Source of the DNA: Chrysophaeum taylorii
Lineage: Eukaryota; Sar; Pelagophyceae; Pelagomonadales; Pelagomonadaceae
NCBI GenBank assembly: GCA_029834535.1
Contig: JAQMWT010000320.1
Location: forward strand, 171,389-235,388
DNA length: 64,000 nucleotides
Reading direction: 5' to 3'
The number at the start of each line of letters is the position of its first letter. Position 1 is the first letter of the stretch. This document shows positions 1-64,000 of the stretch, piece by piece. Below the pieces are notes generated by a model. The model saw only the letters and a program-made list of their open reading frames with translations. It had not been told where the DNA came from and made no database searches. Position numbers and translations under genes: made by a program.

Positions 1-356
1 TGCTCGATCGAGCCCGGGCCTTCGTCGTCGAGAGCGGCGTTTTGAATACTGCCGCGGACGCGGTAGCGCAGCTCGGGCGGTCCGTCGCAGCGGCCGCCCA
101 GCGCGCGGCGCCGCAGACCAAGCGCCGTCGGAGCGTCGTCCTCCCCTTCGTCTTCAACAGACTCTTCGCCGGGGTCCTCGACGTCGGAGAGTGGGCCGGC
201 GGAGGGATCGTCGACAAGCGCGTCGTGGCTGCCGTTGCCACCCTCGCCGCCTTTACCACCCACGGCCTCAAGGCGTCCCTGGCCTGCCTCCTCCTCACCC
301 GCCTCATCACCGGCCTCTTCCAGCAGCAGCCCCCACCACCCTCCTCTTCGTATTAA
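1..356 (+). CDS. C-terminal part of an unrecognised membrane-associated protein (5' end outside window)
   Basis: The frame is open from the first bases of the window to a TAA at 354-356, so only the last ~117 residues are seen. No start can be assigned because the frame runs off the left edge. The visible part is Ala/Val-rich, with a basic patch (TKRRRS) followed by a hydrophobic stretch near the C-terminus (around VVAAVATLAAF and SLACLLLTRLITGLF) that could be one membrane segment or an amphipathic helix. It ends in a Gln/Pro/Ser-rich tail. It converges with the giant gene on the minus strand: the two stop codons are adjacent at 356/357, so their 3' UTRs must overlap. I do not recognise the family. 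Confidence 0.5.
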   Translation, partial: LDRARAFVVESGVLNTAADAVAQLGRSVAAAAQRAAPQTKRRRSVVLPFVFNRLFAGVLDVGEWAGGGIVDKRVVAAVATLAAFTTHGLKASLACLLLTRLITGLFQQQPPPPSSSY

Positions 357-549
357 TTAATTCCTCCTCCTACAATAGTTGAGGGCGGCGGTCGCGCCTC
401 GGCACGCGCCAAAGGCGACCGAGAGCCCAAAAATAGCCAACATCAGAAACACCAGCTCCCCCGTGTCGTCGTCGAGGCTCGAGGACCCAAAAATCGCGCG
501 AATCGCCCAGTTGGTCACAACCGTGCCGAAGATGGCCGCGCCTAGGGGC

Positions 550-585
<36 letters not shown>

Positions 586-2049
586 GTCTCGAAAAAAGTC
601 AAAGGTCTCACTCACCGAGCGTGGTTTCCTCGATGGCGATTTCCCGCGCCGTGTCTGGGAGCGCGACGAGGAGCGCTGCTACTCTGAGGCCAGCGCGAAC
701 AGCGGCGTTTGGTGTCCACATCGTGTCTTCGTGGACGCCGGGGAGACGAGAGTCGAAAAACTGCACGATTGGATCATTCGGTTGTTTTCCCTCGACAACC
801 ACGAGTTTTTCATCATCATCGGACTCGCGCCATCGCAGCAGTATTTTGAGGGCTGCCGATTCTGATACCGATTCTCCTTCGGGCGGATGATGTTTTTTGA
901 AAATCGAGTTAGCGTCGCCGACGGCGAAGCGACCGAGGCGGGTTTTAGCGTAGGTCGGGTCGAGGTGGCACAGAAAAAAGAGTGGCGACGAGGGAACGCG
1001 GGCCGCGAACGGAAAGGACCGGAGCGACGTCGGGTCGGTCAGGTGCTTCATCCGGTCGGCGATGAGCCCCGGCAGAACCGCGTCGAGCACAAAAATCTTG
1101 AGGGGGATGACGACGACGTACATGATAAGGACGTTCACGAGGACGGCGACCAACCACATCGACGACCTGTCGTTGCCGAGCGTCGTCGCGAATTGCAGCG
1201 TCACCGCGAAGAAGGCGCCGATCGTCGAAAGCACGCCAATGCAGGCGCCGACGTACGGCAATAGGGGCGGCGCTTCTTTTTGCCGCGTCGCGCGGTTCCC
1301 TGCGAGCCAGAGGTGGTGAATCTTCCGCTCGACGGGCGACAGCCGCGCGAGCCGCTCCACTTCGAGAGCACGCTCCGCGCGCAAAGCTACGGTCTCCTCG
1401 TCCGTGTCGCCGCGGAGTAGCTCGAGCTCTTCGCGGAGCGAATAGGCTTGGCCCACGAGACGCAGCAAGCGACCAAACACGTTCAACTCCCAGACGTCGG
1501 GATCCCACCCGAACTCGAGTCGAAAGTGATTCTCCAGGTCGTCGAGCATCGCGACGGCGTCGGAGCGACCGCTGCTCGCGGCCACCTCTCGACACTCGCG
1601 GATCTCCTCCAAACACAGTCGCATGTTCTCGACGACCGCGCGCGCGACGCTCCGCACGTCCCTCGACGCGCGACGTTTGGTTGGAACCTGCTGCGTCGCG
1701 GACGAGACTCTGGTGCTGCTCATCCTCCGAGCGCTACCGAGTCTGTTGAGCGCCGACCCCGGCGCTCGGAGCGACCACGAGTGTCGCACGCGGTTCTTTA
1801 TGGTCGAGAGACGGAAGTACGAACTACGCCGCGCGGCCGTGCTGCTCTCTTCTTCTTCTTCGAACAGCGACGACGACATTCGTCGTTGGCTGTCGAACGA
1901 GAGACTTGTGAACGACGAAAGGGACGCGCGGCTCGAGAGCGACGCGCGCCGACCGCGCTCTAGCGACTCGAGGCATCGCGTCGTGAACGTCGTCCACTCC
2001 GTCGAGCCCTGCGATATCTGGCCTGATGACGTGCGGTGCGAGCTCATCC

Positions 2050-2083
<34 letters not shown>

Positions 2084-5000
2084 CGTGGGAGAATGACTTG
2101 TGCTTCTACTTCTTCTTCGCGCAGCATCAGCAGCGCCGTCGTGGAGGAAAGAAGCACCAGTCGTCGTCGTCGTCGTATCTTCGAGGTCCTCCTTCGAGTT
2201 GTTGTTGTTGTTGTAGCCGGATTCCTCCGACGCCGCCGCCGCCGCGGCCGCCGCTGTGTCGAGGCCAACCGTCGTGCTCTCCTCCAACTCGAATCGCTCG
2301 GCATCGTCGAACTCGATAGTGTTGCGGCCGTAAGTTTCTTCTTCCGAAGCCGACGACAACAAGTCGTCGTCGTCGTCGTCGTCGAAATCAAATATTTCGT
2401 GAAATCCGATTGTCGCCCTGCACACCTCGGCGTCCAAGTGCGGCATCCCGCAAGCATCGTCGTCGTCGTCATCTATGGAATCCCATAAGTCACGGGACTT
2501 TTGGCTACTAAAAGTGGTGTCGCTGTCGGCGGCGTCCGGGGCCAGAGGAGCACCACCAATATCACTAGCGGATGATGGTTCGGAGCGACAGAAACTCCTG
2601 ATGCTTTCCGGTACCGGCGCAAATACGTACTTGTCGATAAGATGGTCCAAGAACGCGGCAACTGGAATACTCAAGGCCAGAACAACAAGGATCATCACGA
2701 AGTGTTCGACGCGCTGCGACCTGCGTCGACCTTCAAAAAAACTCACTCATTTGGAAGAATAAACGACGACACCGGGTGCGACGCCTTGCTGACGTTTTCT
2801 TTCACACACTTCGCCGAGCACGCGTCATAGTAACATAAGGGCTGCCTCGAACCGAGGGTCTTCGCCTTGTGTTCGCAGTCGTACGGATCATCGTCATACT
2901 GCGAGCAGTCGAACGCTGGAAACTCTAAAACAATGACTTCGAAGGCCAGCGCTAGAAAGAGCACGGCGAGATCGACGCCGAGCTGAAGAATGCGCTGTTT
3001 CCGAGACTTGACCGCACTGTACACGAAAATAATATTCGTCACGGGATGCTTCAAGATGATTTGCTTCCAGAATCCTCGAGTGCTCTCTTCATCGACGTCG
3101 CTCCAGAAATGCCGGCTGAGGACGCGCGTCCTTGGCGTGTCGAGGAGGAGGCTTTGTGGTTGCTTGTGCGACCAGGAGAGATGGTCGTTTTTGGAAGTAG
3201 TTGTGCTGGCACGCCCTGCGCTGCGTCGGTCGGAAATCTCTCCCAAGGCGCCGGCGACGACCAGGCAGGCCACGAGGGACAACCACACGCTAAAGACGAG
3301 TCGCGACCGCCGCAGATCTGGTTTTCTCTCGAACACGGCCGTGTACATCTCGATTCCGTTTGTTACTTGCGAACGGGTCGAGTAATCACTCGCACCTTGG
3401 TGGTCATCATCGATGCGGCACTCGCAGCGAGTCGAGGCCTCGCCCGCGATCGTCTCGCACGACGGTGGCACGACCCACCGACGCCTCGACGCGTCCCACG
3501 TCGCGCACGCGAGCGACGTCGAATTGCACGTGTAGTTGAAGAAACCCGGCGCAGATCCGTCGCAGTAGAGTGGAACCGTCGCTTCTGGGCACTCCACCTC
3601 TTTGAAGCCAACAAAGCCGCACTCGCATTCCGCGACGACGGTAGTCGCCGCCGGTGTCACGTTCAGGGTCACCTCCCCCGGTATTGTCAGGTTGACGTCG
3701 GTGGTGGTGGTGGTGGCTTCGTTTCCACTGCTCGTGACTCCATTGTCTGCAGCAGCCGAAGAAGACGTCGAGACGTTAAAGTCGAAACGCACAACTCGCG
3801 ACAGCTGTAAATTGGTTTGCTCCACATCGTGAGGATTGATGAGGAACTCGGCGAGGGAGATAGCGTACACGGAACCATCGTCAGGTATGATCGACGACGA
3901 CGCGTTCATTCCTACGACTCCGATCTCTTGTATCCCATCTCGGAGCTGATTTGAAACTATCTTTGACGTTGTCCCCAAGTTGGAAGCCCGCGCCCCGTAT
4001 GCATCCTCGTTTTCCACCAGTGTCTCGCGCTGGACCAGCGTCAGCAAGTCGACAGTCTCGAGAAGAACAACAGAAGCGAAATCATCCTCATCCTCCTCCT
4101 CCTCGAGACGGCGATGCCGTCGCCGCGATGCATATTCCTCGGCGGCGGCGGCGGCGGCGGCGGCGCCGCCGCCGGAAGTGAATAACCCCTTTCCCAGCAA
4201 ATTGCTTAATGCTTCGGTGGCGGCCTCGACCGCCGTCGTGTTGCCCGAAACGCCAATGCCCACGCTCGCGAGCATTGACGTGAGCCCATTCAAGATGTCC
4301 AGAACTTCTCGCGTAGAAGGGTCGTCGAGGCGTCCCTCGCTCAACGCACGCGACGATTCAATGCTGAGTTCAAGCTGTTCGAGCTCCGTGTCGACCAGAT
4401 CTTCGACGGCATCAGCGAGCGCGGTCACGATTGCTTCGAGCACGTCGTCATCGTCTTCCAAGATGCCCGCCGTGGCGGCGATAACCTGACAAACTTCGTC
4501 GAGCGAATATTTCGCAAAGCCCGTTGACAGGGCGGCGTTCACGTCGTCGACGAGCAACGTGGTGTTGGATAGGGAAACGTTCACGTTGCGAGACGCGCTC
4601 GCCACGCTCTCGAGAGAGTCGGTAACGACCACCGTGACTTGGAGCCAAGGCGGCGCGACGCCGATCGGGAGTCGCGCGTTGTCCAGGACAGTGTCGGGCG
4701 ATGACGTGCGTAGGATGCCGCGTTCGGTCTCGAAACGATATTGAAGGGGCGGCTCTGCTGACACCCAGCCCTCGGCCAAGAGCGTGAAGAGCGTGTATAA
4801 TGCAAAACCGGCTGCGGGAGTCACGCGCACACTTCCAGAAGTCGGAGGTTCGATGGCGACGACAGAGATGCTCGCGTAACCGCTATCGCTACCGACCGTC
4901 GCCTCTAATTCGAACGTGTATGCACCTCCGGGGACGAGCGCGGAAGGTGCGATCACGAGCGGGTGAGACCGAACCGAGTTGCTGCTGCCACTTAGCGCCT

Positions 5001-8000
5001 TTGATACGCTAAGTGGGGTCCGTGACACGCTCGCGAGGCTCTGATCAGCGACAAGATCGCCACGGATTAGCGACCAGGTTGAGACAACGATCTGTTCGAC
5101 GTCCGTCGCGTCCTCAGCCAGCCCCACGCTGCCCTCGATTGTCAACTTGTCTGTGGAGCTCACGGTGGTGTCGACGAACGCAATGGCAACTCGGGGGATT
5201 GCCGTCGCATCCACCGTGAGCATATTCAGCGCTTCCGCCGTCCGTCCATCTTGGGAGGAGATGTTGACACCAAACGTGTACGTGCCAGGCACGAGCGTCC
5301 CAGCAGTGAGGGAGAGCACAGAACTATACGTCTCTGGGACGGCATCGCAGCTGCTCGTGTCTGCCGAAATGCACCACCACCGGTACGCGAACATTGCCGT
5401 GGGGTCGTCCTCGTCGTATGATGAGGCAGCCGAGAGCGCGACGTCCTCGAGGGTGGATGCCGACTGTTTTTCGCCGCCTTCGATGATCGCGACGACTTCA
5501 CCCACACCAACCTTTATCGACACGTCTTGTGTGTTGTTTAGACCCGAGACGATCTGGTCGAAGACGGTAGTGCGGAGCACGTAGGATGTATTCGACGCCA
5601 ACGCCTGAAATCGAGGTTGTTTTTGCTGTAACGAGTGACTTAAATTCGCGTACACACAACAAAAACGGCGAAACGACTCCGGCCTATGCAAAGGCATCGA
5701 GCTTGAAAAAACGTTCGTTGTTGGAAGTTGACTCCAAATTTGTGCGTAAGAGCGACCCGTCGTCTGGTTGTTCCTCAAAGAGCGTCCACAAAAAGTCAAC
5801 TTGACGCTGGGAGTCAACTCTCCCGTCACATGCTGTGGCGAATCCCTCAGCTTCTATTGAGAGAGCTTCTCTTCGGCTCGGCAAGACAACAATGGCGCCG
5901 CCGACGATCACGAGCGACGGGATCTGGTCATACGTCAGTCGAATCTCCAAGCTGGAAGTCGTGGTAACCTAAGGGGACAGATACGAAGTCAGAGAGACGT
6001 GAGAGACAACAACATTGGTGGCGAACCTGGAGAAAGTTTGTAAGACTCAGCGTCAGTTCAAGCCGGGTGCTGTTCGCAATGACTTTTTTGAGCTCAGTGT
6101 TTGACATCTGGAAGAAGGATCTCCCTTGAGAGCGCTCGACTGCGGTCGTCGTGCTCTCCGTGTCTGTACTCCAGAGAAAAATCATCTCTCGACCAGCACT
6201 GCCCGTTGATTGATCAGCCCGCAGGGTAAAATTCTCGCAGACAGATGTCGACGTCGGACCTTGGAAGACTACGCGCGGAACGATTGCATCAGCGGATGCT
6301 TCCGCCCGAACGGTCGTCCCGTTCGCCGGTACGTAGCACTCACACCTGTGCATCAAACCAGTCCATCAGCCCACCTCGTGGTGGTGTAAATTCGAGGAAT
6401 TCGTTTGAATTCCCCGACATGATGAGCTCACCTTACGTCGTTCACACACTCCGCTTCCACCACACCATCCAGGAGAGTGACATTACTTTCCGGTTTGAAG
6501 CCCAGTGCATCGCTGACGATGGCATCCACAGTCGTCGAATTCACCCACACGCAAGTCGTCATTCTGACGTCTGCGAATTCAACCAGCTCACTGCAGGCGA
6601 AGTCAAGGCCAGCGACACGTCCAGCACGATTCGTCGGCGCGTCAAAGGTGAGGTCCAACCGTGCGCCGCTTGAGCTGAAAAGGGCTGAGATAAGCTTTGG
6701 TGGTTCAGGCAAATCAAGTTCTGTGCAAGGAACTTGGGTCAGTGACAACGACGGCAGGTTGTTGTTTGTCGGCACGCGAGATGGGTGCCCTGTTTTCTTG
6801 AAAAACAGCGTTGGCGAGCGGGTTGGCGAACTGCTCGGCCACGTCGTAGCTGAGCTCAGTCTAAAGGCCGGTTGCAATGTCGGACTTTGTATGTCCTGGA
6901 ACAGGACCACTTCGAGCCTCGTTTCCTCTGCGATGCTAGCCAACGAGGCGGCCTCGTCGACCGTCGCCTCACCTAACGGCGATGTGGAATTGGCCGCTTT
7001 GACGACTGCTCGCAGTGCATCTTGGAGAGGACATGTTGATGTATTGGCCGAGAACGTGACAGCTTTCGAGAGCCTTGCTTTGACGTGAGCCGTCAGAGCA
7101 GCGCCGTCGTTATAAGCGACGGACTCGAAGAAGAGAACAAAAGAGACTTCGATCGAACTATTCACTTGCTGCAATCGACGGAATCGCACGAGGCGACGAG
7201 TGGTGCGATCTTCCGCTTCAACATCGGTCACATAATCGGCGCCTTCTATTAAGCCGACAACTGCCATGGAAAATAGTTCATCTTCGTCTTCGTCAAAATC
7301 AGCAGTTGATATGCTTGCGAGGACAATCATAGACTTAATACCCAACGTCACATTGGTCACTGATGAGCTAGGTTCCGGCGATTCAGTGGGCGGTGCCGAT
7401 GGTGCGGCCAATTTTTTGGCTTGCAGTGAAGTGTAGCTAGTTGGCAACAACACGCTCGACAGCAAGCTTGGTTGCGATGCTAGCGAATCAGTCGGATTTA
7501 TTACAGTGGGAGCCATGGTAGGGTCGTTTGTGCTCATCAATGTTGGATGCAACGATGACTCGTGGTAGGTGGGTAACCAGGTGTTTGGAACAACTGCTGG
7601 CACCTCTAGTGATGTGCTCGACGGTCGCGTGGTCGGAACAGGCGAGGGGGTGAGCTCCGAAGCTGTTGGCACGCTGGATAAGACACCATTCATTGGAACA
7701 CTCGTGACTGTTCCCGTCGGCCGCGATGTCAGCGTGCTTGTTTCTCCATATGTTGATGCCGCGGACGGGAAAATCGTTGGCTCAAATGTCGGAGCCATCA
7801 ACGGATAGGGGGTCGGCACCCACGAGAGCTGAAGAGCTGGCTCGTATGACAAGTCGGGATTGGATGGAGCAGCAACAGGACGTGCGGACGGTTGTCCGCT
7901 GCTTGAACTTACAGATGGGCTCGGAGATGTGCTCCGAGAAAATGAAATACTCGAAGGAATTAGGGTGCTTGCGGTGGGAATCCTCGAAGGCACTATAGTG

Positions 8001-11000
8001 TTTGGATCTGTTCCGCTGCCGCCTCTGCCAGATGTCGATGGGTGCGTCGATGGGTGCGTCTGAGGTGAGATAAGCAAGCTCGGCAGTGTTGACGGCGTAA
8101 AACTCGCCAGCACTGCAACGGGGGTAAATGTTGTCACACGCGCTGTTGGCATTAGGCCTAATCCAAAAAGTGAGGGCGTTGTCGTCACACGGACGGTGGT
8201 TGGATGAGCCACTGGCAATTGGGTTGGCGAATCGACGGGGCAAGGGGTCGGAACGCTCGAGATTTCACCGACTGGAGGCGTGGATGATGGAGTCTGACCT
8301 TGGGAGGGCGACGGTGATGGCCGACCTGTCTGAGATGAGCTCGGCGTCTGCGATGGAATACTCGTGGTAATCATCGACGGAATGCGCACGCGTTCACCAT
8401 TTGCGGATGGTGTCGCTGATGGTGGTGCCGTTGGATACGGGAGTGGCGAGGGCGACAGCGACGGATAAAATGTGGGACTCGAGGTTGGCGACTGTGACGA
8501 AATAATTGTCGGATTGATCGACGGAACGCGCTGGCCTTCGCCTAATCGTAGTGCTGTTGGACTTTGACTCAAAACACGTGACAGCGACGGATAAGGTGTT
8601 GGAATGGAGGTTGGCTGCTGCGACGGAATCTTTGTTGGAGTAATAGAAGGGACTCGCAAAATTCCAACAGATGGTAGTGATGTTGGCCAAAGAGATGGTG
8701 CGGATAACAACGACGGGTTCAACGTGGGAGTAGAGATTGGCGGTTGCGACGGAATGTTCGTCGGATTTGCTGACGGGATGTGTACACCATCTCCAGATGG
8801 CCGTGGTGGTGGACTCTGACTTAGCGAAGGAGACAGCGTCGGACAGGAGGATGGTAGATGCGTCGGAATCTTCGTAGGAGTTATCGAAGAGTTGCGCACG
8901 ACTCCAACAGATGGTGGTGATGTTGCACTCAGACTTGGAGAATGTGAGAGTGATGGGGAGAATTTTGGAGATGAGGAAGGCGGCTGCGACGGAGTACTCG
9001 CTAGTGCCCTTGATGGAATTAATGATGACGCAAGGCTCTGCGTTGGAGTTGGTGACGGCGCGAGACTTGGCGTCTGAATTGAAGATGGCTCGAAGTTTGG
9101 TGTTTGAGTTTGAATTGGTGATGGGGAAAAGCTTGGCGACTGAGTCGGAGGCGAACTTGCAACCAATGGTGACCTTGTGGCCAGCCTCGAAGGAGCCCGC
9201 ATGCTTGGCGGAGCAGTTGGAAGCGGCGAGGACACAACTGCGGACGGCTCGGACGCACGTGACGCCGAGGGGCCGGTTGTCGACACAACATTAAGAGATG
9301 CCGATGGCGACATCGTCGGCGTCGCTCTCGGTGAACCCGATGGCAAGGTTGTTGGAGCTGACGACGGGGCTAGTATGGGCGTCCTAACGGGGGAGGTCGT
9401 CGGTGCCGTACTCGGCAAGCCTGATGGCGAGGGGATTGCGGAGAGCGAGGGCACGACCGTAGGCGACACAAAGGGATAGATCGTCGGTACTGTGCTGGGC
9501 GAGCCCATTGGTGAGGTGGTTGGAGGTGACGTGGGCGATCCCAGCGGGAAGGTCGTCAAAAGCCGCGAGGGCTCAAACGTGGGCGAAGCGAAGGAACATG
9601 TCGACGGCGCTACATTGAGCAATGGCGTCGGTGTAGCCGTTGGCTGGCTCGACGGCGCATGGCTAGATACGCTTATTGGAGAGGCTGATGGAATGCTTGT
9701 TTGTCCAACATTTTTTAAGCTCGAGGGAAGAAAGGATGGAAATGCGGTTGGGGTCAACGTTGGAATGGGCGACTGAACGCCAATAGGACAGGTGCTCGGC
9801 AGCTTCGTCGTAGGAGGCGATGATAGGTCTGAAGTAGGTTCAGAGGACATGAGAACAGAGCTTGGACTTGCTCGAGCCACTCCTGTGTGCACCATCGACG
9901 GCACTGCGGTCGGCAACACGGAGATAGGGAAAGACGACGGAGGCACAGTTGGAGGCGTTGTTGGTTCGTGCATTGGGATGTTGGTTGGACGCGAAGTGGG
10001 ATACGTTCGTTCCGACGAAGGCCGCAGCGTCGGTTCCGAGGTGGGCTTGACACTCGGCATGTGCAAAGGCACTGCTGTAAATTCCGATGTTTTAGAAGCA
10101 GATGGGGCTCCCGTTGGGTGGCTTGATGGTGCGCTGATTGGCGACTTCGATGGACTGCTGGTTGGATTGGCTACGCCAAACACACTGGGAGTGTTCGTTA
10201 GCGCCATCGACGGCGATGACCTTGGCTCAGTGCTAGGCAGGTGCGAAGGCAATGCAGTAGGTTCCGGCATTGGAGACACAGTTGGAGACGCTGTCGGAAA
10301 GGCGCCAGGTGCACTGGTTGGGACCATCGATGGCGGCGAGCTTGACCCAGCGCTCGGCATTTGCAAAGGAAATGCTATTGGTGCCGATGTGGGGATCACA
10401 GATGGAGCTGTTGTCGACTGGCTCGATGGAAGGTGACTTGGTGCGCTAAATGGGCTGCTCGAAGGACTGGTGGCCGGGGTCGTCGTCGGTGAGGCGCTGG
10501 GTGAAGTGCTTGGCACTATCGAAGGTGACGAGCTTGGTTCAGCACTGGGCACATGAGAAGGCGACGTTATGGGTGCCGAGGTGGGAGACACATATGGAGA
10601 TTTCGTCGGCTGGAACGATGGCGAGTGACTACGTATGCTCATTGGCGAGCTTGAGGGACTGGCCGTCGGAGTCCTTGTCGGATATGTGCTAGGCACCTTC
10701 GTTGGAGCCATCAATGGCGATGCAGTTGGCTCGGATGAAGGCAAAGAGGAGGACGGCTCGACGCTAGGCATCTGAGAAGGAAGTGCTATCGGTTTCGAGA
10801 TTGGAGATGACGATGGAGGCGCCGTTGGCTGATTTGACGGCATTTCACTCGGAGCGCGTGTCGGCGACCTTGAAGAAGTGGCTGATGGAAATGCGCTGGG
10901 TCTATTGGTGGGCGCTATCGACGGTGACGAGATTGGCACTGCACTAGGCTTGAGTGAAGGCAACGATGTAGGTTCCGAAATTGGAGACACAGATGGAAAC

Positions 11001-14000
11001 GTCGTCGGCTGGCTCGAAGGCGTGTGACTTGGTTCGCTGAATGGCGATCTCGAAGGACTGCTTGTCGGAGTACTCGTCGGGACAATGGTAGGCACGTTTT
11101 TGGGTGCCATCGATGGCGATGCAGTTGGCCCAGGAGAGGATGACCAGGAGGGCTCGACGCTCGGCGCGTGCGAAGGCATCGCTGTAGGTTCCGAGATTGG
11201 AGACACAGATGGAAGGGTCGTCGGCGGCCTCGATGGCATGTGAGTTGGTGTGGTACTTGGTGAGATCGAAGGGCTAAAGGTCGGTATTGCCATCGGACAG
11301 GTGCTAGGCACGTTTGTTGGCTCAATCGACGGCGATGCAGTGGGTTGGAATGACGGACTCGAAGACGGCTCGACGCTCGGCGCGTGCGAATGCACAGCTG
11401 TAGGTTCTGAGACAGGAAAAGCAGATGGAAGGGTCGTCGGCTGCCTCGATGGCATGTGATTTGGTGTGCTACTTGGTGAGATCGAAGGGCTAGCGGTCGG
11501 GGTGACCGTCGGACAGGTGCTAGGCACGTTTGTTGGCTCAATCGACGACGATGCAGTTGGTCGGAACGACGGACTCGAAGACGGCTCGACGCTCGGCGCT
11601 TGCGAAGGCAACGTCGTCGGCTGCCTCGATGGCGTGTGAGTTGGTGTGCTACTTGGTGAGATCGAAGGGCTAGCGGTCGGGGTGACTGTCGGACAGGTGC
11701 TAGGCACGTTTGTTGGCTCAATCGACGACGATGCAGTTGGTCGGAACGACGGACTCGAAGACGGCTCGACGGTAGGCGCGTGCGAAGGCATCGCTGTAGG
11801 TTCCGAGATTGGAAACACAGATGGAAGGGTCGTCGGCTGCCTCAATGGCATGTGAGTTGGTGTGCTACTTGGTGAGATCGAAGGGCAAGCGGTCGGGGTG
11901 ACTGTCGGACAGGTGCTAGGCACGTTTGTTGGCTCAATCGACGGCGATGCAGTTGGTCGGAACGACGGACTCGAAGACGGCTCGACGGTAGGCGCGTGCG
12001 AAGGCACCGCTGTAGGTCCTGAGACAGGAAACGCAGATGGAAAGTTGGTCGGCTGCCTCGATGGCATGTGAGTTGGTGTGCTGCTTGGTGAGATCGAAGG
12101 GCGAGCAGTCGGGGTGACTGTCGGACAGGTGCTAGGCACGTTCGTTGGCTCAATCGACGGCGATGCAGTTGGTTGGAATGACGGACTAGAAGACGGCTCG
12201 ACTGTAGGCGCGTGCGAAGGCACCGCTGTAGGTCCTGAGACAGGAAACGCAGATGGAAAGTTGGTCGGCTGGCTCGATGGCACGTGAGTTGGTGTGCTAC
12301 TTGGTGAGATCGAAGGGCAAGCGGTCGGGGTGACTGTCGGACAGGTGCTAGGCACGTTCGTTGGCTCAATCGACGGCGATACAGTTGGTTGGAATGACGG
12401 ACTAGAAGACGGCTCGACGGTAGGCGCGTGCGAAGGCACCGATGTAGGTCCTGAGACAGGAAACGCAGATGGAAAGGCGGTCGGCTGGCTCGATGGCACG
12501 TGAGTTGGTGTGCTACCTGGAAAGCTCGAAGGAGAAGAGGTCGAAGTGGCTGTCGGACAGGTGCTAGGTATGTTTGTTGGATCAATCGAAGGCAATGCAG
12601 TTGGTCGGAATGACGGACTCGAAGACGGCTCGACAGTAGGCTCGTCCGAAGGCAGGGCTGTAGGTTCGGAGATTGGAGACGCAGACGGAAAGATGGTGGG
12701 CTGGCTGGACGGCTCGCCGGTAGGCGCAAGGGAAGGCAGTGCTGTAGGTTCGGAGATCGGAGACACGGACGGAAAGGTTGTCGGCTGGCTGGACGGCATG
12801 CGAGTTGGCACGCTAGCCGGTAAGCTCGAAGGAGTAAAGGTCGGGGTACCCGTCGGAAAAGAGGTAGGCGCGCTCGTTGGCGCAACCGAGGGCGCCGCGG
12901 TTGGCATGGATGATGGCAAAGAGGATGGCTCGACGGTCGGCGCGGACGAAGGCGACGACGTCGGTTCCGGAATGGGAGAAACAGACGGACACGCACTAGG
13001 GTGATACGTTAACGGGCCCGGAGTTGGTTGTTCAGTCGTCGAGGGTGCTTTACTTGGAAAGGCCGAAGGTGACGTCGTCGGCGCCGCGCTCGGGGAGGGC
13101 GTGGGAGGCGCGGTTGGTAAGGAGAGCGGGAGGAGCGTGGGCGAGGGCAAGGAAGGGGCATTCGTTGGGTTGGTCGAGGGGACGCTCGAGGGGAGCTCGG
13201 TGGGCATCGACGAGGGCACGACGGCGGCGGTCTCGCAGATACACTTGAAATAAGAATAGTCCAAGTAGTCGGCCCAGGTTCCATCAAAGGAGACGTGGGT
13301 GTAGTAGTAACCCGCGAAACCGTTCGGGTAGCTGGTATCCCAGTTGGTATAATTTGAGTCGCAGCCCTGAACCCATTCGAACGTGCCCGAGGCTCCGGAA
13401 TAGCCGATCCAGAAGGCGCCGTAATCCCAAACCTTGAAGTTTCGCGGGTCGACATCGTCCTCGTTGTAGCCGGAGAGAGTCGTGAATTCCTCGAACGCGA
13501 AGTCGTTGTCCTCGCTCGACCGCGGGCAGAACATGATGTCTCCTCGCGACTCGCACTCGGTTTCGCACGCGGTCCAAGAGAGCGACGAGCCGGCCTCGAT
13601 GTAGCACCGCTGGGAGACCGGCGAGGCCGTATAGTTGTCGGGACACGTAGCCGTCGGCGCGGTGGACGGCGGCCCGAGCGACGGAGCGGCCGTCGGCAAC
13701 GCTGAAGGTTCAGAGACAGGAAACGCCGACGGAAAAGTGGTCGGCTGGCTCGACGGCGTGTCAGTTGGTGCGCTCGCTGGTACGCTCGAAGGACTCGTGG
13801 TCGGAGTACTCGTCGGCACGTTTGTTGGCGCCATCGATGGTGATGCAGTTGGCGCGGGATGGGAGGGTGACCAGGAGGGCTTGATGCTCGGCGCGTGCGA
13901 AGGCCATGCTGTTGGTGCCGAGGTGGGCAACACAGATGGACATGCGCTCGGCTGAAACGTTGGCGGCGATGAGGGGACCGGAGTTGGTCGAGGAGTGGGT

Positions 14001-16783
14001 ACGGGAGTTGCCGCCCTTGGTGTGGGCATCAGGGTATAAATTTTACTGAACTTAAAGGTCGGCGTCTGCCCGGAGGATGGAGCAGCAGCTGGCTCGGATG
14101 ACGGCTGGCTCGACGGCGTGTCTGTTGGTGCGCTCACTGGTAAGCTCGAAGGATTGGTTGTCGGGGTACTCGTCGGCACGTTTGTCGGCTCAAATGATGG
14201 CGGCGATGATGGGACCAGAGTTGGTCGAGGAGTAGGATAAAACATTTTTGGCGTGGGCACAGGATCGATTAACCATAAGTAGGTGGAAGTTGGAGACGCC
14301 GATGTAAATGTTGTCGGCTGGCTCGACGGCGTGGGAGTTGGCGCGCTCGAAGGCGTAGTGGTCGGGGTGGCTGTAGAACAGGCGCTAGGCACGTTCGTTG
14401 GCGTCACCGACGGCGATACGGTTGGCTCGGGTGACGGCTGGCTCGACGGCTCGCCGGAAGGCAGTGCTGTAGGTCCGGAGATTGGAGACACAGATGGAGA
14501 GCTCGTCGGCTGGCTCGACGGCTCGCCGGAAGGCAGTGCTGTAGGTTCGGAGATTGGAGACACAGATGGAGAGCTCGTCGGCTGGCTCGACGGCTCGCCG
14601 GAAGGCAGTGTTGTAGGTTCGGATGTTGGACACACCGACGGAAACGTTGTCGGCTGGCTCGACGGCTCGTCGGAAGGCATTGCTGTGGGTTCGGATGTTG
14701 GACACACCGACGGAAACGTTGTCGGCTGGCTCGTTGGCTCGCCGGTAGGCGCGTGCGAAGGCAGTGCTGTCGGATCGGACGTTGGACACACAGACGGAAA
14801 CGTTGTCGGCTGGCTGGACGGCAAGCGAGTTGGAGCGCTAGCCGGTAAGCTCGAAGGAGTGGAGGTCGGGGTATCCGTCGGAAAAAAGGTAGGCACGCTC
14901 GTTGGCGCCACCGAGGGCGATGCGGTTGGCATGGACGATGGCAAAGAGGATGGCTCGACGGTCGGCGCGGGCGAAGGCGACGACGTCGGTTCAGGGATGG
15001 GAGAGACAGACGGACACGCACTAGGGTGATACGTTGACGGGCCCGGAGTTGGTTGTTCAGTCGTCGAGGGTGCTTTACTTGGAAAGGTCGAAGGCGACGT
15101 CGTCGGCGCCGCGCTCGGGGAGGGCGTGGGAGGCGCGGATGGTAAGGGGGACGGGAGGAGCGTGGGAAAGGGCGAGGAAGGGGTATTCGTTGGGTTTGTC
15201 GAGGGGACGCCCGAGGGGAGCTCGGTGGGCATCGACGAGGGCACGACGGCAGCGGTCTCGCAGATACACTTGACATCATAATAGTCTGGGTAGTTGACCC
15301 AGGTTCCATCAAAGTAGACGTGGGCGTATTCATAATCCGCGGAACTGACCGGTTTGCCGGTATCCCAGTTGGTAAAATTCGAGTCGCAGCCCTGAACCCA
15401 TTCGAATGTGCCCGAGCTTTCGTAATAGCCGATCCAGAAGGCGCCGTAATTCCGAACATTGAAATATCGAAAGTCGACATCATCCTCGTTGTAGCCGGAG
15501 AGCGCCGTGAATTCCTCGAACGCGAAGTCGTTTTCCTCGATCGACCGCGGGCAGAACATGATGTCTCCTCGCGACTCGCACTCGGTTTTGCATGCGGTCC
15601 AATAGAGCGACGAGCTGGCCTCGATGTAGCACCGCTGGGAGACCGGCGAGGCCGTATAGTTGTCGGGACACGTAGCCGTCGGCGCCGTCGACGAGGGCCC
15701 GAGCGACGGAGCGGCCGTCGGCGTCGCCAGGGTGAACGTGTACGCTGAGCCAAAATCCCCTTCGATGTCGGGGACGGAGGCGAGACCGTCGGCGTCGGCG
15801 CCGACTACGGCGAGATCGTCGTCGATGGCGACCGATATCCCAAACCGCGCCCCCAAGGTTTCGGTTCCAGAGAGAAGCGCGTACTGCGATCCGTTCCTGA
15901 ACGCGTAACTCAATCCAGTTTTATCGGCCGCGTAGGCGCCCACAATGATGAGGTCGCCCGAGATGCCGACCGCAGCCCCAAACTCGGAGCCCCCCGTCAG
16001 CGTCTGCGTTTGCGTAAAGCTGAGGTCGTCATTCTTTTCGAAGACGTAGGCGGCGCCGTTGATGGCAGACCCGACGACGACGCGAGTTCCGTCGACGGCG
16101 ACGGAACTCGCGTTCGCGGCCAGGATCGTCGTCGAGTCGGAGGCTACGCCTTCCGACGTCGTCGCAAACGCGTACGCTGCCCCGACAGAAGCGTTCGCGC
16201 CGCCGACCACCACCAGCGACCCGGAGACGTCAACCGACAGCCCGAAGTAAGCGGAAGCCGAAGAAGGCGCGAGCGCGGACGTTAACGTATATAAGCCGCT
16301 GCCTTCGTACAAATACAGGTACGCCGCGCCGCTCGCGTTGGACGGCGCGCCGACGCACACGAGGGACCCGTCGACGGCAACGGCTGCGCCAAACGAATTC
16401 GTGCCTTCGAGCTTCGCGGCCTGCCAGAAGCTACCGTCGGATGCTTCGAAGACGTACGCGGCGCCTATTGCCGGCGCACCCACGACCACCAGGTTCCCCC
16501 CGACTGCGACCGACGCCCCGAACTCGTCGCCCGCCCCCGTGTCCGAGCCGATGAGCGTCTCTACCAGCGAAAACGACGCCCCCGAGTCCTGGGTCTCGAA
16601 CACGAACGCAGAGGGCGATAATGTCGCCTCCATGCTCCCGACGGCGCCGACGACCACTACCGTGCTGTTCACGGCGACCGACCGCCCGAAATAGTAGTAC
16701 GGCAGGATCGGATCCGACTCCAGCCGGACGGTGTCTAAGACCACGGCGGCGACACATCGGCCAACCAGCAACACCACCCACAT
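357..16783 (-). CDS. Giant polycystin/REJ-like surface protein with FG-GAP, two C-type lectin domains and PT-x-x-PS stalk (6 exons, 5,365 aa model)
   Basis: Model: exons 16783-6432, 6345-6027, 5968-5690, 5604-2747, 2720-616, 541-357; the phases agree throughout. Start ATG is at 16783; the first ~16 residues look like a signal peptide. In order: 5-7 FG-GAP-like blades (VVVVGA/VVVGAP motifs, residues ~20-370); a C-type lectin-like domain (Cys pattern with WIGY and WVQGCDSNFTNWD, ~370-510); PT-x-x-PS repeats; a second lectin domain (~1050-1180); about 1,900 more residues of PT-x-x-PS stalk; a REJ-like module in exons 2-4; a Cys-rich segment near ECECGF like the GPS/GAIN region before a membrane helix; then at least five hydrophobic segments separated by a long acidic, Ser/Arg/Ala-rich loop. 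REJ plus late membrane spans is the polycystin-1 plan; I infer a wall or surface sensor/adhesin. No ion-pore motif was identified. The 26-nt intron at 2721-2746 and the GC-AG intron at 5605-5689 are the least certain joins. Confidence 0.75.
11250..12800 (-). repeat. 216-bp (72-codon) higher-order repeat in the PT-x-x-PS stalk
   Basis: Blocks containing GTGAGATCGAAGGGC then GTCGGACAGGTGCTAGGCAC recur at about 11646, 11862, 12078 and 12294, each 216 bp on, with weaker members before and after. 216 is three times the 72-bp unit seen at 14441-14760, so the stalk grew by steps of 24 and 72 residues. All steps keep frame. Units are close to but not fully identical, which suggests repeated unequal exchange. 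Confidence 0.85.
13001..15730 (-). repeat. 2,025-bp in-frame tandem duplication (lectin domain + stalk) inside the giant gene
   Basis: The block starting GTGATACGTT at 13001 recurs at 15026, a shift of 2,025 bp or exactly 675 codons. Both copies carry the TTCAGTCGTCGAGGGTGCTT segment, the proline stalk next to it and a full C-type lectin domain. The lectin copies differ at scattered sites (for example FTNWDTGKP against YTNWDTSYP), so the duplication is not recent. The shift being a multiple of three keeps the reading frame. Confidence 0.85.
14441..14800 (-). repeat. 72-bp (24-codon) tandem units in the PT-x-x-PS stalk
   Basis: GCTCGACGGCTCGCCGGAAG starts at 14441 and its equivalents at 14513 and 14585, a strict 72-bp period, with more diverged units to about 14800. 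Each unit codes a 24-residue block of the form EPTALPSGEPSSQPTS followed by SPSVSPIS. Confidence 0.85.
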
Positions 16784-18300
16784 CAATACGCCTTAAGGAA
16801 TCTTCCTGGGAACAAAGATGCCACGACCACGGCGTGGCAAATTATTATTACTACTAGTTTTGGCGGCAAAATGGCTACGAGGTCGGGTTGTACGCGCAGA
16901 TCACCACACTGCTAAGATACGGAGGCTCCAGAGTTGTGGTGTTTTTGGAGCACGCGGCCTGTGCCACCCAACAGGGTGACTGACTGACCGACTGACTGAC
17001 TGACTCTCACTCTCACTCTCACTCTCACTCTCTCTCTCCTCCGAGAGCTGCGTCGAGCTGTGATCTCGGCGGCGGCGGGTTTTCAGACGACCGAATTTGG
17101 TGCGAGGGAGCGATCACGACGCGACCGAACTCCTGTTGAGGCGGTTGACACTTCTGTTCGACGCTGAGGGTGCTTTAGTCAACTTGACGCTGAGGGTGCT
17201 TTAGTCAACTTGTTAGCGCGCCAAGAAATACCACTGCTCGGCGGCGGCACGACCCGACGTTCCGGTGTGGCCTCGGTGGCGATGCACGAGACGCTCGCGG
17301 TGTTACCGTCCAGGTGGTCACCATACCTCATCGCCGCATCGGCGACGTCTGAGACGACCAATTAATTCGGTCCGTGACGGATTCTTACACCAAACGACGG
17401 CATTATTCACCGCGCCCAGGTCGATGTCACCATCGACGTTCATGCCGTTCTCGTGCCACAATTGGTAGTGCCACGATATCGCGGTACCAATTTGGCACGA
17501 TACCGCAATATCGACGTTTGAAGCGCAAACTACTACCTGGTGTAAACGACAAAGGGGTCATCGCGGTTGTCGTCGGACAAGAGAATCCCGCCGACCGCTG
17601 TCTGGACGAGTCGAGGTTGGCGTGCCACGAGAAACTAAGCCACGAAGCTGCTGCAATGAGATCAAGTCCGTGTCTTCATCCTGATCGTCGGTGCGCACTG
17701 CGGAGAGTATTCAGCAGGGGTAAAGCGAGAGCCAACAAACCGCCCGTCGGCACCAACGACGGATATTCGGATTTCAACTTCCGCATTCCTGGTGTGTACC
17801 CTCTGCGCGTGAACGACGACGTCGACAAAACCACCACCAAAGCGCGGCCGCTCCCGGCGCAGCTGTGATGTTTTCGTCATCGACGACAGCGCTCGCTCGC
17901 CACAGAAAGACCATCATCGGGAAATTCACGCGAGTGTATAAGGATGCCGCGTGGACATCCGAGACGATCTAAAGCTCTTGTCGCAGATCGATGCATGCAA
18001 GGGCACTTGACGCGTCGACGAAAATCTCCTCGCGCCGGGCGGAGTCATGGTCGGCTGCGATCTTAGCAGAAAGCTCGCCTTTTCAAGGCATGAGCGCAAG
18101 CGACCTCGACGCCGCATCGACGTGCATTCTCCTGGGGAAAGCCTCTTCGTGACGCTGCTCTTATCGCCGCTGAAACATGATTCCGCACACATGACGAAGA
18201 GAGAACCACGCCGCTGTATACAACGATGATATGTGGCGGCACTCGTCGTCCGAGAAACAACAGGGAGCGTGGGATATCCGCCTTCTTGGTATTTCGCCCA
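16784..18300. other. Upstream region of the giant gene; microsatellites, no convincing gene
   Basis: Contains (GACT)n at about 16979-17004 running into (CTCTCA)n/(CT)n to about 17040, and a perfect 26-bp tandem pair (ACGCTGAGGGTGCTTTAGTC + AACTTG) at 17160-17211. It must hold the promoter of the minus-strand giant gene, but I see no clear TATA box or initiator. Open frames at 17374-17868 show no recognisable domain. Part of the sequence after ~17.9 kb may be the decayed upstream portion of the LINE that follows. Confidence 0.4.
17160..17211. repeat. Perfect 26-bp tandem duplication
   Basis: ACGCTGAGGGTGCTTTAGTC plus AACTTG occurs twice back to back with no mismatch. Perfect identity points to a recent local duplication. 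No function is evident. Confidence 0.8.
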
Positions 18301-18331
18301 AGAAAGGTGACCTTTCGCTCCCAGTTTCCTA

Positions 18332-19790
18332 ATGCGAAACTCGAGGTCGCGCAAAAAAGATTTTCTCAAACGTCATACGCGCGCGTCTCGGTGTCATCTC
18401 AGCTTAGCTCAAACACGAATCGCAGTGCGCTTTCGGCCGGAACGGGGGACTGCCAACGAAACCTTCAGCCTGAAGATGGGATTGAAGAAGCGTCATGAGC
18501 ACGGCATGGAAACATGGGTATTATGCATTGATTTCGTCAAGGCTTTCGACAAGGTCCCACGGGAACTACTCTGGCAAGTGCTATCGAAATTCGGCGTTCC
18601 AGCGAAAGTCGTACGCCTCATTATAGCTCTCCACCGTATACTAGTGCGGTTCTCCGTCTCCGGCGCTGCCGCCTCGATCGACTCCATCATCGGCTTTAAG
18701 CAGGGTGATGTCCTAGGCCCGGTTCTTTTCCTTCTATACATTGCGGCCTTGACAATTTCGTGGCGACATCGAGATGGTAGGGAACCAGCACGTGCTTTCA
18801 AGACGAAGCACGATGATGTTGTACTCACTGGACGTCACTACCACGCAAAAGACGGCGCTGAGGAAGTCGCACTCGAAGAGTCAGCGTGCGCAGATGATGT
18901 GGCGTTCCCATTTTCCGATCGTCGTCGTGCTGCGAATGAGGCGACGCCCGGTCTCATCCGGCAATTTGCCAGCTGGGGTATGGAAGTCCACACGAGTGAC
19001 CGCCAAGCAGGGAAAGAGTCGAAATCCGAGATACTGTTTGTCGCCAAGCCAGGCATGCTCTATAATGTTCCGACAATCGACTATGGTGCCGACCTCTCCG
19101 ACTTCGAGGTAGCCTCCGGCCGTCATATCCCCGTGGTGGCGAAATGCAAATACCTGGGCTCTGTACTCTCTCGCAACTGTAATGACTCTGAGGACGTTGA
19201 CTCTCGCCTTAAGAAGCCGGTAGCGGCATCCGGTGCGCTCCGTCACTACGTTTTTGCCTCGAGATACGTCTCTGCCCAAGCGAAACGAAATGTTTTCTAC
19301 TGCCTCGTCCTGGTGCCTAACCGAGGTTGTCTGTCTACAATGCTTTTCACGCACAGTGCGCACGCGCGATGTGCCGCGTCACACGTCGCCAGACCTGGCA
19401 ACATCACATCAATCTTCAACTATCCTCGAGCGCTTCGGCCTGGAGACTATAGACATCTACATCTCGCGCCGACAACTTCGCTGGGCAGGCCACGTTGCAC
19501 GCATGCCCTGGCATCGCCTCCCGCGGAAGATGCTCACCTCCTGGTGCGCCTCCATATGTCTCCTGTGGTACCCACAGTTCACGTACGGCCGTGGTCTCAA
19601 CAAGGCACTCCGCAAATTCAACATTCTGGCAACGACCTGGTACTCCCTCGCTCAAATCCGTGACAACAACTGGCGACGACAAATCAACTCGTCCTCAATA
19701 CCCCTTTCTGTCCCCCCCGTCTCATCGCCCAGTGACTCTAATCCCGCGCGCCCATGCATGCATCGGGCTGGCCCCTAGTTAGTTAACGCC
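18332..19790 (+). pseudogene. 5'-truncated LINE (non-LTR retrotransposon) reverse transcriptase, frameshifted
   Basis: The frame 18332-19663 carries non-LTR reverse transcriptase motifs in order: FRPERGTANETFSLKMGL, WVLCIDFVKAFDKVPRELLW, GFKQGDVLGPVLFLLYIAAL, the catalytic CADDVAF box (usual form FADD) and YLGSVLS. Past ~19300 the homologous reading moves to the next frame (19233-19778), with the LINE C-terminal signature RRQLRWAGHVARM and NWRRQI, so at least one frameshift has occurred. Endonuclease and most N-terminal domains are absent: it is 5'-truncated, as is usual after incomplete target-primed reverse transcription. The 3' end reads CCCTAGTTAGTTAACG near 19780, a short TAGT-type tail. 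The C of CADD and the frameshift make activity unlikely. Clade not determined. Confidence 0.85.
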
Positions 19791-21376
19791 AAGTGAATTG
19801 TTAAATTGCGCAGCCAATAATAATTCATCATTATTGCTAGGAATAGTAGTGCCCAGACACTTTCGGAACGAATAATAATTCTCTCGATTCATGTAGCAAA
19901 TACTTGTTTTCCTCGAGTGTACGAGAAACGCCATTTTTTGGCACAAATAAATAAACCATGCGGCATACGAAAGACTAGTTCAGGTGGCGTGGAGTGATTG
20001 GAAGAATGGTGTGGACGCAAACAAGTCGTCGTCGGGATTTCGACGCGGTGGTGACGCCGCCTATATCACTTGTCTTCGCATGGAGCCAGCGCGCGTCTAT
20101 CGGCAAAGAAAGTGATGATATTTTCATCAGATGTCTTCGTCGCGGGGGTGACTTATCCTTCAGTGCCAAAGCGACGAGCTCCGACGGCTTCGTATAACGG
20201 CCTTCCAAGATTTCGAGTGTCTCGCAATTTCGTGCCGCGTGCGCGCCGGTAAGCTCGCGCTAGACTCGCGGACAATTTCTGCAGCACGTCCATCAGTTGC
20301 TGGCGTCGAGGAAACTCAAGTGCTTGCAGGTGTCGGGAAAACTTGGGGTGGTAAACTGAGCGGGGGGCTAGACCGTCGCGACGACGACGAATTTGTGACT
20401 ACTTTAGCGCCTGATATGGTCGTTGAGGAGCGCAACGTAGACATCGCCGAATAATAATAGGATTTTGATCACGAGATTCTGCACGCGGCGATGTTACTGA
20501 AAGCACGGAGCACCGCACGTCAGATCTAATCGAACCGGGAACCAGAATGTAGAACAATTTTTTTCTGATTCTGAGCACGTAGCTCTGCCTCACTCTTCCC
20601 TCGCGTTCGTTTTTAGAATGCCTTTGGTCTCTCTCTCTGTGAGAACTTGCCCACGATTGGCATTCTCGCCCTAGCACGTTACAGCGCTGCGCGTTCATCG
20701 CGCTAGCTGAGAGTCGAGGGGGTCGTCGCACATTTTGTCGCCGAAAAAGAGCGGTTCGCAAGAGTGGTTCGCGCTATCTCGGCAATATCCTTCTCGGCGC
20801 TAACGACCGTCTCCGCGCTTTCGCGCATCGACGATTCGACTTTCGTATCATATAGAGAATGGTGGCGGCGTCAGCCCTGCCGATGCCAATTTTGTCGTCG
20901 TCTAGCCTCATCGGCCGACGGGGATATGCCAACAACGTATTTATTCCTCGTCAGGAATCTGGAGTGACTTTGCGGAGTAGTGAATCAGTCCGTCTGGCGA
21001 GAGAGAATTCAAGAACCTTGGGTACGTAAAGACACCGATCTATGGACGGCTCGCTCAGAAGCGGTGCAGCGGAGACGGCCTCTTATTCATGATAAGATGT
21101 CGAAATCCGCTGCCCATTTCCGCACGCTGGACAAACGAAGAGCAGTTTAGATGGTCACAACTGCCAAAAAATGATGATGTGCCGCGTCGCCTTCGAGTGT
21201 AGCCAGAGGAGAGGCGCTCTCTGCCTACCTACTCGAGAGGCGTCATGATGGAATTTAGGTACACGAATCACAAAAAACGGCGGGAAGAACAAACACTTGT
21301 TTGTGGCAAAATAAAAGAGGTCGTACAAAAGAAAATATTTTGGCTCACTCAAATATTTTTGTGGAGAGCAGGCAAG
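19791..21376. other. Intergenic; nothing recognised
   Basis: Open frames here are short, unsupported by codon pattern or motifs and mutually overlapping. The last part is the probable promoter and 5' UTR of the gene starting at 21377. Confidence 0.4.
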
Positions 21377-23491
21377 ATGGCGATGGAGGATGCGAAGCAT
21401 GCGATTCTGCCCGCGGAATTCTTCGACGTGAAGCAAGAGTCGCAGCCCAAGGCGTCGCACCGCGTGCTGGTGGTGGCTGCCTTGGGGATCTATGTGGTCC
21501 TCGCTTTGGTTTTCGTGGCCATCATGGACTCGGAGTTGACGACGACCGAGACAGAGGTAACGACGACGCTGCACGACCGCACGGGAGAAGGGCTGCGGCG
21601 GCGCCGAAGGGGAGCTTTGGCGCGGCGATTCACGCGGCGTGGGAAGTCGAGGATACGGTGCAACATGCTCGTCCGAACGTCCGGAACTTACGAGTTCGAG
21701 TCCAGCGAGGTCGAGGAGACCGGGGAGGAGGAGGAGGAGGAGGATGGGTCGGCGATGTACGCGTACATGCTGGCGTCAGTGCAGCAGACCGGTCCCGAGT
21801 GCGAGCGCGAGCTCGCTTTCGGACCTTGCGTTGACGCGTCGATCTACGTCGTCGAGGAGTCGACCCCCGAGGACGAGGAACGGGATACGGGTGTCGTTGA
21901 TCCCGTGGCTATTGCGACGGACGCTGCGGGCGATCTGTACGCGTACAGTCGCGGCAGGGACGAGATCTGGCGCTACGAAATCGACGAGGGGTTGTGGGGC
22001 GAGGTCTTCGACGACGAGGACGAAGAAGTTCCTATCGTGGATCGCTACGCGATTGCCGTCGACGGCACCGAGACCATCTGGATGGTGTGCTCGGGCGACG
22101 CGGCCTTCGAGGGCTGCGGGTTGATGGCCATCGACATCGAGACCGAGGCGGTGAGCCAAGTGGTGCCCCGCGGCTCCTTTCCAGACGCGCGCGCCGTCGC
22201 CGTTTCCGGAGACGTGGTTTGGGTTGCCGATTTTAATCGAGGCATCTACCGCTACCGTCGAGGTGACCTCGCGCTCATCGAGGCCGATTTTTCCCCTAAG
22301 AGCCTCGCCGTATCGTCGTCGTCAGTGTTATGGGCGCTCGGCGACGCCGGGGGGCTTTTTCGATGCGGCGGCGGCGGCGACTTTTCCTGCTTGACGGACG
22401 ACGGGGTAGACGACCCCCTGGGTGCCGACGCCGTCGCGATCGCGCCGTTAACAGACGACGACGGCGTCTACGTCGTCTACGACGACAGCCGCGCCGTCGG
22501 CAAGTACGTTGCCAACAGCTCGGCAACGACCTTGGTGTTCGAAGCGCTTCGCGATACGCCTCGGGCGATCGCGTCGACTGCGAGCATGGTCTTCATGCTA
22601 CACGACGATGTCGTCAACTCATTCTCCGTGTTCACGCCGGGTGAAAACGAGACACACAAGATCGTCTTCCACGAGATCCAGGCGGGGTGGTTTTCCTGCG
22701 GTGGCACCCCCGTCACGACCGTTTCCCTCGAGCTAGCCGACGCCGAAGCCTACGCGCGACAACACGCCTGCAGCGGCCACGTCTTCCGCGCCGTATACGA
22801 TTTCTACTTGCCCGAGCGGATCCTCGCGACTGCCGTGCTCGGTACATCCCTGCGCGACGGCTCGACGCTCGCCGAAGAACTCGCGCTCCGCAACGCCCTC
22901 GAAGACTGCGAGACCCTCGACGTCGAGCGCGAGATATGCGACACCGTCGCGCAACAGCCGCCCTATTTGTGCCGCTACCATACGCACGATAGCTGGTCCA
23001 ACGCGATCGCCACCGCCGCCGCAAACACCCAGTTCTTCTTCGCGTGCATTGTCTTCGTCGTCGCTTACCTCCTCTCGAGATCCTGCAGGCTCGATTCTGA
23101 CTCGGCCGAAAAAATTATTACCGCGACCCCTCAGAAGGAGGAACGGAAGGAGGAGGACGACGACTCGCTCCTTGCTAAGTATACCCTTCTTGCTGCCAGC
23201 CACGACGCTCTCGCGAGCCGCGTGGCCACCGTCGAAACCACCGTGCACAACATGGCGAAGAAGCGTGTCACCACCAGAAAGCGTCGACTCGAACCCTCAT
23301 ACAACAACACCCAACACGGCGACGACTGCAGCCTCTGCACTTTCGCGACCAACAACTCGCGCGAAGCCCCAGTCTTCCGTAACCTCGCGCATCCAAAACG
23401 CGACGACCAAAGGGCCGCCGCCGCCTCGACCGCGAAGCAAAAATCCGCAACCCAACCACCTCCTAAATTATCACACTCATGGTTGCCCTGA
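21377..23491 (+). CDS. Two-pass membrane protein with a beta-propeller-like lumenal/extracellular domain
   Basis: Start chosen at ATG 21377 (MAMEDAKHAILPAEFF); the frame is open upstream to 21245, but that part is AT-rich and reads like leader. About 704 residues. A membrane helix lies near residues 29-50 (VLVVAALGIYVVLALVFVAIM), then a basic stretch, an acidic Glu run, and about 450 residues with repeated blade-like units (VAIATDAAGDLYAY, IAVDGTETIWMV, VAVSGDVVWVADF, LAVSSSSVLWALG), typical of NHL/YVTN-type beta-propellers. A second helix (FFFACIVFVVAYLLS) lies near residue 600, then an acidic/basic cytosolic tail with a coiled-coil-like stretch. Paired cysteines in the propeller and after it suit a secreted fold. 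The role is unknown; a surface or endomembrane receptor/scaffold is an inference. Confidence 0.65.
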   Translation: MAMEDAKHAILPAEFFDVKQESQPKASHRVLVVAALGIYVVLALVFVAIMDSELTTTETEVTTTLHDRTGEGLRRRRRGALARRFTRRGKSRIRCNMLVRTSGTYEFESSEVEETGEEEEEEDGSAMYAYMLASVQQTGPECERELAFGPCVDASIYVVEESTPEDEERDTGVVDPVAIATDAAGDLYAYSRGRDEIWRYEIDEGLWGEVFDDEDEEVPIVDRYAIAVDGTETIWMVCSGDAAFEGCGLMAIDIETEAVSQVVPRGSFPDARAVAVSGDVVWVADFNRGIYRYRRGDLALIEADFSPKSLAVSSSSVLWALGDAGGLFRCGGGGDFSCLTDDGVDDPLGADAVAIAPLTDDDGVYVVYDDSRAVGKYVANSSATTLVFEALRDTPRAIASTASMVFMLHDDVVNSFSVFTPGENETHKIVFHEIQAGWFSCGGTPVTTVSLELADAEAYARQHACSGHVFRAVYDFYLPERILATAVLGTSLRDGSTLAEELALRNALEDCETLDVEREICDTVAQQPPYLCRYHTHDSWSNAIATAAANTQFFFACIVFVVAYLLSRSCRLDSDSAEKIITATPQKEERKEEDDDSLLAKYTLLAASHDALASRVATVETTVHNMAKKRVTTRKRRLEPSYNNTQHGDDCSLCTFATNNSREAPVFRNLAHPKRDDQRAAAASTAKQKSATQPPPKLSHSWLP

Positions 23492-23512
23492 CCCTTTTTT
23501 GACACACACATC

Positions 23513-23560
23513 CAGCTCCCCACACACACCCCCCCCCTCTTAGCAGTCGACATTTAAAGA
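23513..23560 (-). repeat. Dispersed ~45-bp motif, copy A
   Basis: Read on the minus strand it contains TTTAAATGTCGACTGCTAAG followed by a G-run, TGTGTGTGGGGAGC. A near-identical copy is at 28813-28860 and a diverged one at 37581-37628, both on the plus strand. Here it lies just downstream of a stop codon at 23491. Confidence 0.7.
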
Positions 23561-24498
23561 CACACATCCAGTAGTGGTTTGAATGCCCGAGGGTTTTGGT
23601 GGGTTTAGTGGTGGGGACATGAGCGATGGGCAGTGGGGGTGTGTGGAACGTGCTTTTCGGGGGTAGCGCGCGCGTAGTTTTTTGTGGTCTTGCAAACAAA
23701 AAACGGGCGACCCGAAGATCTATGTCGACGAACTCGCCAGAACTCACCAGGTGTTGACCGACGAGCCAGGGATTACGTCTTACCGGTCCGAGTTTGTTTC
23801 ATGGAACTCATTCGGAGCTTTGCCGGCAATGAGTGAATGCCACGGTGATAGTCTCCCGGCGCGCGACCTTCTTTCATTGCCCCATCTCGCTGAGCGGTAG
23901 CGGCGGCGACGGTAGTTGTGGTGGCCCTGCGTCTGAATCCAGTCCCTCCGCACCGAGTCCCAGCTCCTTTTGTGCCCCCACCACTTGCTCTTTCCTGCTC
24001 TCCTCTTCCGGCTGCTTCTACTGCCCGTTCTGCAGCCGTCCTCTGCGGTTGTTCCTCTAGCTCTGTGATCATCCATTCTTGCTCCTCGAGCCGCGCCTCC
24101 CGGGAGTTGTTTACCATACCACAATAAAAATGCGAAATAACTAACAATGTAACATGGTTTCGTGATGTGTGGAGTGGCGGCGTATGTTATTAAAGGTAGA
24201 CTCCCGAGAGGGGTGGGGTGCACTAGGGGTATTGTTCGTAGTTTGGGGTTGTGAGAGTGGCTGGAACAGTCAGACTGGTGTACTCCGTAGCCTAATAATG
24301 GGGGTCATCGCCTAGCCGCGAGGAAGTAAGGAGGGGCCCCTCTTTCTTTCGCAGAGGGCTCTGCCACCACCAAAGACTGGTGTTCATGATGACGTGGCAT
24401 GTTCTCCGTACCACAATCAAATCAGTTGCACGAGTTCAAGCTGTCCAAAGAAAGAAAGAAAGAATTAGCACGCGGTAATAACGCGACCGTTGGTCGTT
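23561..24498. other. Intergenic; one weak minus-strand frame
   Basis: The minus-strand frame 23773-24147 codes 124 Glu/Arg/Gln/Gly-rich residues with a short coiled-coil-like stretch (LEEQEWMITELEEQPQR). No homologue is recognised and it may be chance. The remainder has no feature I can support. Confidence 0.3.
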
Positions 24499-26213
24499 AT
24501 GATGGAATCGTCCGAAGGGCTGAGGCCACGGAGCGTTGGAGGCGAGAGAATGCGGCGGCGACAGGTGTTCGGGGAGCTGACGAACGCCGCGGAGAGCCGG
24601 GGTGCGTGGGGCAAGACGCCGGGGAAGCTGATCGCGAGCTTCGAGGCGAGGCTGCAGAAGCCGCGACGGCGGGAGGTTCGTGGGGCCTCGCAGGACCTGC
24701 GCGTGTACCGGTCGATCCGGTCGAACCAGCTGATGGCGCGGCGCGCATCGGAACTCGAGGCGCTCGCGAAGAAGTTGGGGATTGCGACGCAGGGCCTGCG
24801 ACGGCCCGAGCTCGTCTACTGGATTGCGATGGCGCTGGACCCCCCCCTTCCCACGGCCGTGCGCGAGAAGACCGTGCGTGCCGTATTTCGGCGCGACCAG
24901 AGGCCGCCGGAATTCGCGCACGTGCCGTACCACTCGCTCGGCGACGCCCTCGTCGACGCCGTAGACGAGGACGTCGTTCTGCTCGGGGAAGGCACGTGGA
25001 CGTGGGAACACCAGCTGCCCCAGTACCTGCTGAACCTCTTCAAGAGCGTCGGGCGAAGCCCGGGGGACTTCGTCGCGTCCCTGAACATTATCGGCTCGAA
25101 GGATGCCAAGCTGTGCGTGGCGATTCCGCACCTGGTCGTGCGCTCGGCAAAGGTCCGCCTCTCGAAACTCGACGTCACGATCGCGACCCTCGAGCTTAGG
25201 GACAAAGCCGTCTTCGAGTTGGACGAGTGCACGGTGCGCGGGGTGAGCCCCAAGCCGGTCCCGCTCGCGTGGGCCAACGGGGACGCAACGGCGATCGTGG
25301 TGAAAAGGTCGAGGATCGAGGCGAGCGCGGCAAACGTCGCTGCCATCGCCGCGCGCGCCGGCGCCGAGATGATCTTGATCGAGGAGAGCGAGGTCCGGTG
25401 CACCAAGAACGCGCTGGGGACGGCCGTCTACGTCGACGCGCGCTCGACGGGGGACATCTACGACACGCCGGCGGTCGTCGTCGATGCCTCGGCACTCGAG
25501 GGCGGCTCGCCCGGAAGGGAAGTAGCCGTGTGCACCGGCTACGTCTATTTGGATTTCGAGCAAGCGATGGCGGCGCAGTACCCCGACCACACGCTCCTCG
25601 ACCTCACGACCGGCATCTGCACGCGGCTCCCGGCCGCCGTACCGCACAAGCACCTCGCCGACCGGGCGAGAGAGAACTTTGCCGAAATTATGAGAGACGA
25701 GCTCGTCCTCGTGACAACCCACAAACACCTCAGGCCTTCTCAAGTCCCTGACCTCCTGGCCCAGCGAGCCGCGGCGATGCACCCGTGCTCGAGCATCTTC
25801 CCCGGCGCGACGCTTTTGGTTCCCGCCGCCGAGTGGACGACCAACGACCAAGGATTTGACGTCTACGAGAAACCACTCGCCACGTTGGGCGTCTGCCAGA
25901 CCGACATCGACGACGCCGACGATGGCTTCGGCACCCTCCGATGTATCCTTGGCGTCCTCAACCAGCCCCTCCTTGTCAATTACTCGGCGCCCGACGGCCC
26001 CCTCCTCTACCACGACGAAAGATGCGCCGTCTGCCAAATCAAAGCCGCGATCCCGCTCGTCACCGACGCCTGCCTCATGCTCCCCGCAGCCCGCTTCCAC
26101 CTCCTCCCGAGCACTCTCCTCTCCATCTGGGACAAAGACCCGCACGCCCTCGAACTCTTTCTCTGCCCCAACGGCCATTTGTTTGGCCACGTCCTCGAGA
26201 CCCGCCTCGATAT

Positions 26214-26272
<59 letters not shown>

Positions 26273-26316
26273 GCGACGACGACGGCGACGACGACGGCTC
26301 CCATCGGAAGGAATAA
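24499..26316 (+). CDS. SAP-like + right-handed beta-helix-like protein with Asp-rich C-terminal tail
   Basis: Start at ATG 24499 (a second ATG follows at once at 24502); about 605 residues. Residues ~80-105 (ELEALAKKLGIATQGLRRPE) have the helix-helix pattern of SAP/LEM-type nucleic-acid or chromatin-binding modules. Residues ~140-340 repeat short beta-strand-turn units (AKLCVAIPHLVVRSAKVRLS, ELDECTVRGVS, VVKRSRIEASAAN, LIEESEVRCTKNALGT), like pectin-lyase-fold beta-helices of the NosD/FBXO11 kind. Later cysteines (CAVCQIKAAI; CLM; LCPNGHLFGH) could make a small zinc site. The last ~27 residues are Asp/Gly from a (GACGAC)n repeat at 26216-26295. It may be a nuclear scaffold or a ubiquitin-ligase adaptor, but no F-box is visible. 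Function unknown. Confidence 0.6.
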
Positions 26317-26826
26317 TACCTTCTTGCGTAGTTGTGTTCCGATGTTTCATAGTATTCACCCCTCGTTTCATTCCAGTTGATGAGTTTGTCCTGCTGAGAA
26401 CTTCTAAAAAGTGCAGCGACGCGCGCCAACAAGCTTAGTAGTCGCAGTATTTATTATTCGTGGTGTCGTGTCGTATACTCATCATGATCGAATCATGTCG
26501 GTAGACATTTCTTCTTCCTCCCTCCCTCCCTCCCTCTAGGACCATTTGCATCGTGCGCGTCGTCGTCGAGGCATCGACACCCTCGCCAGATACCTGGTGC
26601 CAACACTCGAGCGCGCGCAACCTCCTCGCGCGCTAGTAGTTTATTTATTTATTTGTTTATTTATTTATTGCACGCGGCCTTCTCTCTCGTCGTCGCGCAC
26701 GGCTCTTGCGTATGATAATTCAAATGGATGGTGACGACCAGGTTGCTGTCGGCTGCGAGGTTGCGAGGACCGGTGCAGGCTTGAACAAAATATTAAAGAA
26801 AGGTACGTAGAGGTGCTCATGAGGCA
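26317..26826. other. Intergenic between convergent genes; simple repeats
   Basis: Holds (CCCT)n at about 26517-26538 and TTTATTTA-type repeats at about 26640-26670. The genes on either side converge here, so it should contain two 3' UTRs. No gene seen. Confidence 0.5.
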
Positions 26827-28578
26827 TCAAGGCACACGTGGAGCGAGGGGTGTTTTCTTCCTCGGGGGTGTTGACACAGGTTGTCCTTTGTCGCCGCGCG
26901 GGGGCGTGGCATTTTCGGCGTTATCGTCGCGGGGGCGGCGCTCGCGGACCTTGGCGAGGATGCCGGCCATACCTTTAAGCGCGGGTCTTTTTGGGGGCGT
27001 GGATAAAGTAGCAGGTTTGTTGGTCGGGGATGGTCTAGGAGGCGAGACAAGTTTCGGAGGTTGGGCGGCAGGTTCTCTGTCGACGGATGACGAGAAGGGG
27101 AGAGCCAGCTGGATGTGATCGGGAATGAGAGTTGGGACCTCGTCTGCCTGCGTGGCCTCGATCGCCCATTTCGCGGGTTCCCCAAAGCAGCGCGGGGCGC
27201 GTTTCGCGGGCGGGAGGGTCTCGGAGGACCGGACCATGTCCCGGAGCTTAGTCTCGACGCTCGCGCGCCATTGGCTTTTGTCTCCGTTGGGGTCGGCCTC
27301 GAAGTCCTTGGGGAGCGAGGCGTAGACGGCGCGGAGCTCGAGGAGCGTCAGTTGCGAGACCTGGTATCGCGAGCGGAGGTCGGCGACGTGTACGCGCGCG
27401 ACGAGGGTCGGCGGCGCGCGGGTGAGCCAGAGCGCGGGCGTCTCGAAGACGCGCTTGACGGCGGCGGGCTCGAGGCCGGCGAGCCGCAGCGCTTTCTTGG
27501 AGGCGCCGCGAGCCATGACCTCGGGCGGTACGAACCCAGCGACGACCCGTCGGCAGAGGGCGTTCGCGGCCGAGTTTTCGCGGTGCCACGCGGCCTGGTT
27601 TGCGAGCTGCTCCTCGAGGTGCCGCGGATGGCACCCGACGAATACGTCCCACTTGCAAAGCTCTCGCTCGGCCGCCGGGCTGTCCGACTCGAGGACGCGC
27701 AGCGTCGCCTTACGGAGCCGTTCCTTCGCGTCCTCGTAACTCACGACCTCCTCGACGACCATCAAGCCTGCTTGCCGCAGCTGCCCCTTGAGAGTTTCGT
27801 TCTGTTCCCGGAGAGCCTCAACATCCGCCGATGGACTCATTGTTTGATGCCGCTCGAGCTCGCGGATTCGTTGGCGCTGCTCCTCGATGACGGCATCCGT
27901 CGACGGTATCGTCGTCGTCGTCGATCTCGTTTGATGCTGCTCGAGCTCGCGGATGCGCTGGCGCTGCTCCTCGATAACCACCGTCATGTCGGCTTTGAGC
28001 GCGGCCCGCACGACATCGTCGGCTTGGACGCGCGCGCGCTGCGCGTCGATAACCGCCTGCATGTCGGCTTTGAGCGCGGTCCGCGCGGCGTTTTCGGCCC
28101 GAACGCGCAGACGCTGCTCCTTGATGACCGCGCGCATGTCGGCTTTGCGCGCGGCTCGCACGGCTTCGTCGGCTCGGACGCGCAGGCGCTGCTTCATTCC
28201 AAGTCGGACCAACAGCAGGAGCAGCGTCACCACGAAGACGACGACGACGACGACGACGACTGGAGCGCAAGTCTCGTCGGCGTCGGCAACCTCGAGAAGC
28301 TTGTGGTAGACGACTTCGGTCATGCAGCCGCGGTCTCCGCGGTCGCAATTGGCGCCAGAGAAGTCGTCGTTGAGGTACTCGCCCACGAAGGCCTCGGCAA
28401 CCGCATAGAGCGAATCGCCGGCGCCAGCTCGCAGCTGGACGACCGCGCCGTCGAGCTGGATCTCAAGTGCCAGCGGCACCGAGGCTCTTTGTTTCCGGTG
28501 TTGCAGCCTCGTTTTGCTGCCGTAGTAGGCCTCGCGCAAGCCGTCGAGGCACTTGGCCGCGAGCGACAAGCCCACCAT
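26827..28578 (-). CDS. Single-pass membrane protein with repeated coiled-coil and Pro/Arg-rich tail
   Basis: Start at ATG 28578; about 583 residues. The N-terminal ~110 residues hold several cysteines. A membrane helix follows that is almost all Val and Leu (VVVVVVVVFVVTLLLLLV, ~108-126), written by a (GAC)n repeat in the DNA. Next come at least four ~27-residue units of the form R-x-R-x-(E/D)-x-A-x-R-A-A-x-K-A-D-M-x-A-V-I-x-E-Q, then heptad coiled coil (EEQRQRIRELEQHQ). The middle has a helical region with CKWDVFVGCHPRHLEEQL, and the tail is rich in Pro/Lys/Arg. It is probably an elongated tethering protein; the family is not recognised. Confidence 0.55.
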   Translation of the reverse strand: MVGLSLAAKCLDGLREAYYGSKTRLQHRKQRASVPLALEIQLDGAVVQLRAGAGDSLYAVAEAFVGEYLNDDFSGANCDRGDRGCMTEVVYHKLLEVADADETCAPVVVVVVVVFVVTLLLLLVRLGMKQRLRVRADEAVRAARKADMRAVIKEQRLRVRAENAARTALKADMQAVIDAQRARVQADDVVRAALKADMTVVIEEQRQRIRELEQHQTRSTTTTIPSTDAVIEEQRQRIRELERHQTMSPSADVEALREQNETLKGQLRQAGLMVVEEVVSYEDAKERLRKATLRVLESDSPAAERELCKWDVFVGCHPRHLEEQLANQAAWHRENSAANALCRRVVAGFVPPEVMARGASKKALRLAGLEPAAVKRVFETPALWLTRAPPTLVARVHVADLRSRYQVSQLTLLELRAVYASLPKDFEADPNGDKSQWRASVETKLRDMVRSSETLPPAKRAPRCFGEPAKWAIEATQADEVPTLIPDHIQLALPFSSSVDREPAAQPPKLVSPPRPSPTNKPATLSTPPKRPALKGMAGILAKVRERRPRDDNAENATPPRGDKGQPVSTPPRKKTPLAPRVP

Positions 28579-28767
28579 CAATAACCGAGAAACGCCGAAC
28601 TCGGCGGTTGGTGAAAAATTAAGGAAAACTCCTCCCTCCCTCCCCTATGCACGACCGTTGAGGGTGAGTGCAAACGGCTAGCAAGGTGCCTCCCCAGGCA
28701 AGCAGGTGCAAGGAGCGTCGCGGTGCCCACCACCACGGCCGGCGAGACGGGAGTGCGGCGCGCCTTG

Positions 28768-28772
28768 GAGCT

Positions 28773-28806
<34 letters not shown>
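28768..28806. repeat. (TCG)n microsatellite
   Basis: A run of about a dozen perfect TCG units in the intergenic region between divergent genes. The same triplet is the source of Asp, Ser and Val runs in the neighbouring proteins. Confidence 0.9.
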
Positions 28807-28807
<1 letters not shown>

Positions 28808-28812
28808 GGTGT

Positions 28813-28860
28813 CTGTCTGTCTTTAAATGTCGACTGCTAAGAGGGGGGGGTGCGTGTGGG
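28813..28860 (+). repeat. Dispersed ~45-bp motif, copy B
   Basis: GTCTTTAAATGTCGACTGCT followed by AAGAGGGGGGGGTGCGTGTGGG. It matches copy A (23513-23560, opposite strand) except near the G-run. It lies in the divergent intergenic region between the genes starting at 28578 (minus) and ~29183 (plus). Confidence 0.7.
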
Positions 28861-29182
28861 GAGCATGAAGGATGTGGGTGGGTTTGTGGGGTATGAGGGA
28901 TGTGCCTGACGGGCGGAGATAAGTGTGGCTGGCTGCCCAGAGGCGGTATTAATTTTTTTTAGAGGGGCAGATCTTTGCGTATCTTAGGATTGAAATCGAA
29001 TACTTTTCAGCCAGAGGTGTGACTTGAATGGATTCGGCGCCCGTATATCGTTCCTCTTGTTGGAGTAGTATAGTAGTGAAGAAGATGATCCACACGGGGC
29101 TGATTTTGGTAGTGATCCACGGCGCCGCCGCGGTGAAGCTGGTCCTGGAACGACCGCCGAGCGACGAGGACGCGGCGACTTG

Positions 29183-30625
29183 ATGTGGTCGCGACGACAA
29201 AAGTCACCATCATCATCATCATCGTTTTGGGGGCGGCGTTGTTTGTCGGTGCGCAACTGTGGCCGATGCCTGTGGACGTCGGCCGCTCACCTCGTGAAGC
29301 GGCGGTGGCCTCGGTCGTCCGACCGTCTGTTTCGGTACATGCACGTCACGGCAGTGGAGGTGCGAGTGCTGTACGCGCTCTTTCGAGGGACGGCCGACCG
29401 GTCGACGGGCCTGGTCGGCGTCGGCGAGCTGATGGGGGCGCTGGGGTTGGAGCACTCTGACTTTGCGAACCGCGTGTTTTGCATGATGGAGCATCTAAGG
29501 GGTGTCCACGTGAGTGGTCAGTGCGACTTCGAGAGCTTTGTGATAAGTTTGTGGAACCTATGCTCGCTCCGGCGCGAGGAAGTTGGCGCGTTCTGCTTCG
29601 AACTCTACGACGCCGACGAATCGGGCTACCTCGACCTCAAGGAGCTCGTGACGCTCGTGGTCGACATCAGCACGCTCGAGTACGCCAAATCGGACCGCGT
29701 CGCGAGAATCGTGCAGGACTTGGCGACGCGCGTCCGAGAGTCGGCTCGCGATGCCTTGGACGAAAGAGAGTTCGACCAGTTTTGCGTCGAGAGGCCGCTC
29801 CTGCTCGCGCCCGCGTGCCAGATGCGAAGTCGCATGCGGCGAAAATTCGGCGGCGACCGCTTCTGGGACCGCATTAGGAGTCGCCGGGACTCGCGCTCCG
29901 ACAAGCAGCACGCGACGACGGCGTTCGCCGTGTTGAGGCGACTGATAATGGATCGCGACGCGTCGTCGGGAGGCGACGAATCGGACAACGCGGACAACCT
30001 CGTCGAGCTAGAGCGCCACCGGGTGCGCAAGCAAAAGGCGCTTCGAGTGGAAGCCGCGCTCGCGAACCGCACGGTAGCGACGGCGGCGCGGCCGGTCGGG
30101 GAGAATCCGGTGGTGGTCGCGTTCAACCAGCGGAAGTTTTTTGCGCTGGATGTCGTCGAGGAGATCGACGCTCTGGCCCGGACGACGCGCGTCGCGACCG
30201 TGGCCCCCGACTTTCTCGACGACCAGAGTCTGACGCGGAACATGAGACGCGACGCGACCGACCATATTTCCTCTCGACGCGCCGAGGTTCTCGAGTGGTT
30301 AGGGATCGCGCGGCGCCTCGACAAGGTCGACCCTGGCGAGGCGGCCCGCGAGATCCGACGTCGGCACGACGCCCGCAAGGATGAGATCGACGTGCTCAGG
30401 CCAGAGACGGTGGGCGCGCGCGCGGAGCCCGTGACGCGCCAAAACACCGTGGTCAAGCGCAAGCGGGCGCGCCGACGCTGGGAGGTCGTCAAGTTCCGCG
30501 CCAAGGATGCGCACGCGCGTGCGATGGACGACCACGACGACTACGTGATGGCCCGCAACCCAGGTGTCGCCGCCGCCGCCGACCTCGCCGACTACTACGC
30601 TCGAATCTTGAACAAAACGAAATGA
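29183..30625 (+). CDS. EF-hand calcium-binding protein (start uncertain)
   Basis: Frame of up to 480 residues from ATG 29183. A canonical EF-hand loop, DADESGYLDLKE, lies at about residues 143-154: acidic at 1 and 3, Ser at 5, Gly at 6, Asp at 9 and Glu at 12. The region before it (VLYALFRGTADRSTGLVGVGELM and CDFESFVISLWNLC) looks like degenerate EF-hands, giving a calcineurin-B/CBL-like N-terminal lobe. The C-terminal half is basic, charged and helical. The true start is uncertain: the first ~50 residues in this frame are Ser/Arg-rich and unconvincing, and two other frames just upstream give signal-like sequences (ATG 29085, MIHTGLILVVIHG; and MVATTKVTIIIIIVLG near 29185). A small 5' intron is therefore possible. 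Calcium-dependent regulation is inferred. Confidence 0.65.
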   Translation: MWSRRQKSPSSSSSFWGRRCLSVRNCGRCLWTSAAHLVKRRWPRSSDRLFRYMHVTAVEVRVLYALFRGTADRSTGLVGVGELMGALGLEHSDFANRVFCMMEHLRGVHVSGQCDFESFVISLWNLCSLRREEVGAFCFELYDADESGYLDLKELVTLVVDISTLEYAKSDRVARIVQDLATRVRESARDALDEREFDQFCVERPLLLAPACQMRSRMRRKFGGDRFWDRIRSRRDSRSDKQHATTAFAVLRRLIMDRDASSGGDESDNADNLVELERHRVRKQKALRVEAALANRTVATAARPVGENPVVVAFNQRKFFALDVVEEIDALARTTRVATVAPDFLDDQSLTRNMRRDATDHISSRRAEVLEWLGIARRLDKVDPGEAAREIRRRHDARKDEIDVLRPETVGARAEPVTRQNTVVKRKRARRRWEVVKFRAKDAHARAMDDHDDYVMARNPGVAAAADLADYYARILNKTK

Positions 30626-30695
30626 AATGAAGTGAAACGACGACGATCCTTTACTCACTCGCAAGAACGTTAAAAAATTCCCCTCCCCGCGGTCG

Positions 30696-30739
30696 GTCGG
30701 GTCGGGTCGGGTCGGGTCGGGTCGGGTCGGGTCGGGTCG
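30696..30739. repeat. (GGGTC)n microsatellite
   Basis: About eight perfect 5-bp units between the converging EF-hand and TerC genes. Such a G-rich array could form structured DNA; no function is claimed. Confidence 0.9.
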
Positions 30740-30760
30740 CGCGAAAAAAAATAAAATAAA

Positions 30761-31747
30761 TCACACAACAGTCGTAGTGTCATGACGAGGGTCCGGCGGC
30801 GTACTTCGTCGATGGTGGTAATGATGATGATGATTTGCGGCGAGGGAGGCGAGGACGCCCCCGGCGAGGCAAGCCAGGATGACGGCGAGCGAGAGGGAAG
30901 TGGATACGTGGACGTGGAAGAAGTCCAACATCATCTTGAGGCCGACGAAGCCAAGGATGAAGGCGACGGCAGGCCGCAGGTAGGGCAGGTTGTCGATGGC
31001 GACGGCGAGAACCGCGTAGAGGGAGCGGAGGGCGGCGATCGCGAAGACGTTAGAGGAGTAAACAACAAAAGGGTCCCTCGAGACGGCGAGCACGGCAGGG
31101 ATTGAGTCGACGGCAAAGACAAAGTCGCTGAGCTCGATGCAGACGACGCACAAAAACAAGGGTGTCGCGACGCGCTTGGCCTTAACGACAGTAAAAAAGC
31201 GATCGCCATCGAAGTGATCCGTTGCGTCGCACAAACGCCGCGCGATCGAAACTATCGCGTTGTCTCCGACGGGCGCGCTCTCGTCCTCTGTCAAAAGCTT
31301 GACGGCGCTCGCGAGGAGGATGGCCGCGAACACCAAGGTCACCGATCGAAAGCGCCGGACGGCGGCAACCCCAAAACTTATCATGATGCCCCGCATCGCC
31401 ACGGCCCCGATTATACCCCAGCTCAGCGCTCGATCTTGAAGTTCGACAGGAACTTTAAAGTACTCAAACAACAAAATAAACACGAACAGGTTGTCCACGG
31501 ACAACGACTGCTCCACCAAATAACTCGCAAAGAACTCGAGCGCGCTCGCGCGACCCTTCAAGACGCCGATGCCCACGCCACACGCGCTCGCGGCGCCCAC
31601 CGTCACCAGCGTCTTCGCGACAGCCCCGCGGACCTCGCTCGCCTCTGATCGCCCGCCGCCGCGCAACCATACCCGTCGTTGCGTCTTCCACGGCAACTCC
31701 AGGGCGCTCGCGACGCCGAGAACTACAAAATACCATCGCCACCGCAT
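30761..31747 (-). CDS. TerC-family integral membrane protein, probably plastid-targeted
   Basis: 328 residues starting at ATG 31747. TerC/Alx family signatures are clear: EQSLSVDNLFVF (~80-91), ELSDFVFAVDSIPAVLAVSR (~207-226) with the conserved acidic residues, SSNVFAIAALRSLY, and about eight membrane helices. Family members act in metal-ion (manganese) export or tolerance in bacteria; the plant plastid homologue is needed for thylakoid membrane biogenesis. The N-terminus reads as a signal peptide ending VASALELPWKTQRR, which resembles the ASAFAP-type bipartite plastid signal of algae with secondary red plastids, but with Leu at +1 instead of Phe. A His/Arg-rich tail (NHHHHYHH) ends the protein. 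The gene converges with the EF-hand gene. Confidence 0.9.
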   Translation of the reverse strand: MRWRWYFVVLGVASALELPWKTQRRVWLRGGGRSEASEVRGAVAKTLVTVGAASACGVGIGVLKGRASALEFFASYLVEQSLSVDNLFVFILLFEYFKVPVELQDRALSWGIIGAVAMRGIMISFGVAAVRRFRSVTLVFAAILLASAVKLLTEDESAPVGDNAIVSIARRLCDATDHFDGDRFFTVVKAKRVATPLFLCVVCIELSDFVFAVDSIPAVLAVSRDPFVVYSSNVFAIAALRSLYAVLAVAIDNLPYLRPAVAFILGFVGLKMMLDFFHVHVSTSLSLAVILACLAGGVLASLAANHHHHYHHRRSTPPDPRHDTTTVV

Positions 31748-33091
31748 CTCGTTTGATGTGGATCCAGAAAATCTTATTTTACCCTTACCCTACGCGAATC
31801 AAGCCTTGGTCGAGGCTTGTTGTGCCACTGACTTCTTCAAGTTCGGAGGAGGACTTTTGTTGTTGTTGCCGCACCAGGAATGTTAATTCTGGCCGAGTGA
31901 TCTAGAATACCGGGTTTTTGTAGGCGCTGGGCAGGTTGGACTTAGCCGACCACTACACTCTGCGTCCTCATTTGTTTGTTTGTTTGTTTGTTTGTTTGTG
32001 CACACGCCGTAGTCGAAACTTCGACGAAATCGCTGAGTTGAAGCTACTCTCCGATCCCACACCTAGCACGTCGATGACCGCGGCCTTCAACCGCCAGGAC
32101 GTCTTCAACCGCGGGATGCTGCTGAACGACGCATTTTCGCAGTACGCGACAGGTCACGCGTACGCCGCCTCATGCTCTACGAGAAGGCAGTGGGCGACGT
32201 CACCAAGTACCGCACATTCCAAGGCTAGGAGGTCACGACTGACCTCGAGTCGCACAAACCGGACTGGCCGTCAACGGACACCTACTTCACCTCTAAATCC
32301 TCGGTCTTGAAGGCAGCGAGGAGCCTCTAGAGTTGTGCAACAAATGGCCCTGCGGTGTGCTTAAATTTTGGCGCGGCGGGGCGAATGGACGATGAGTCGA
32401 GATGAAATAGGCGTCATGTTGATGTCGATGGGAAACATGACTCTGGTCCTCGTCGCCAGCCCGGAGCTCCGCCTTCTTCTTGGTCTGCAGGGTCGACTCC
32501 TCGTCAAGCGAGACGCCGAGGCCGATGACTAGTACTGATGTTCAGTACTTGCCGAATGCGTCGAAGGCGGAGCTGTTCGCTAAGTAGAATCGCAGTCGCG
32601 CCAAGTTGTTTACGTCTCTTTGGCCGACCGACCGCAAAGCCGGCGCTGCTCGATGATCTTCTGGATTTCATGCTGTCAACTCAGACGCCGCGGGCTGCGG
32701 GCGAGCGAGGCGGACGACAAAGACATCAGAGACGACAGAGTCGACGTAGCGCTCAAGCTCCGCTTCCTGCTCCGGGAGGTTCCTGTCAGTCGACATAGCA
32801 CCAGCATTGCTTCTTGGACTCCGGCTGTTTTAAAGACTCGAGCAGCGCCACGGACGAGGGATCGCAGGGACGACGAAGCCTTCTCCGATGTCGAGGACGA
32901 CTCGGACGAGCACAGCCGGAGAACGAACGAACGAACGAACGAACGGACGTGGGGCGCGCCGCCCATCTACGGACGATAGTAAGGCTTGGTCGGCCAACGG
33001 CCGCCGGACATCAAAAGAACTTTGTGGTACTTGCAATACATAATTATTTCTCCACTAGGGTGGTGGCGCACAGCCCTCATCATTGCATGAT
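31748..33091. other. Intergenic with simple repeats and possible gene remnants
   Basis: (TTTG)n lies at about 31972-31998 and (GAAC)n at about 32926-32945. Between 32030 and 32330 a codon-like stretch is broken by a frame change and a TAG (see separate entry). The remainder shows no supported gene; the promoters of TerC and of the ankyrin gene must be in it. Confidence 0.4.
32030..32330 (+). pseudogene. Possible remnant of a protein-coding gene
   Basis: One frame reads IAELKLLSDPTPSTSMTAAF and DVFNRGMLLNDAFSQY. After ~32170 the protein-like reading moves to another frame (MLYEKAVGDVTKYRTFQG, stop, then EVTTDLESHKPDWPSTDTYF). The two parts look like pieces of one protein interrupted by a frameshift and a nonsense codon. 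I cannot name the family. Confidence 0.3.
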
Positions 33092-34624
33092 ATGTTGTCA
33101 GAGAGAAGAGAGGAGAGGTATTGCTGTAATAGTTCACCCCTCGTCCTGGCGAGCTTGGCGGGCGACGTCGAGGGCGCACGGCGGTTGCTGTTGGGCGGCG
33201 CCGATGTGAACCACTTGGACAACAATGATGTGTCCTCTCTTGTTTGCGCGAGTGCTGTTGGGCATGTCGAGGTGACGAAGTTGCTGCTCGACTACGGCGC
33301 GAACGTCCACCGGGTCCCGGAGAAGAGCGGGGCTTCGGCACTTTTCTACGCGAGCCAGAACGGTCACGTCGATGTCGCGCGCCTGCTGCTCGAACACGGC
33401 GCCGACGTGAACAAGAAGGATCGCGACGGAGTCTCGCCGCTCTTCGCGGCTGCGGAGAACGTCCACGTCGGCGTCGTGCGACTGCTGCTCGAAGAAAAAT
33501 ATGGCGCTGACGTTAATTTTTCCACGAAGCACGGCGCGACGCCTCTTTACATAAGCTGCCAAAACGGCGGGGATTTGGCCCCGGCTGTCGCGCGATTGCT
33601 GCTCGAAAGAGGCGCCGACGTCGACAAGGCCGAGAAACACGGCGCGACGCCTCTATACATAACCTGCCAGAATAATTTCCCGGCTGTCGCGCAGCTGCTG
33701 CTCGAAGAATATGGTGCCGATATCAACCGTTCCGCAAACAACGGCGCGACCCCGATACACATCGCGTGCGAGAACGGCCATATCAGCATCGCGCGTCTTT
33801 TGATCGAGAGGGGGGCAGACCTGGACCGCGGGGATGCCCTCCAGAGTCCTCCTCTGTATCTCGCGAGCCAAAACGGCCATGCCGAGGTCGTGCGTTTGCT
33901 CCTTGATCACGGCGCTTCTGTTTTCAGGGTCACGAACTTCAACCTTTCTTCTTTGTTCATCGCGAGCCAGAACGGCCACGCGAGCGTCGCGCGCGTTCTA
34001 ATAGACTACGGCGCCGACGTCTATCAGGCCGACTTCCGGGGTGCGTCTCCCTTGTTCATCGCAAGCCACAACGGCCACTCAAAAGTCGCGGGCCTGCTGG
34101 TCGTTCGTGGTGGTGCTGACGTGCACCAGACAGACGACGCCGGATCGACGCCGTTGTTCGTAGCTTGCCAGAACGGACGGTCGACCGTCGCGCGCCTCCT
34201 CCTCAAACATGGCGCCGACGTCCATCAGGCTCGGAATGATGGGACCACCCCTCTGTGCGTCGCGAGTTGCAACGGCCACCTTTCCATCGTCGATCTCTTG
34301 TGTTCTTCGGCGAGCGGTGCCGACGTCAACCGAGCCAACGACGCAGGCATAGCCCCTCTCTACGCCGCGAGTTCCAACGGTCATCTGGCTCTCGTGCGAT
34401 ATTTGGTTGCGCACGGCGCCGATCTCCGCCGAGCCACAGCTCGCGGCGACACTTCTAGGCGCGTGGCGCGTCGGAGGGGGCACCTCGACGTCGTCGCAGC
34501 CCTCTCGCTGCTCGAAATCATTGGCGCTTCGGGTGGTAGTGATATTATCGTGTCGCGGCAAGAACCATGGCGAACATCGGGACTGTGTCCGCGATGTTGT
34601 ATTCGCCGCCGCCGTCGCCGGTAG
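33092..34624 (+). CDS. Ankyrin-repeat protein (about 13 repeats)
   Basis: Start at ATG 33092; about 510 residues. Nearly the whole protein is ankyrin repeats of 33-36 residues, with the usual G-(A/T)-(T/S)-P-L-x-x-A-x-x-N-G-H and V-x-x-L-L-x-x-G-A-D-V pattern (SALFYASQNGHVDVARLLLE; SPLFAAAENVHVGVVRLLLE; SPLFIASHNGHSKVAGLLVV). No kinase, DHHC, SOCS or other catalytic domain is present. Repeats near residues 155-220 are longer, with insertions. The last ~30 residues are Arg-rich (RRRRRR before the stop) and may be read past a true splice site. A protein-binding scaffold by family; partner unknown. It ends 28 bp from the stop of the converging gene. Confidence 0.85.
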   Translation: MLSERREERYCCNSSPLVLASLAGDVEGARRLLLGGADVNHLDNNDVSSLVCASAVGHVEVTKLLLDYGANVHRVPEKSGASALFYASQNGHVDVARLLLEHGADVNKKDRDGVSPLFAAAENVHVGVVRLLLEEKYGADVNFSTKHGATPLYISCQNGGDLAPAVARLLLERGADVDKAEKHGATPLYITCQNNFPAVAQLLLEEYGADINRSANNGATPIHIACENGHISIARLLIERGADLDRGDALQSPPLYLASQNGHAEVVRLLLDHGASVFRVTNFNLSSLFIASQNGHASVARVLIDYGADVYQADFRGASPLFIASHNGHSKVAGLLVVRGGADVHQTDDAGSTPLFVACQNGRSTVARLLLKHGADVHQARNDGTTPLCVASCNGHLSIVDLLCSSASGADVNRANDAGIAPLYAASSNGHLALVRYLVAHGADLRRATARGDTSRRVARRRGHLDVVAALSLLEIIGASGGSDIIVSRQEPWRTSGLCPRCCIRRRRRR

Positions 34625-34651
34625 TATCATGACGACGACGAAATTATATTA

Positions 34652-35518
34652 CTATTTCTTGTTTTTTCGCAAAGCTGCGATATCTCGGTGGAAGCCTTCA
34701 GTCTCCAAATTGCGGCGGCGGTGGAGCGCGCGGAGGTCGTTCTTGAGGGAGGCGATGCGGCTCTTGGCGCGGGCCATGGCGTCTTTGTGGCGGTCCGTGA
34801 CGCGCGAAAGAAGATTGCGGACGTCAGCAGCTTGGGCTCTGGCGGCGTCGCGCTCTGCCACGAGCTTCGACGCGGCCGCCTCGATCTCGGCCCTTATGGC
34901 TGCCCTTGCCGCGTCCGCCTCGGCCTTGAAGCGCGTCCGTTGTTCGGCGGTCTCCCGTTCCATGGCGTCTCTGCGACTGGCAAATGCCTCCGCCGCGTCT
35001 TTCGCGCTCGACTCCGCCCGATTCGCGCGCGCGCGACATTCCAACAGCGCGGCCGCGAGGTCATCGCGCTCGCTAGCAACCCGCGCCCGCTCGGCCTCCC
35101 ACTCTCGCTCGCGCTCCCGAGCTTGGTCGTTCGCGCGGGCGAGTGTTTCGCGCGTTTCGCGCCGGTAATTCGCGTATTCCGCCGCGCTCGCCGCCAGCAT
35201 TGCCTCCACGGAGTCGTTCTCGCGCCCCACCACCTCCGGGAGCCTCGGGTCCTCGCTCTTCGGGAACCGCGCGACCACCACGCGCCCGCGCTCGCCGCGC
35301 CGCACCAGACTCTCCCCCGAACCCGGCATCACCGACCCCTGGTCGAAGACCACCGCCGCGTCCCTCCCGGGGGTCAGGGCCAGCAACTCGAGGAGTTGTC
35401 CGTCGAGTCGCCGGACGTCGCGCCGCGCGCGCTCGAGGGCAATCGCCATCGCCTGCACCTCGCGCCGCGCCTCGGCCTCGCCGGCGCGCGCTTCTTGGAG
35501 CTCGAGCATGATCTGCAT
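34652..35518 (-). CDS. Coiled-coil protein of unknown function
   Basis: Start at ATG 35518; about 288 residues. Apart from a ~50-residue loop (residues ~50-100, AVVFDQGSVMPGSGES and following) it is continuous charged helix with heptads (AREREREWEAERARVASERD, ESSAKDAAEAFASRRDAMER). There are no membrane segments or cysteine motifs. Ala/Arg/Glu-rich composition matches the GC-rich neighbours. It could be a cytoskeletal or basal-body type filament protein, but nothing specific shows this. Confidence 0.6.
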   Translation of the reverse strand: MQIMLELQEARAGEAEARREVQAMAIALERARRDVRRLDGQLLELLALTPGRDAAVVFDQGSVMPGSGESLVRRGERGRVVVARFPKSEDPRLPEVVGRENDSVEAMLAASAAEYANYRRETRETLARANDQAREREREWEAERARVASERDDLAAALLECRARANRAESSAKDAAEAFASRRDAMERETAEQRTRFKAEADAARAAIRAEIEAAASKLVAERDAARAQAADVRNLLSRVTDRHKDAMARAKSRIASLKNDLRALHRRRNLETEGFHRDIAALRKNKK

Positions 35519-35610
35519 CACTCTTTATTCCAACCGCCAAAACGGAAGAACTATTCCTTTCTTCAACGGAATTTGTTTTATGACAACGGGGGTAGTCGTA
35601 ATTTAGTAGT

Positions 35611-37234
35611 TTATAGGTCAAAGGGCTGGGAGATGTGGTAGACGTCCTCGTCGGAGTGGAGAGACTGGGGATCTCGCTCCGGAGGAGAGGGGGCCGAGGT
35701 TGCGTGGCGGTGACGTTTCTTTTGTTTTGGAGTAGTAGTAGTAGTAGTAGTCCGTTGCTTTTCCGCCGCCGCCGCCGCCACCGTCGTTGTCGCGGAGTTT
35801 TTTTGGAGTTGGGGCTGCGTGAGGCGATCTTTCTGGAGTTGGGGCTGCGTGAGGCGCGTGACCATCGAGGAGATAGAGTCTGGTCTTAAAACGAGGGTTT
35901 TGGTTCGCGCGAAGCCCATCGCGGCCGGGAACCAGTGCAGCACGAGCCACTGGAGCAAAATAAGGCAGTAGGTGGCGATCATCACGATGAAGAGATTGAA
36001 GTGGTATACTCGGTCCGAGTAGTTGCAGCTCGAGGAGGAGGAGCGGTAGGGGTCGACGTCGGCGGCCGCGTCCGCCGTCTTCTCGAAACACGAGGTTTCG
36101 GCCGCTTCTCTGAAGTCGACGAGCCAACTACGAAGCCGCGGGTTGAGGTCGTAGAAGTAGTCGCAGGTCTGGGGCTCGCCCACGATAACGACCAAGGTGC
36201 TCACGACGAGGAGAAATCCTACGAGCCAGAAAAATAAGTCGTGGAGAAAGTAGAATAGCCAAAACAACGAGCAAAAGTTGTTGGGGGTGCGGACGACGTA
36301 TTCGATAAAAGCCAGGGTCGAAACGTGGAGCGCGAGGACGAGGCACCAAGCTGCCGCGAGGAGCACGCTGTCCACCGAGAGGACCATGTCGCAGGCCAAT
36401 CCGGCAAAGTCGAGAGCGTACTCCGCCCATTCGATCGCGAGCTTCGCACCTCGAAGCATTTCTCGGAGGAATTTCAGGTCGCGGCGCATTTGGCACGGCG
36501 CGAGCTCAATCGGCGCAGGTTCCCGGGAGCTCGCGAGACAGGCGGCGACGGCCTGGAGTTCGGAGGCCGCGTCGCCAACGTCGAAAGTTCCAACCGAGAA
36601 CCCCAGCGTGTTCGCGAGATCGGTGACGCCCATCTCGCCGGCGGTCGTCGCGTCGCCTAAAAAGGGAAGTCCCGAAAATTTTAAAAAACGCACTTATCAC
36701 CGAGACCTCGCCGGCCACCTCGGCGGTTTGCGCGACCCACGCGCCGTAGCTCAAGTTCTGATAGAGCGTCCAGGCTGCGTCGACGTCGTCGCGCGCCGCG
36801 CAGGCCCGGCGGCACAGCGGATGCATCATCAACACCGAACTTCGCGAGAACTCGCGAGAGCAGTTCAGCCCGCGGAGGGCGTGAGACGTCGCGTTCCACA
36901 TGTCTTCGATCGACGCTCTCAACGTCGCGATTTCGTGCTCCGTGCAATTGTTTGCCACCGAATCCAGAGCGCGCCGAGCGCGACCCACGGCGCACCGGAC
37001 GCGCGTGCGCTCGCCGGCGATGTCCTTGAGGTCCTCGACGTACGCCTTGGTCATGTCCAGCAAGTCCTCGGCGAGGTCGATGGATTTCTTTAACCCCCGC
37101 GCCGATCGCTTCGCCTGCCGGAGGGTGATCGGAGCGCGCGCCGCCTGGATCGCGTCGAGGATCGCGCACGCCAACAGCAGCCCGCACACCGCTTGGACCA
37201 GAAATCTTCGCGACCAGTATGACTTCCTCGTCAT
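35611..37234 (-). CDS. Multipass membrane protein with large N-terminal loop (2 exons, 528 aa model)
   Basis: Exons 37234-36694 and 36656-35611, joined over a 37-nt intron (36657-36693) with donor GTGCGT and acceptor CTTTTTAG; the phases match and the product is 528 residues. An N-terminal helix (VQAVCGLLLACAILDA) is followed by a ~270-residue, mainly helical domain with paired cysteines, then four membrane helices (VLLAAAWCLVLALHVSTLAF; FCSLFWLFYFLHDLFFWLV; GFLLVVSTLVVIVG; FIVMIATYCLILLQWLVLHW) and a loop with cysteines. The tail holds a short tandem LTQPQLQK repeat and Thr/Lys-rich sequence. The topology (one helix, big extracellular loop, helices, second loop, helix) recalls prominin/tweety-like proteins, but no family signature was confirmed. 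Confidence 0.65.
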
Positions 37235-38773
37235 CTCTTCTCTCGTGGGAGAATTTCAATATGTAATTGTGGCAATTCGGCATGAGGGTTTAGGAGTAAA
37301 AACAACTCTAAGGTTAAAAAAGGGTTGATTACAAAGCAGCTTTGATTTATTTATTTATTTATTTATTTATTGTCGGGGGTGAGAGCGTCGAGCGGAAAGA
37401 AGAGAGGCGGGTTGAGTGGAAGGAAGGTCGTTGACGACGCAAGCCGATTTTTTTATAAGGGACGGCCGAGCGCTAGCCTCACCGTCCGGGCGCCGCCGCC
37501 ATTAGGGTTAGGAAACAATGTCATGACGTGCATCAGTGACGCGCCGTGAAAATATGTACTAGTTTTTCAATATATTTGGGTTTTTTAAGGTCGTCGACTG
37601 CTAGTGGGGGGGTATGTGCGGGGGAATGCACGCCCAGAAAAAGAAGTGGGGCCTCCACAAGGCGCGGCCGCGGCAAAACTGCGGCCGAGTCCAAACGAGG
37701 GGACAGGTGGGTCGAGGTTCTCGTCTATTAGAGTTTCGTTTCTCAGCCATTCCCTTTTTCAACTGACATCGCAATCTCGCATGCCGGGGTCTCACTCCGC
37801 GAATTCCACATACCAACGAAGATCTGGCCCTCCCGCGTTCGGGAAAAAAAAAAAACGCAACAACTGACGACAGACCATCAACTCGTAATTACTATTCCCC
37901 TCGTTTGAACACCGCCCGGCGACTCTCTGATGAAACGCGCCGCGGCGCTGGGATTATTGGCCCGCACGCAAGTTGTGGGCTGGCCAATAGTTATTCGGTA
38001 ATCTAGCGATTGTTAAGGATAACCTGACCTCAGAAGAAAATAAATACTCCTATGATAGATTGCCACTAATCAACACCGCCAGTCCGGGAACGCCTTCGAG
38101 CGACGACGCACAAGTCGGGTGACGCAAAAATCGGGCGCTTCGAGTTAGATGTCATTCGTTGGGTTCACGACACTGACTCCGTTCGTTGGTTTCACGACAC
38201 TGACTCGGCACGGAGACAACTATCGTACTCCTCATAGAATATTCCGCCCGCGGTCGGAGACTATTTCCTGCGGCTGCGGAATGTTCGGCGCGCCCCAAGA
38301 GTTCCTTCGAATGACAAACATACATTTTAGGGTAGATTCGTTTCTACGCTTCTTTGGATCCAAGCGCCCGTCCGGCTGTGTCGCCGCGTACTTCTTGGAC
38401 GCGTTGCGTCAAGCAACCAACAATTCTTATTCACACGACTAGAACGCAACACTTTCTCCGTCGAAGACGCGCTCATTCTTCATTCATTTTCTTCTTCTGC
38501 TTCTCCCGCTTCTGCTAAGCGTCCTATCCTGCGAAGCGTGTCGTAGCGCGCACTGTTTAGGCCTTGTCCGGAAATCCGCCTTAGAGCTACCGGCCTATCC
38601 AAATGCGCCCTATATTTTAGTATGATGAAAAAAAAGTAGTATCATGCCAAGCACCGCCCGGGCTCAACACTGATACAGGTAACTCCAAGCTAATTAGACG
38701 ACCCCGGAATTTTAAGGGATCGTCGCATAGAAAAATGAGATAATGTTGAGTTCGTGCTGCGCGAGGAGACGCT
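37235..38773. other. Intergenic; dispersed repeats, no convincing gene
   Basis: Holds (TTTA)n at about 37345-37371, a segment from 37331 that resembles 43211-43250 (inside the insertion in the copy-1 LTR), the dispersed motif copy C at 37581-37628 and a ~27-bp tandem pair at about 38154-38210 (TTCACGACACTGACTC twice). The plus-strand frame 38149-38442 (97 residues) starts with that repeat and has no recognised domain; I do not call it a gene. Confidence 0.45.
37581..37628 (+). repeat. Dispersed ~45-bp motif, copy C (diverged)
   Basis: TTTTTTAAGGTCGTCGACTG followed by CTAGTGGGGGGGTATGTGCGG. It shares the TTTAA, GTCGACTGCTA, G-run and TGTG(C)GGGG blocks with copies A and B. Confidence 0.5.
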
Positions 38774-38989
38774 CTACTTTCTATATACAGTGGCATTGCG
38801 CGAGGCGAGCATCTGGTCGGTGTAGTTTTCGTGGTTGACGCCGTGCATATTGTTACAGTACTGCGAGAGCAACAGGTAGCTCGCGAAGACCTTGAGGTCG
38901 AGGTAGTAAAAGAAGATACTGGCGAAGGCGCCCAAGATACAGTCTGGGAAGTCGGTGCTTAACCTTCTTCTTCTGTGTCCTGGTGGCAT
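38774..38989 (-). CDS. Small hypothetical protein or single exon with one membrane segment
   Basis: 71 residues from ATG 38989 with a plausible hydrophobic segment (CILGAFASIFFYYLDLKVFA and on) and a polar, Asn-rich end (YCNNMHGVNHENYTDQM). The base composition fits coding sequence better than the flanks, but it is short and matches nothing I know. It may be an exon of a larger unrecognised gene. Confidence 0.3.
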   Translation of the reverse strand: MPPGHRRRRLSTDFPDCILGAFASIFFYYLDLKVFASYLLLSQYCNNMHGVNHENYTDQMLASRNATVYRK

Positions 38990-39489
38990 GTCGAATGTTT
39001 AAGGAAGATTGTTGAATTTGCAGTGGTACATACCGGGATTTTTGCTTGTCATCATCATCATCATCGTCGTCGTCGTGTCAGCGCTTCTGGTTGCCCATCC
39101 CAGTGAGGGCACTTGGGTAGTTTGTAGATACACGAGGACTTCGAAAGCGCCGCTGTGCTAGTCAGACGAGAACAGTGTGCAATCGCTAAAATCAGAGCCA
39201 ATATTCAAAAGTTTCGGATTCGCGAACAGGCCGGCAAGCATCTTCGGAAGCAGCGAACGCTCTTGGAAGGGCCTCTGGTGTAGTGTATTGCGCATACATC
39301 CTCAAAAGAACACGCGTTCTGTGAAGATTCCTTGAAGGAGCTTGCTATTGTAGTAGGGACCATCTTTCGACCTCTCTAATTTAATCGTTCATCGTTGCAT
39401 AGATCACGAACGTCATTCATTGTACGCCAAAAACGCAGCAACACCGTCGAGCAGAGAAAGGACGAGCAGAAGGACAATCAAGAAGGAGG
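38990..39489. other. Intergenic; promoter side of the ABC transporter gene
   Basis: Contains an (ATC)/(CGT) triplet run at about 39050-39075. No gene or strong motif seen. Confidence 0.4.
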
Positions 39490-41228
39490 ATGGCGACGAC
39501 TAGTGGTTTTGAGAAGGAGCTCGAGTCGGTAGTGGCGTCGCACCAGGCATTCATAGTTCGCGGCGCCACCGGGAGCGGCAAGACGTGGTTCGTCCAGAAA
39601 CTCACCGAGCTTTTAGGAGAAGGCAACGTCGTGCTGATCCCTCAGTATCCGATGTTCAAGCCGCAGCTCCCAGTCAAAACATTCATCAACATGCTGCCCC
39701 TGCACACGCCGGCTCGTGAGAAGCTATTTGCCGACCTCGAGGCCATGGGCGTGCCGACCGACAAGCGAATCGGCGGCAAGCTGATGGGAATGCTCGACGT
39801 GCCCGGGTTAAGTGGCGGTCAGCGCAAGAAGATGCTGTTGGCGCTTGCAGTGCAGCTCGCGATGACCCGCAACGCCAAGGCCATGGTTCTAGATGAACCT
39901 TTTGCTGGCATCGACGCCGCTAGCATGGAGACCGTGCTCACCGTGCTCAAGGAGGTGCAGGAGTTCCGCGCGATCAAGCTGTTCTTGGTGACCCACGACC
40001 ACTTCCGGCTCATAGAAAACGCGTTTATCGGGACGCCGCACCTAAACATCGATAATCGCATCCTCCAAGTCGGTCAGTCGAGCGACTCGGGAGACACGCT
40101 CACGGCCTCGCGTGCGATCACGCGCCAGATCAAGACGCTTCCCAAGCATGACAAACCCGACGCTGGGCCGTGGATCGACACGTATGTCGTCAAGCGACAC
40201 TTCATCGAAGGCGAGCATATGCTGCCGACTTTTACGATCATCGTGTTTGGCATCCTCTGCGGCGTCATGGCGGGCAACTACAAGGGTGGCGGCCAGAGTC
40301 TGGAGCTATTTTGTTGTTGCTTTCTGGTGTCATTTTGCACGCTTGTGCTTGTGGTGTTCTTGCGTCTTTTGCGGTGTTCTTGCGTCATGCGAAGGGTCAA
40401 CCCCAGGTCGCGGCGAAGGCATTGAGCCCTTTTCGTCGGTCTTCAGCTTCTTGAAGGTGTTTATGCTCGAGTACAGTGCGTCGTCTCGCGACGTGGCCTC
40501 GTGTTGACTGTTCTTCTGTACGTGCAGTCCACTTCGGGTCGATCCTTAACTATTGCTTCAAGCGTGGCCAGCATCTCGAGGACGTCGGGCTCTTGCTCAC
40601 GCGCAAGCGAGACGCGATCCTCGAGACCATCGTCATCGCGGCAATCCAGTCGGTAACTCTTGGCTTCTTGCTCAATGGGCTCCTCATCGCTTTGGCGCCA
40701 CGGTTCTGGTGGATCAACTCGAACGTCATATTTGTCGACGTCTATTACGCGCTCCAGGTCCAGGTCGCTTACACGCTCCTGCCAGTTCTCCAGTGCTATC
40801 CAGTGTCGAATGAAACCCACCCTCGAGTGTTCGGGTAGCGACACTTTCGATGCAGGCCCAATCCGCTCGTCACCATGGCGAGCATCTTCCCATACGTCGC
40901 GGTTTGGGGTTTCGCCAACGGCACGCTGCTCCCGCGCGACATAGCCCTCAAGAACGCTCGCTGGCTGGCATTTTTGAGTCCGATGTACCACTTTGGGTGT
41001 GCCGACGTCAAGGCGGCCAACGGCGAGCTCTCGCTCCCGGGGAGCAATTGCAAGACGACCGGCATCCACCTCGCCTTTATCAGCCCGCTTCTGATTTTCG
41101 TTATCGTCGCCATGGCTTACGTTCAGATTAAAAAATGCATCAAAACCTGCCGCGGCAAGCACCAATTGAGCGAGACGAACCGCCGTGCCGAGGCGCGCAT
41201 TGAAGACCAAGGCGAGGACGCCGCCTAA
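39490..41228 (+). CDS. ABC transporter (ABCG-like half-size), at least 3 exons
   Basis: ATG at 39490. Nucleotide-binding domain: Walker A GATGSGKT (residues ~24-31), signature LSGGQRKK, Walker B AMVLDEPFAGID, H-loop VTHDH. The domain comes before the membrane part, as in the ABCG/PDR type. Membrane segments: LPTFTIIVFGILCGVMAG (exon 1), TIVIAAIQSVTLGFLLNGLL and following (exon 2, 40528-40834), SIFPYVAVWGFANGTLLPRD and FISPLLIFVIVAMAY (exon 3, 40856-41228). Intron 1 ends at acceptor TACGTGCAG (40527); its donor is ambiguous (40286 or 40313, both in phase). Intron 2 (40835-40855, GTAGCG...ATGCAG) would be only 21 nt and keeps frame. Product about 490-500 residues, short for an ABCG half transporter, so an exon may be missed or the gene may be decaying. 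Substrate unknown. Confidence 0.7.
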
Positions 41229-42136
41229 GACGCTGCTCTAGACCCTGCTCTAGATGTCAAATTTCACCAATTACTAAAGATGATGTCTCCACATGCCACA
41301 AGACGTTTATAGTAAACTACACTTGGTTTAAAGAGCCAGAATGGAGAGGCGCGCGCAGAGGAAGAGAAGGGGGGGGGTGTCCAGAGAGGGCGGCGTTATC
41401 AAATAACCATCCTGATAAGTGTGTAAAGGGCAGAAGCGGGAAGGGGAGGGCAGAGAAAGGGAGTGGGGCAGCAAAGCCTGCGAAAGGGAAAGAGCTAAAA
41501 GGAGAGGCAGGAGAAGGAGGGCGAAGAAAGGTATACGGTGGGGTGGTTCTAGAAGAGGTCAAAGGTTTAATAATAATTATTACTATTTTGGCGAGCCAGG
41601 CTCGAAGAGCCAGAATGGATAAGCGCAGAGGAAAAAAGCGGTTCCTATGGCAGCCCTCCCTGTGCCAGCACGTCAAATAGCACCCCTTGATGTACAGGAG
41701 CAGCCCCTTGCGCCAATAGGTTTCGGGATTGCCCCCCGGGAACCGAAGGCCTTGAAGCACCGTCACGGTGCACTCCAGGAGCGTACGGTACCAGTGGTGC
41801 GCTCAGCTGGAACACGTGGATATAAAGCCCTGGGGGTGACACGGGGCATGGACGGTCGCATGACTCTCAACCGCAACCGCTAGCTAGCTCTTCCGCTCAG
41901 GCGATGACTCGCACCGCTTGAGGAGAATTTGCGCGGTGCTTCAATGAGCACTTCCGAGACCGGGAACGCCGTCGGTACAGACTTGGACGTCCATGCCTTC
42001 CTCCGCGACTTGTTTGGCGACGTGGGATCGCGGGAGTGGTGGGTGCAGTTGTCGTGATCACAGCCCGTAGAGGCCGGGTATGGGAAATCGGTGTGGGAGT
42101 TACCTCTCGACTTGATCGCGAAGGATGTGTGGTAAG
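41229..42136. other. Intergenic; local direct repeats
   Basis: AGAGCCAGAATGGA followed by GCGCAGAGGAA-like sequence occurs at about 41333 and again at about 41608. The minus-strand frame at 41317-41766 includes LQGLRFPGGNPETYWRKGLL, which looks protein-like but is not recognised and may be a transposon scrap. Confidence 0.35.
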
Positions 42137-42141
42137 GTCAT
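42137..42141. repeat. Target site duplication GTCAT, left of retrotransposon copy 1
   Basis: GTCAT lies immediately before the left LTR and again at 53692-53696 immediately after the right LTR. Five base pairs is the usual duplication length for Ty3/gypsy integrases. Confidence 0.9.
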
Positions 42142-42469
42142 TGTGGTGTAAGGAGAATTTTAGGGCTACCTGGCGTGCCTTCGAATCCTGGCTCGCCGCT
42201 CGCGTCCGCGCCCTTGGTGGAGTCACTGGACGAGGATGGCCGTTCTCCCACCACACAAGCACAAACAACTTCCGTACCTGGTCCTCACAACTTGAGGATC
42301 GGCTGTTGCTTTATGACTAAGAACACTTGAGTCAAAGAAATCGGGGAAGATGATGTCTTAACTACTAATCGACAGATGTTTGTTTGTCTGTCTGTCTGTT
42401 TGTTTGTTTGTTTGTCCCTCGATTTAGGGTAAGGATCAGGTAGGCGCGCGAGCCAGGCAGTGATTCCTC

Positions 42470-43000
42470 CAAGCCGTCTACGGCGACCTCGCAGACTGTT
42501 TCCACGACCCGCGGCGGCTCTTTCAGCGCGCCATTCTCACGCCCCGTCGAAACGATGTTGTCGATGCTGACAACGCGCGCATGACCGCGGCCTTTTTTTC
42601 CCGAAGACGAGGCGTCGGAGTTCTTTTCGGCCGACTAGGTTGGGTCGGAAGACGACGCCTCGCTCTTTACAGTCGAGTTTTCGACTCCCTGACAACCAAC
42701 GGCATGCTGACTTTGATCGCGAGCTTAAAGTCTTCGCAACCTCGACCCGTCGCACGGCCACTGCAACGGTACCAGATACATGATTGATCGTGTGGTGTCG
42801 CCGAGGCTCCTCCAACCTGTATCCCTTAAGGCCCGCCGACGCCAAACGATCGACAAGAGCCAGGGCCAGACGCTCCGCGAGGTCGGCGTCCTCTTGGCGA
42901 AGCCCGTCTTCTGCCACGTCCAGCTCTACGTGGCTCTCTGTCGATCGGCAACCCCGAGGATATCCTCTTCTGGGTCGACGACTCCACCCTACCTCACACG
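42470..43000 (+). pseudogene. C-terminal half of a Pif1/Helitron-type helicase, frameshifted
   Basis: Family-typical blocks occur in order but in different frames: VYGDLADCFHDPRRLFQ and RAILTPRRNDVVDADNARM (~42475-42580); FPEDEASEFFSAD (~42590-42630); SEDDASLFTVEF (~42648-42683); DSLTTNGM; NLDPSHGHCNGTRYMI (~42736-42783); KSQGQTLREVGVLLAKPVF with QLYVALCR (~42859-42945). These are motifs IV-VI of Pif1-family helicases as found in Helitrons and in cellular Pif1 proteins. At least three frameshifts separate them, so it is a pseudogene. N-terminal motifs I-III and any Rep domain are absent. Confidence 0.85.
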
Positions 43001-43052
43001 TGCTGCGCAATACCGATAAGCCCCCTCCCGGCGTCTACACGCGCACTTTAGG

Positions 43053-43180
43053 TTAACTTACTGGGACCAGGTGAACTTACTGGGGTTATAGATTGGGACT
43101 AGGTGAGCTGAGTGACCAGGTGAACTAACTGGGACCAGGTGAGCTAACTGGGACCAGGTGAACTTACTGGGGTGTTTAGA
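43053..43180. repeat. ~19-bp imperfect repeats (AACTTACTGGGACCAGGTG)
   Basis: The unit AACTTACTGGGACCAGGTG or close variants occurs about five times, and related sequence (AACTTACTGGGGTTAGAGATTGGGA) recurs at 43303-43340 near the end of the insertion. It probably belongs to the inserted element's terminal region. Confidence 0.8.
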
Positions 43181-43785
43181 GTAAACTCAAGGGTTGGCGG
43201 CGCGTGCGGATCAAAGCAGCTTGGATTGGCGGGGGTGAGAGCGACGAGCTCAAAGGAGAGTGGGGTGTGTGGGTGTGAGCACGAGTGGGTTTACGCCGAA
43301 CTTACTGGGGTTAGAGATTGGGAGTAGGTGAACTTACTGGCCTGCACTTGTCATATATAAAACTGACATCATCAGAACGGAGTAGGGTGCCCCTGAAAAG
43401 GGGGGGGCAGGAAGAGGGGTAAGCCTTAGGAAGGGGGAGTTGCCGCCACAGGACTCCCCTGGTAAGAATTCGAGCTGCCCCAGCGAGGTGCTAGCGCGAG
43501 GAGCGCGGCTTCGCCTTACGAGCATCTCGTGAACGAATCTTCTGGTAAACGCGGGTGATGACCGGTTCAGGAACTCGGCCACTGCGTAAAGTAAACTTGG
43601 GGATCAACACATCAATCTCGTGCGGAGCGAAATCCGTGACACAAGGAGTTGTGTTGGAGGAAATTCTGGACTTGTCGGTGAAACTTCGACCTTCAACGTC
43701 CTTGAACTCGGGCTTGAGTTTGCGGTGCGTGAGAGGTCGGCTTGAAATAAGCCACATCATCGTTCGGACCCAAATCGGAATAGAA

Positions 43786-44118
43786 CTAACTAACTAACTA
43801 ACTTCAGACCTCTCCCGAGCATGGGAGCCAGGCCGGACCGACAGGTGCCAGTCCGGAATCACGGGCCTGTAGACGAGGAGCGCCGAAAGGTCGGTCGGCG
43901 GAGAGTGACCATCAAGCTTGTCGCCATGCGACGAGGAGACCGCGATGTGACTGACAACCCACTCGTCGATAACCTTCCGTCTTCGCCCCCCGGCCATACC
44001 TCGTCCCACTGCGAACGTTCCGGCTGCCAACCGGCCCGCCCGGGAGGCGAATAGGTGCCAACCTACGCCGGGAGGGCGGATACCCTCGCAAGGCTCAGGA
44101 TTCATGAGGCACCGTCCT
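43786..44118 (-). mobile_element. SINE-like (or 5'-truncated LINE) insertion with 10-bp target duplication
   Basis: 333 bp absent from copy 2 interrupt the end of the element's coding region. The flanks CGGAATAGAA at 43776-43785 and 44119-44128 are a perfect 10-bp target duplication. Read on the minus strand the insert ends in four GTTA/TTAG units next to the duplication, as non-LTR retroposons do. I could not find convincing tRNA-type A and B boxes, so it may be a LINE-derived fragment. The frame 43794-44105 within it shows nothing recognisable. Confidence 0.85.
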
Positions 44119-45475
44119 CGGAATAGAAATGTACAGCAACACGATCATTTTGGTAATCGTAAGGCTCATAAACTTCAGCAACATAAATCTTCTTGCGCCA
44201 ATCAGAGCGCTTCCGGTCAGGAACCCGGAAAACAACAAACTTACCGTGCTGATAATCATCACGGAAGGTTTCTTCGGGTTTGCGGATGGCTCGATCAACG
44301 ATCGGAGGTACCATCACAGGCGTGATCTGACTAACATGAACACGTCGTTCTTCGGGCGGAGAGTCAAGAGACTCAATCCTATAGGTGACCGGGGAAAGGC
44401 GTTCCTTGATAATAAACGGTCCTCGCCATTCCGGTCGAAGTTTGTTCTGAAGGAAAGGAGTGTAGAGCAAAACATGCGATCCTTTCTTGTACTCAACATC
44501 GACATGATCGGCATTGTAGGCCAATCGTTGTTTCTTCAAATCTTTATCACGAGCCTCGCGGACGATCTTCGTATAATACTTCAATCGTTCACGAGTTTCG
44601 GCGACTGCATCAAAGCGAGTCTTCGGCAATAATCGCGTATCAAAGTCAATAAGCGTGTAGTCAGTCGGCAGCATCGGCTGACGGTTCAGGCGCAGCATAA
44701 AGGGAGAAATCTGCGAGCCTGGAATAAACTTGCGGTTATAGCAAAACGCAATATAATGAGCAAAGTCAGGCCAATCCGTGATGTTCCGGCCCTGAAGGCA
44801 AGCACGGAGGAAGGCCTTGATAAATAGGTTTACACGCTCAGCCGGGTTCGACTGGGCATGATAAGGAATCATACTTTGGTATCGTGTGTTGAAGAGATGG
44901 CAAAACTCGCGCATCAACTTGTTCACGAACTCTTTACCGTTGTCGGTACGAATCATCTGGGGCAAGTAGCCCTTGAGAAGAATGTTAATGACAAAAGACT
45001 CGAGGACAGACTCAGCAGTCTTATCGTTCAAAACATCCAGACTCAAGAATTGCGAGAACGGATCAAAAAACACTAGAAGATACGTCTCGGGACCAGCGCT
45101 GGGCAAGGGTCCAAATAAATCCATGCAAAGGACAGCACCATCACCATCGTAGACGGGCTGCTGCAAGAGTCCAGCTCGTTTCGGCTCAGGCGCACGAGCT
45201 TTCTGGCAAACTAAACATTCAGCAATGAAGACTCCAACTTCGTTCGACATGTGAGGCCACCAAAATCGTTCTTGGATAGCCTGGACGGTACTGTGACGTC
45301 CCATATGACCACCGTTAACCGGAGTGTCATGGTAGAGTCGAATAATGCGCTTGCGCAACGTAGCAGGTGCAACAATCATCGGGTGCAAATCAGCAGAAAT
45401 GCGGTAAAGAACGTCTTTAACGACTTCGAATCGTTCGTTCGCTCGGGAACGTCGCGGCGTCTGACCTTGGGCCAT
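44102..45475 (-). CDS. Retrotransposon integrase (copy 1), end replaced by the SINE-like insert
   Basis: Zinc-binding HHCC domain: H at LYHDTPVNGGH and CLVCQKA (residues ~50-95). Catalytic DDE core: first Asp in CMDLFGPLP (~118), second in RTDNGKEF (~178), Glu in NPAERVN (~214), spaced as expected. A C-terminal GPY/F-like stretch (LRPEWRGPFIIKERLSPVTY) follows, then a short chromo-like segment (IYVAEVYEPYDY). Acts in the nucleus to join element cDNA to host DNA. It is in the same frame as the upstream RT frame and separated from it only by one TGA at 45476-45478, which is CGA in copy 2; originally one polyprotein. The last five residues before the stop come from the SINE-like insert, so the normal C-terminus (continuing near 43490-43760) is cut off. 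Confidence 0.9.
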   Translation of the reverse strand: MAQGQTPRRSRANERFEVVKDVLYRISADLHPMIVAPATLRKRIIRLYHDTPVNGGHMGRHSTVQAIQERFWWPHMSNEVGVFIAECLVCQKARAPEPKRAGLLQQPVYDGDGAVLCMDLFGPLPSAGPETYLLVFFDPFSQFLSLDVLNDKTAESVLESFVINILLKGYLPQMIRTDNGKEFVNKLMREFCHLFNTRYQSMIPYHAQSNPAERVNLFIKAFLRACLQGRNITDWPDFAHYIAFCYNRKFIPGSQISPFMLRLNRQPMLPTDYTLIDFDTRLLPKTRFDAVAETRERLKYYTKIVREARDKDLKKQRLAYNADHVDVEYKKGSHVLLYTPFLQNKLRPEWRGPFIIKERLSPVTYRIESLDSPPEERRVHVSQITPVMVPPIVDRAIRKPEETFRDDYQHGKFVVFRVPDRKRSDWRKKIYVAEVYEPYDYQNDRVAVHFYSEDGAS

Positions 45476-48400
45476 TCAGTAGCGAATATCCTCGCAAGTA
45501 GCATCAGATTCTTGCTCACGTGCGATCTCAGCGAGCGTCATATTATCGGGTATCTTATCGATATAGTCTTTGTAAGCGGCTGCGTCCTTGAAGATCTGTG
45601 GCTCATCGCGCGCACGGTTCTTCCGACGTTGTCTCGTAGCGTGAGACGTAGCCAATTTTATCGGATCCTTTTCAGGATCTTCTTCCTCGTCTTCCGGCAG
45701 TTCGGTCGTAATAAACGACATTATGAAGTGGCAGCCGGAGGCGGGAATTCCTCGGTCATCAACAGGTCGGGGAAGCTCTTGGAACACCAAATAAGCGTGG
45801 TTCAAAGGCTCTCCAAACTCGTCAGTCTCGATGACATGGTCTATCGGATTGCGGGAGAGACAGTCAGGGATACTCATTCCCGGTGACTTTCCCGGCTTGA
45901 AACCAAGTTCAGGGTCAAAATTGGCGAGGCGCATCGCCCAACGAGCCAGCTGCCCAGACGAGTGCGTCGCCTTGCGTAAAAACGTCAAATTTCGGTGATC
46001 GGTCTCCGAAACAGTCCTGTGCCCTTCGATGCAGGCTCGAAAGTGCTCTAGAGAAAGTATAACTGCCAGTAGCTCTAGCCGACGGGGCTCGTAATTGCGG
46101 ATCTGCTTCGGCACAGCTCGGCTCCAATATTCAATCACTCGTTCTTCTCGAGTCACTCTTCCAGCATCGTCCTTGACTTCGACAATCTGGAAGAGATATG
46201 CTCCAAGTCCATCCTTGGAAGTATCGGATCGGATCTGAAAAGGCAGATCATAATCGGGGTGGTAGACTCCACGGGAATCAACCAAAGCTTCAATAATCGT
46301 ATCCCAAGCTTCCTGACACTCGGGCGTCCATTCGAACTTTACACCTTCGAGGCATAATCGTCTCAGCGGTTCCACGATCTTCGAATAGCCCTTCACATAT
46401 CGCCGGCAATAAATACTCATGCCGATGAAAGAGCGTATCTGGGTCTTCGGGGAAGTATTTGGCAAAGTACCTGGAATCGGCATCTTCTGCAGTGCTTCCA
46501 GCGTCTTCGGATTCGGCTTCAAGCCTTCTGGGGTAGAAATGTGTCCCAGAAATTCTATATCATCCTTGAGAAGGTGGAACTTCGCGGTTCGACCGCTGTA
46601 CCCTCTCTGTGCCAAATGACACATCACTTCGATCAAGACTTGTAAATGTCGATGAAGATCGTCGGATCCCATCATAATATCGTCAACAAACGCAACCAAG
46701 TCCCGATACATCCATTTCGGAAGGTCGCTCGCCATTTGCTTGCAGAAAAGAGCTCCGGCCGTCTTCACACCTAGAGGCAATCGCAAGAAACTATGAGCGC
46801 CAAGTGGGCTAACCATCGTGACAGCGTCTTGCGCTGCCGGATCCAGACGAAGGTTGTGGTATCCCCATCTAATATCAATGCATGTCCGCCATCGTCGCAT
46901 AGCGAGAAAAGCTAAAGCATCATCCTGTCGAATGTTCGGCCGACTGTCATTGACCAATTGATCGTTGAGCTGACGTAAGTTAACTGCAGCACGGAACGCG
47001 TTTGACGTTCCAATCTCAGCTCCTTTCTTCGGAAGCATCAACACAGGAAAGCCCAAAGGCGAGTTGGCCGGACGAAAGACTCCATCCCGGCACCACTCGC
47101 TGATCTGCTTGCGGAGACAATCGAGCTTCGCAGGCGTCAATCGGTAGGGCGTCATCTTAATCGGTCGCGGATTCGCGTCTTTGGATCGTAGAGACACAGG
47201 AGGCGAGTCCACAGGTCTCATAATCGGGTCGAAAAAGGCCCAAGAATACTGTACACAGTGACGGAGCATCCGTTTCGCCTCGTCATCTAAGTGCGGATTG
47301 TCAGGAATTCCCAGCTCCTGAACAACCTTGTCAACTTCTTCCTTCGTATGAACTTGAACTTTCATAGCTTCATTATCCTTGACATGCTCGGGAGTTTGTG
47401 GCAGCGGTGCACCCTCAGCATCGCGCGGCGCATCTTTCCATGGCACATCGAACTTTTTCTCATATTTAAGTCTCACTTCCGGGTGGCTTTTGTTGATCCT
47501 CTCGCCTTTGACACGAACACTCGGCTCGCTCTTAATCTTCGGTTCCCGATCTCGCTCAGGATCTAGCGGAACATCCAAATTTGGTTGTCGGGGGGGGGCA
47601 GCAAAAGAAGCATGAGACGTCCCCGGCTCATCTGTTGCAGGCGGAATCAACGGTACCTCTGGAGGTTTCCATTTGGTGCGATCTTGGAGATCATCAGTCG
47701 ACACCAATCTTACGACACGTGTGCGCGTGTTTAACAGCGGAGCTTGTACGTGACGAAGGGTGGTTTCATCAAATTGCAAATAATAATCAAACGGTCGCTC
47801 TGCAGAACTCAACGCTGACGGCAAAGCTTCGCCGCTCAGGTGAAAATCCTTGGTCACAGAGTTGTGCAGATCGAGTACTAATAAGGTCGTCGTGTCTGGT
47901 GGTACGACGGACGCCAAGTGTTTCAACGAGGTCGTCCTGGAGAAGCCGGCCCAATCAAAATCAAGGGGCATCGTCAGCAACTCCGAAGTCATTTTCAGAT
48001 TCAGAGATCTGTAATCGGAACGGTGCGGTCCTACGCGAAGCGGGACACGCGTAACGGTATAAGCTGCGTCTGTCGCGGCTCGTGATGATCCTAAATTGTT
48101 CATCTGAAGTAAATGTCGTTCGTCGGCGTAGCCAAGCGCAGCGGCGAACTTTCGTTGCATATTCTTGCAAGTCTTTGGAACTGCGCGCAAATGGAGCGGG
48201 TGGCTGGAAACCAACAATCGCACGCGACAGCTCTTCAAACTGGGCGTTATGTTGTAAAAATTGACGACGTGCACGTAAGGGTGCAAACGTGCAACGTAAG
48301 AAATAATCGAGGCCTCCTGCTCTATCAACCACATGAAGAAATCAGCCATCTTGCATAATTTCATCGTCCAGTGGGTAGCGGTGACTCCCTTGCCAACATC

Positions 48401-49231
48401 TCTGGAAGTCAAGTTGCACAGAGCGGAGTGTACGCAGGGTGGCGACGCGACACACATCGACGACGACCATTCCGCGTAGGGTAAATAAGATTCGATCAAC
48501 CGTAAGTTTGTAACATAGCGACCACACAGTGTGTGCTGCACCACAGGAATATTCGGAAAGTTCTTGTGGTGGATCTGGTTGGCGGTGTCCGACGCATCGA
48601 GTGCTAGCACGACTCGAAACGACGTCCCACACATTTCGTTGGCTCTTTGGAGACCTAAAGTACTGCCTCCGGCTCCACTGAACAGCATCACCACCTTGCG
48701 ATAAGTGATTGGAAGCCATTGAACCTTTTCGTATCGGCGGCGGATCTCCGCTTCGGTGATCTCGCGGCACTTCTTTTCATCTTCTTCCGACCCTCGAGCG
48801 AAATCGTCGCTGCCTTCGGGTCGTCTGAGGTTGGACTTGTCCGCCATAGCGGTCGTGGCGTCCTTCTGCGCCGTGCTCAACAACATCGGCGGGGGAGACG
48901 CGTCGCAATGCGTCAAATGACTAGCGACGGAAACGGTGAAAGAAAGGTCCCCCTTGTCGTATCCTTCTTCACATTCTTTCGTAAGTTCGTTGATCGTAGA
49001 GACGTTCAACTCACCTTCGTACCTAACAATACCGCCAATCGCAAGGACTTCGCCTTGAGTGACGACCGTCGGCACTTCTTCCGCGGCAGTAACCGCAACC
49101 CGAGCAGCGGACCGGTCGTGGTCTTCGCAAGAAGAACACATTCTTTCGACAACTCCCAACTGCTCGTTTTCAGCAAACGTAGCAACGAAAACCTGTCCCA
49201 TTTCCATAGGTTTCGACAAAATAACCGGCAA
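45476..49231 (-). CDS. Methyltransferase-reverse transcriptase-RNase H polyprotein (copy 1, 1,251 aa)
   Basis: Residues 1-110: the segment after the protease (PVILSKPME...). Residues 180-445: C5-cytosine DNA methyltransferase (separate entry). Residues ~540-610: basic/Pro linker. Residues ~615-900: Ty3/gypsy reverse transcriptase with PYRLTPAKLDCLRKQI, GFPVLMLPKKG, CIDIRWGYHNLRL, LPLGVKTAGALFCKQM and the catalytic AFVDDI box (847-852). Residues ~995-1115: RNase H with Asp1003 (RSDTSKDGLGAYL), Glu1053 (LELLAVILSLEHF) and Asp1078 (ETDHRNL). It ends DIRY then TGA, directly followed by the integrase ATG in the same frame. The methionine at 49231 is only the first one in this frame; the frame is open upstream into the protease region, so translation probably enters by read-through of a larger polyprotein. 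All catalytic residues of RT and RNase H are present. Confidence 0.95.
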   Translation of the reverse strand: MPVILSKPMEMGQVFVATFAENEQLGVVERMCSSCEDHDRSAARVAVTAAEEVPTVVTQGEVLAIGGIVRYEGELNVSTINELTKECEEGYDKGDLSFTVSVASHLTHCDASPPPMLLSTAQKDATTAMADKSNLRRPEGSDDFARGSEEDEKKCREITEAEIRRRYEKVQWLPITYRKVVMLFSGAGGSTLGLQRANEMCGTSFRVVLALDASDTANQIHHKNFPNIPVVQHTLCGRYVTNLRLIESYLPYAEWSSSMCVASPPCVHSALCNLTSRDVGKGVTATHWTMKLCKMADFFMWLIEQEASIISYVARLHPYVHVVNFYNITPSLKSCRVRLLVSSHPLHLRAVPKTCKNMQRKFAAALGYADERHLLQMNNLGSSRAATDAAYTVTRVPLRVGPHRSDYRSLNLKMTSELLTMPLDFDWAGFSRTTSLKHLASVVPPDTTTLLVLDLHNSVTKDFHLSGEALPSALSSAERPFDYYLQFDETTLRHVQAPLLNTRTRVVRLVSTDDLQDRTKWKPPEVPLIPPATDEPGTSHASFAAPPRQPNLDVPLDPERDREPKIKSEPSVRVKGERINKSHPEVRLKYEKKFDVPWKDAPRDAEGAPLPQTPEHVKDNEAMKVQVHTKEEVDKVVQELGIPDNPHLDDEAKRMLRHCVQYSWAFFDPIMRPVDSPPVSLRSKDANPRPIKMTPYRLTPAKLDCLRKQISEWCRDGVFRPANSPLGFPVLMLPKKGAEIGTSNAFRAAVNLRQLNDQLVNDSRPNIRQDDALAFLAMRRWRTCIDIRWGYHNLRLDPAAQDAVTMVSPLGAHSFLRLPLGVKTAGALFCKQMASDLPKWMYRDLVAFVDDIMMGSDDLHRHLQVLIEVMCHLAQRGYSGRTAKFHLLKDDIEFLGHISTPEGLKPNPKTLEALQKMPIPGTLPNTSPKTQIRSFIGMSIYCRRYVKGYSKIVEPLRRLCLEGVKFEWTPECQEAWDTIIEALVDSRGVYHPDYDLPFQIRSDTSKDGLGAYLFQIVEVKDDAGRVTREERVIEYWSRAVPKQIRNYEPRRLELLAVILSLEHFRACIEGHRTVSETDHRNLTFLRKATHSSGQLARWAMRLANFDPELGFKPGKSPGMSIPDCLSRNPIDHVIETDEFGEPLNHAYLVFQELPRPVDDRGIPASGCHFIMSFITTELPEDEEEDPEKDPIKLATSHATRQRRKNRARDEPQIFKDAAAYKDYIDKIPDNMTLAEIAREQESDATCEDIRY
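47897..48694 (-). other. C5-cytosine DNA methyltransferase domain inside pol (copy 1)
   Basis: Residues 180-445 of the pol frame. Motif I FSGAGGSTLG (184-193) binds S-adenosylmethionine; motif II LALDASDTANQIHHKNFPN (209-227); motif IV SPPC (263-266) with the catalytic cysteine 266 after the Pro pair; motif VI is IEQE (303-306) where the family has ENV; motif VIII CRVRLLVSS (335-343); motif IX LKMTSELLTMPLDFDW (412-427); a motif X-like VVPP (442-445) where most have GNAVPP. The ~65 residues between VIII and IX would be a small target-recognition region. The order and spacing are those of Dcm/DNMT-type enzymes. The usual Asn and Val of motif VI are missing although the Glu is kept, so activity needs proof. 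Confidence 0.9.
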
Positions 49232-50525
49232 ATTGTAAGTTCGACCGGGCTCGATTTGAAACGCGCGCAGCGTAAGCCACTACTTCTCGCGCGTCTTCTC
49301 CCGGAGCTGGGGAGAATTTGGTCGTAGCATGTCCCCGCGTAGCCAAGGCTACCGTGCGTTCCGGCGGCGGGCTTCGGAGATCTTTAATCGTGCTCAAACG
49401 AGCGTAAACTCGAGTCTTGACCAGGTCGAGACTCTTCCGAAAGGCATCGTGTTGATGATTGTAAATCGGTACGGTTATCGGATCTCGATCGTAAATAGAT
49501 CGAAAGGTCACGATTGGTGCATCGATTCGTTCGTCCTTGAACTTAATCTTCTTGCGCCCGTAGACGACTTGGGTTCGATAAAAACAGATCCGATCGTGGG
49601 GATAGTCCACGACGGCTCCTAAAACTCGTATATCGCGCCCTCCCAACAGGAACAGATAGTTCGTATCGGCCACAATAGCGACAATGGGGGCGGCGATGTT
49701 GTCGGCGAGGGCGACCCGAATCGCGATCCAACGAAAGATCGTCGTCGTATTCAACCCTGATCCGTACAGCTTGCGCTTAATCGGAAGTTCGCCTTTATCG
49801 AAAATCAACTGATCTTTGGCCAACTTTCTGACCATTTCTCGGCAAATAAAAGAAACATCTGCCATTCCATCGACACCGATGGTCGTCGAGAATTTCGGTC
49901 CGTCACGATTCCTGTAGATGTGACAGGCTATAAACGTAAGAGTACCCGTATCTAAACAACTGATGGTAACCAAATCATCTTCGATCGTCTTGCCGTCTCG
50001 CGGCGTCAACGAAGTGTGAGCACGTCGGGCTCTGACTCGCTCATCTACGGGGTTGGGCATCGATACCGCGGCTTGAGTTTTCGTATCATCTGTTGTTGGC
50101 GTCATCGACGTAACGCTCGCGGCAGCCTCTTTATCTGGCGGCTTCCGCTCTTCCTCCAAGACAATCTCGGAGGGAATCAGTGCTGGTAGGGGATCCTGAT
50201 CTTCGTAGTTCTCGGAAGCAAAGGACCTCTCCCATAACTCATTCATTTCGTCTTTCCAGAATGCATCCGTAGATTCATTCGTCGTTGGTTGATCATCACC
50301 ATCATCGGCGATCGGTTCCGTGTCGGCTGCGGCTTCGAGTCCGTAGCTGAGCGGTTGTTCTGGTGGCTTCTTTAGCAAGAAGTTCCGAGTTCTCGTCCAC
50401 CAATCCTGCAGGTTCCACGTCGGCTCGTCTTCGTCCCAATTCAGAACGCTGCTAATCTTCTTCTTAAGTCTATCCTTTTCTTCCGGCGGCGTGTCCATGG
50501 CTCTATCCGTAGTAATCGAAACCAA
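49170..50525 (-). CDS. Retropepsin-like protease region (copy 1), in a different frame from its neighbours
   Basis: 451 residues from the frame start; the first in-frame methionine may not be the real start. Residues ~1-190 are an acidic, low-complexity linker. Residues ~212-320 follow the retroviral protease plan: STTIGVDGMADVSFICREMVR (active-site turn), then a hydrophobic strand pattern, then FLLGGRDIRVLGAVVDY, which matches the I-L-G-x-D-x-L flap end. The active-site triplet is Asp-Gly-Met (219-221) in place of Asp-(Thr/Ser)-Gly; a plain DTG occurs earlier (192-194) but lacks the surrounding pattern. It should mature the polyprotein if active. The frame is -1 relative to the upstream 50441-51748 frame and the downstream pol frame returns to that original frame, which suggests two compensating indels or frameshifting. 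Confidence 0.7.
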   Translation of the reverse strand: MVSITTDRAMDTPPEEKDRLKKKISSVLNWDEDEPTWNLQDWWTRTRNFLLKKPPEQPLSYGLEAAADTEPIADDGDDQPTTNESTDAFWKDEMNELWERSFASENYEDQDPLPALIPSEIVLEEERKPPDKEAAASVTSMTPTTDDTKTQAAVSMPNPVDERVRARRAHTSLTPRDGKTIEDDLVTISCLDTGTLTFIACHIYRNRDGPKFSTTIGVDGMADVSFICREMVRKLAKDQLIFDKGELPIKRKLYGSGLNTTTIFRWIAIRVALADNIAAPIVAIVADTNYLFLLGGRDIRVLGAVVDYPHDRICFYRTQVVYGRKKIKFKDERIDAPIVTFRSIYDRDPITVPIYNHQHDAFRKSLDLVKTRVYARLSTIKDLRSPPPERTVALATRGHATTKFSPAPGEDAREVVAYAARVSNRARSNLQFAGYFVETYGNGTGFRCYVC

Positions 50526-51748
50526 TTCGGGGGGTCCGCAGGAAAAGATGGCGTCGTCCCCGACGTCAACTCTATCGTAAGATCGTCGTCTGCATTACTC
50601 GCGCTGGTCATCGTCTCGTTCGTCGAATGATCACACGAGCTATCACTGCAGAAATCCATGTCTGGCTCACAGCCAGTTCGGTCGCCAACGGTCGTCTCTG
50701 GAGGGTCCAAAGATAAGCCGATGGCATCGAGGGCTTCCTCGTCAAAAACAAACGGTGTGTCGTCAGTGGACGACTCGTCAAATAACGTTATCGCGGACAC
50801 TGGTTCACACGGTGTAGCTTCGTCATCTTCCGAATCTGAATCGCCTTCACAGTATCGTGGAGCTTCGAGTTCATCGCTCGAATCTTCGAGTTTATTGCTC
50901 GACATCTGCTCATAAATCTGTGCCAAAGACCGACGATTGGTCAGCACGTCGTTGGGTGGCTCGTCCATCGGCGGGCGAGCAAGATCTTCGAATGTGGCCG
51001 CGGCAAGGGCGTCGGCTGCGTCGTCGGTGCGGGTGTCCGTGTTCGGGTACACCATCACTCCTAATGGTAACTGTTGACCGCACGGGGTCGTAAACGCGAG
51101 CGTTGCGCTCAAAAAACCCAAATTATATTGGTGTCGGCCTCCGTCGTATTCGTCGTCGCGCGATCGGCGTCGTCTGTGCCGGTGCGAACTTCGACTGGGG
51201 CTCTTGTTATCTTTGTCTCTCTCTGGCGTCAGTTCGGCAGGTCCTATTACCTCTGGATCGTCCCTGTAGGCGACTGGTGCTCCCAAGCCTATCCGAACTG
51301 TCTCAATCGTCTCGTCTATCGAAACATCGACACATGCGTCGTCTTCTTGCCAAAACTCCGACCAAACGTGAATTAAATCTCCGTTGGCGAATAAATCCAT
51401 GCCTCGGGGTCGGAATCGCACTTCTTTCCGCTCTGGCGGTTTCTTCCTCAGGAAACAGTGAGCTCGTATCCATATCGTCGGTACGCTCATCTTCCTATTA
51501 TCCATGCTGATCGTCCCATCCAACTTCGATTCCGGGCGGCAGCTATACTCATCCCTCATAGTATGTTCGGGATCTTTCTTTATCACATAGCCATCATCAT
51601 ATGCAGGCTGAAAATCCTTGAGCTCTTCGTTCGTGAGTAATACGCCAGGGCTTTCACAGAGCTCCAAGGGCCGTTCATGCGTTATAAGGTTCTTCACCTC
51701 TTCCGCTTTCGTATTCATTTTCTCGGCCGTTTTCGGCCTATCATCCAC
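50441..51748 (-). CDS. Gag-proximal acidic/basic frame of copy 1
   Basis: 435 residues from ATG 51748. The N-terminal half (MDDRPKTAEKMNTK...) has no counterpart in copy 2. After residue ~200 (an Arg-rich RSSHRHRRRRSRDD patch) the sequence matches copy 2 at 56750-57360, with VMVYPNTDTRTDDAADALAA and SSDELEAPRYCEGDSDSEDD, a long acidic linker. No CCHC zinc knuckle is visible. Probably the C-terminal part of Gag and the linker to the protease. Its frame equals the pol frame of 45476-49231. Confidence 0.6.
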   Translation of the reverse strand: MDDRPKTAEKMNTKAEEVKNLITHERPLELCESPGVLLTNEELKDFQPAYDDGYVIKKDPEHTMRDEYSCRPESKLDGTISMDNRKMSVPTIWIRAHCFLRKKPPERKEVRFRPRGMDLFANGDLIHVWSEFWQEDDACVDVSIDETIETVRIGLGAPVAYRDDPEVIGPAELTPERDKDNKSPSRSSHRHRRRRSRDDEYDGGRHQYNLGFLSATLAFTTPCGQQLPLGVMVYPNTDTRTDDAADALAAATFEDLARPPMDEPPNDVLTNRRSLAQIYEQMSSNKLEDSSDELEAPRYCEGDSDSEDDEATPCEPVSAITLFDESSTDDTPFVFDEEALDAIGLSLDPPETTVGDRTGCEPDMDFCSDSSCDHSTNETMTSASNADDDLTIELTSGTTPSFPADPPNWFRLLRIEPWTRRRKKRIDLRRRLAAF

Positions 51749-52254
51749 CCATCGCTTAGAATATCGGCAATCGCCTCGTCACTAAAAATGTCGGCACACG
51801 AAATGTCTGCCATCGTCAGGGAACAAAACATCTGCAAAAACGTCTGCAATCGGTTCGTCGGGGGCCTGCCAAAGAAGAAGGCGTCGTCCCCGACGTCATA
51901 TCTGTCAAAAAATGGCCACCAAAGGGCACGTGAAGTTCGATGGGTGTGTACACAGGTGCGCGCTTATCATTCGAGGTAATCCTCTGCGACGCACCGTCGA
52001 TCGATCGTGGAGACGAAGTGTCATCCACTTGAATGTCCGGAGGTAGACTCATAGCATCGAGCGTAGCAGCGGCGGGTCCATTCCTTGGGCGTCATCGGCT
52101 GCACGGGGCTCGTAAATCGGATTCACACATAACTCCGGCGCGTCGTCAAAACCGAGGGTTGTGTCAGCTGACGACAAATCATATCGTGCCACCAACGGTG
52201 ACACCGGGTCAGAAGCGGTTGTCCGCTTCGGCCCGTAGTTTAACGACGTTTCGG
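51749..52254 (-). other. Gag region of copy 1 with broken frames
   Basis: Several short frames with protein-like pieces, for example FDRYDVGDDAFFFGRPP near 51890, which resembles YDRVDVGDDAIFSCGPP near 50560 and so may be a local duplicate. The capsid-like frame present in copy 2 (55569-56627) is not found here. Confidence 0.5.
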
Positions 52255-52920
52255 TCAGATTCTCCGATTCTGTGGGATTTTGGTTTGGGTGAGCTCCTTC
52301 GACTTGGATTGCTCTTGCTCGTAGTTTAACGACGCTTCGGCCATCACGGACGACTCGTCGTCGTCGTCGCGCGGCTTCCTAACTTTCGCTCGCGTTCGCG
52401 TGGGCGGCGGTACCTCCGAGGGTCGGAATTCTCCCTCAAGACTGCTCGCTCGCCTCGAGCGACTCGGCGTACGCAACTCATCCCTCTCGCGGGTCAACCA
52501 TCGTACTTGCTCGTGCATTTTATCTAATCGAGCGTGTTCGTGCCGCATTTGCTCTTGCATTATTTTTATCTTCTTCTGGTGTAGCCATTCACGCCGCATC
52601 TCTTCTTCAATCAGCTGGATGAGGATTCCTTGTGCGCGCTTATTTTCTTGTGCGCGCTTATTTTCTCGGCGTATCTCGCGTAAATGGGCTTTGTAAATCT
52701 TTGCAACGTTCGGTGGTTCATCATCTCGCGCACGTTCTGGATGGGTGGCCGGTTGTCTCGCCGGCGGCGCCCTCGGCAGTTCATCGCCGTTGTAGTTCAG
52801 CTCTTCTTCCTCATCATCATAATCAGTATCATCATCATCGTCCCCCTCGCTCGTCTCATCCTGACGGCTTGACGGTTCGTCATATCGCGTCTGGTCGTCG
52901 GCAGCATCATCGTCTTCCAT
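52255..52920 (-). CDS. Gag-like coiled-coil protein of copy 1 (MEDDDAAD...)
   Basis: 221 residues from ATG 52920. An acidic N-terminus (runs of Asp/Glu) is followed by a strong coiled coil (residues ~75-160: HLREIRRENKRAQENKRAQ, MRHEHARLDKMHEQVRWLTR) and a Pro/Arg-rich end. The homologous frame in copy 2 is 54820-55278 (MEEDDAADEQI...). Coiled coils at this place are typical of the assembly end of Gag proteins; identity as Gag is inferred from position. Confidence 0.65.
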   Translation of the reverse strand: MEDDDAADDQTRYDEPSSRQDETSEGDDDDDTDYDDEEEELNYNGDELPRAPPARQPATHPERARDDEPPNVAKIYKAHLREIRRENKRAQENKRAQGILIQLIEEEMRREWLHQKKIKIMQEQMRHEHARLDKMHEQVRWLTRERDELRTPSRSRRASSLEGEFRPSEVPPPTRTRAKVRKPRDDDDESSVMAEASLNYEQEQSKSKELTQTKIPQNRRI

Positions 52921-53013
52921 ATCGGGCCTGGCTCGTTCTAATCGGCCGAGATCAGAGCGGGTCCAAAATGGTTGAGTCGTCGTCGTTCTCGTGCTCCTTC
53001 TACTCTGGAACTT

Positions 53014-53295
53014 CTACTCGTCCACGACATGCGTAATATCGTCGTTGCGTGCGTCTTCCACCGACAAATCTATCAGTCCGGTGGGCGGCAGAATTCGTCT
53101 CTGCCCGGCAATCAATGCCTTATCAGTGAGTTGCGATCTCACTCCGCTCGCCTGCGGCAGCGGTACCCGGGTTGCGCGTCGGCTAGCACCGAATCGCGCG
53201 TCGTCACTTCCGACGACTAACGTATCCGGCCGGGGAACTTTCCCACGGCAGTGGTCCTTCAATTCCTCGTCGGCGCACTTGATCAGGGCGCGCAC
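53014..53295 (-). CDS. Conserved leader-proximal frame of copy 1
   Basis: About 94 residues conserved in copy 2 (54455-54802), including CADEELKDHCRGKVPRPDTL and RRATRVPLPQASGVRSQLT. Conservation between two diverged copies suggests coding, perhaps the N-terminus of Gag. No ATG is seen at this end in copy 1 (the codon at 53295 is GTG); copy 2 has ATG at 54455. Confidence 0.45.
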   Translation of the reverse strand: MRALIKCADEELKDHCRGKVPRPDTLVVGSDDARFGASRRATRVPLPQASGVRSQLTDKALIAGQRRILPPTGLIDLSVEDARNDDITHVVDE

Positions 53296-53356
53296 GGCTT
53301 GTCCGACCGTGTAGAGAATGCAAGATGCACCGTTGCGACCGATATAGTCGCTCGAG

Positions 53357-53374
53357 TCTCGTATTCCTCCACCA
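53357..53374 (-). other. Candidate primer binding site of copy 1
   Basis: Two bases inside the 5' LTR end the element strand reads TGGTGGAGGAATACGAGA, starting with the TGG expected opposite a tRNA CCA end. The same sequence follows the LTR of copy 2 (54358-54375). I could not match it to a particular tRNA. Confidence 0.5.
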
Positions 53375-53376
53375 CC

Positions 53377-53691
53377 TGTGGCGTAAGGAGAATTTTAGGG
53401 CTACCTGGCGTACCTTCGAATCCTGGCTCGCCGCTCGCGTCCGTGCCCTTGGTGGAGTCACTGGACGAGGATGGCCGTTCTCCTGCCACACAACCACAAA
53501 CATCTTCCGTGCCTGGTCCTCACAACTTGAGGATCGGCTGTTGCTTTATGATTAAGAACACTTGAATCAAAGAAATCAGGGAAGATGATGTCATATAGAA
53601 AACTGACATCATCAGAGCGGAGTAGGGTGCCCCTGATAAGGGGGTGCCATAGAAGAGGGGTGAGCCTTAGGAAGCGGGAGTTGCCGCCACA
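53377..53691 (-). repeat. 5' LTR of copy 1 (315 bp)
   Basis: Plus-strand reading starts TGTGGCGTAAGGAG and ends TTGCCGCCACA, with perfect 7-bp terminal inverted repeats. Contains TGATGTCA at 53586-53593 and TGACATCA at 53604-53611, which form an inverted pair resembling bZIP/CRE sites. It should hold the element's promoter. Confidence 0.95.
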
Positions 53692-53696
53692 GTCAT
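53692..53696. repeat. Target site duplication GTCAT, right of copy 1
   Basis: Matches 42137-42141 exactly and directly follows the LTR end CCACA. Confidence 0.9.
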
Positions 53697-54017
53697 GACG
53701 AGATTGGCTCGCTCGAGTCGAGCCATCATCTCGTGAGAAAAGAAAACCCATGCGTTTGTTCATTGCAATTTCGGAGTTTCCTTGGAGTCCCTCGTCGACT
53801 GGCGTCGGTTCCTGGTCCGCTGTTGCAAACTCAAGCTTCGCCCAGATATGACGCACCCTCGATCTCGCGCAGGTAGAGAACTAGTAACTGGTGGTACTTG
53901 GCCACAAGGATGAAGAATCTCGCCAAGACCATAGTCGCCTCGCTCGCAACTCGCGAGATCATCGTGGACGTGATCAACTCTCACTCTCTGTCTTTGAGGT
54001 CCACGATCGGTAAGACT
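53697..54017. other. Spacer between the two head-to-head elements
   Basis: 321 bp of non-element DNA after the target duplication of copy 1. AGACT at 54013-54017 would be the left target duplication of copy 2; the right one is outside the window. A short frame (ATGAAGAATCTCGCCAAGAC at 53910) looks coding-like (MKNLAKTIVASLATREIIVD) but is cut by the LTR. Confidence 0.6.
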
Positions 54018-54355
54018 TGTGGCGGCAACTCCCGCCTCCTACGGCTTACCCTTCATTTAGCCCCCCTCCCCTTATCAGGGGCACCCTACTCCGTTCTGAT
54101 GATGTCAGTTTTCTCTGTGACATCATCTTCCTTTTCCGTGACATGTGTCACCCTGATTTCTGTGATTCGATAATATGTTAATCATAAAGCAACAGCCGAT
54201 CCTCAAGTTGTGAGGACCAGGCACGGAAGTTGTTTGTGGTTGTGTGGCGAGAGAACGGCCTTCCACGTCCAGTGACTCCATCAAGGGCGCGGACGCGAGC
54301 GGCGAACCTAGATTCGAAGGTGCGCCAGGTAGGCACAATTTCTCCTAACGCCACA
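54018..54355 (+). repeat. 5' LTR of copy 2 (338 bp)
   Basis: Starts TGTGGCGGCAACTCCCGCC and ends TCTCCTAACGCCACA with the same terminal inverted repeat as copy 1. TGATGTCA (54100-54107) and TGACATCA (54118-54125) are conserved. An AT-rich stretch, GATAATATGTTAAT near 54170, could serve as a TATA region. Confidence 0.95.
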
Positions 54356-54357
54356 GG

Positions 54358-54375
54358 TGGTGGAGGAATACGAGA
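54358..54375 (+). other. Candidate primer binding site of copy 2
   Basis: TGGTGGAGGAATACGAGA two bases after the LTR end, identical to copy 1. Confidence 0.5.
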
Positions 54376-54454
54376 CTCGAGCGACCATGTCGGTCGCAGC
54401 GAACGGGTGCATCTTGCATTCTCTACACGGTCCGGACAAGCCGTGCGCGCCCTG

Positions 54455-54802
54455 ATGAAGCGCGCCGACGAAGAGTTCAAGAGGGACCATCGCCGTGGGA
54501 AAGTTCCCCGGCCATATACGCTTGTCGTCGGAGGCGACGACGCGCGGATCGGTTCGAGCCGACGCGCAACCCGGGTACCGCTGCCGCAGGCGAGCGGTGT
54601 GAGATCGCAACTCACCGAGGAAGTGCTTGCCGGGCAGAGACGAAATCTGCCGCCCGCCGGAACTGATAAATCGGTCGGTGGAAGACGCGCGCGGCGACGA
54701 TATTGCGCGTGTCGTGGACGAGTAGAAGTCCCAGAGTCGGAGGAACACGAGGACAACGACGACTCAACCGCTTTGCTTTTTGTTCTGACTTTGGCCGATT
54801 AG
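54455..54802 (+). CDS. Conserved leader-proximal frame of copy 2
   Basis: ATG at 54455 (MKRADEEFKRDHRRGKVPRP). Matches copy 1 at 53014-53295 through RRATRVPLPQASGVRSQLT, then diverges. Probably the N-terminal part of Gag, as it precedes the coiled-coil frame by 18 bp. No known domain. Confidence 0.45.
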   Translation: MKRADEEFKRDHRRGKVPRPYTLVVGGDDARIGSSRRATRVPLPQASGVRSQLTEEVLAGQRRNLPPAGTDKSVGGRRARRRYCACRGRVEVPESEEHEDNDDSTALLFVLTLAD

Positions 54803-54819
54803 AGCGAGCCGGAGCCGAT

Positions 54820-55278
54820 ATGGAGGAAGATGATGCTGCTGACGAGCAGATACGAGAACCCGAACCTTCAAGTCGCCCCGAGGGGACGAACGAGCGGAAC
54901 GATGATGATGACGATGAAGGTGATGATAATGATGATAAGGATCATGCTACCGACGGTGATGACGATGAAGAAGAGCTGGACTACGACGACGGTAAGCCGG
55001 TGGAAGCGCCGCCGGAGAGACAACCGACAGCTCCATCAACAACTGCGCGAAACCCAGATGCAACGAACATGAACGAGTTTTATGAAGCTCATCTACGCGC
55101 GTTACGTCGAGAAAACGAACGCGCGCAAGAGAGATTTCTACAGCAGATCGCGGAAGAAAACGATCGGAAAGAACGGCTACGCCGGAAGGAGGCAGAAGAG
55201 TTGCGCGAGCAAGTGCGGAAAGCGAACTCGAGCAGACGAACTCCAAGCTCGATCCGGGGAACCTTCAAGATCGAGTAG
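54820..55278 (+). CDS. Gag-like coiled-coil protein of copy 2 (MEEDDAAD...)
   Basis: About 152 residues from ATG 54820. Acidic N-terminus, then coiled coil (HLRALRRENERAQERFLQQI, RKERLRRKEAEELREQVRKA). Shorter than the 221-residue equivalent in copy 1 because of a stop at 55276-55278; the homologous Arg/Ser-rich tail continues in another frame to about 55410. Confidence 0.6.
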   Translation: MEEDDAADEQIREPEPSSRPEGTNERNDDDDDEGDDNDDKDHATDGDDDEEELDYDDGKPVEAPPERQPTAPSTTARNPDATNMNEFYEAHLRALRRENERAQERFLQQIAEENDRKERLRRKEAEELREQVRKANSSRRTPSSIRGTFKIE

Positions 55279-55568
55279 TTTATTGACCCGAGAAAGGGGC
55301 GATTTACGTACGCCGAGTCGATCGAGGCGAGCGAGCAGCCCGGGATCCCGACCCGAGGAAGAGCCGCCGCTACACGAACACGCGAAAGCAGAAGCCGCGC
55401 TATGATGACGATGATTACGAAACTAAGGACGAGACGCATGACGACGGGAAGATCGACAAGCAGAAGTTCCTCATGGAGTTCACTGACCGGTTCGCCAGCG
55501 CGCTAGCTAAACACGATCGCAGCAAGGATCGGCGATCAACCTCCGGATTAAAGACTGAAACGATTTAA

Positions 55569-56627
55569 TTGGTTCTTGATGGTCGCGACCAGGGCCAGTT
55601 CGATTTAGATGCAGACGCAGTGATGAGTACGTTAGCCGAAGACCATTTTAGCATGAAAAAGCTGCGGTACCTACTGCCAGAAAGCTTACGCGACACGGCC
55701 GCACCGATTTTCCGAGAACACTTGAAGAAATATAAGGGCGAGTGCAAGGATCTCGACCATCCGGCGTCTTTTTATTTACGTCGGGATATCGACGATGATG
55801 AGTACGGTTCAGTGGTACGACGATTACGACGACTGAACAGGGAGTACTGCCTCAAGATTTTGAGATACTTCCGATCGAGTTGCCCTTTGCCTATGACGAC
55901 AGAGGGATTATTACGAAAGCTTCAGGGTACGACCCAGGCGACCGTTCCGAAACGACCTGGGGAACGCCATGTGCACACTTACTGCACCAAATTCCAGAGC
56001 GAGGCGATGGCCTACTGCTCTGTGGCCAACCGAGACCCCAATGATGTTGAGATCATTTCTTATTTGATACGTGGACTGGAGTCCAACGAGCTACGATCCC
56101 GCGTGCGAACCATGCGCAGCGGGCACCCGACTACGTATAATACGCTTACGTCGACGTTGTCACTGATTACGCGGCTCGAGAACGACTACGCGACCGCGTT
56201 GGCGGAGCGGAGCAGCCGCAATTCGCCGAGCCCGTCGAGCGGGAAGCCGCAGAAACCGCCGTCTGGACGCGGAGGCCGAGCGCTAGCTTCAGGGCCGAAG
56301 GATAAGAAGACGAAATATGAGTCGTTGCGTTTTGAAGAGAATCCGAAAATGGTACGAGCTCACATGCAAGGATTTTGGATTTTCCCTATCGACCCACGAA
56401 GGATGAACATAGGAGCCGCGTCATTTACACCCACGAACCCGATGGCTATTATGTTGCGATGTGTAAGTACATCGAAAATGATAAGAAACCTCTCTCTCGA
56501 GGCAGATGGGAGAGTCGACAGAAGAAGGATACCCAGTCGCGCGATGATGGCAGTTCAAATGCCACTCTCGGTTCGAGCGCCGCTCACGATACTCAGAGCA
56601 GACTCAACGACATGGGCACACAGCTGA
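55569..56627 (+). CDS. Gag capsid-like protein of copy 2
   Basis: About 352 residues; the frame opens with a TTG, so the start is unknown and the protein probably continues from upstream Gag. It is mostly helical: FSMKKLRYLLPESLRDTAAP, ASFYLRRDIDDDEYGSVVRR, ERHVHTYCTKFQSEAMAYCS and NDVEIISYLIRGLESNELRS have the look of retrotransposon Gag capsid, where the matching region says the protein multimerises and then binds RNA. A Ser/Pro/Arg-rich stretch follows. After ~56370 the homologous reading moves to another frame (56375-57022). No equivalent is found in copy 1. Confidence 0.6.
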   Translation: MVLDGRDQGQFDLDADAVMSTLAEDHFSMKKLRYLLPESLRDTAAPIFREHLKKYKGECKDLDHPASFYLRRDIDDDEYGSVVRRLRRLNREYCLKILRYFRSSCPLPMTTEGLLRKLQGTTQATVPKRPGERHVHTYCTKFQSEAMAYCSVANRDPNDVEIISYLIRGLESNELRSRVRTMRSGHPTTYNTLTSTLSLITRLENDYATALAERSSRNSPSPSSGKPQKPPSGRGGRALASGPKDKKTKYESLRFEENPKMVRAHMQGFWIFPIDPRRMNIGAASFTPTNPMAIMLRCVSTSKMIRNLSLEADGRVDRRRIPSRAMMAVQMPLSVRAPLTILRADSTTWAHS

Positions 56628-57530
56628 CCACGGTCATGGATTCCGTGAAGCACTTGAAAGATGGACACGGCCGATCGTCTTCGACACGACCGGGCCGTCG
56701 AGATAGCCGGAGCCCCGACGCCGCGACAAGAGCCGTAGCAGCTCGCGTCCGCGCCGACGGAAAGAAAGCCGGAGCCCTAGCAGACATTCGCGCCGACAAG
56801 GGCGACGAAGATCTCGCGATCGCAATTCGACGATGGACGTTACCGAGAAGACTCGGGTCATTCGTCTGCTACGTTCGCGTTTACGACTTGCGGTCAACAG
56901 TTACCATTAGAGTGATGATGTACCCGAACACGGACACCCGCCCGACGACGCAGCCGACGCCCTTGCCGCATTCGAAGTTAGTGCTCGCCCGCCGCCGGAC
57001 GAGCCACCCAACGAAGTGCTGACCGATCGTCGGTCCTTGGCACGGATTTATGAAGAGATGTCGAGCGATGAACTCGAAGAGTCGAGCGATGAACTCGAAG
57101 CTCCACGATACTGGGAAGGCGATTGACGGAAGACGAAGAAGCTACACCTTGTGAACCAGTGTCCGCGATTACGTTACTTGACGAGTCGTCCCGGACGACC
57201 AGTTTGTTTTTGACGAGGAAGCCCTCGACGCTATCGGCTTATCTTGGACCCTCCAGACCTTGGCGACCGGCTGGCTGTGAGCCGACATGGATTTCTGCAG
57301 CGATAGCACGGATGATCATTCGCAGATGAGACGATGACCATGCGAGATGCAGACGACGATCTTACGATAGAGTTGACGTCGGGACGACGCCATCTTTTCC
57401 TGCGGACCCCGAAACGGTTTCGGTTACGACGGATCGAGCCACGGATACGCCGCCGGAAGAAAGATACTAAATCGCATATGCGTCGGACGAGAAGCGTGCA
57501 CGGTCCGAAGACGGGACGCTTCTGAGAAGA
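56375..57530 (+). pseudogene. Gag C-terminus and linker of copy 2, frameshifted
   Basis: The frame 56375-57022 (MDFPYRPTKDEHRS, then an Arg/Ser-rich patch GRSSSTRPGRRDSRSP) and following short frames match the second half of the copy-1 frame 50441-51748: TDTRP, SSDELEAPRYWEGD (stop at once), EEATPCEPVSAITLLDESS, DADDDLTIELTSG. At least three frame changes. Confidence 0.75.
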
Positions 57531-57579
57531 GAGCAGTGACGGCGTTGCCGGAGTCGAGCCGAACCCGACCGAAGAAGAT

Positions 57580-58508
57580 GGATTTAAGAAGAAGATTAGC
57601 AGCGTTCTCGATTGGGACGAAGACGAGCCGACGTGGAACCTGCAGGATTGGTGGACGAGAACTCGGAACTTCTTGCTAAAGAAGCCACCAGAACGACCGC
57701 TCAGCTACGGAATCGAAGCCGCAGCCGACACGGAACCGATCGCCGATGACGGTGATGATCAACCGATGACGAATGAATCTACGGATGCATTCTGGAACGA
57801 CGAAATGAATGAGTTATGGGAGAGGTCCTTTGCTTCCGAGAACAACGAAGATCGGGATCCCCTACCAGCACTGATTCCCTCCGAGATTGTCATGGAGGAA
57901 GAGCGGAAGCCACCAGATAAAGAGGCTGCCGCGAGCGCTGCGTCGATGACGCCGACGATAGATGATACGAGAGCTCAAGCCGCGGTGTCGATGCCCAACC
58001 CCGGCGACGAGCGAGTCAGAGCCCAATGTTCTCACACTTCGTTGACGCCGCGAGATGGCAAGACGATCGAAGATGATTTGGTTACCCTCAGCTGTTTGGA
58101 TACGGGTACTTATGGCTTGTCACATCTACAGGAATCGTGACGGACCGAAATTCTCGACGACCATCGGTGTCGATGGAATGGCAGATGTCTTTTATTTGCC
58201 GCGAAATGGTCAGAAAGTTGGCCAAAGATAAGTTGATTTTCGATGAAGGCGAGCTTCCGATTAAGCGCAAGCTGTACGGATCGGGGTTGAATACGACGAC
58301 GATCTATCGTTGGATCGCGATTCGGGTCGCTCTCGCCGACGACATCGCCGCCCCCATTGTCGCTATTGTGGCCGACACCAACTATCTGTTCCTGTTGGGA
58401 GGGCGCGATATCCGAGTTTTAGGAGCCGTCGTGGACTACCCCCACGATCGGATCTGTCTTTATCGAACCCAAGTCGTCTACGGGCGCAAGAAGATTAAAG
58501 TAGGGTGA
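57580..58508 (+). pseudogene. Protease region of copy 2, frameshifted
   Basis: From about 57580 (KKKISSVLDWDEDEPTWNLQ) the frame 57673-58140 matches the copy-1 linker, then breaks at YGLSHLQES. The frame 58137-58508 continues with GMADVS-equivalent sequence, a retained FLLGGRDIRVLGAVVDY, and ends early. Copy 2 has about 110 bp between the Gag end and KKKISSV that copy 1 lacks. Confidence 0.8.
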
Positions 58509-59118
58509 ACGAGTCGATGCACCATTGTGACCTTTCGATCTGTTTACGATCGAGACCCGATAACCGTGCCGATTTACAATCATCAGCACGACGCCTTTCG
58601 GCAGAGTCTCGACCTGGTCAAGACTCGAGTTTACGCTCGTTTGAGCACGATTAAAGATCTCCGCAGCCCGCCGCCGGAACGAGCGGTAGCCTTGGCGACG
58701 CGGGGACATTCTACGACCAAATTCTCAGCTCCGGGAGAAGCCGCGGGAAGTAGTTGCTTACGCTGCGCGCGCTTCAAATCGAGCCCGGTCGAACTTACAA
58801 TCTACCGGTTATTTTGTCGAAGCCTATGGAAAAAGGACATTTTCGTCGCTACGTTTGCTGAAAACAGTTGAGTTGTCGAAGGGATGTTCTTCTTGCGAAG
58901 AGCACGACCGGCCGTTCTGTGGTTACTTCCGCGGAAGAAGTGCCGACGGTCGTCACTCAAGGCGAGGTTCGCGATTGGCGACATCGTTCGGTACGAAGAT
59001 GAGTTGAACGTTTCTACGATCAACGAGCTTACGAAAGAATGTGAAGAAGGATACGACAAGGGAACCTTTCTTTCACCGTTTCCGTCTAGTCACTTGACGC
59101 CAGACGAATCTCCCGCCG

Positions 59119-60633
59119 ATGTTGCTGAGCACGGCGCAGAAGGACGCTACAGCCGCTGCTGTGGACGAGTCCTCCTCAAACGACCCAAAGGAGACGACGA
59201 TTTCGCTCGAAGGTCGGAAGAAGATGAAAGAAAGCCGCGAGATCACCGAAGCAGAGATCCGCCGCTACGAAAGGTTCAATGGCTTCCAATCACTTATCGC
59301 GGTGGTGATGCTGTTCAGTGGAGCCGGAGGCAGCACTTTAGGTCTCCAACGAGCCAACGAAATGTGTGGGACGTCGTTTCGAGTCGTGCTAGCACTCGAT
59401 GCGTCGGACACCGCCAACAAGATTCACCGCAAGAACTTTCCGAATATTCCTGTGGTGCAGCACACGCTTTGTGGTCGCTATGTTACAACCTTACGGTTGA
59501 TCGAATCTTATTTACCTTACGCGGAATGGTCGTCGTCGATGTGTATCGCGTCGCCACCCTGCGTACACTCCGCTCTGTGCAACTTGACTTCCAGAGATGT
59601 TGGGAAGGGAGTCACCGCTACCCACTGGACGATGAAATTATGCAAGATGGCTGGTTTCTTCATGTGGTTGATAGAGCAGGAGGCCTCGATTATTTCTTAC
59701 GTTGCACGTTTGCACCCTTACGTGTACGTCGTCAATTTTTACGACATAACGCCCAGTTTGATGAGCTGTCGCGTGCGGTTGTTGGTTTCCAGCCATCCGC
59801 TCCATTTGCGCGCAGTTCCCAAGACTTGCAAGAATATGCAACAAGAGTTCGCCGCTGCGCTTGGCTACGCAGACGAACGGCATTTACTTCAGATGAACAA
59901 TTTAGGATCATCACGAGCCGCGACAGACGCAGCTTATACCGTTACGCGTGTCCCGCTTCGCGTAGGACCGCACCGTTCCGATTACAGATCTCTGAATCTG
60001 AAAATGACTTCGGAGTTGCTGACGATGCCCCTTGATTTTGATTGGGCCGGCTTCTCCAGGACGACCTCGTTGAAACACTTGGCGTCCGTCGTGCCACCAG
60101 ACACGATGGCCTTATTAGTTCTCGATCTGCACAACTCTGTGACCAAGGATTTTCACCTGAGCGGCGAGACATTGCCGTCCGCGTTGAGTCCTGCAGACCG
60201 ACCGTTTGATTATTATTTGCAAATCGATGAAACCACCCTTCGTCACGTACAAGTTCCGCTGTTAAACACGCGCACACGTGTCGTAAGATGGGTGTCGACT
60301 GATGATCTCCAAGATCGCACCAAATGGAAACCTCCAGAAGTGCCTTTGATTCCGCCTGCAACAGATGAGCCGGGGACGTCTCATGCTTCTTCTGCTGGCC
60401 CCCCCCGACAACCAAATTTGGACGTTCCGCCAGATCCCGAGCGAGATCGGGAACCGAAGATTAAGAGCGAGCCGAGTGTTCGTGTCAAAGGCGAGAGGAT
60501 CAACAAAAGCCACCCGGAAGTGAGACTAAAATACGAGAAAAGTTCGATGTGCCATGGAAAGATGCGCCGCGCGATGCTGATGGTGCACCGCTGCCGCAAA
60601 CTCCCGAGCATGTCAAGGATAACGAAGCGATGA
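59119..60633 (+). CDS. C5-cytosine DNA methyltransferase of copy 2 (open 504-aa frame)
   Basis: First methionine at 59119; the frame holds the full domain: motif I FSGAGGSTLG (residues 66-75), motif II LALDASDTANKIHRKNFPN, motif IV SPPC (~145-148), IEQE at the motif VI position, motif VIII CRVRLLVSS, motif IX LKMTSELLTMPLDFDW, VVPP. It differs from copy 1 at roughly ten residues across the domain (for example Q-K, H-R and N-T in motif II/III). The frame shifts only past 60540, in the linker before RT. About 500 codons remain open here, whereas every other coding part of this copy is broken. Methylates cytosine in DNA if active; nuclear action is inferred. Confidence 0.85.
   Translation: MLLSTAQKDATAAAVDESSSNDPKETTISLEGRKKMKESREITEAEIRRYERFNGFQSLIAVVMLFSGAGGSTLGLQRANEMCGTSFRVVLALDASDTANKIHRKNFPNIPVVQHTLCGRYVTTLRLIESYLPYAEWSSSMCIASPPCVHSALCNLTSRDVGKGVTATHWTMKLCKMAGFFMWLIEQEASIISYVARLHPYVYVVNFYDITPSLMSCRVRLLVSSHPLHLRAVPKTCKNMQQEFAAALGYADERHLLQMNNLGSSRAATDAAYTVTRVPLRVGPHRSDYRSLNLKMTSELLTMPLDFDWAGFSRTTSLKHLASVVPPDTMALLVLDLHNSVTKDFHLSGETLPSALSPADRPFDYYLQIDETTLRHVQVPLLNTRTRVVRWVSTDDLQDRTKWKPPEVPLIPPATDEPGTSHASSAGPPRQPNLDVPPDPERDREPKIKSEPSVRVKGERINKSHPEVRLKYEKSSMCHGKMRRAMLMVHRCRKLPSMSRITKR
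59302..60099 (+). other. Methyltransferase domain span in copy 2
   Basis: Region equivalent to 47897-48694 of copy 1, from motif I to the motif X-like VVPP. No frameshift or stop in the 266 codons. Confidence 0.9.
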
Positions 60634-61910
60634 AAGTGAAAATTCCTACGAAGGAAGAAGTTGACAAGGTTGTTCAGGAGCTTGGAATTCCTGACAATCC
60701 GCACTTAGATGACGATGCGAAGCTGATGCTCCGTCACTGTGTGCAATATTCTTGGGCCTTTTTCGACCCGATTATGAGACCTGTGGACTCGCCACCTGTG
60801 TCTCTACGATTCAAAGACGCGAATCCGCGACCGATTAAGATGACGCCCTACCGACTGACGCCTGCGAAGCTCGATTGTCTCCGCAAGCAGATCAGTGAGT
60901 GGTGTCGGGATGGAGTCATTCGTCCGGCCAACCTTGGGGCTTTCCTGTGTTGATGCTTCCGAAGAAAGGAGCTGAGATTGGAACGTCCAACGCGTTCCGC
61001 GCTGCAGTTGACTTACGTCAGCTCAACGATCAATTGGTCAATGACAGTTGGCCGAACATTCGACAAGAAGATGCTTTATTTTTCGCCATGCGACGATGGC
61101 GGACATGCATTGATATTAGATGGGGATACCACAACCTTCGTCTGGATCCGGCAGCGCAAGATGTCACGATGGTTAGCCCACTTGGCGCTCATAGTTTCTT
61201 GCGATTACCCTAGGTGTGAAGACGGAGCTCTTCTGCAAGCAAATGGCGAGCGACCTTCGAAATGGATGTATCGAGACTTGGTTGCGTTGACGATATTATG
61301 ATGGGATCCGACGATCTTCATCGACATTTACAAGTTTTGATCGAAGTGATGTGTCATTTGGCACAGAGAGGGTACATCGAACCGCGAAGTTCCACCTTCT
61401 CAAGGATGATAGAATTTCTGGGACACATTTCTACCCCAGAAGGCTTGAAGCCGAATCCGAAGACGCTGGAAGCACTGCAGAAGATGCCGATTCCAGGTAC
61501 TTTACCGAATACTTCCCGAAGACCCAGATACGCCTTTCATCGGCATGAGTAATTACTGCCGGCGATATGTGAAAGGCTACTCGAAGATCGTGGAACCGCT
61601 GAGACGATTATGCCTCGAAGGTGTAAAGTTCGAGTGGACGCCCGAGTGTCAGAAAGCTTGGGATACGATTATTGAAGCTTTTGGTTGATTCCGTGGAAAT
61701 TTACCACCCTGATTATGATCTGCCTTTTCAGACTGATCCGATGCTTCAAGGATGGACTTGGAGCATATCTCTTCCAGATTTGTCGAAGTCAAGGACGATG
61801 TGGGCGATGCGCTCCTCGCCAACTTTGACCCCTGAACTTGGTTACAAGCCGGAAAGTCACCGGAATGAGTATCCCTGACTGTCTCTCCGCAATCCGATAG
61901 ATCATGTCAT
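60549..61910 (+). pseudogene. Reverse transcriptase and truncated RNase H of copy 2
   Basis: Homology to RT passes through several frames: 60549-60953 (TPYRLTPAKLDCLRKQISEW), 60899-61213 (GFPVLMLPKKGAEIGTSNAF, CIDIRWGYHNLRLD), 61262-61552 (DDIMMGSDD with the first part of the YVDD-type box broken by a deletion; LGHISTPEGLKPNPKTLEAL), then short pieces. RNase H is lost: sequence jumps from VEVKDDV-equivalent (~61795) to LANFDPELGYKP-equivalent (~61835), a ~240-bp deletion that removes the conserved Glu and third Asp. Not functional. Confidence 0.9.
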
Positions 61911-61935
61911 CGAGACTGACGAGTTTGGAGAACCT

Positions 61936-63620
61936 TTGAACCACGCTTATTTGGTGTTCCAAGAGCTTCCCCGACCTGTTGATGACCGAGGAATTCCCGC
62001 CTCCGGCTGCCACTTCATAATGTCGTTTGTTACGACCGAACTGCCGGAAGAGGAAGAAGATCCTGAAAAGGATCCGATGAAATTGGCTACGTCTCACGCT
62101 ACGAGACAACGTCGGAAGAACCGTGCGCGCGATGAGCCACAGATCTTCAGGACGCAGCCGCTTACAAAGATTATATCGATAAGATACCCGATAATATGAC
62201 GCTCGCTGAGATCGCACGTGAGCAAGAATCTGATGCTACTTGCGAGGATATTCGCTACCGAATGGCCCAAGGTCAGACGCCGCGACGTTCCCGAGCGAAC
62301 GAACGATTTGAAGTTGCTAAAGACATTCTTTACCGCACTTCTGTTGATTTGCACCAGATGATTGTTGCCCTGCTACGTTGCGCAAGCGCATTATTCGACT
62401 CTACCATGACACTCCGGTTAACGGTGGTCATATGGGACGTCACAGTACCGTCCAGGCTATCCAGGAACGATTTTGGTGGCCCCACATGTCGAACGAAGTC
62501 GGAGTCTTCATTGCTGAATGTTTAGTTTGCCAGAAAGCTCGTACGCCTGAGCCGAAACGAGCTGGACTCTTGCAACAGCCTGTCTACGATGGTGATGGCG
62601 CTGTTCGCATGGATTTATTTGGACCTTGCCCAGCGCTGGTCCCGAGACGTATCTTCTAGTGTTTTTTGATCCGTTCTCGCACTTCTTGATTTTGGATGTT
62701 TTGAACGATAAGACTGCTGAGTCCGTTCTCGAGTCTTTTGTCATTAACATCCTCCTCAAGGGCTACTTGCCCCAGATGATTCGTACCGACAACGGTAAAG
62801 AGTTCGTGAACAAGTTGATGCGCGAGTTTTGCCATCTCTTCAACACGCGATACCAAACTACGATTCCCTATCATGCCCAGTCGAACCCGGCTGAGCGTGT
62901 GAACCGATTTATCAAGGCCTTCCTCCGTGCCTGCCTTCAGGGCCGGAACATCACGGATTGGCCCGACTTTGCCCATTATATTGCGTTTTGCTACAACCGC
63001 AAGTTTATTCCAGGCACGCAGATTTCTCCCTTTATGCTGCGCCTGAACCGTCAGCCGATGCTGCCGACTGACTACACGCTTATGGACTTTGATACGCGAT
63101 TATTGCCGAAGACTCGCTCTGATGCAGTCGCCGAAACTCGTGAACGATTGAAGTATTATACGAAGATCGTCCGCGAGGCTCGTGATAAAGCTTCGAAGAA
63201 ACAACGATTGGCCTACAATGCCGATCATGTCGATGTTGAATACAAGGAAGGATCGCATGTTTTGCTCTACATTCCTTTCCTCCAGAACAAACTTCGACCG
63301 GAATGGCGAGGACCGTTCATTATCAAGGAGCGCCTTCCCGGTCACCTATAGGATTGAGTCTCTCGACTCTCCGCCCGAAGAACGACGTTCATGGTCAGAT
63401 CACGCCTGTGATGGTACCCGATCGTTGATCAGGCCATCCGCAAACCCGAAGAAACCTTCCGTGATGATTATCAGCACGGTAAGTTTGTTGTTTTCCGGAT
63501 TCCTGACCGGAAGCGCTCTGATTGGCGCAAGAAGATTTATGTTGCTGAAGTTTACGAGCCTTACGATTACCAAAATGATCGTTGCTCTACATTTATTCCG
63601 ATTTGGGTGCGAACGATGAT
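61936..63620 (+). pseudogene. Linker and integrase of copy 2, frameshifted
   Basis: 61936-62199 matches the end of the copy-1 RNase H frame (LNHAYLVFQELPRPVDDRGI). 62196-62525 reads ATCEDIRYRMAQGQTPRRSR, showing CGA (Arg) at the place of the copy-1 stop. The HHCC part lies in 62378-62659, and the core with RTDNGKEF and NPAERVN in 62626-63351, each in a different frame; the first catalytic Asp (RMDLFGP) is cut off by a frameshift. The C-terminal YVAEVYEPYDY-equivalent is near 63540-63580, and the uninterrupted sequence past it shows the site where copy 1 has its SINE-like insert. Confidence 0.9.
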
Positions 63621-63922
63621 GTCGCTTATTTCAAGCCGACCTCTCACCTTCGCACCGCAAGCTCAAGCCCGAGTTCAAGGACGTTGACGGTCGCAATTTC
63701 ACCGACAAGTCCAAATCTCATCCAGCACAACTCCTTGTGTCACGGATTTCGCTCCGCACGAGATTGATGTGTTGGTCCCAAGTTTACTTTGCAGTGGTCG
63801 AGTTCCCTGAACCGATCATCACCCGCGTTTACAGAAGATTCGTTCACGAGATGCTCGTAAGGCGAAGCCGCGCTCCTCGCGCTAGCCGCCTGCTGGCAGC
63901 TCGAATTCTTACCAGGGAGTCC

Positions 63923-64000
63923 TGTGGCGGCAACTCCCGCCTCCTAAGGCTTACCCTCTTTAGGCCCTCAGGGCACCCTACTCCGTTCTGATGATGTCAG
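63923..64000 (+). repeat. 3' LTR of copy 2 (first 78 bp, cut by window end)
   Basis: TGTGGCGGCAACTCCCGCC restarts at 63923, right after a purine-rich CCAGGGAGTCC tract. It follows the 5' LTR but lacks ~15 bp near 63955-63970. The rest, and the right target duplication, lie beyond the window. Confidence 0.9.

Follow-up and report, generated by a model that had tools for sequence, protein, structure and literature searches.

Introduction

As a rule, DNA methylation serves the host as a defence against transposons. In the window (the whole stretch of 64,000 nucleotides analysed), a C5-cytosine methyltransferase had been noticed inside the pol region of a Ty3/gypsy retrotransposon. This raises the question of whether the enzyme is a genuine and maintained part of the element, where it came from, and on which nucleic acid it might act.

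Results

Structure of the element

The element is a Ty3/gypsy LTR retrotransposon, in which Pol is arranged in the order protease-like region, C5-cytosine methyltransferase, reverse transcriptase (RT), RNase H, and integrase (Table 1). The methyltransferase, RT, and RNase H lie in P0001, a single open frame of 1267 codons (45479-49279, minus strand): in Pfam, its latter half matches RVT_1, RT_RNaseH, and RT_RNaseH_2, and PF00145 falls closer to the start. The integrase piece is in the same frame, parted from the RT frame in the window copy by a single in-frame TGA (45476-45478). The protease-like P0003 is in a different frame from P0001 in this copy; neither P0003 nor the possible gag piece P0004 gave a match in the Pfam search.

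The alignment of the two LTRs, which takes in one flanking base and has 8 gap columns, shows 94.0% identity (296 of 315 bases). Both start with TGTGGCG, and they end with CGCCACA in the 5' copy and CACCACA in the 3' copy. Two characters by which Ty3/gypsy elements are recognized are present: TG...CA LTRs with a short target duplication (ATGAC on both sides), and the order RT, RNase H, integrase. Ty3-G Gag-Pol (PDB 7q5b) was among the best PDB matches (E 1.6e-42). The original sighting of a C5-methyltransferase in the pol of such an element is confirmed as real. The family has another copy in the window, oppositely oriented and bearing frameshifts and stops, in which the methyltransferase part falls within 59113-60540.

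Table 1. Features of the retrotransposon and of the second copy (window positions)
Feature	Position	Strand	Basis
5' LTR, TGTGGCGG...CGCCACA	53377..53691	-	LTR comparison
P0004, frame piece further upstream, possibly gag	50444..51778	-	position only
P0003, protease-like pattern, upstream of methyltransferase	49173..50594	-	pattern by eye
C5-cytosine methyltransferase domain, P0001 residues 181-483	47831..48739	-	profile match, predicted fold
Motif IV SPPC with catalytic Cys	48434..48445	-	alignment
Motif VI catalytic Glu, EQE replacing ENV	48320..48322	-	alignment
Motif VIII Arg-x-Arg	48218..48226	-	alignment
Motif X VPP (SVVPP)	47897..47905	-	alignment
RT and RNase H, P0001 residues about 690-1267	45479..47212	-	Pfam
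Integrase piece (H2C2, rve, p58_C)	44105..45475	-	Pfam
3' LTR proximal part, begins TGTGGCGG	43349..43450	-	LTR comparison
988-bp insert splitting 3' LTR	42361..43348	.	LTR comparison
3' LTR distal part	42142..42360	-	LTR comparison
Target-site duplication ATGAC, downstream side	42137..42141	.	matches 53692-53696
Target-site duplication ATGAC, upstream side	53692..53696	.	matches 42137..42141
Second copy, same family, runs to window end	54018..64000	+	similarity

Identity and fold of the methyltransferase domain

The PF00145 search proposed in the initial annotation gave 21.6 bits for the window copy (E 1.7e-4), just below the Pfam cut-off of 22. Among the related pols described below, P0027 scored 27.1 bits, P0018 13.3, and P0017 13.2, and P0014 and P0016 had no PF00145 match. 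The best PDB match of the domain profile was 3g7u, a bacterial (prophage) C5-methyltransferase (E 3.5e-5); in this search the matches to DNMT2 and DNMT1 were weak (E 0.011 and more), and DNMT3 was not matched. The predicted structure of the domain has the C5-methyltransferase fold, and the 50 VIA-align matches listed are C5-methyltransferases only. An earlier AF2 model, made from a poorer alignment with database-enzyme rows, had a pLDDT of 32 and was not used. In the protein database, no match at E 0.001 was obtained for P0001 residues 170-500 among 3480 candidates, and profile A1 likewise had none at this threshold; at E up to 1 it found 8 proteins, all with PF00145 in the precomputed list.

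The catalytic residues are retained. In alignment A4, columns C103, E141, R173, and R175 are invariant against pols whose domains are 21-32% identical to that of the window. The Glu of motif VI in the window family aligns with the ENV of P0025, P0027, and database enzymes. Loss of motif VI was considered and rejected: when the window family was aligned by profile on its own, the reference ENV fell near VVNFY, and with P0025 and P0027 included, the Glu of WLIEQEAS matches WTIENVPP. Motif X reads GNMVPP in P0025, ANMVPP in P0027, and CNMVPP in P0016. In P0014, motif I is lost and the Cys, Glu, and Arg-x-Arg remain, so that AdoMet-dependent activity may be dispensable in some members.

Copies in the source genome and selection

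Searching the source genome with P0001 gave at least 45 matches (a lower bound, as 37 of 1916 candidates were scored), with open frames of up to 3067 amino acids; several lower-ranking matches end short of the methyltransferase part. The 20 best-scoring matches were taken as loci L001-L020, L001 being the window's own copy. The domain region is present in all 20, a count that is no sample of all copies because the loci were picked by similarity to P0001; the domain is accordingly not confined to one locus. Motif I (F-x-G-x-G-G) is FSGAGG in 15 loci, altered in four, and frameshifted in one. The catalytic Cys is kept as SPPC in 19 of the 20, L019 having RRHC from a shifted frame, and the motif VI Glu, each Arg of motif VIII, and the VPP of motif X, the last without its usual Asn (SVVPP), are kept in every locus. 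Stops occur inside the domain in L005, L015, and L020, and the frame is broken in L018 and L019.

Judging from codon comparisons, the domain is under purifying selection. Nei-Gojobori dN/dS of L020 (77% identical) against each of the 18 copies L001-L018 was 0.091 for the domain, 0.038 for RT, 0.067 for RNase H, and 0.161 for the linker; all 18 comparisons share L020 and equal one contrast, this sole divergent copy itself has two stops, and the domain dS, above 1, is near saturation. L019 was left out because of its broken frame. When the 18 close copies were compared with one another, the ratio of means came to 0.220 for the domain, 0.218 for RT, and 0.332 for the linker; the motif IX-X part of the domain had the highest ratio of the parts measured, 0.484.

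Other methyltransferase genes of the genome

A PF00145 search of the same genome gave at least 121 matches (123 of 474 candidates scored). They include L021 (69.6 bits), which we take to be TRDMT1-like, and L022 (65.4 bits), presumably DNMT5-like, whose RING match was insignificant (E 0.23). About 55 of the PF00145 matches listed have the profile pattern of a second methyltransferase-bearing repeat family. The 28 members read (L023-L050) share LPCQH and an ENV-like motif VI, and in L032 and L037 a protease-like LIDGGAS pattern precedes the methyltransferase. Profile comparison of three members with the window's domain did not support kinship (probability 0.6%), and the two families are apparently unrelated, as far as these profiles tell. 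If so, this would be a host in which such capture is repeatedly favoured.

Relatives and origin of the domain

The related pols were recovered by a search with the RT region; the domain-only searches of the protein database had missed them. Five related pols contain the domain region, and so does a transcript from a pelagophyte. The latter relative, P0016, is 47% identical over 80% of the RT-region query and is the one pointer to an ochrophyte host. It is a transcript of Chrysocystis (Pelagophyceae) that starts inside the domain, and its C-terminal part matches the profile, in which it is not included, at 57.9 bits. P0014 is another MMETSP transcript, and P0017, P0018, P0025, and P0027 come from public assemblies. 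When 46 proteins were searched with the domain profile, 7 matched; six of these, P0001 among them, had themselves contributed rows to it.

For the RT tree, 37 of 45 proteins were available after omission of 8 that start within RT or are without it; P0047 and P0056 were dropped for length, leaving 35 together with the window copy and L020. All eight methyltransferase-bearing sequences (window, L020, P0014, P0016, P0017, P0018, P0025, and P0027) fall in one clade (support 0.998), which also holds P0013 and P0015, starting only 118 and 203 residues before RT. The 27 other sequences lie outside this clade; the domain profile hits none of them at domain E < 0.1, but several are too short upstream of RT to be informative. 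In the midpoint-rooted methyltransferase tree, P0016 groups with P0025 and P0027, unlike in the RT tree; the deep nodes are weak (0.455 and 0.725), and this tree, poorly resolved at depth, is a weak test of congruence with the RT tree. Scans of viral contigs with P0001 and P0027, and of genome contigs with P0018, gave no related locus confirmed by tblastn.

The initial annotation had suggested a separate capture. The single RT clade, the bacterial C5-methyltransferase as best PDB match, and the missing DNMT3 match speak for this; it is likely, and short of proven, that an old capture took place of another methyltransferase type than in the published Dnmt3 Gypsy case (KnitGypsy), from whose description the window lineage is set apart.

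CpG footprint

Transitions per cell among 18 copies were 0.0174 at CpG, 0.0137 at CHG, 0.0168 at CHH, and 0.0179 at A/T: C-to-T change at CpG is not in excess in these copies. CpG observed/expected was 1.26 and 1.35 in the two elements, compared with 1.32 in window positions 1-42000. Together these values give no sign of lasting CpG methylation. Methylation of the integrated copies is thus unsupported so far, as these have no CpG-deamination footprint.

Discussion

The retained catalytic residues together with the selection on the domain favour an active enzyme. Since the CpG decay expected of methylated copies is absent, we lean towards action on a replication intermediate or towards methylation that is not maintained; the former would account for strong selection without a CpG-deamination footprint. 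We consider it reasonably probable that a single ancestral capture was followed by retention of the domain, by selection, as a working Pol part that methylates the replication intermediate. The simplest history has a single capture in the founder of a lineage of retrotransposons that is known from the source genome, one pelagophyte, a further MMETSP transcriptome, and assemblies in public databases. Made together with Pol, the domain would be located where cDNA arises. Before integration, it might methylate cytosines in the freshly made cDNA or in RNA or hybrid intermediates, and the methylated incoming DNA might thereby get through a host check aimed at DNA that is unmethylated or deaminable. 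A more specific proposition, that the methyltransferase is a core, lineage-defining Pol part of an old Ty3/gypsy clade and acts on RNA, RNA-DNA hybrid, or cDNA but not on the chromosome, is offered tentatively and is rather doubtful.

It should be added that several observations point away from capture and retention of a working enzyme: the sub-cut-off Pfam score, the EQE of motif VI, the Asn-less motif X, the loss of motif I in P0014, the dependence of dN/dS on one divergent copy and a nearly saturated dS, the ratio of 0.484 in the motif IX-X part, the poorly resolved methyltransferase tree with its deviating place for P0016, the pLDDT of 32 of the first model, and the absent CpG footprint. 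Some of these would fit a pseudo-enzyme, kept for a fold that binds AdoMet, RNA, or DNA and aids assembly or reverse transcription, with no methylation: motif VI (EQE) and motif X (SVVPP) are non-canonical, P0014 is without motif I but keeps the Cys, Glu, and Arg-x-Arg, and no deamination footprint is seen. However, invariance of these residues at 21-32% domain identity is hard to account for without catalysis, and 15 of the 20 loci retain an unchanged FSGAGG (it is altered in four and frameshifted in one), which makes this explanation unlikely.

Action on the chromosome, where the enzyme would methylate or silence host or sibling DNA and so limit or shield the element, fits with the presence of the further methyltransferase gene L022 (presumably DNMT5-like) and with the de novo CG methylation by SymbioDIRS-Dnmt3 domains in yeast, reported in PMC5890265. 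But the copies have no CpG-transition excess and the window no CpG depletion, and we regard such action as quite improbable. The sub-threshold Pfam score of the window copy and the two domain searches of the protein database that were empty at E 0.001 could be taken to mean chance resemblance, or a chance insertion unique to the window locus; against this, the region occurs in 20 of 20 loci examined, five related pols, and a pelagophyte transcript, and has a predicted C5-methyltransferase fold, so that chance is hardly credible. Capture with retention of a working enzyme is the explanation we prefer. With related elements elsewhere carrying the domain too, such transposons can retain an enzyme type with which hosts ordinarily silence them.

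Comparison with known systems

Captures by retrotransposons in algae and dinoflagellates, mentioned in the initial annotation, are indeed in print for dinoflagellates and a charophyte alga (PMC5890265). As De Mendoza et al. 2018 (PMC5890265) describe them, KnitGypsy-Dnmt3 of Klebsormidium nitens is a Gypsy LTR retrotransposon whose Pol frame includes a Dnmt3, is multi-copy with Ka/Ks < 0.2, and has repeats arranged as in DIRS; Symbiodinium has DNMTs in DIRS and LINE elements (SymbioDIRS-Dnmt3 and SymbioLINE-Dnmt). De novo CG methylation was demonstrated there for SymbioDIRS, and the KnitGypsy test was inconclusive. DNMT3 in Copia and DIRS elements is mentioned in PMC12344493. By titles and abstract openings in open PubMed Central, no report was found of a C5-methyltransferase in a stramenopile Ty3/gypsy element.

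The bacterial C5-methyltransferases (3g7u, M.HhaI, and M.HaeIII) share the fold, the Cys, the Glu, and the Arg-x-Arg with the window's domain. They differ in being stand-alone enzymes, and the aligned database rows have canonical ENV, GNAVPP, and a longer stretch before motif IX. The Symbiodinium elements likewise encode a C5-methyltransferase, which in SymbioDIRS shares an ORF with RT, but by their description they are a DIRS element (tyrosine recombinase) and a LINE, whereas the window family is an LTR element with an rve-type integrase. KnitGypsy-Dnmt3 resembles the window family in its DNMT inside a Gypsy Pol frame, its multiple copies, and purifying selection (about 0.09 in the window family, compared with a Ka/Ks < 0.2 in KnitGypsy). 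Compared by description, it is unlike in its Dnmt3 and DIRS-like repeats, in place of a domain with a bacterial C5-methyltransferase as best PDB match and ordinary direct LTRs. The window lineage therefore appears to be the same kind of thing as the elements of De Mendoza et al. 2018, yet a separate old capture. Its domain, of a type that looks unlike the Dnmt3 of the known Gypsy case, seems to have been kept by the transposon through the divergence of a whole element clade. What a retrotransposon gains from methylation thus becomes a comparison between probably independent captures, for which this multi-copy family is a system where target and timing of methylation can be measured.

Methyltransferase repeats in the C. 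taylorii genome

A PF00145 search of the C. taylorii assembly revealed a second repeat family carrying a C5-methyltransferase (L023-L050), which is apparently unrelated to the domain in the Pol of the Ty3/gypsy element in the window. About 55 of the matches listed have the profile pattern of this family, and the 28 that were read contain the motifs AGGLHQEGF, LPCQHLS, ENV, and ANAVPHH. In two of these loci (L032 and L037), a protease-like pattern lies upstream of the methyltransferase.

In addition, about 60 short matches among those listed cover motif I only, for example on contigs C386, C677, and C344, with scores near 22 bits that are identical in many of them. They are mostly on contigs absent from the list of own-genome matches of the element's protein P0001. 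These might be further copies, or might belong to another methyltransferase-bearing family.

Features of the window

The second copy of the element is in the opposite orientation and is interrupted by frameshifts and stops.

Further features of the window
Feature	Position	Strand	Remarks
REJ-domain protein	2743-5853	-	
Open frame	6428-16792	-	3454 aa; many internal repeats; GC skew 0.20-0.30 over 8-16 kb
Reverse transcriptase, further	18311-19663	+	PF00078
Long ankyrin-repeat protein	33059-34624	+	
AAA/ABC-type ATPase matches	39403-40425	+	Weak, under their cut-offs
Insert in 3' LTR of element	42361-43348		988 bp; contains repeats of type AGTTCACCTGGTCCC
Second copy of element	54018-64000	+	5' LTR from about 54018

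Related pols and probable host methyltransferases

In the related pol P0014, from an MMETSP transcript, AdoMet motif I was lost; the Cys, the Glu, and Arg-x-Arg were retained. Other gypsy pols among the listed matches (P0030, P0053, and P0039) have PF00628 (PHD finger) or PF00692 (dUTPase) in the precomputed Pfam list. The same PF00145 search yielded two probable host methyltransferases: L021, a 360-aa gene presumed to be TRDMT1 (DNMT2)-like, and L022, whose frame is presumably DNMT5-like.
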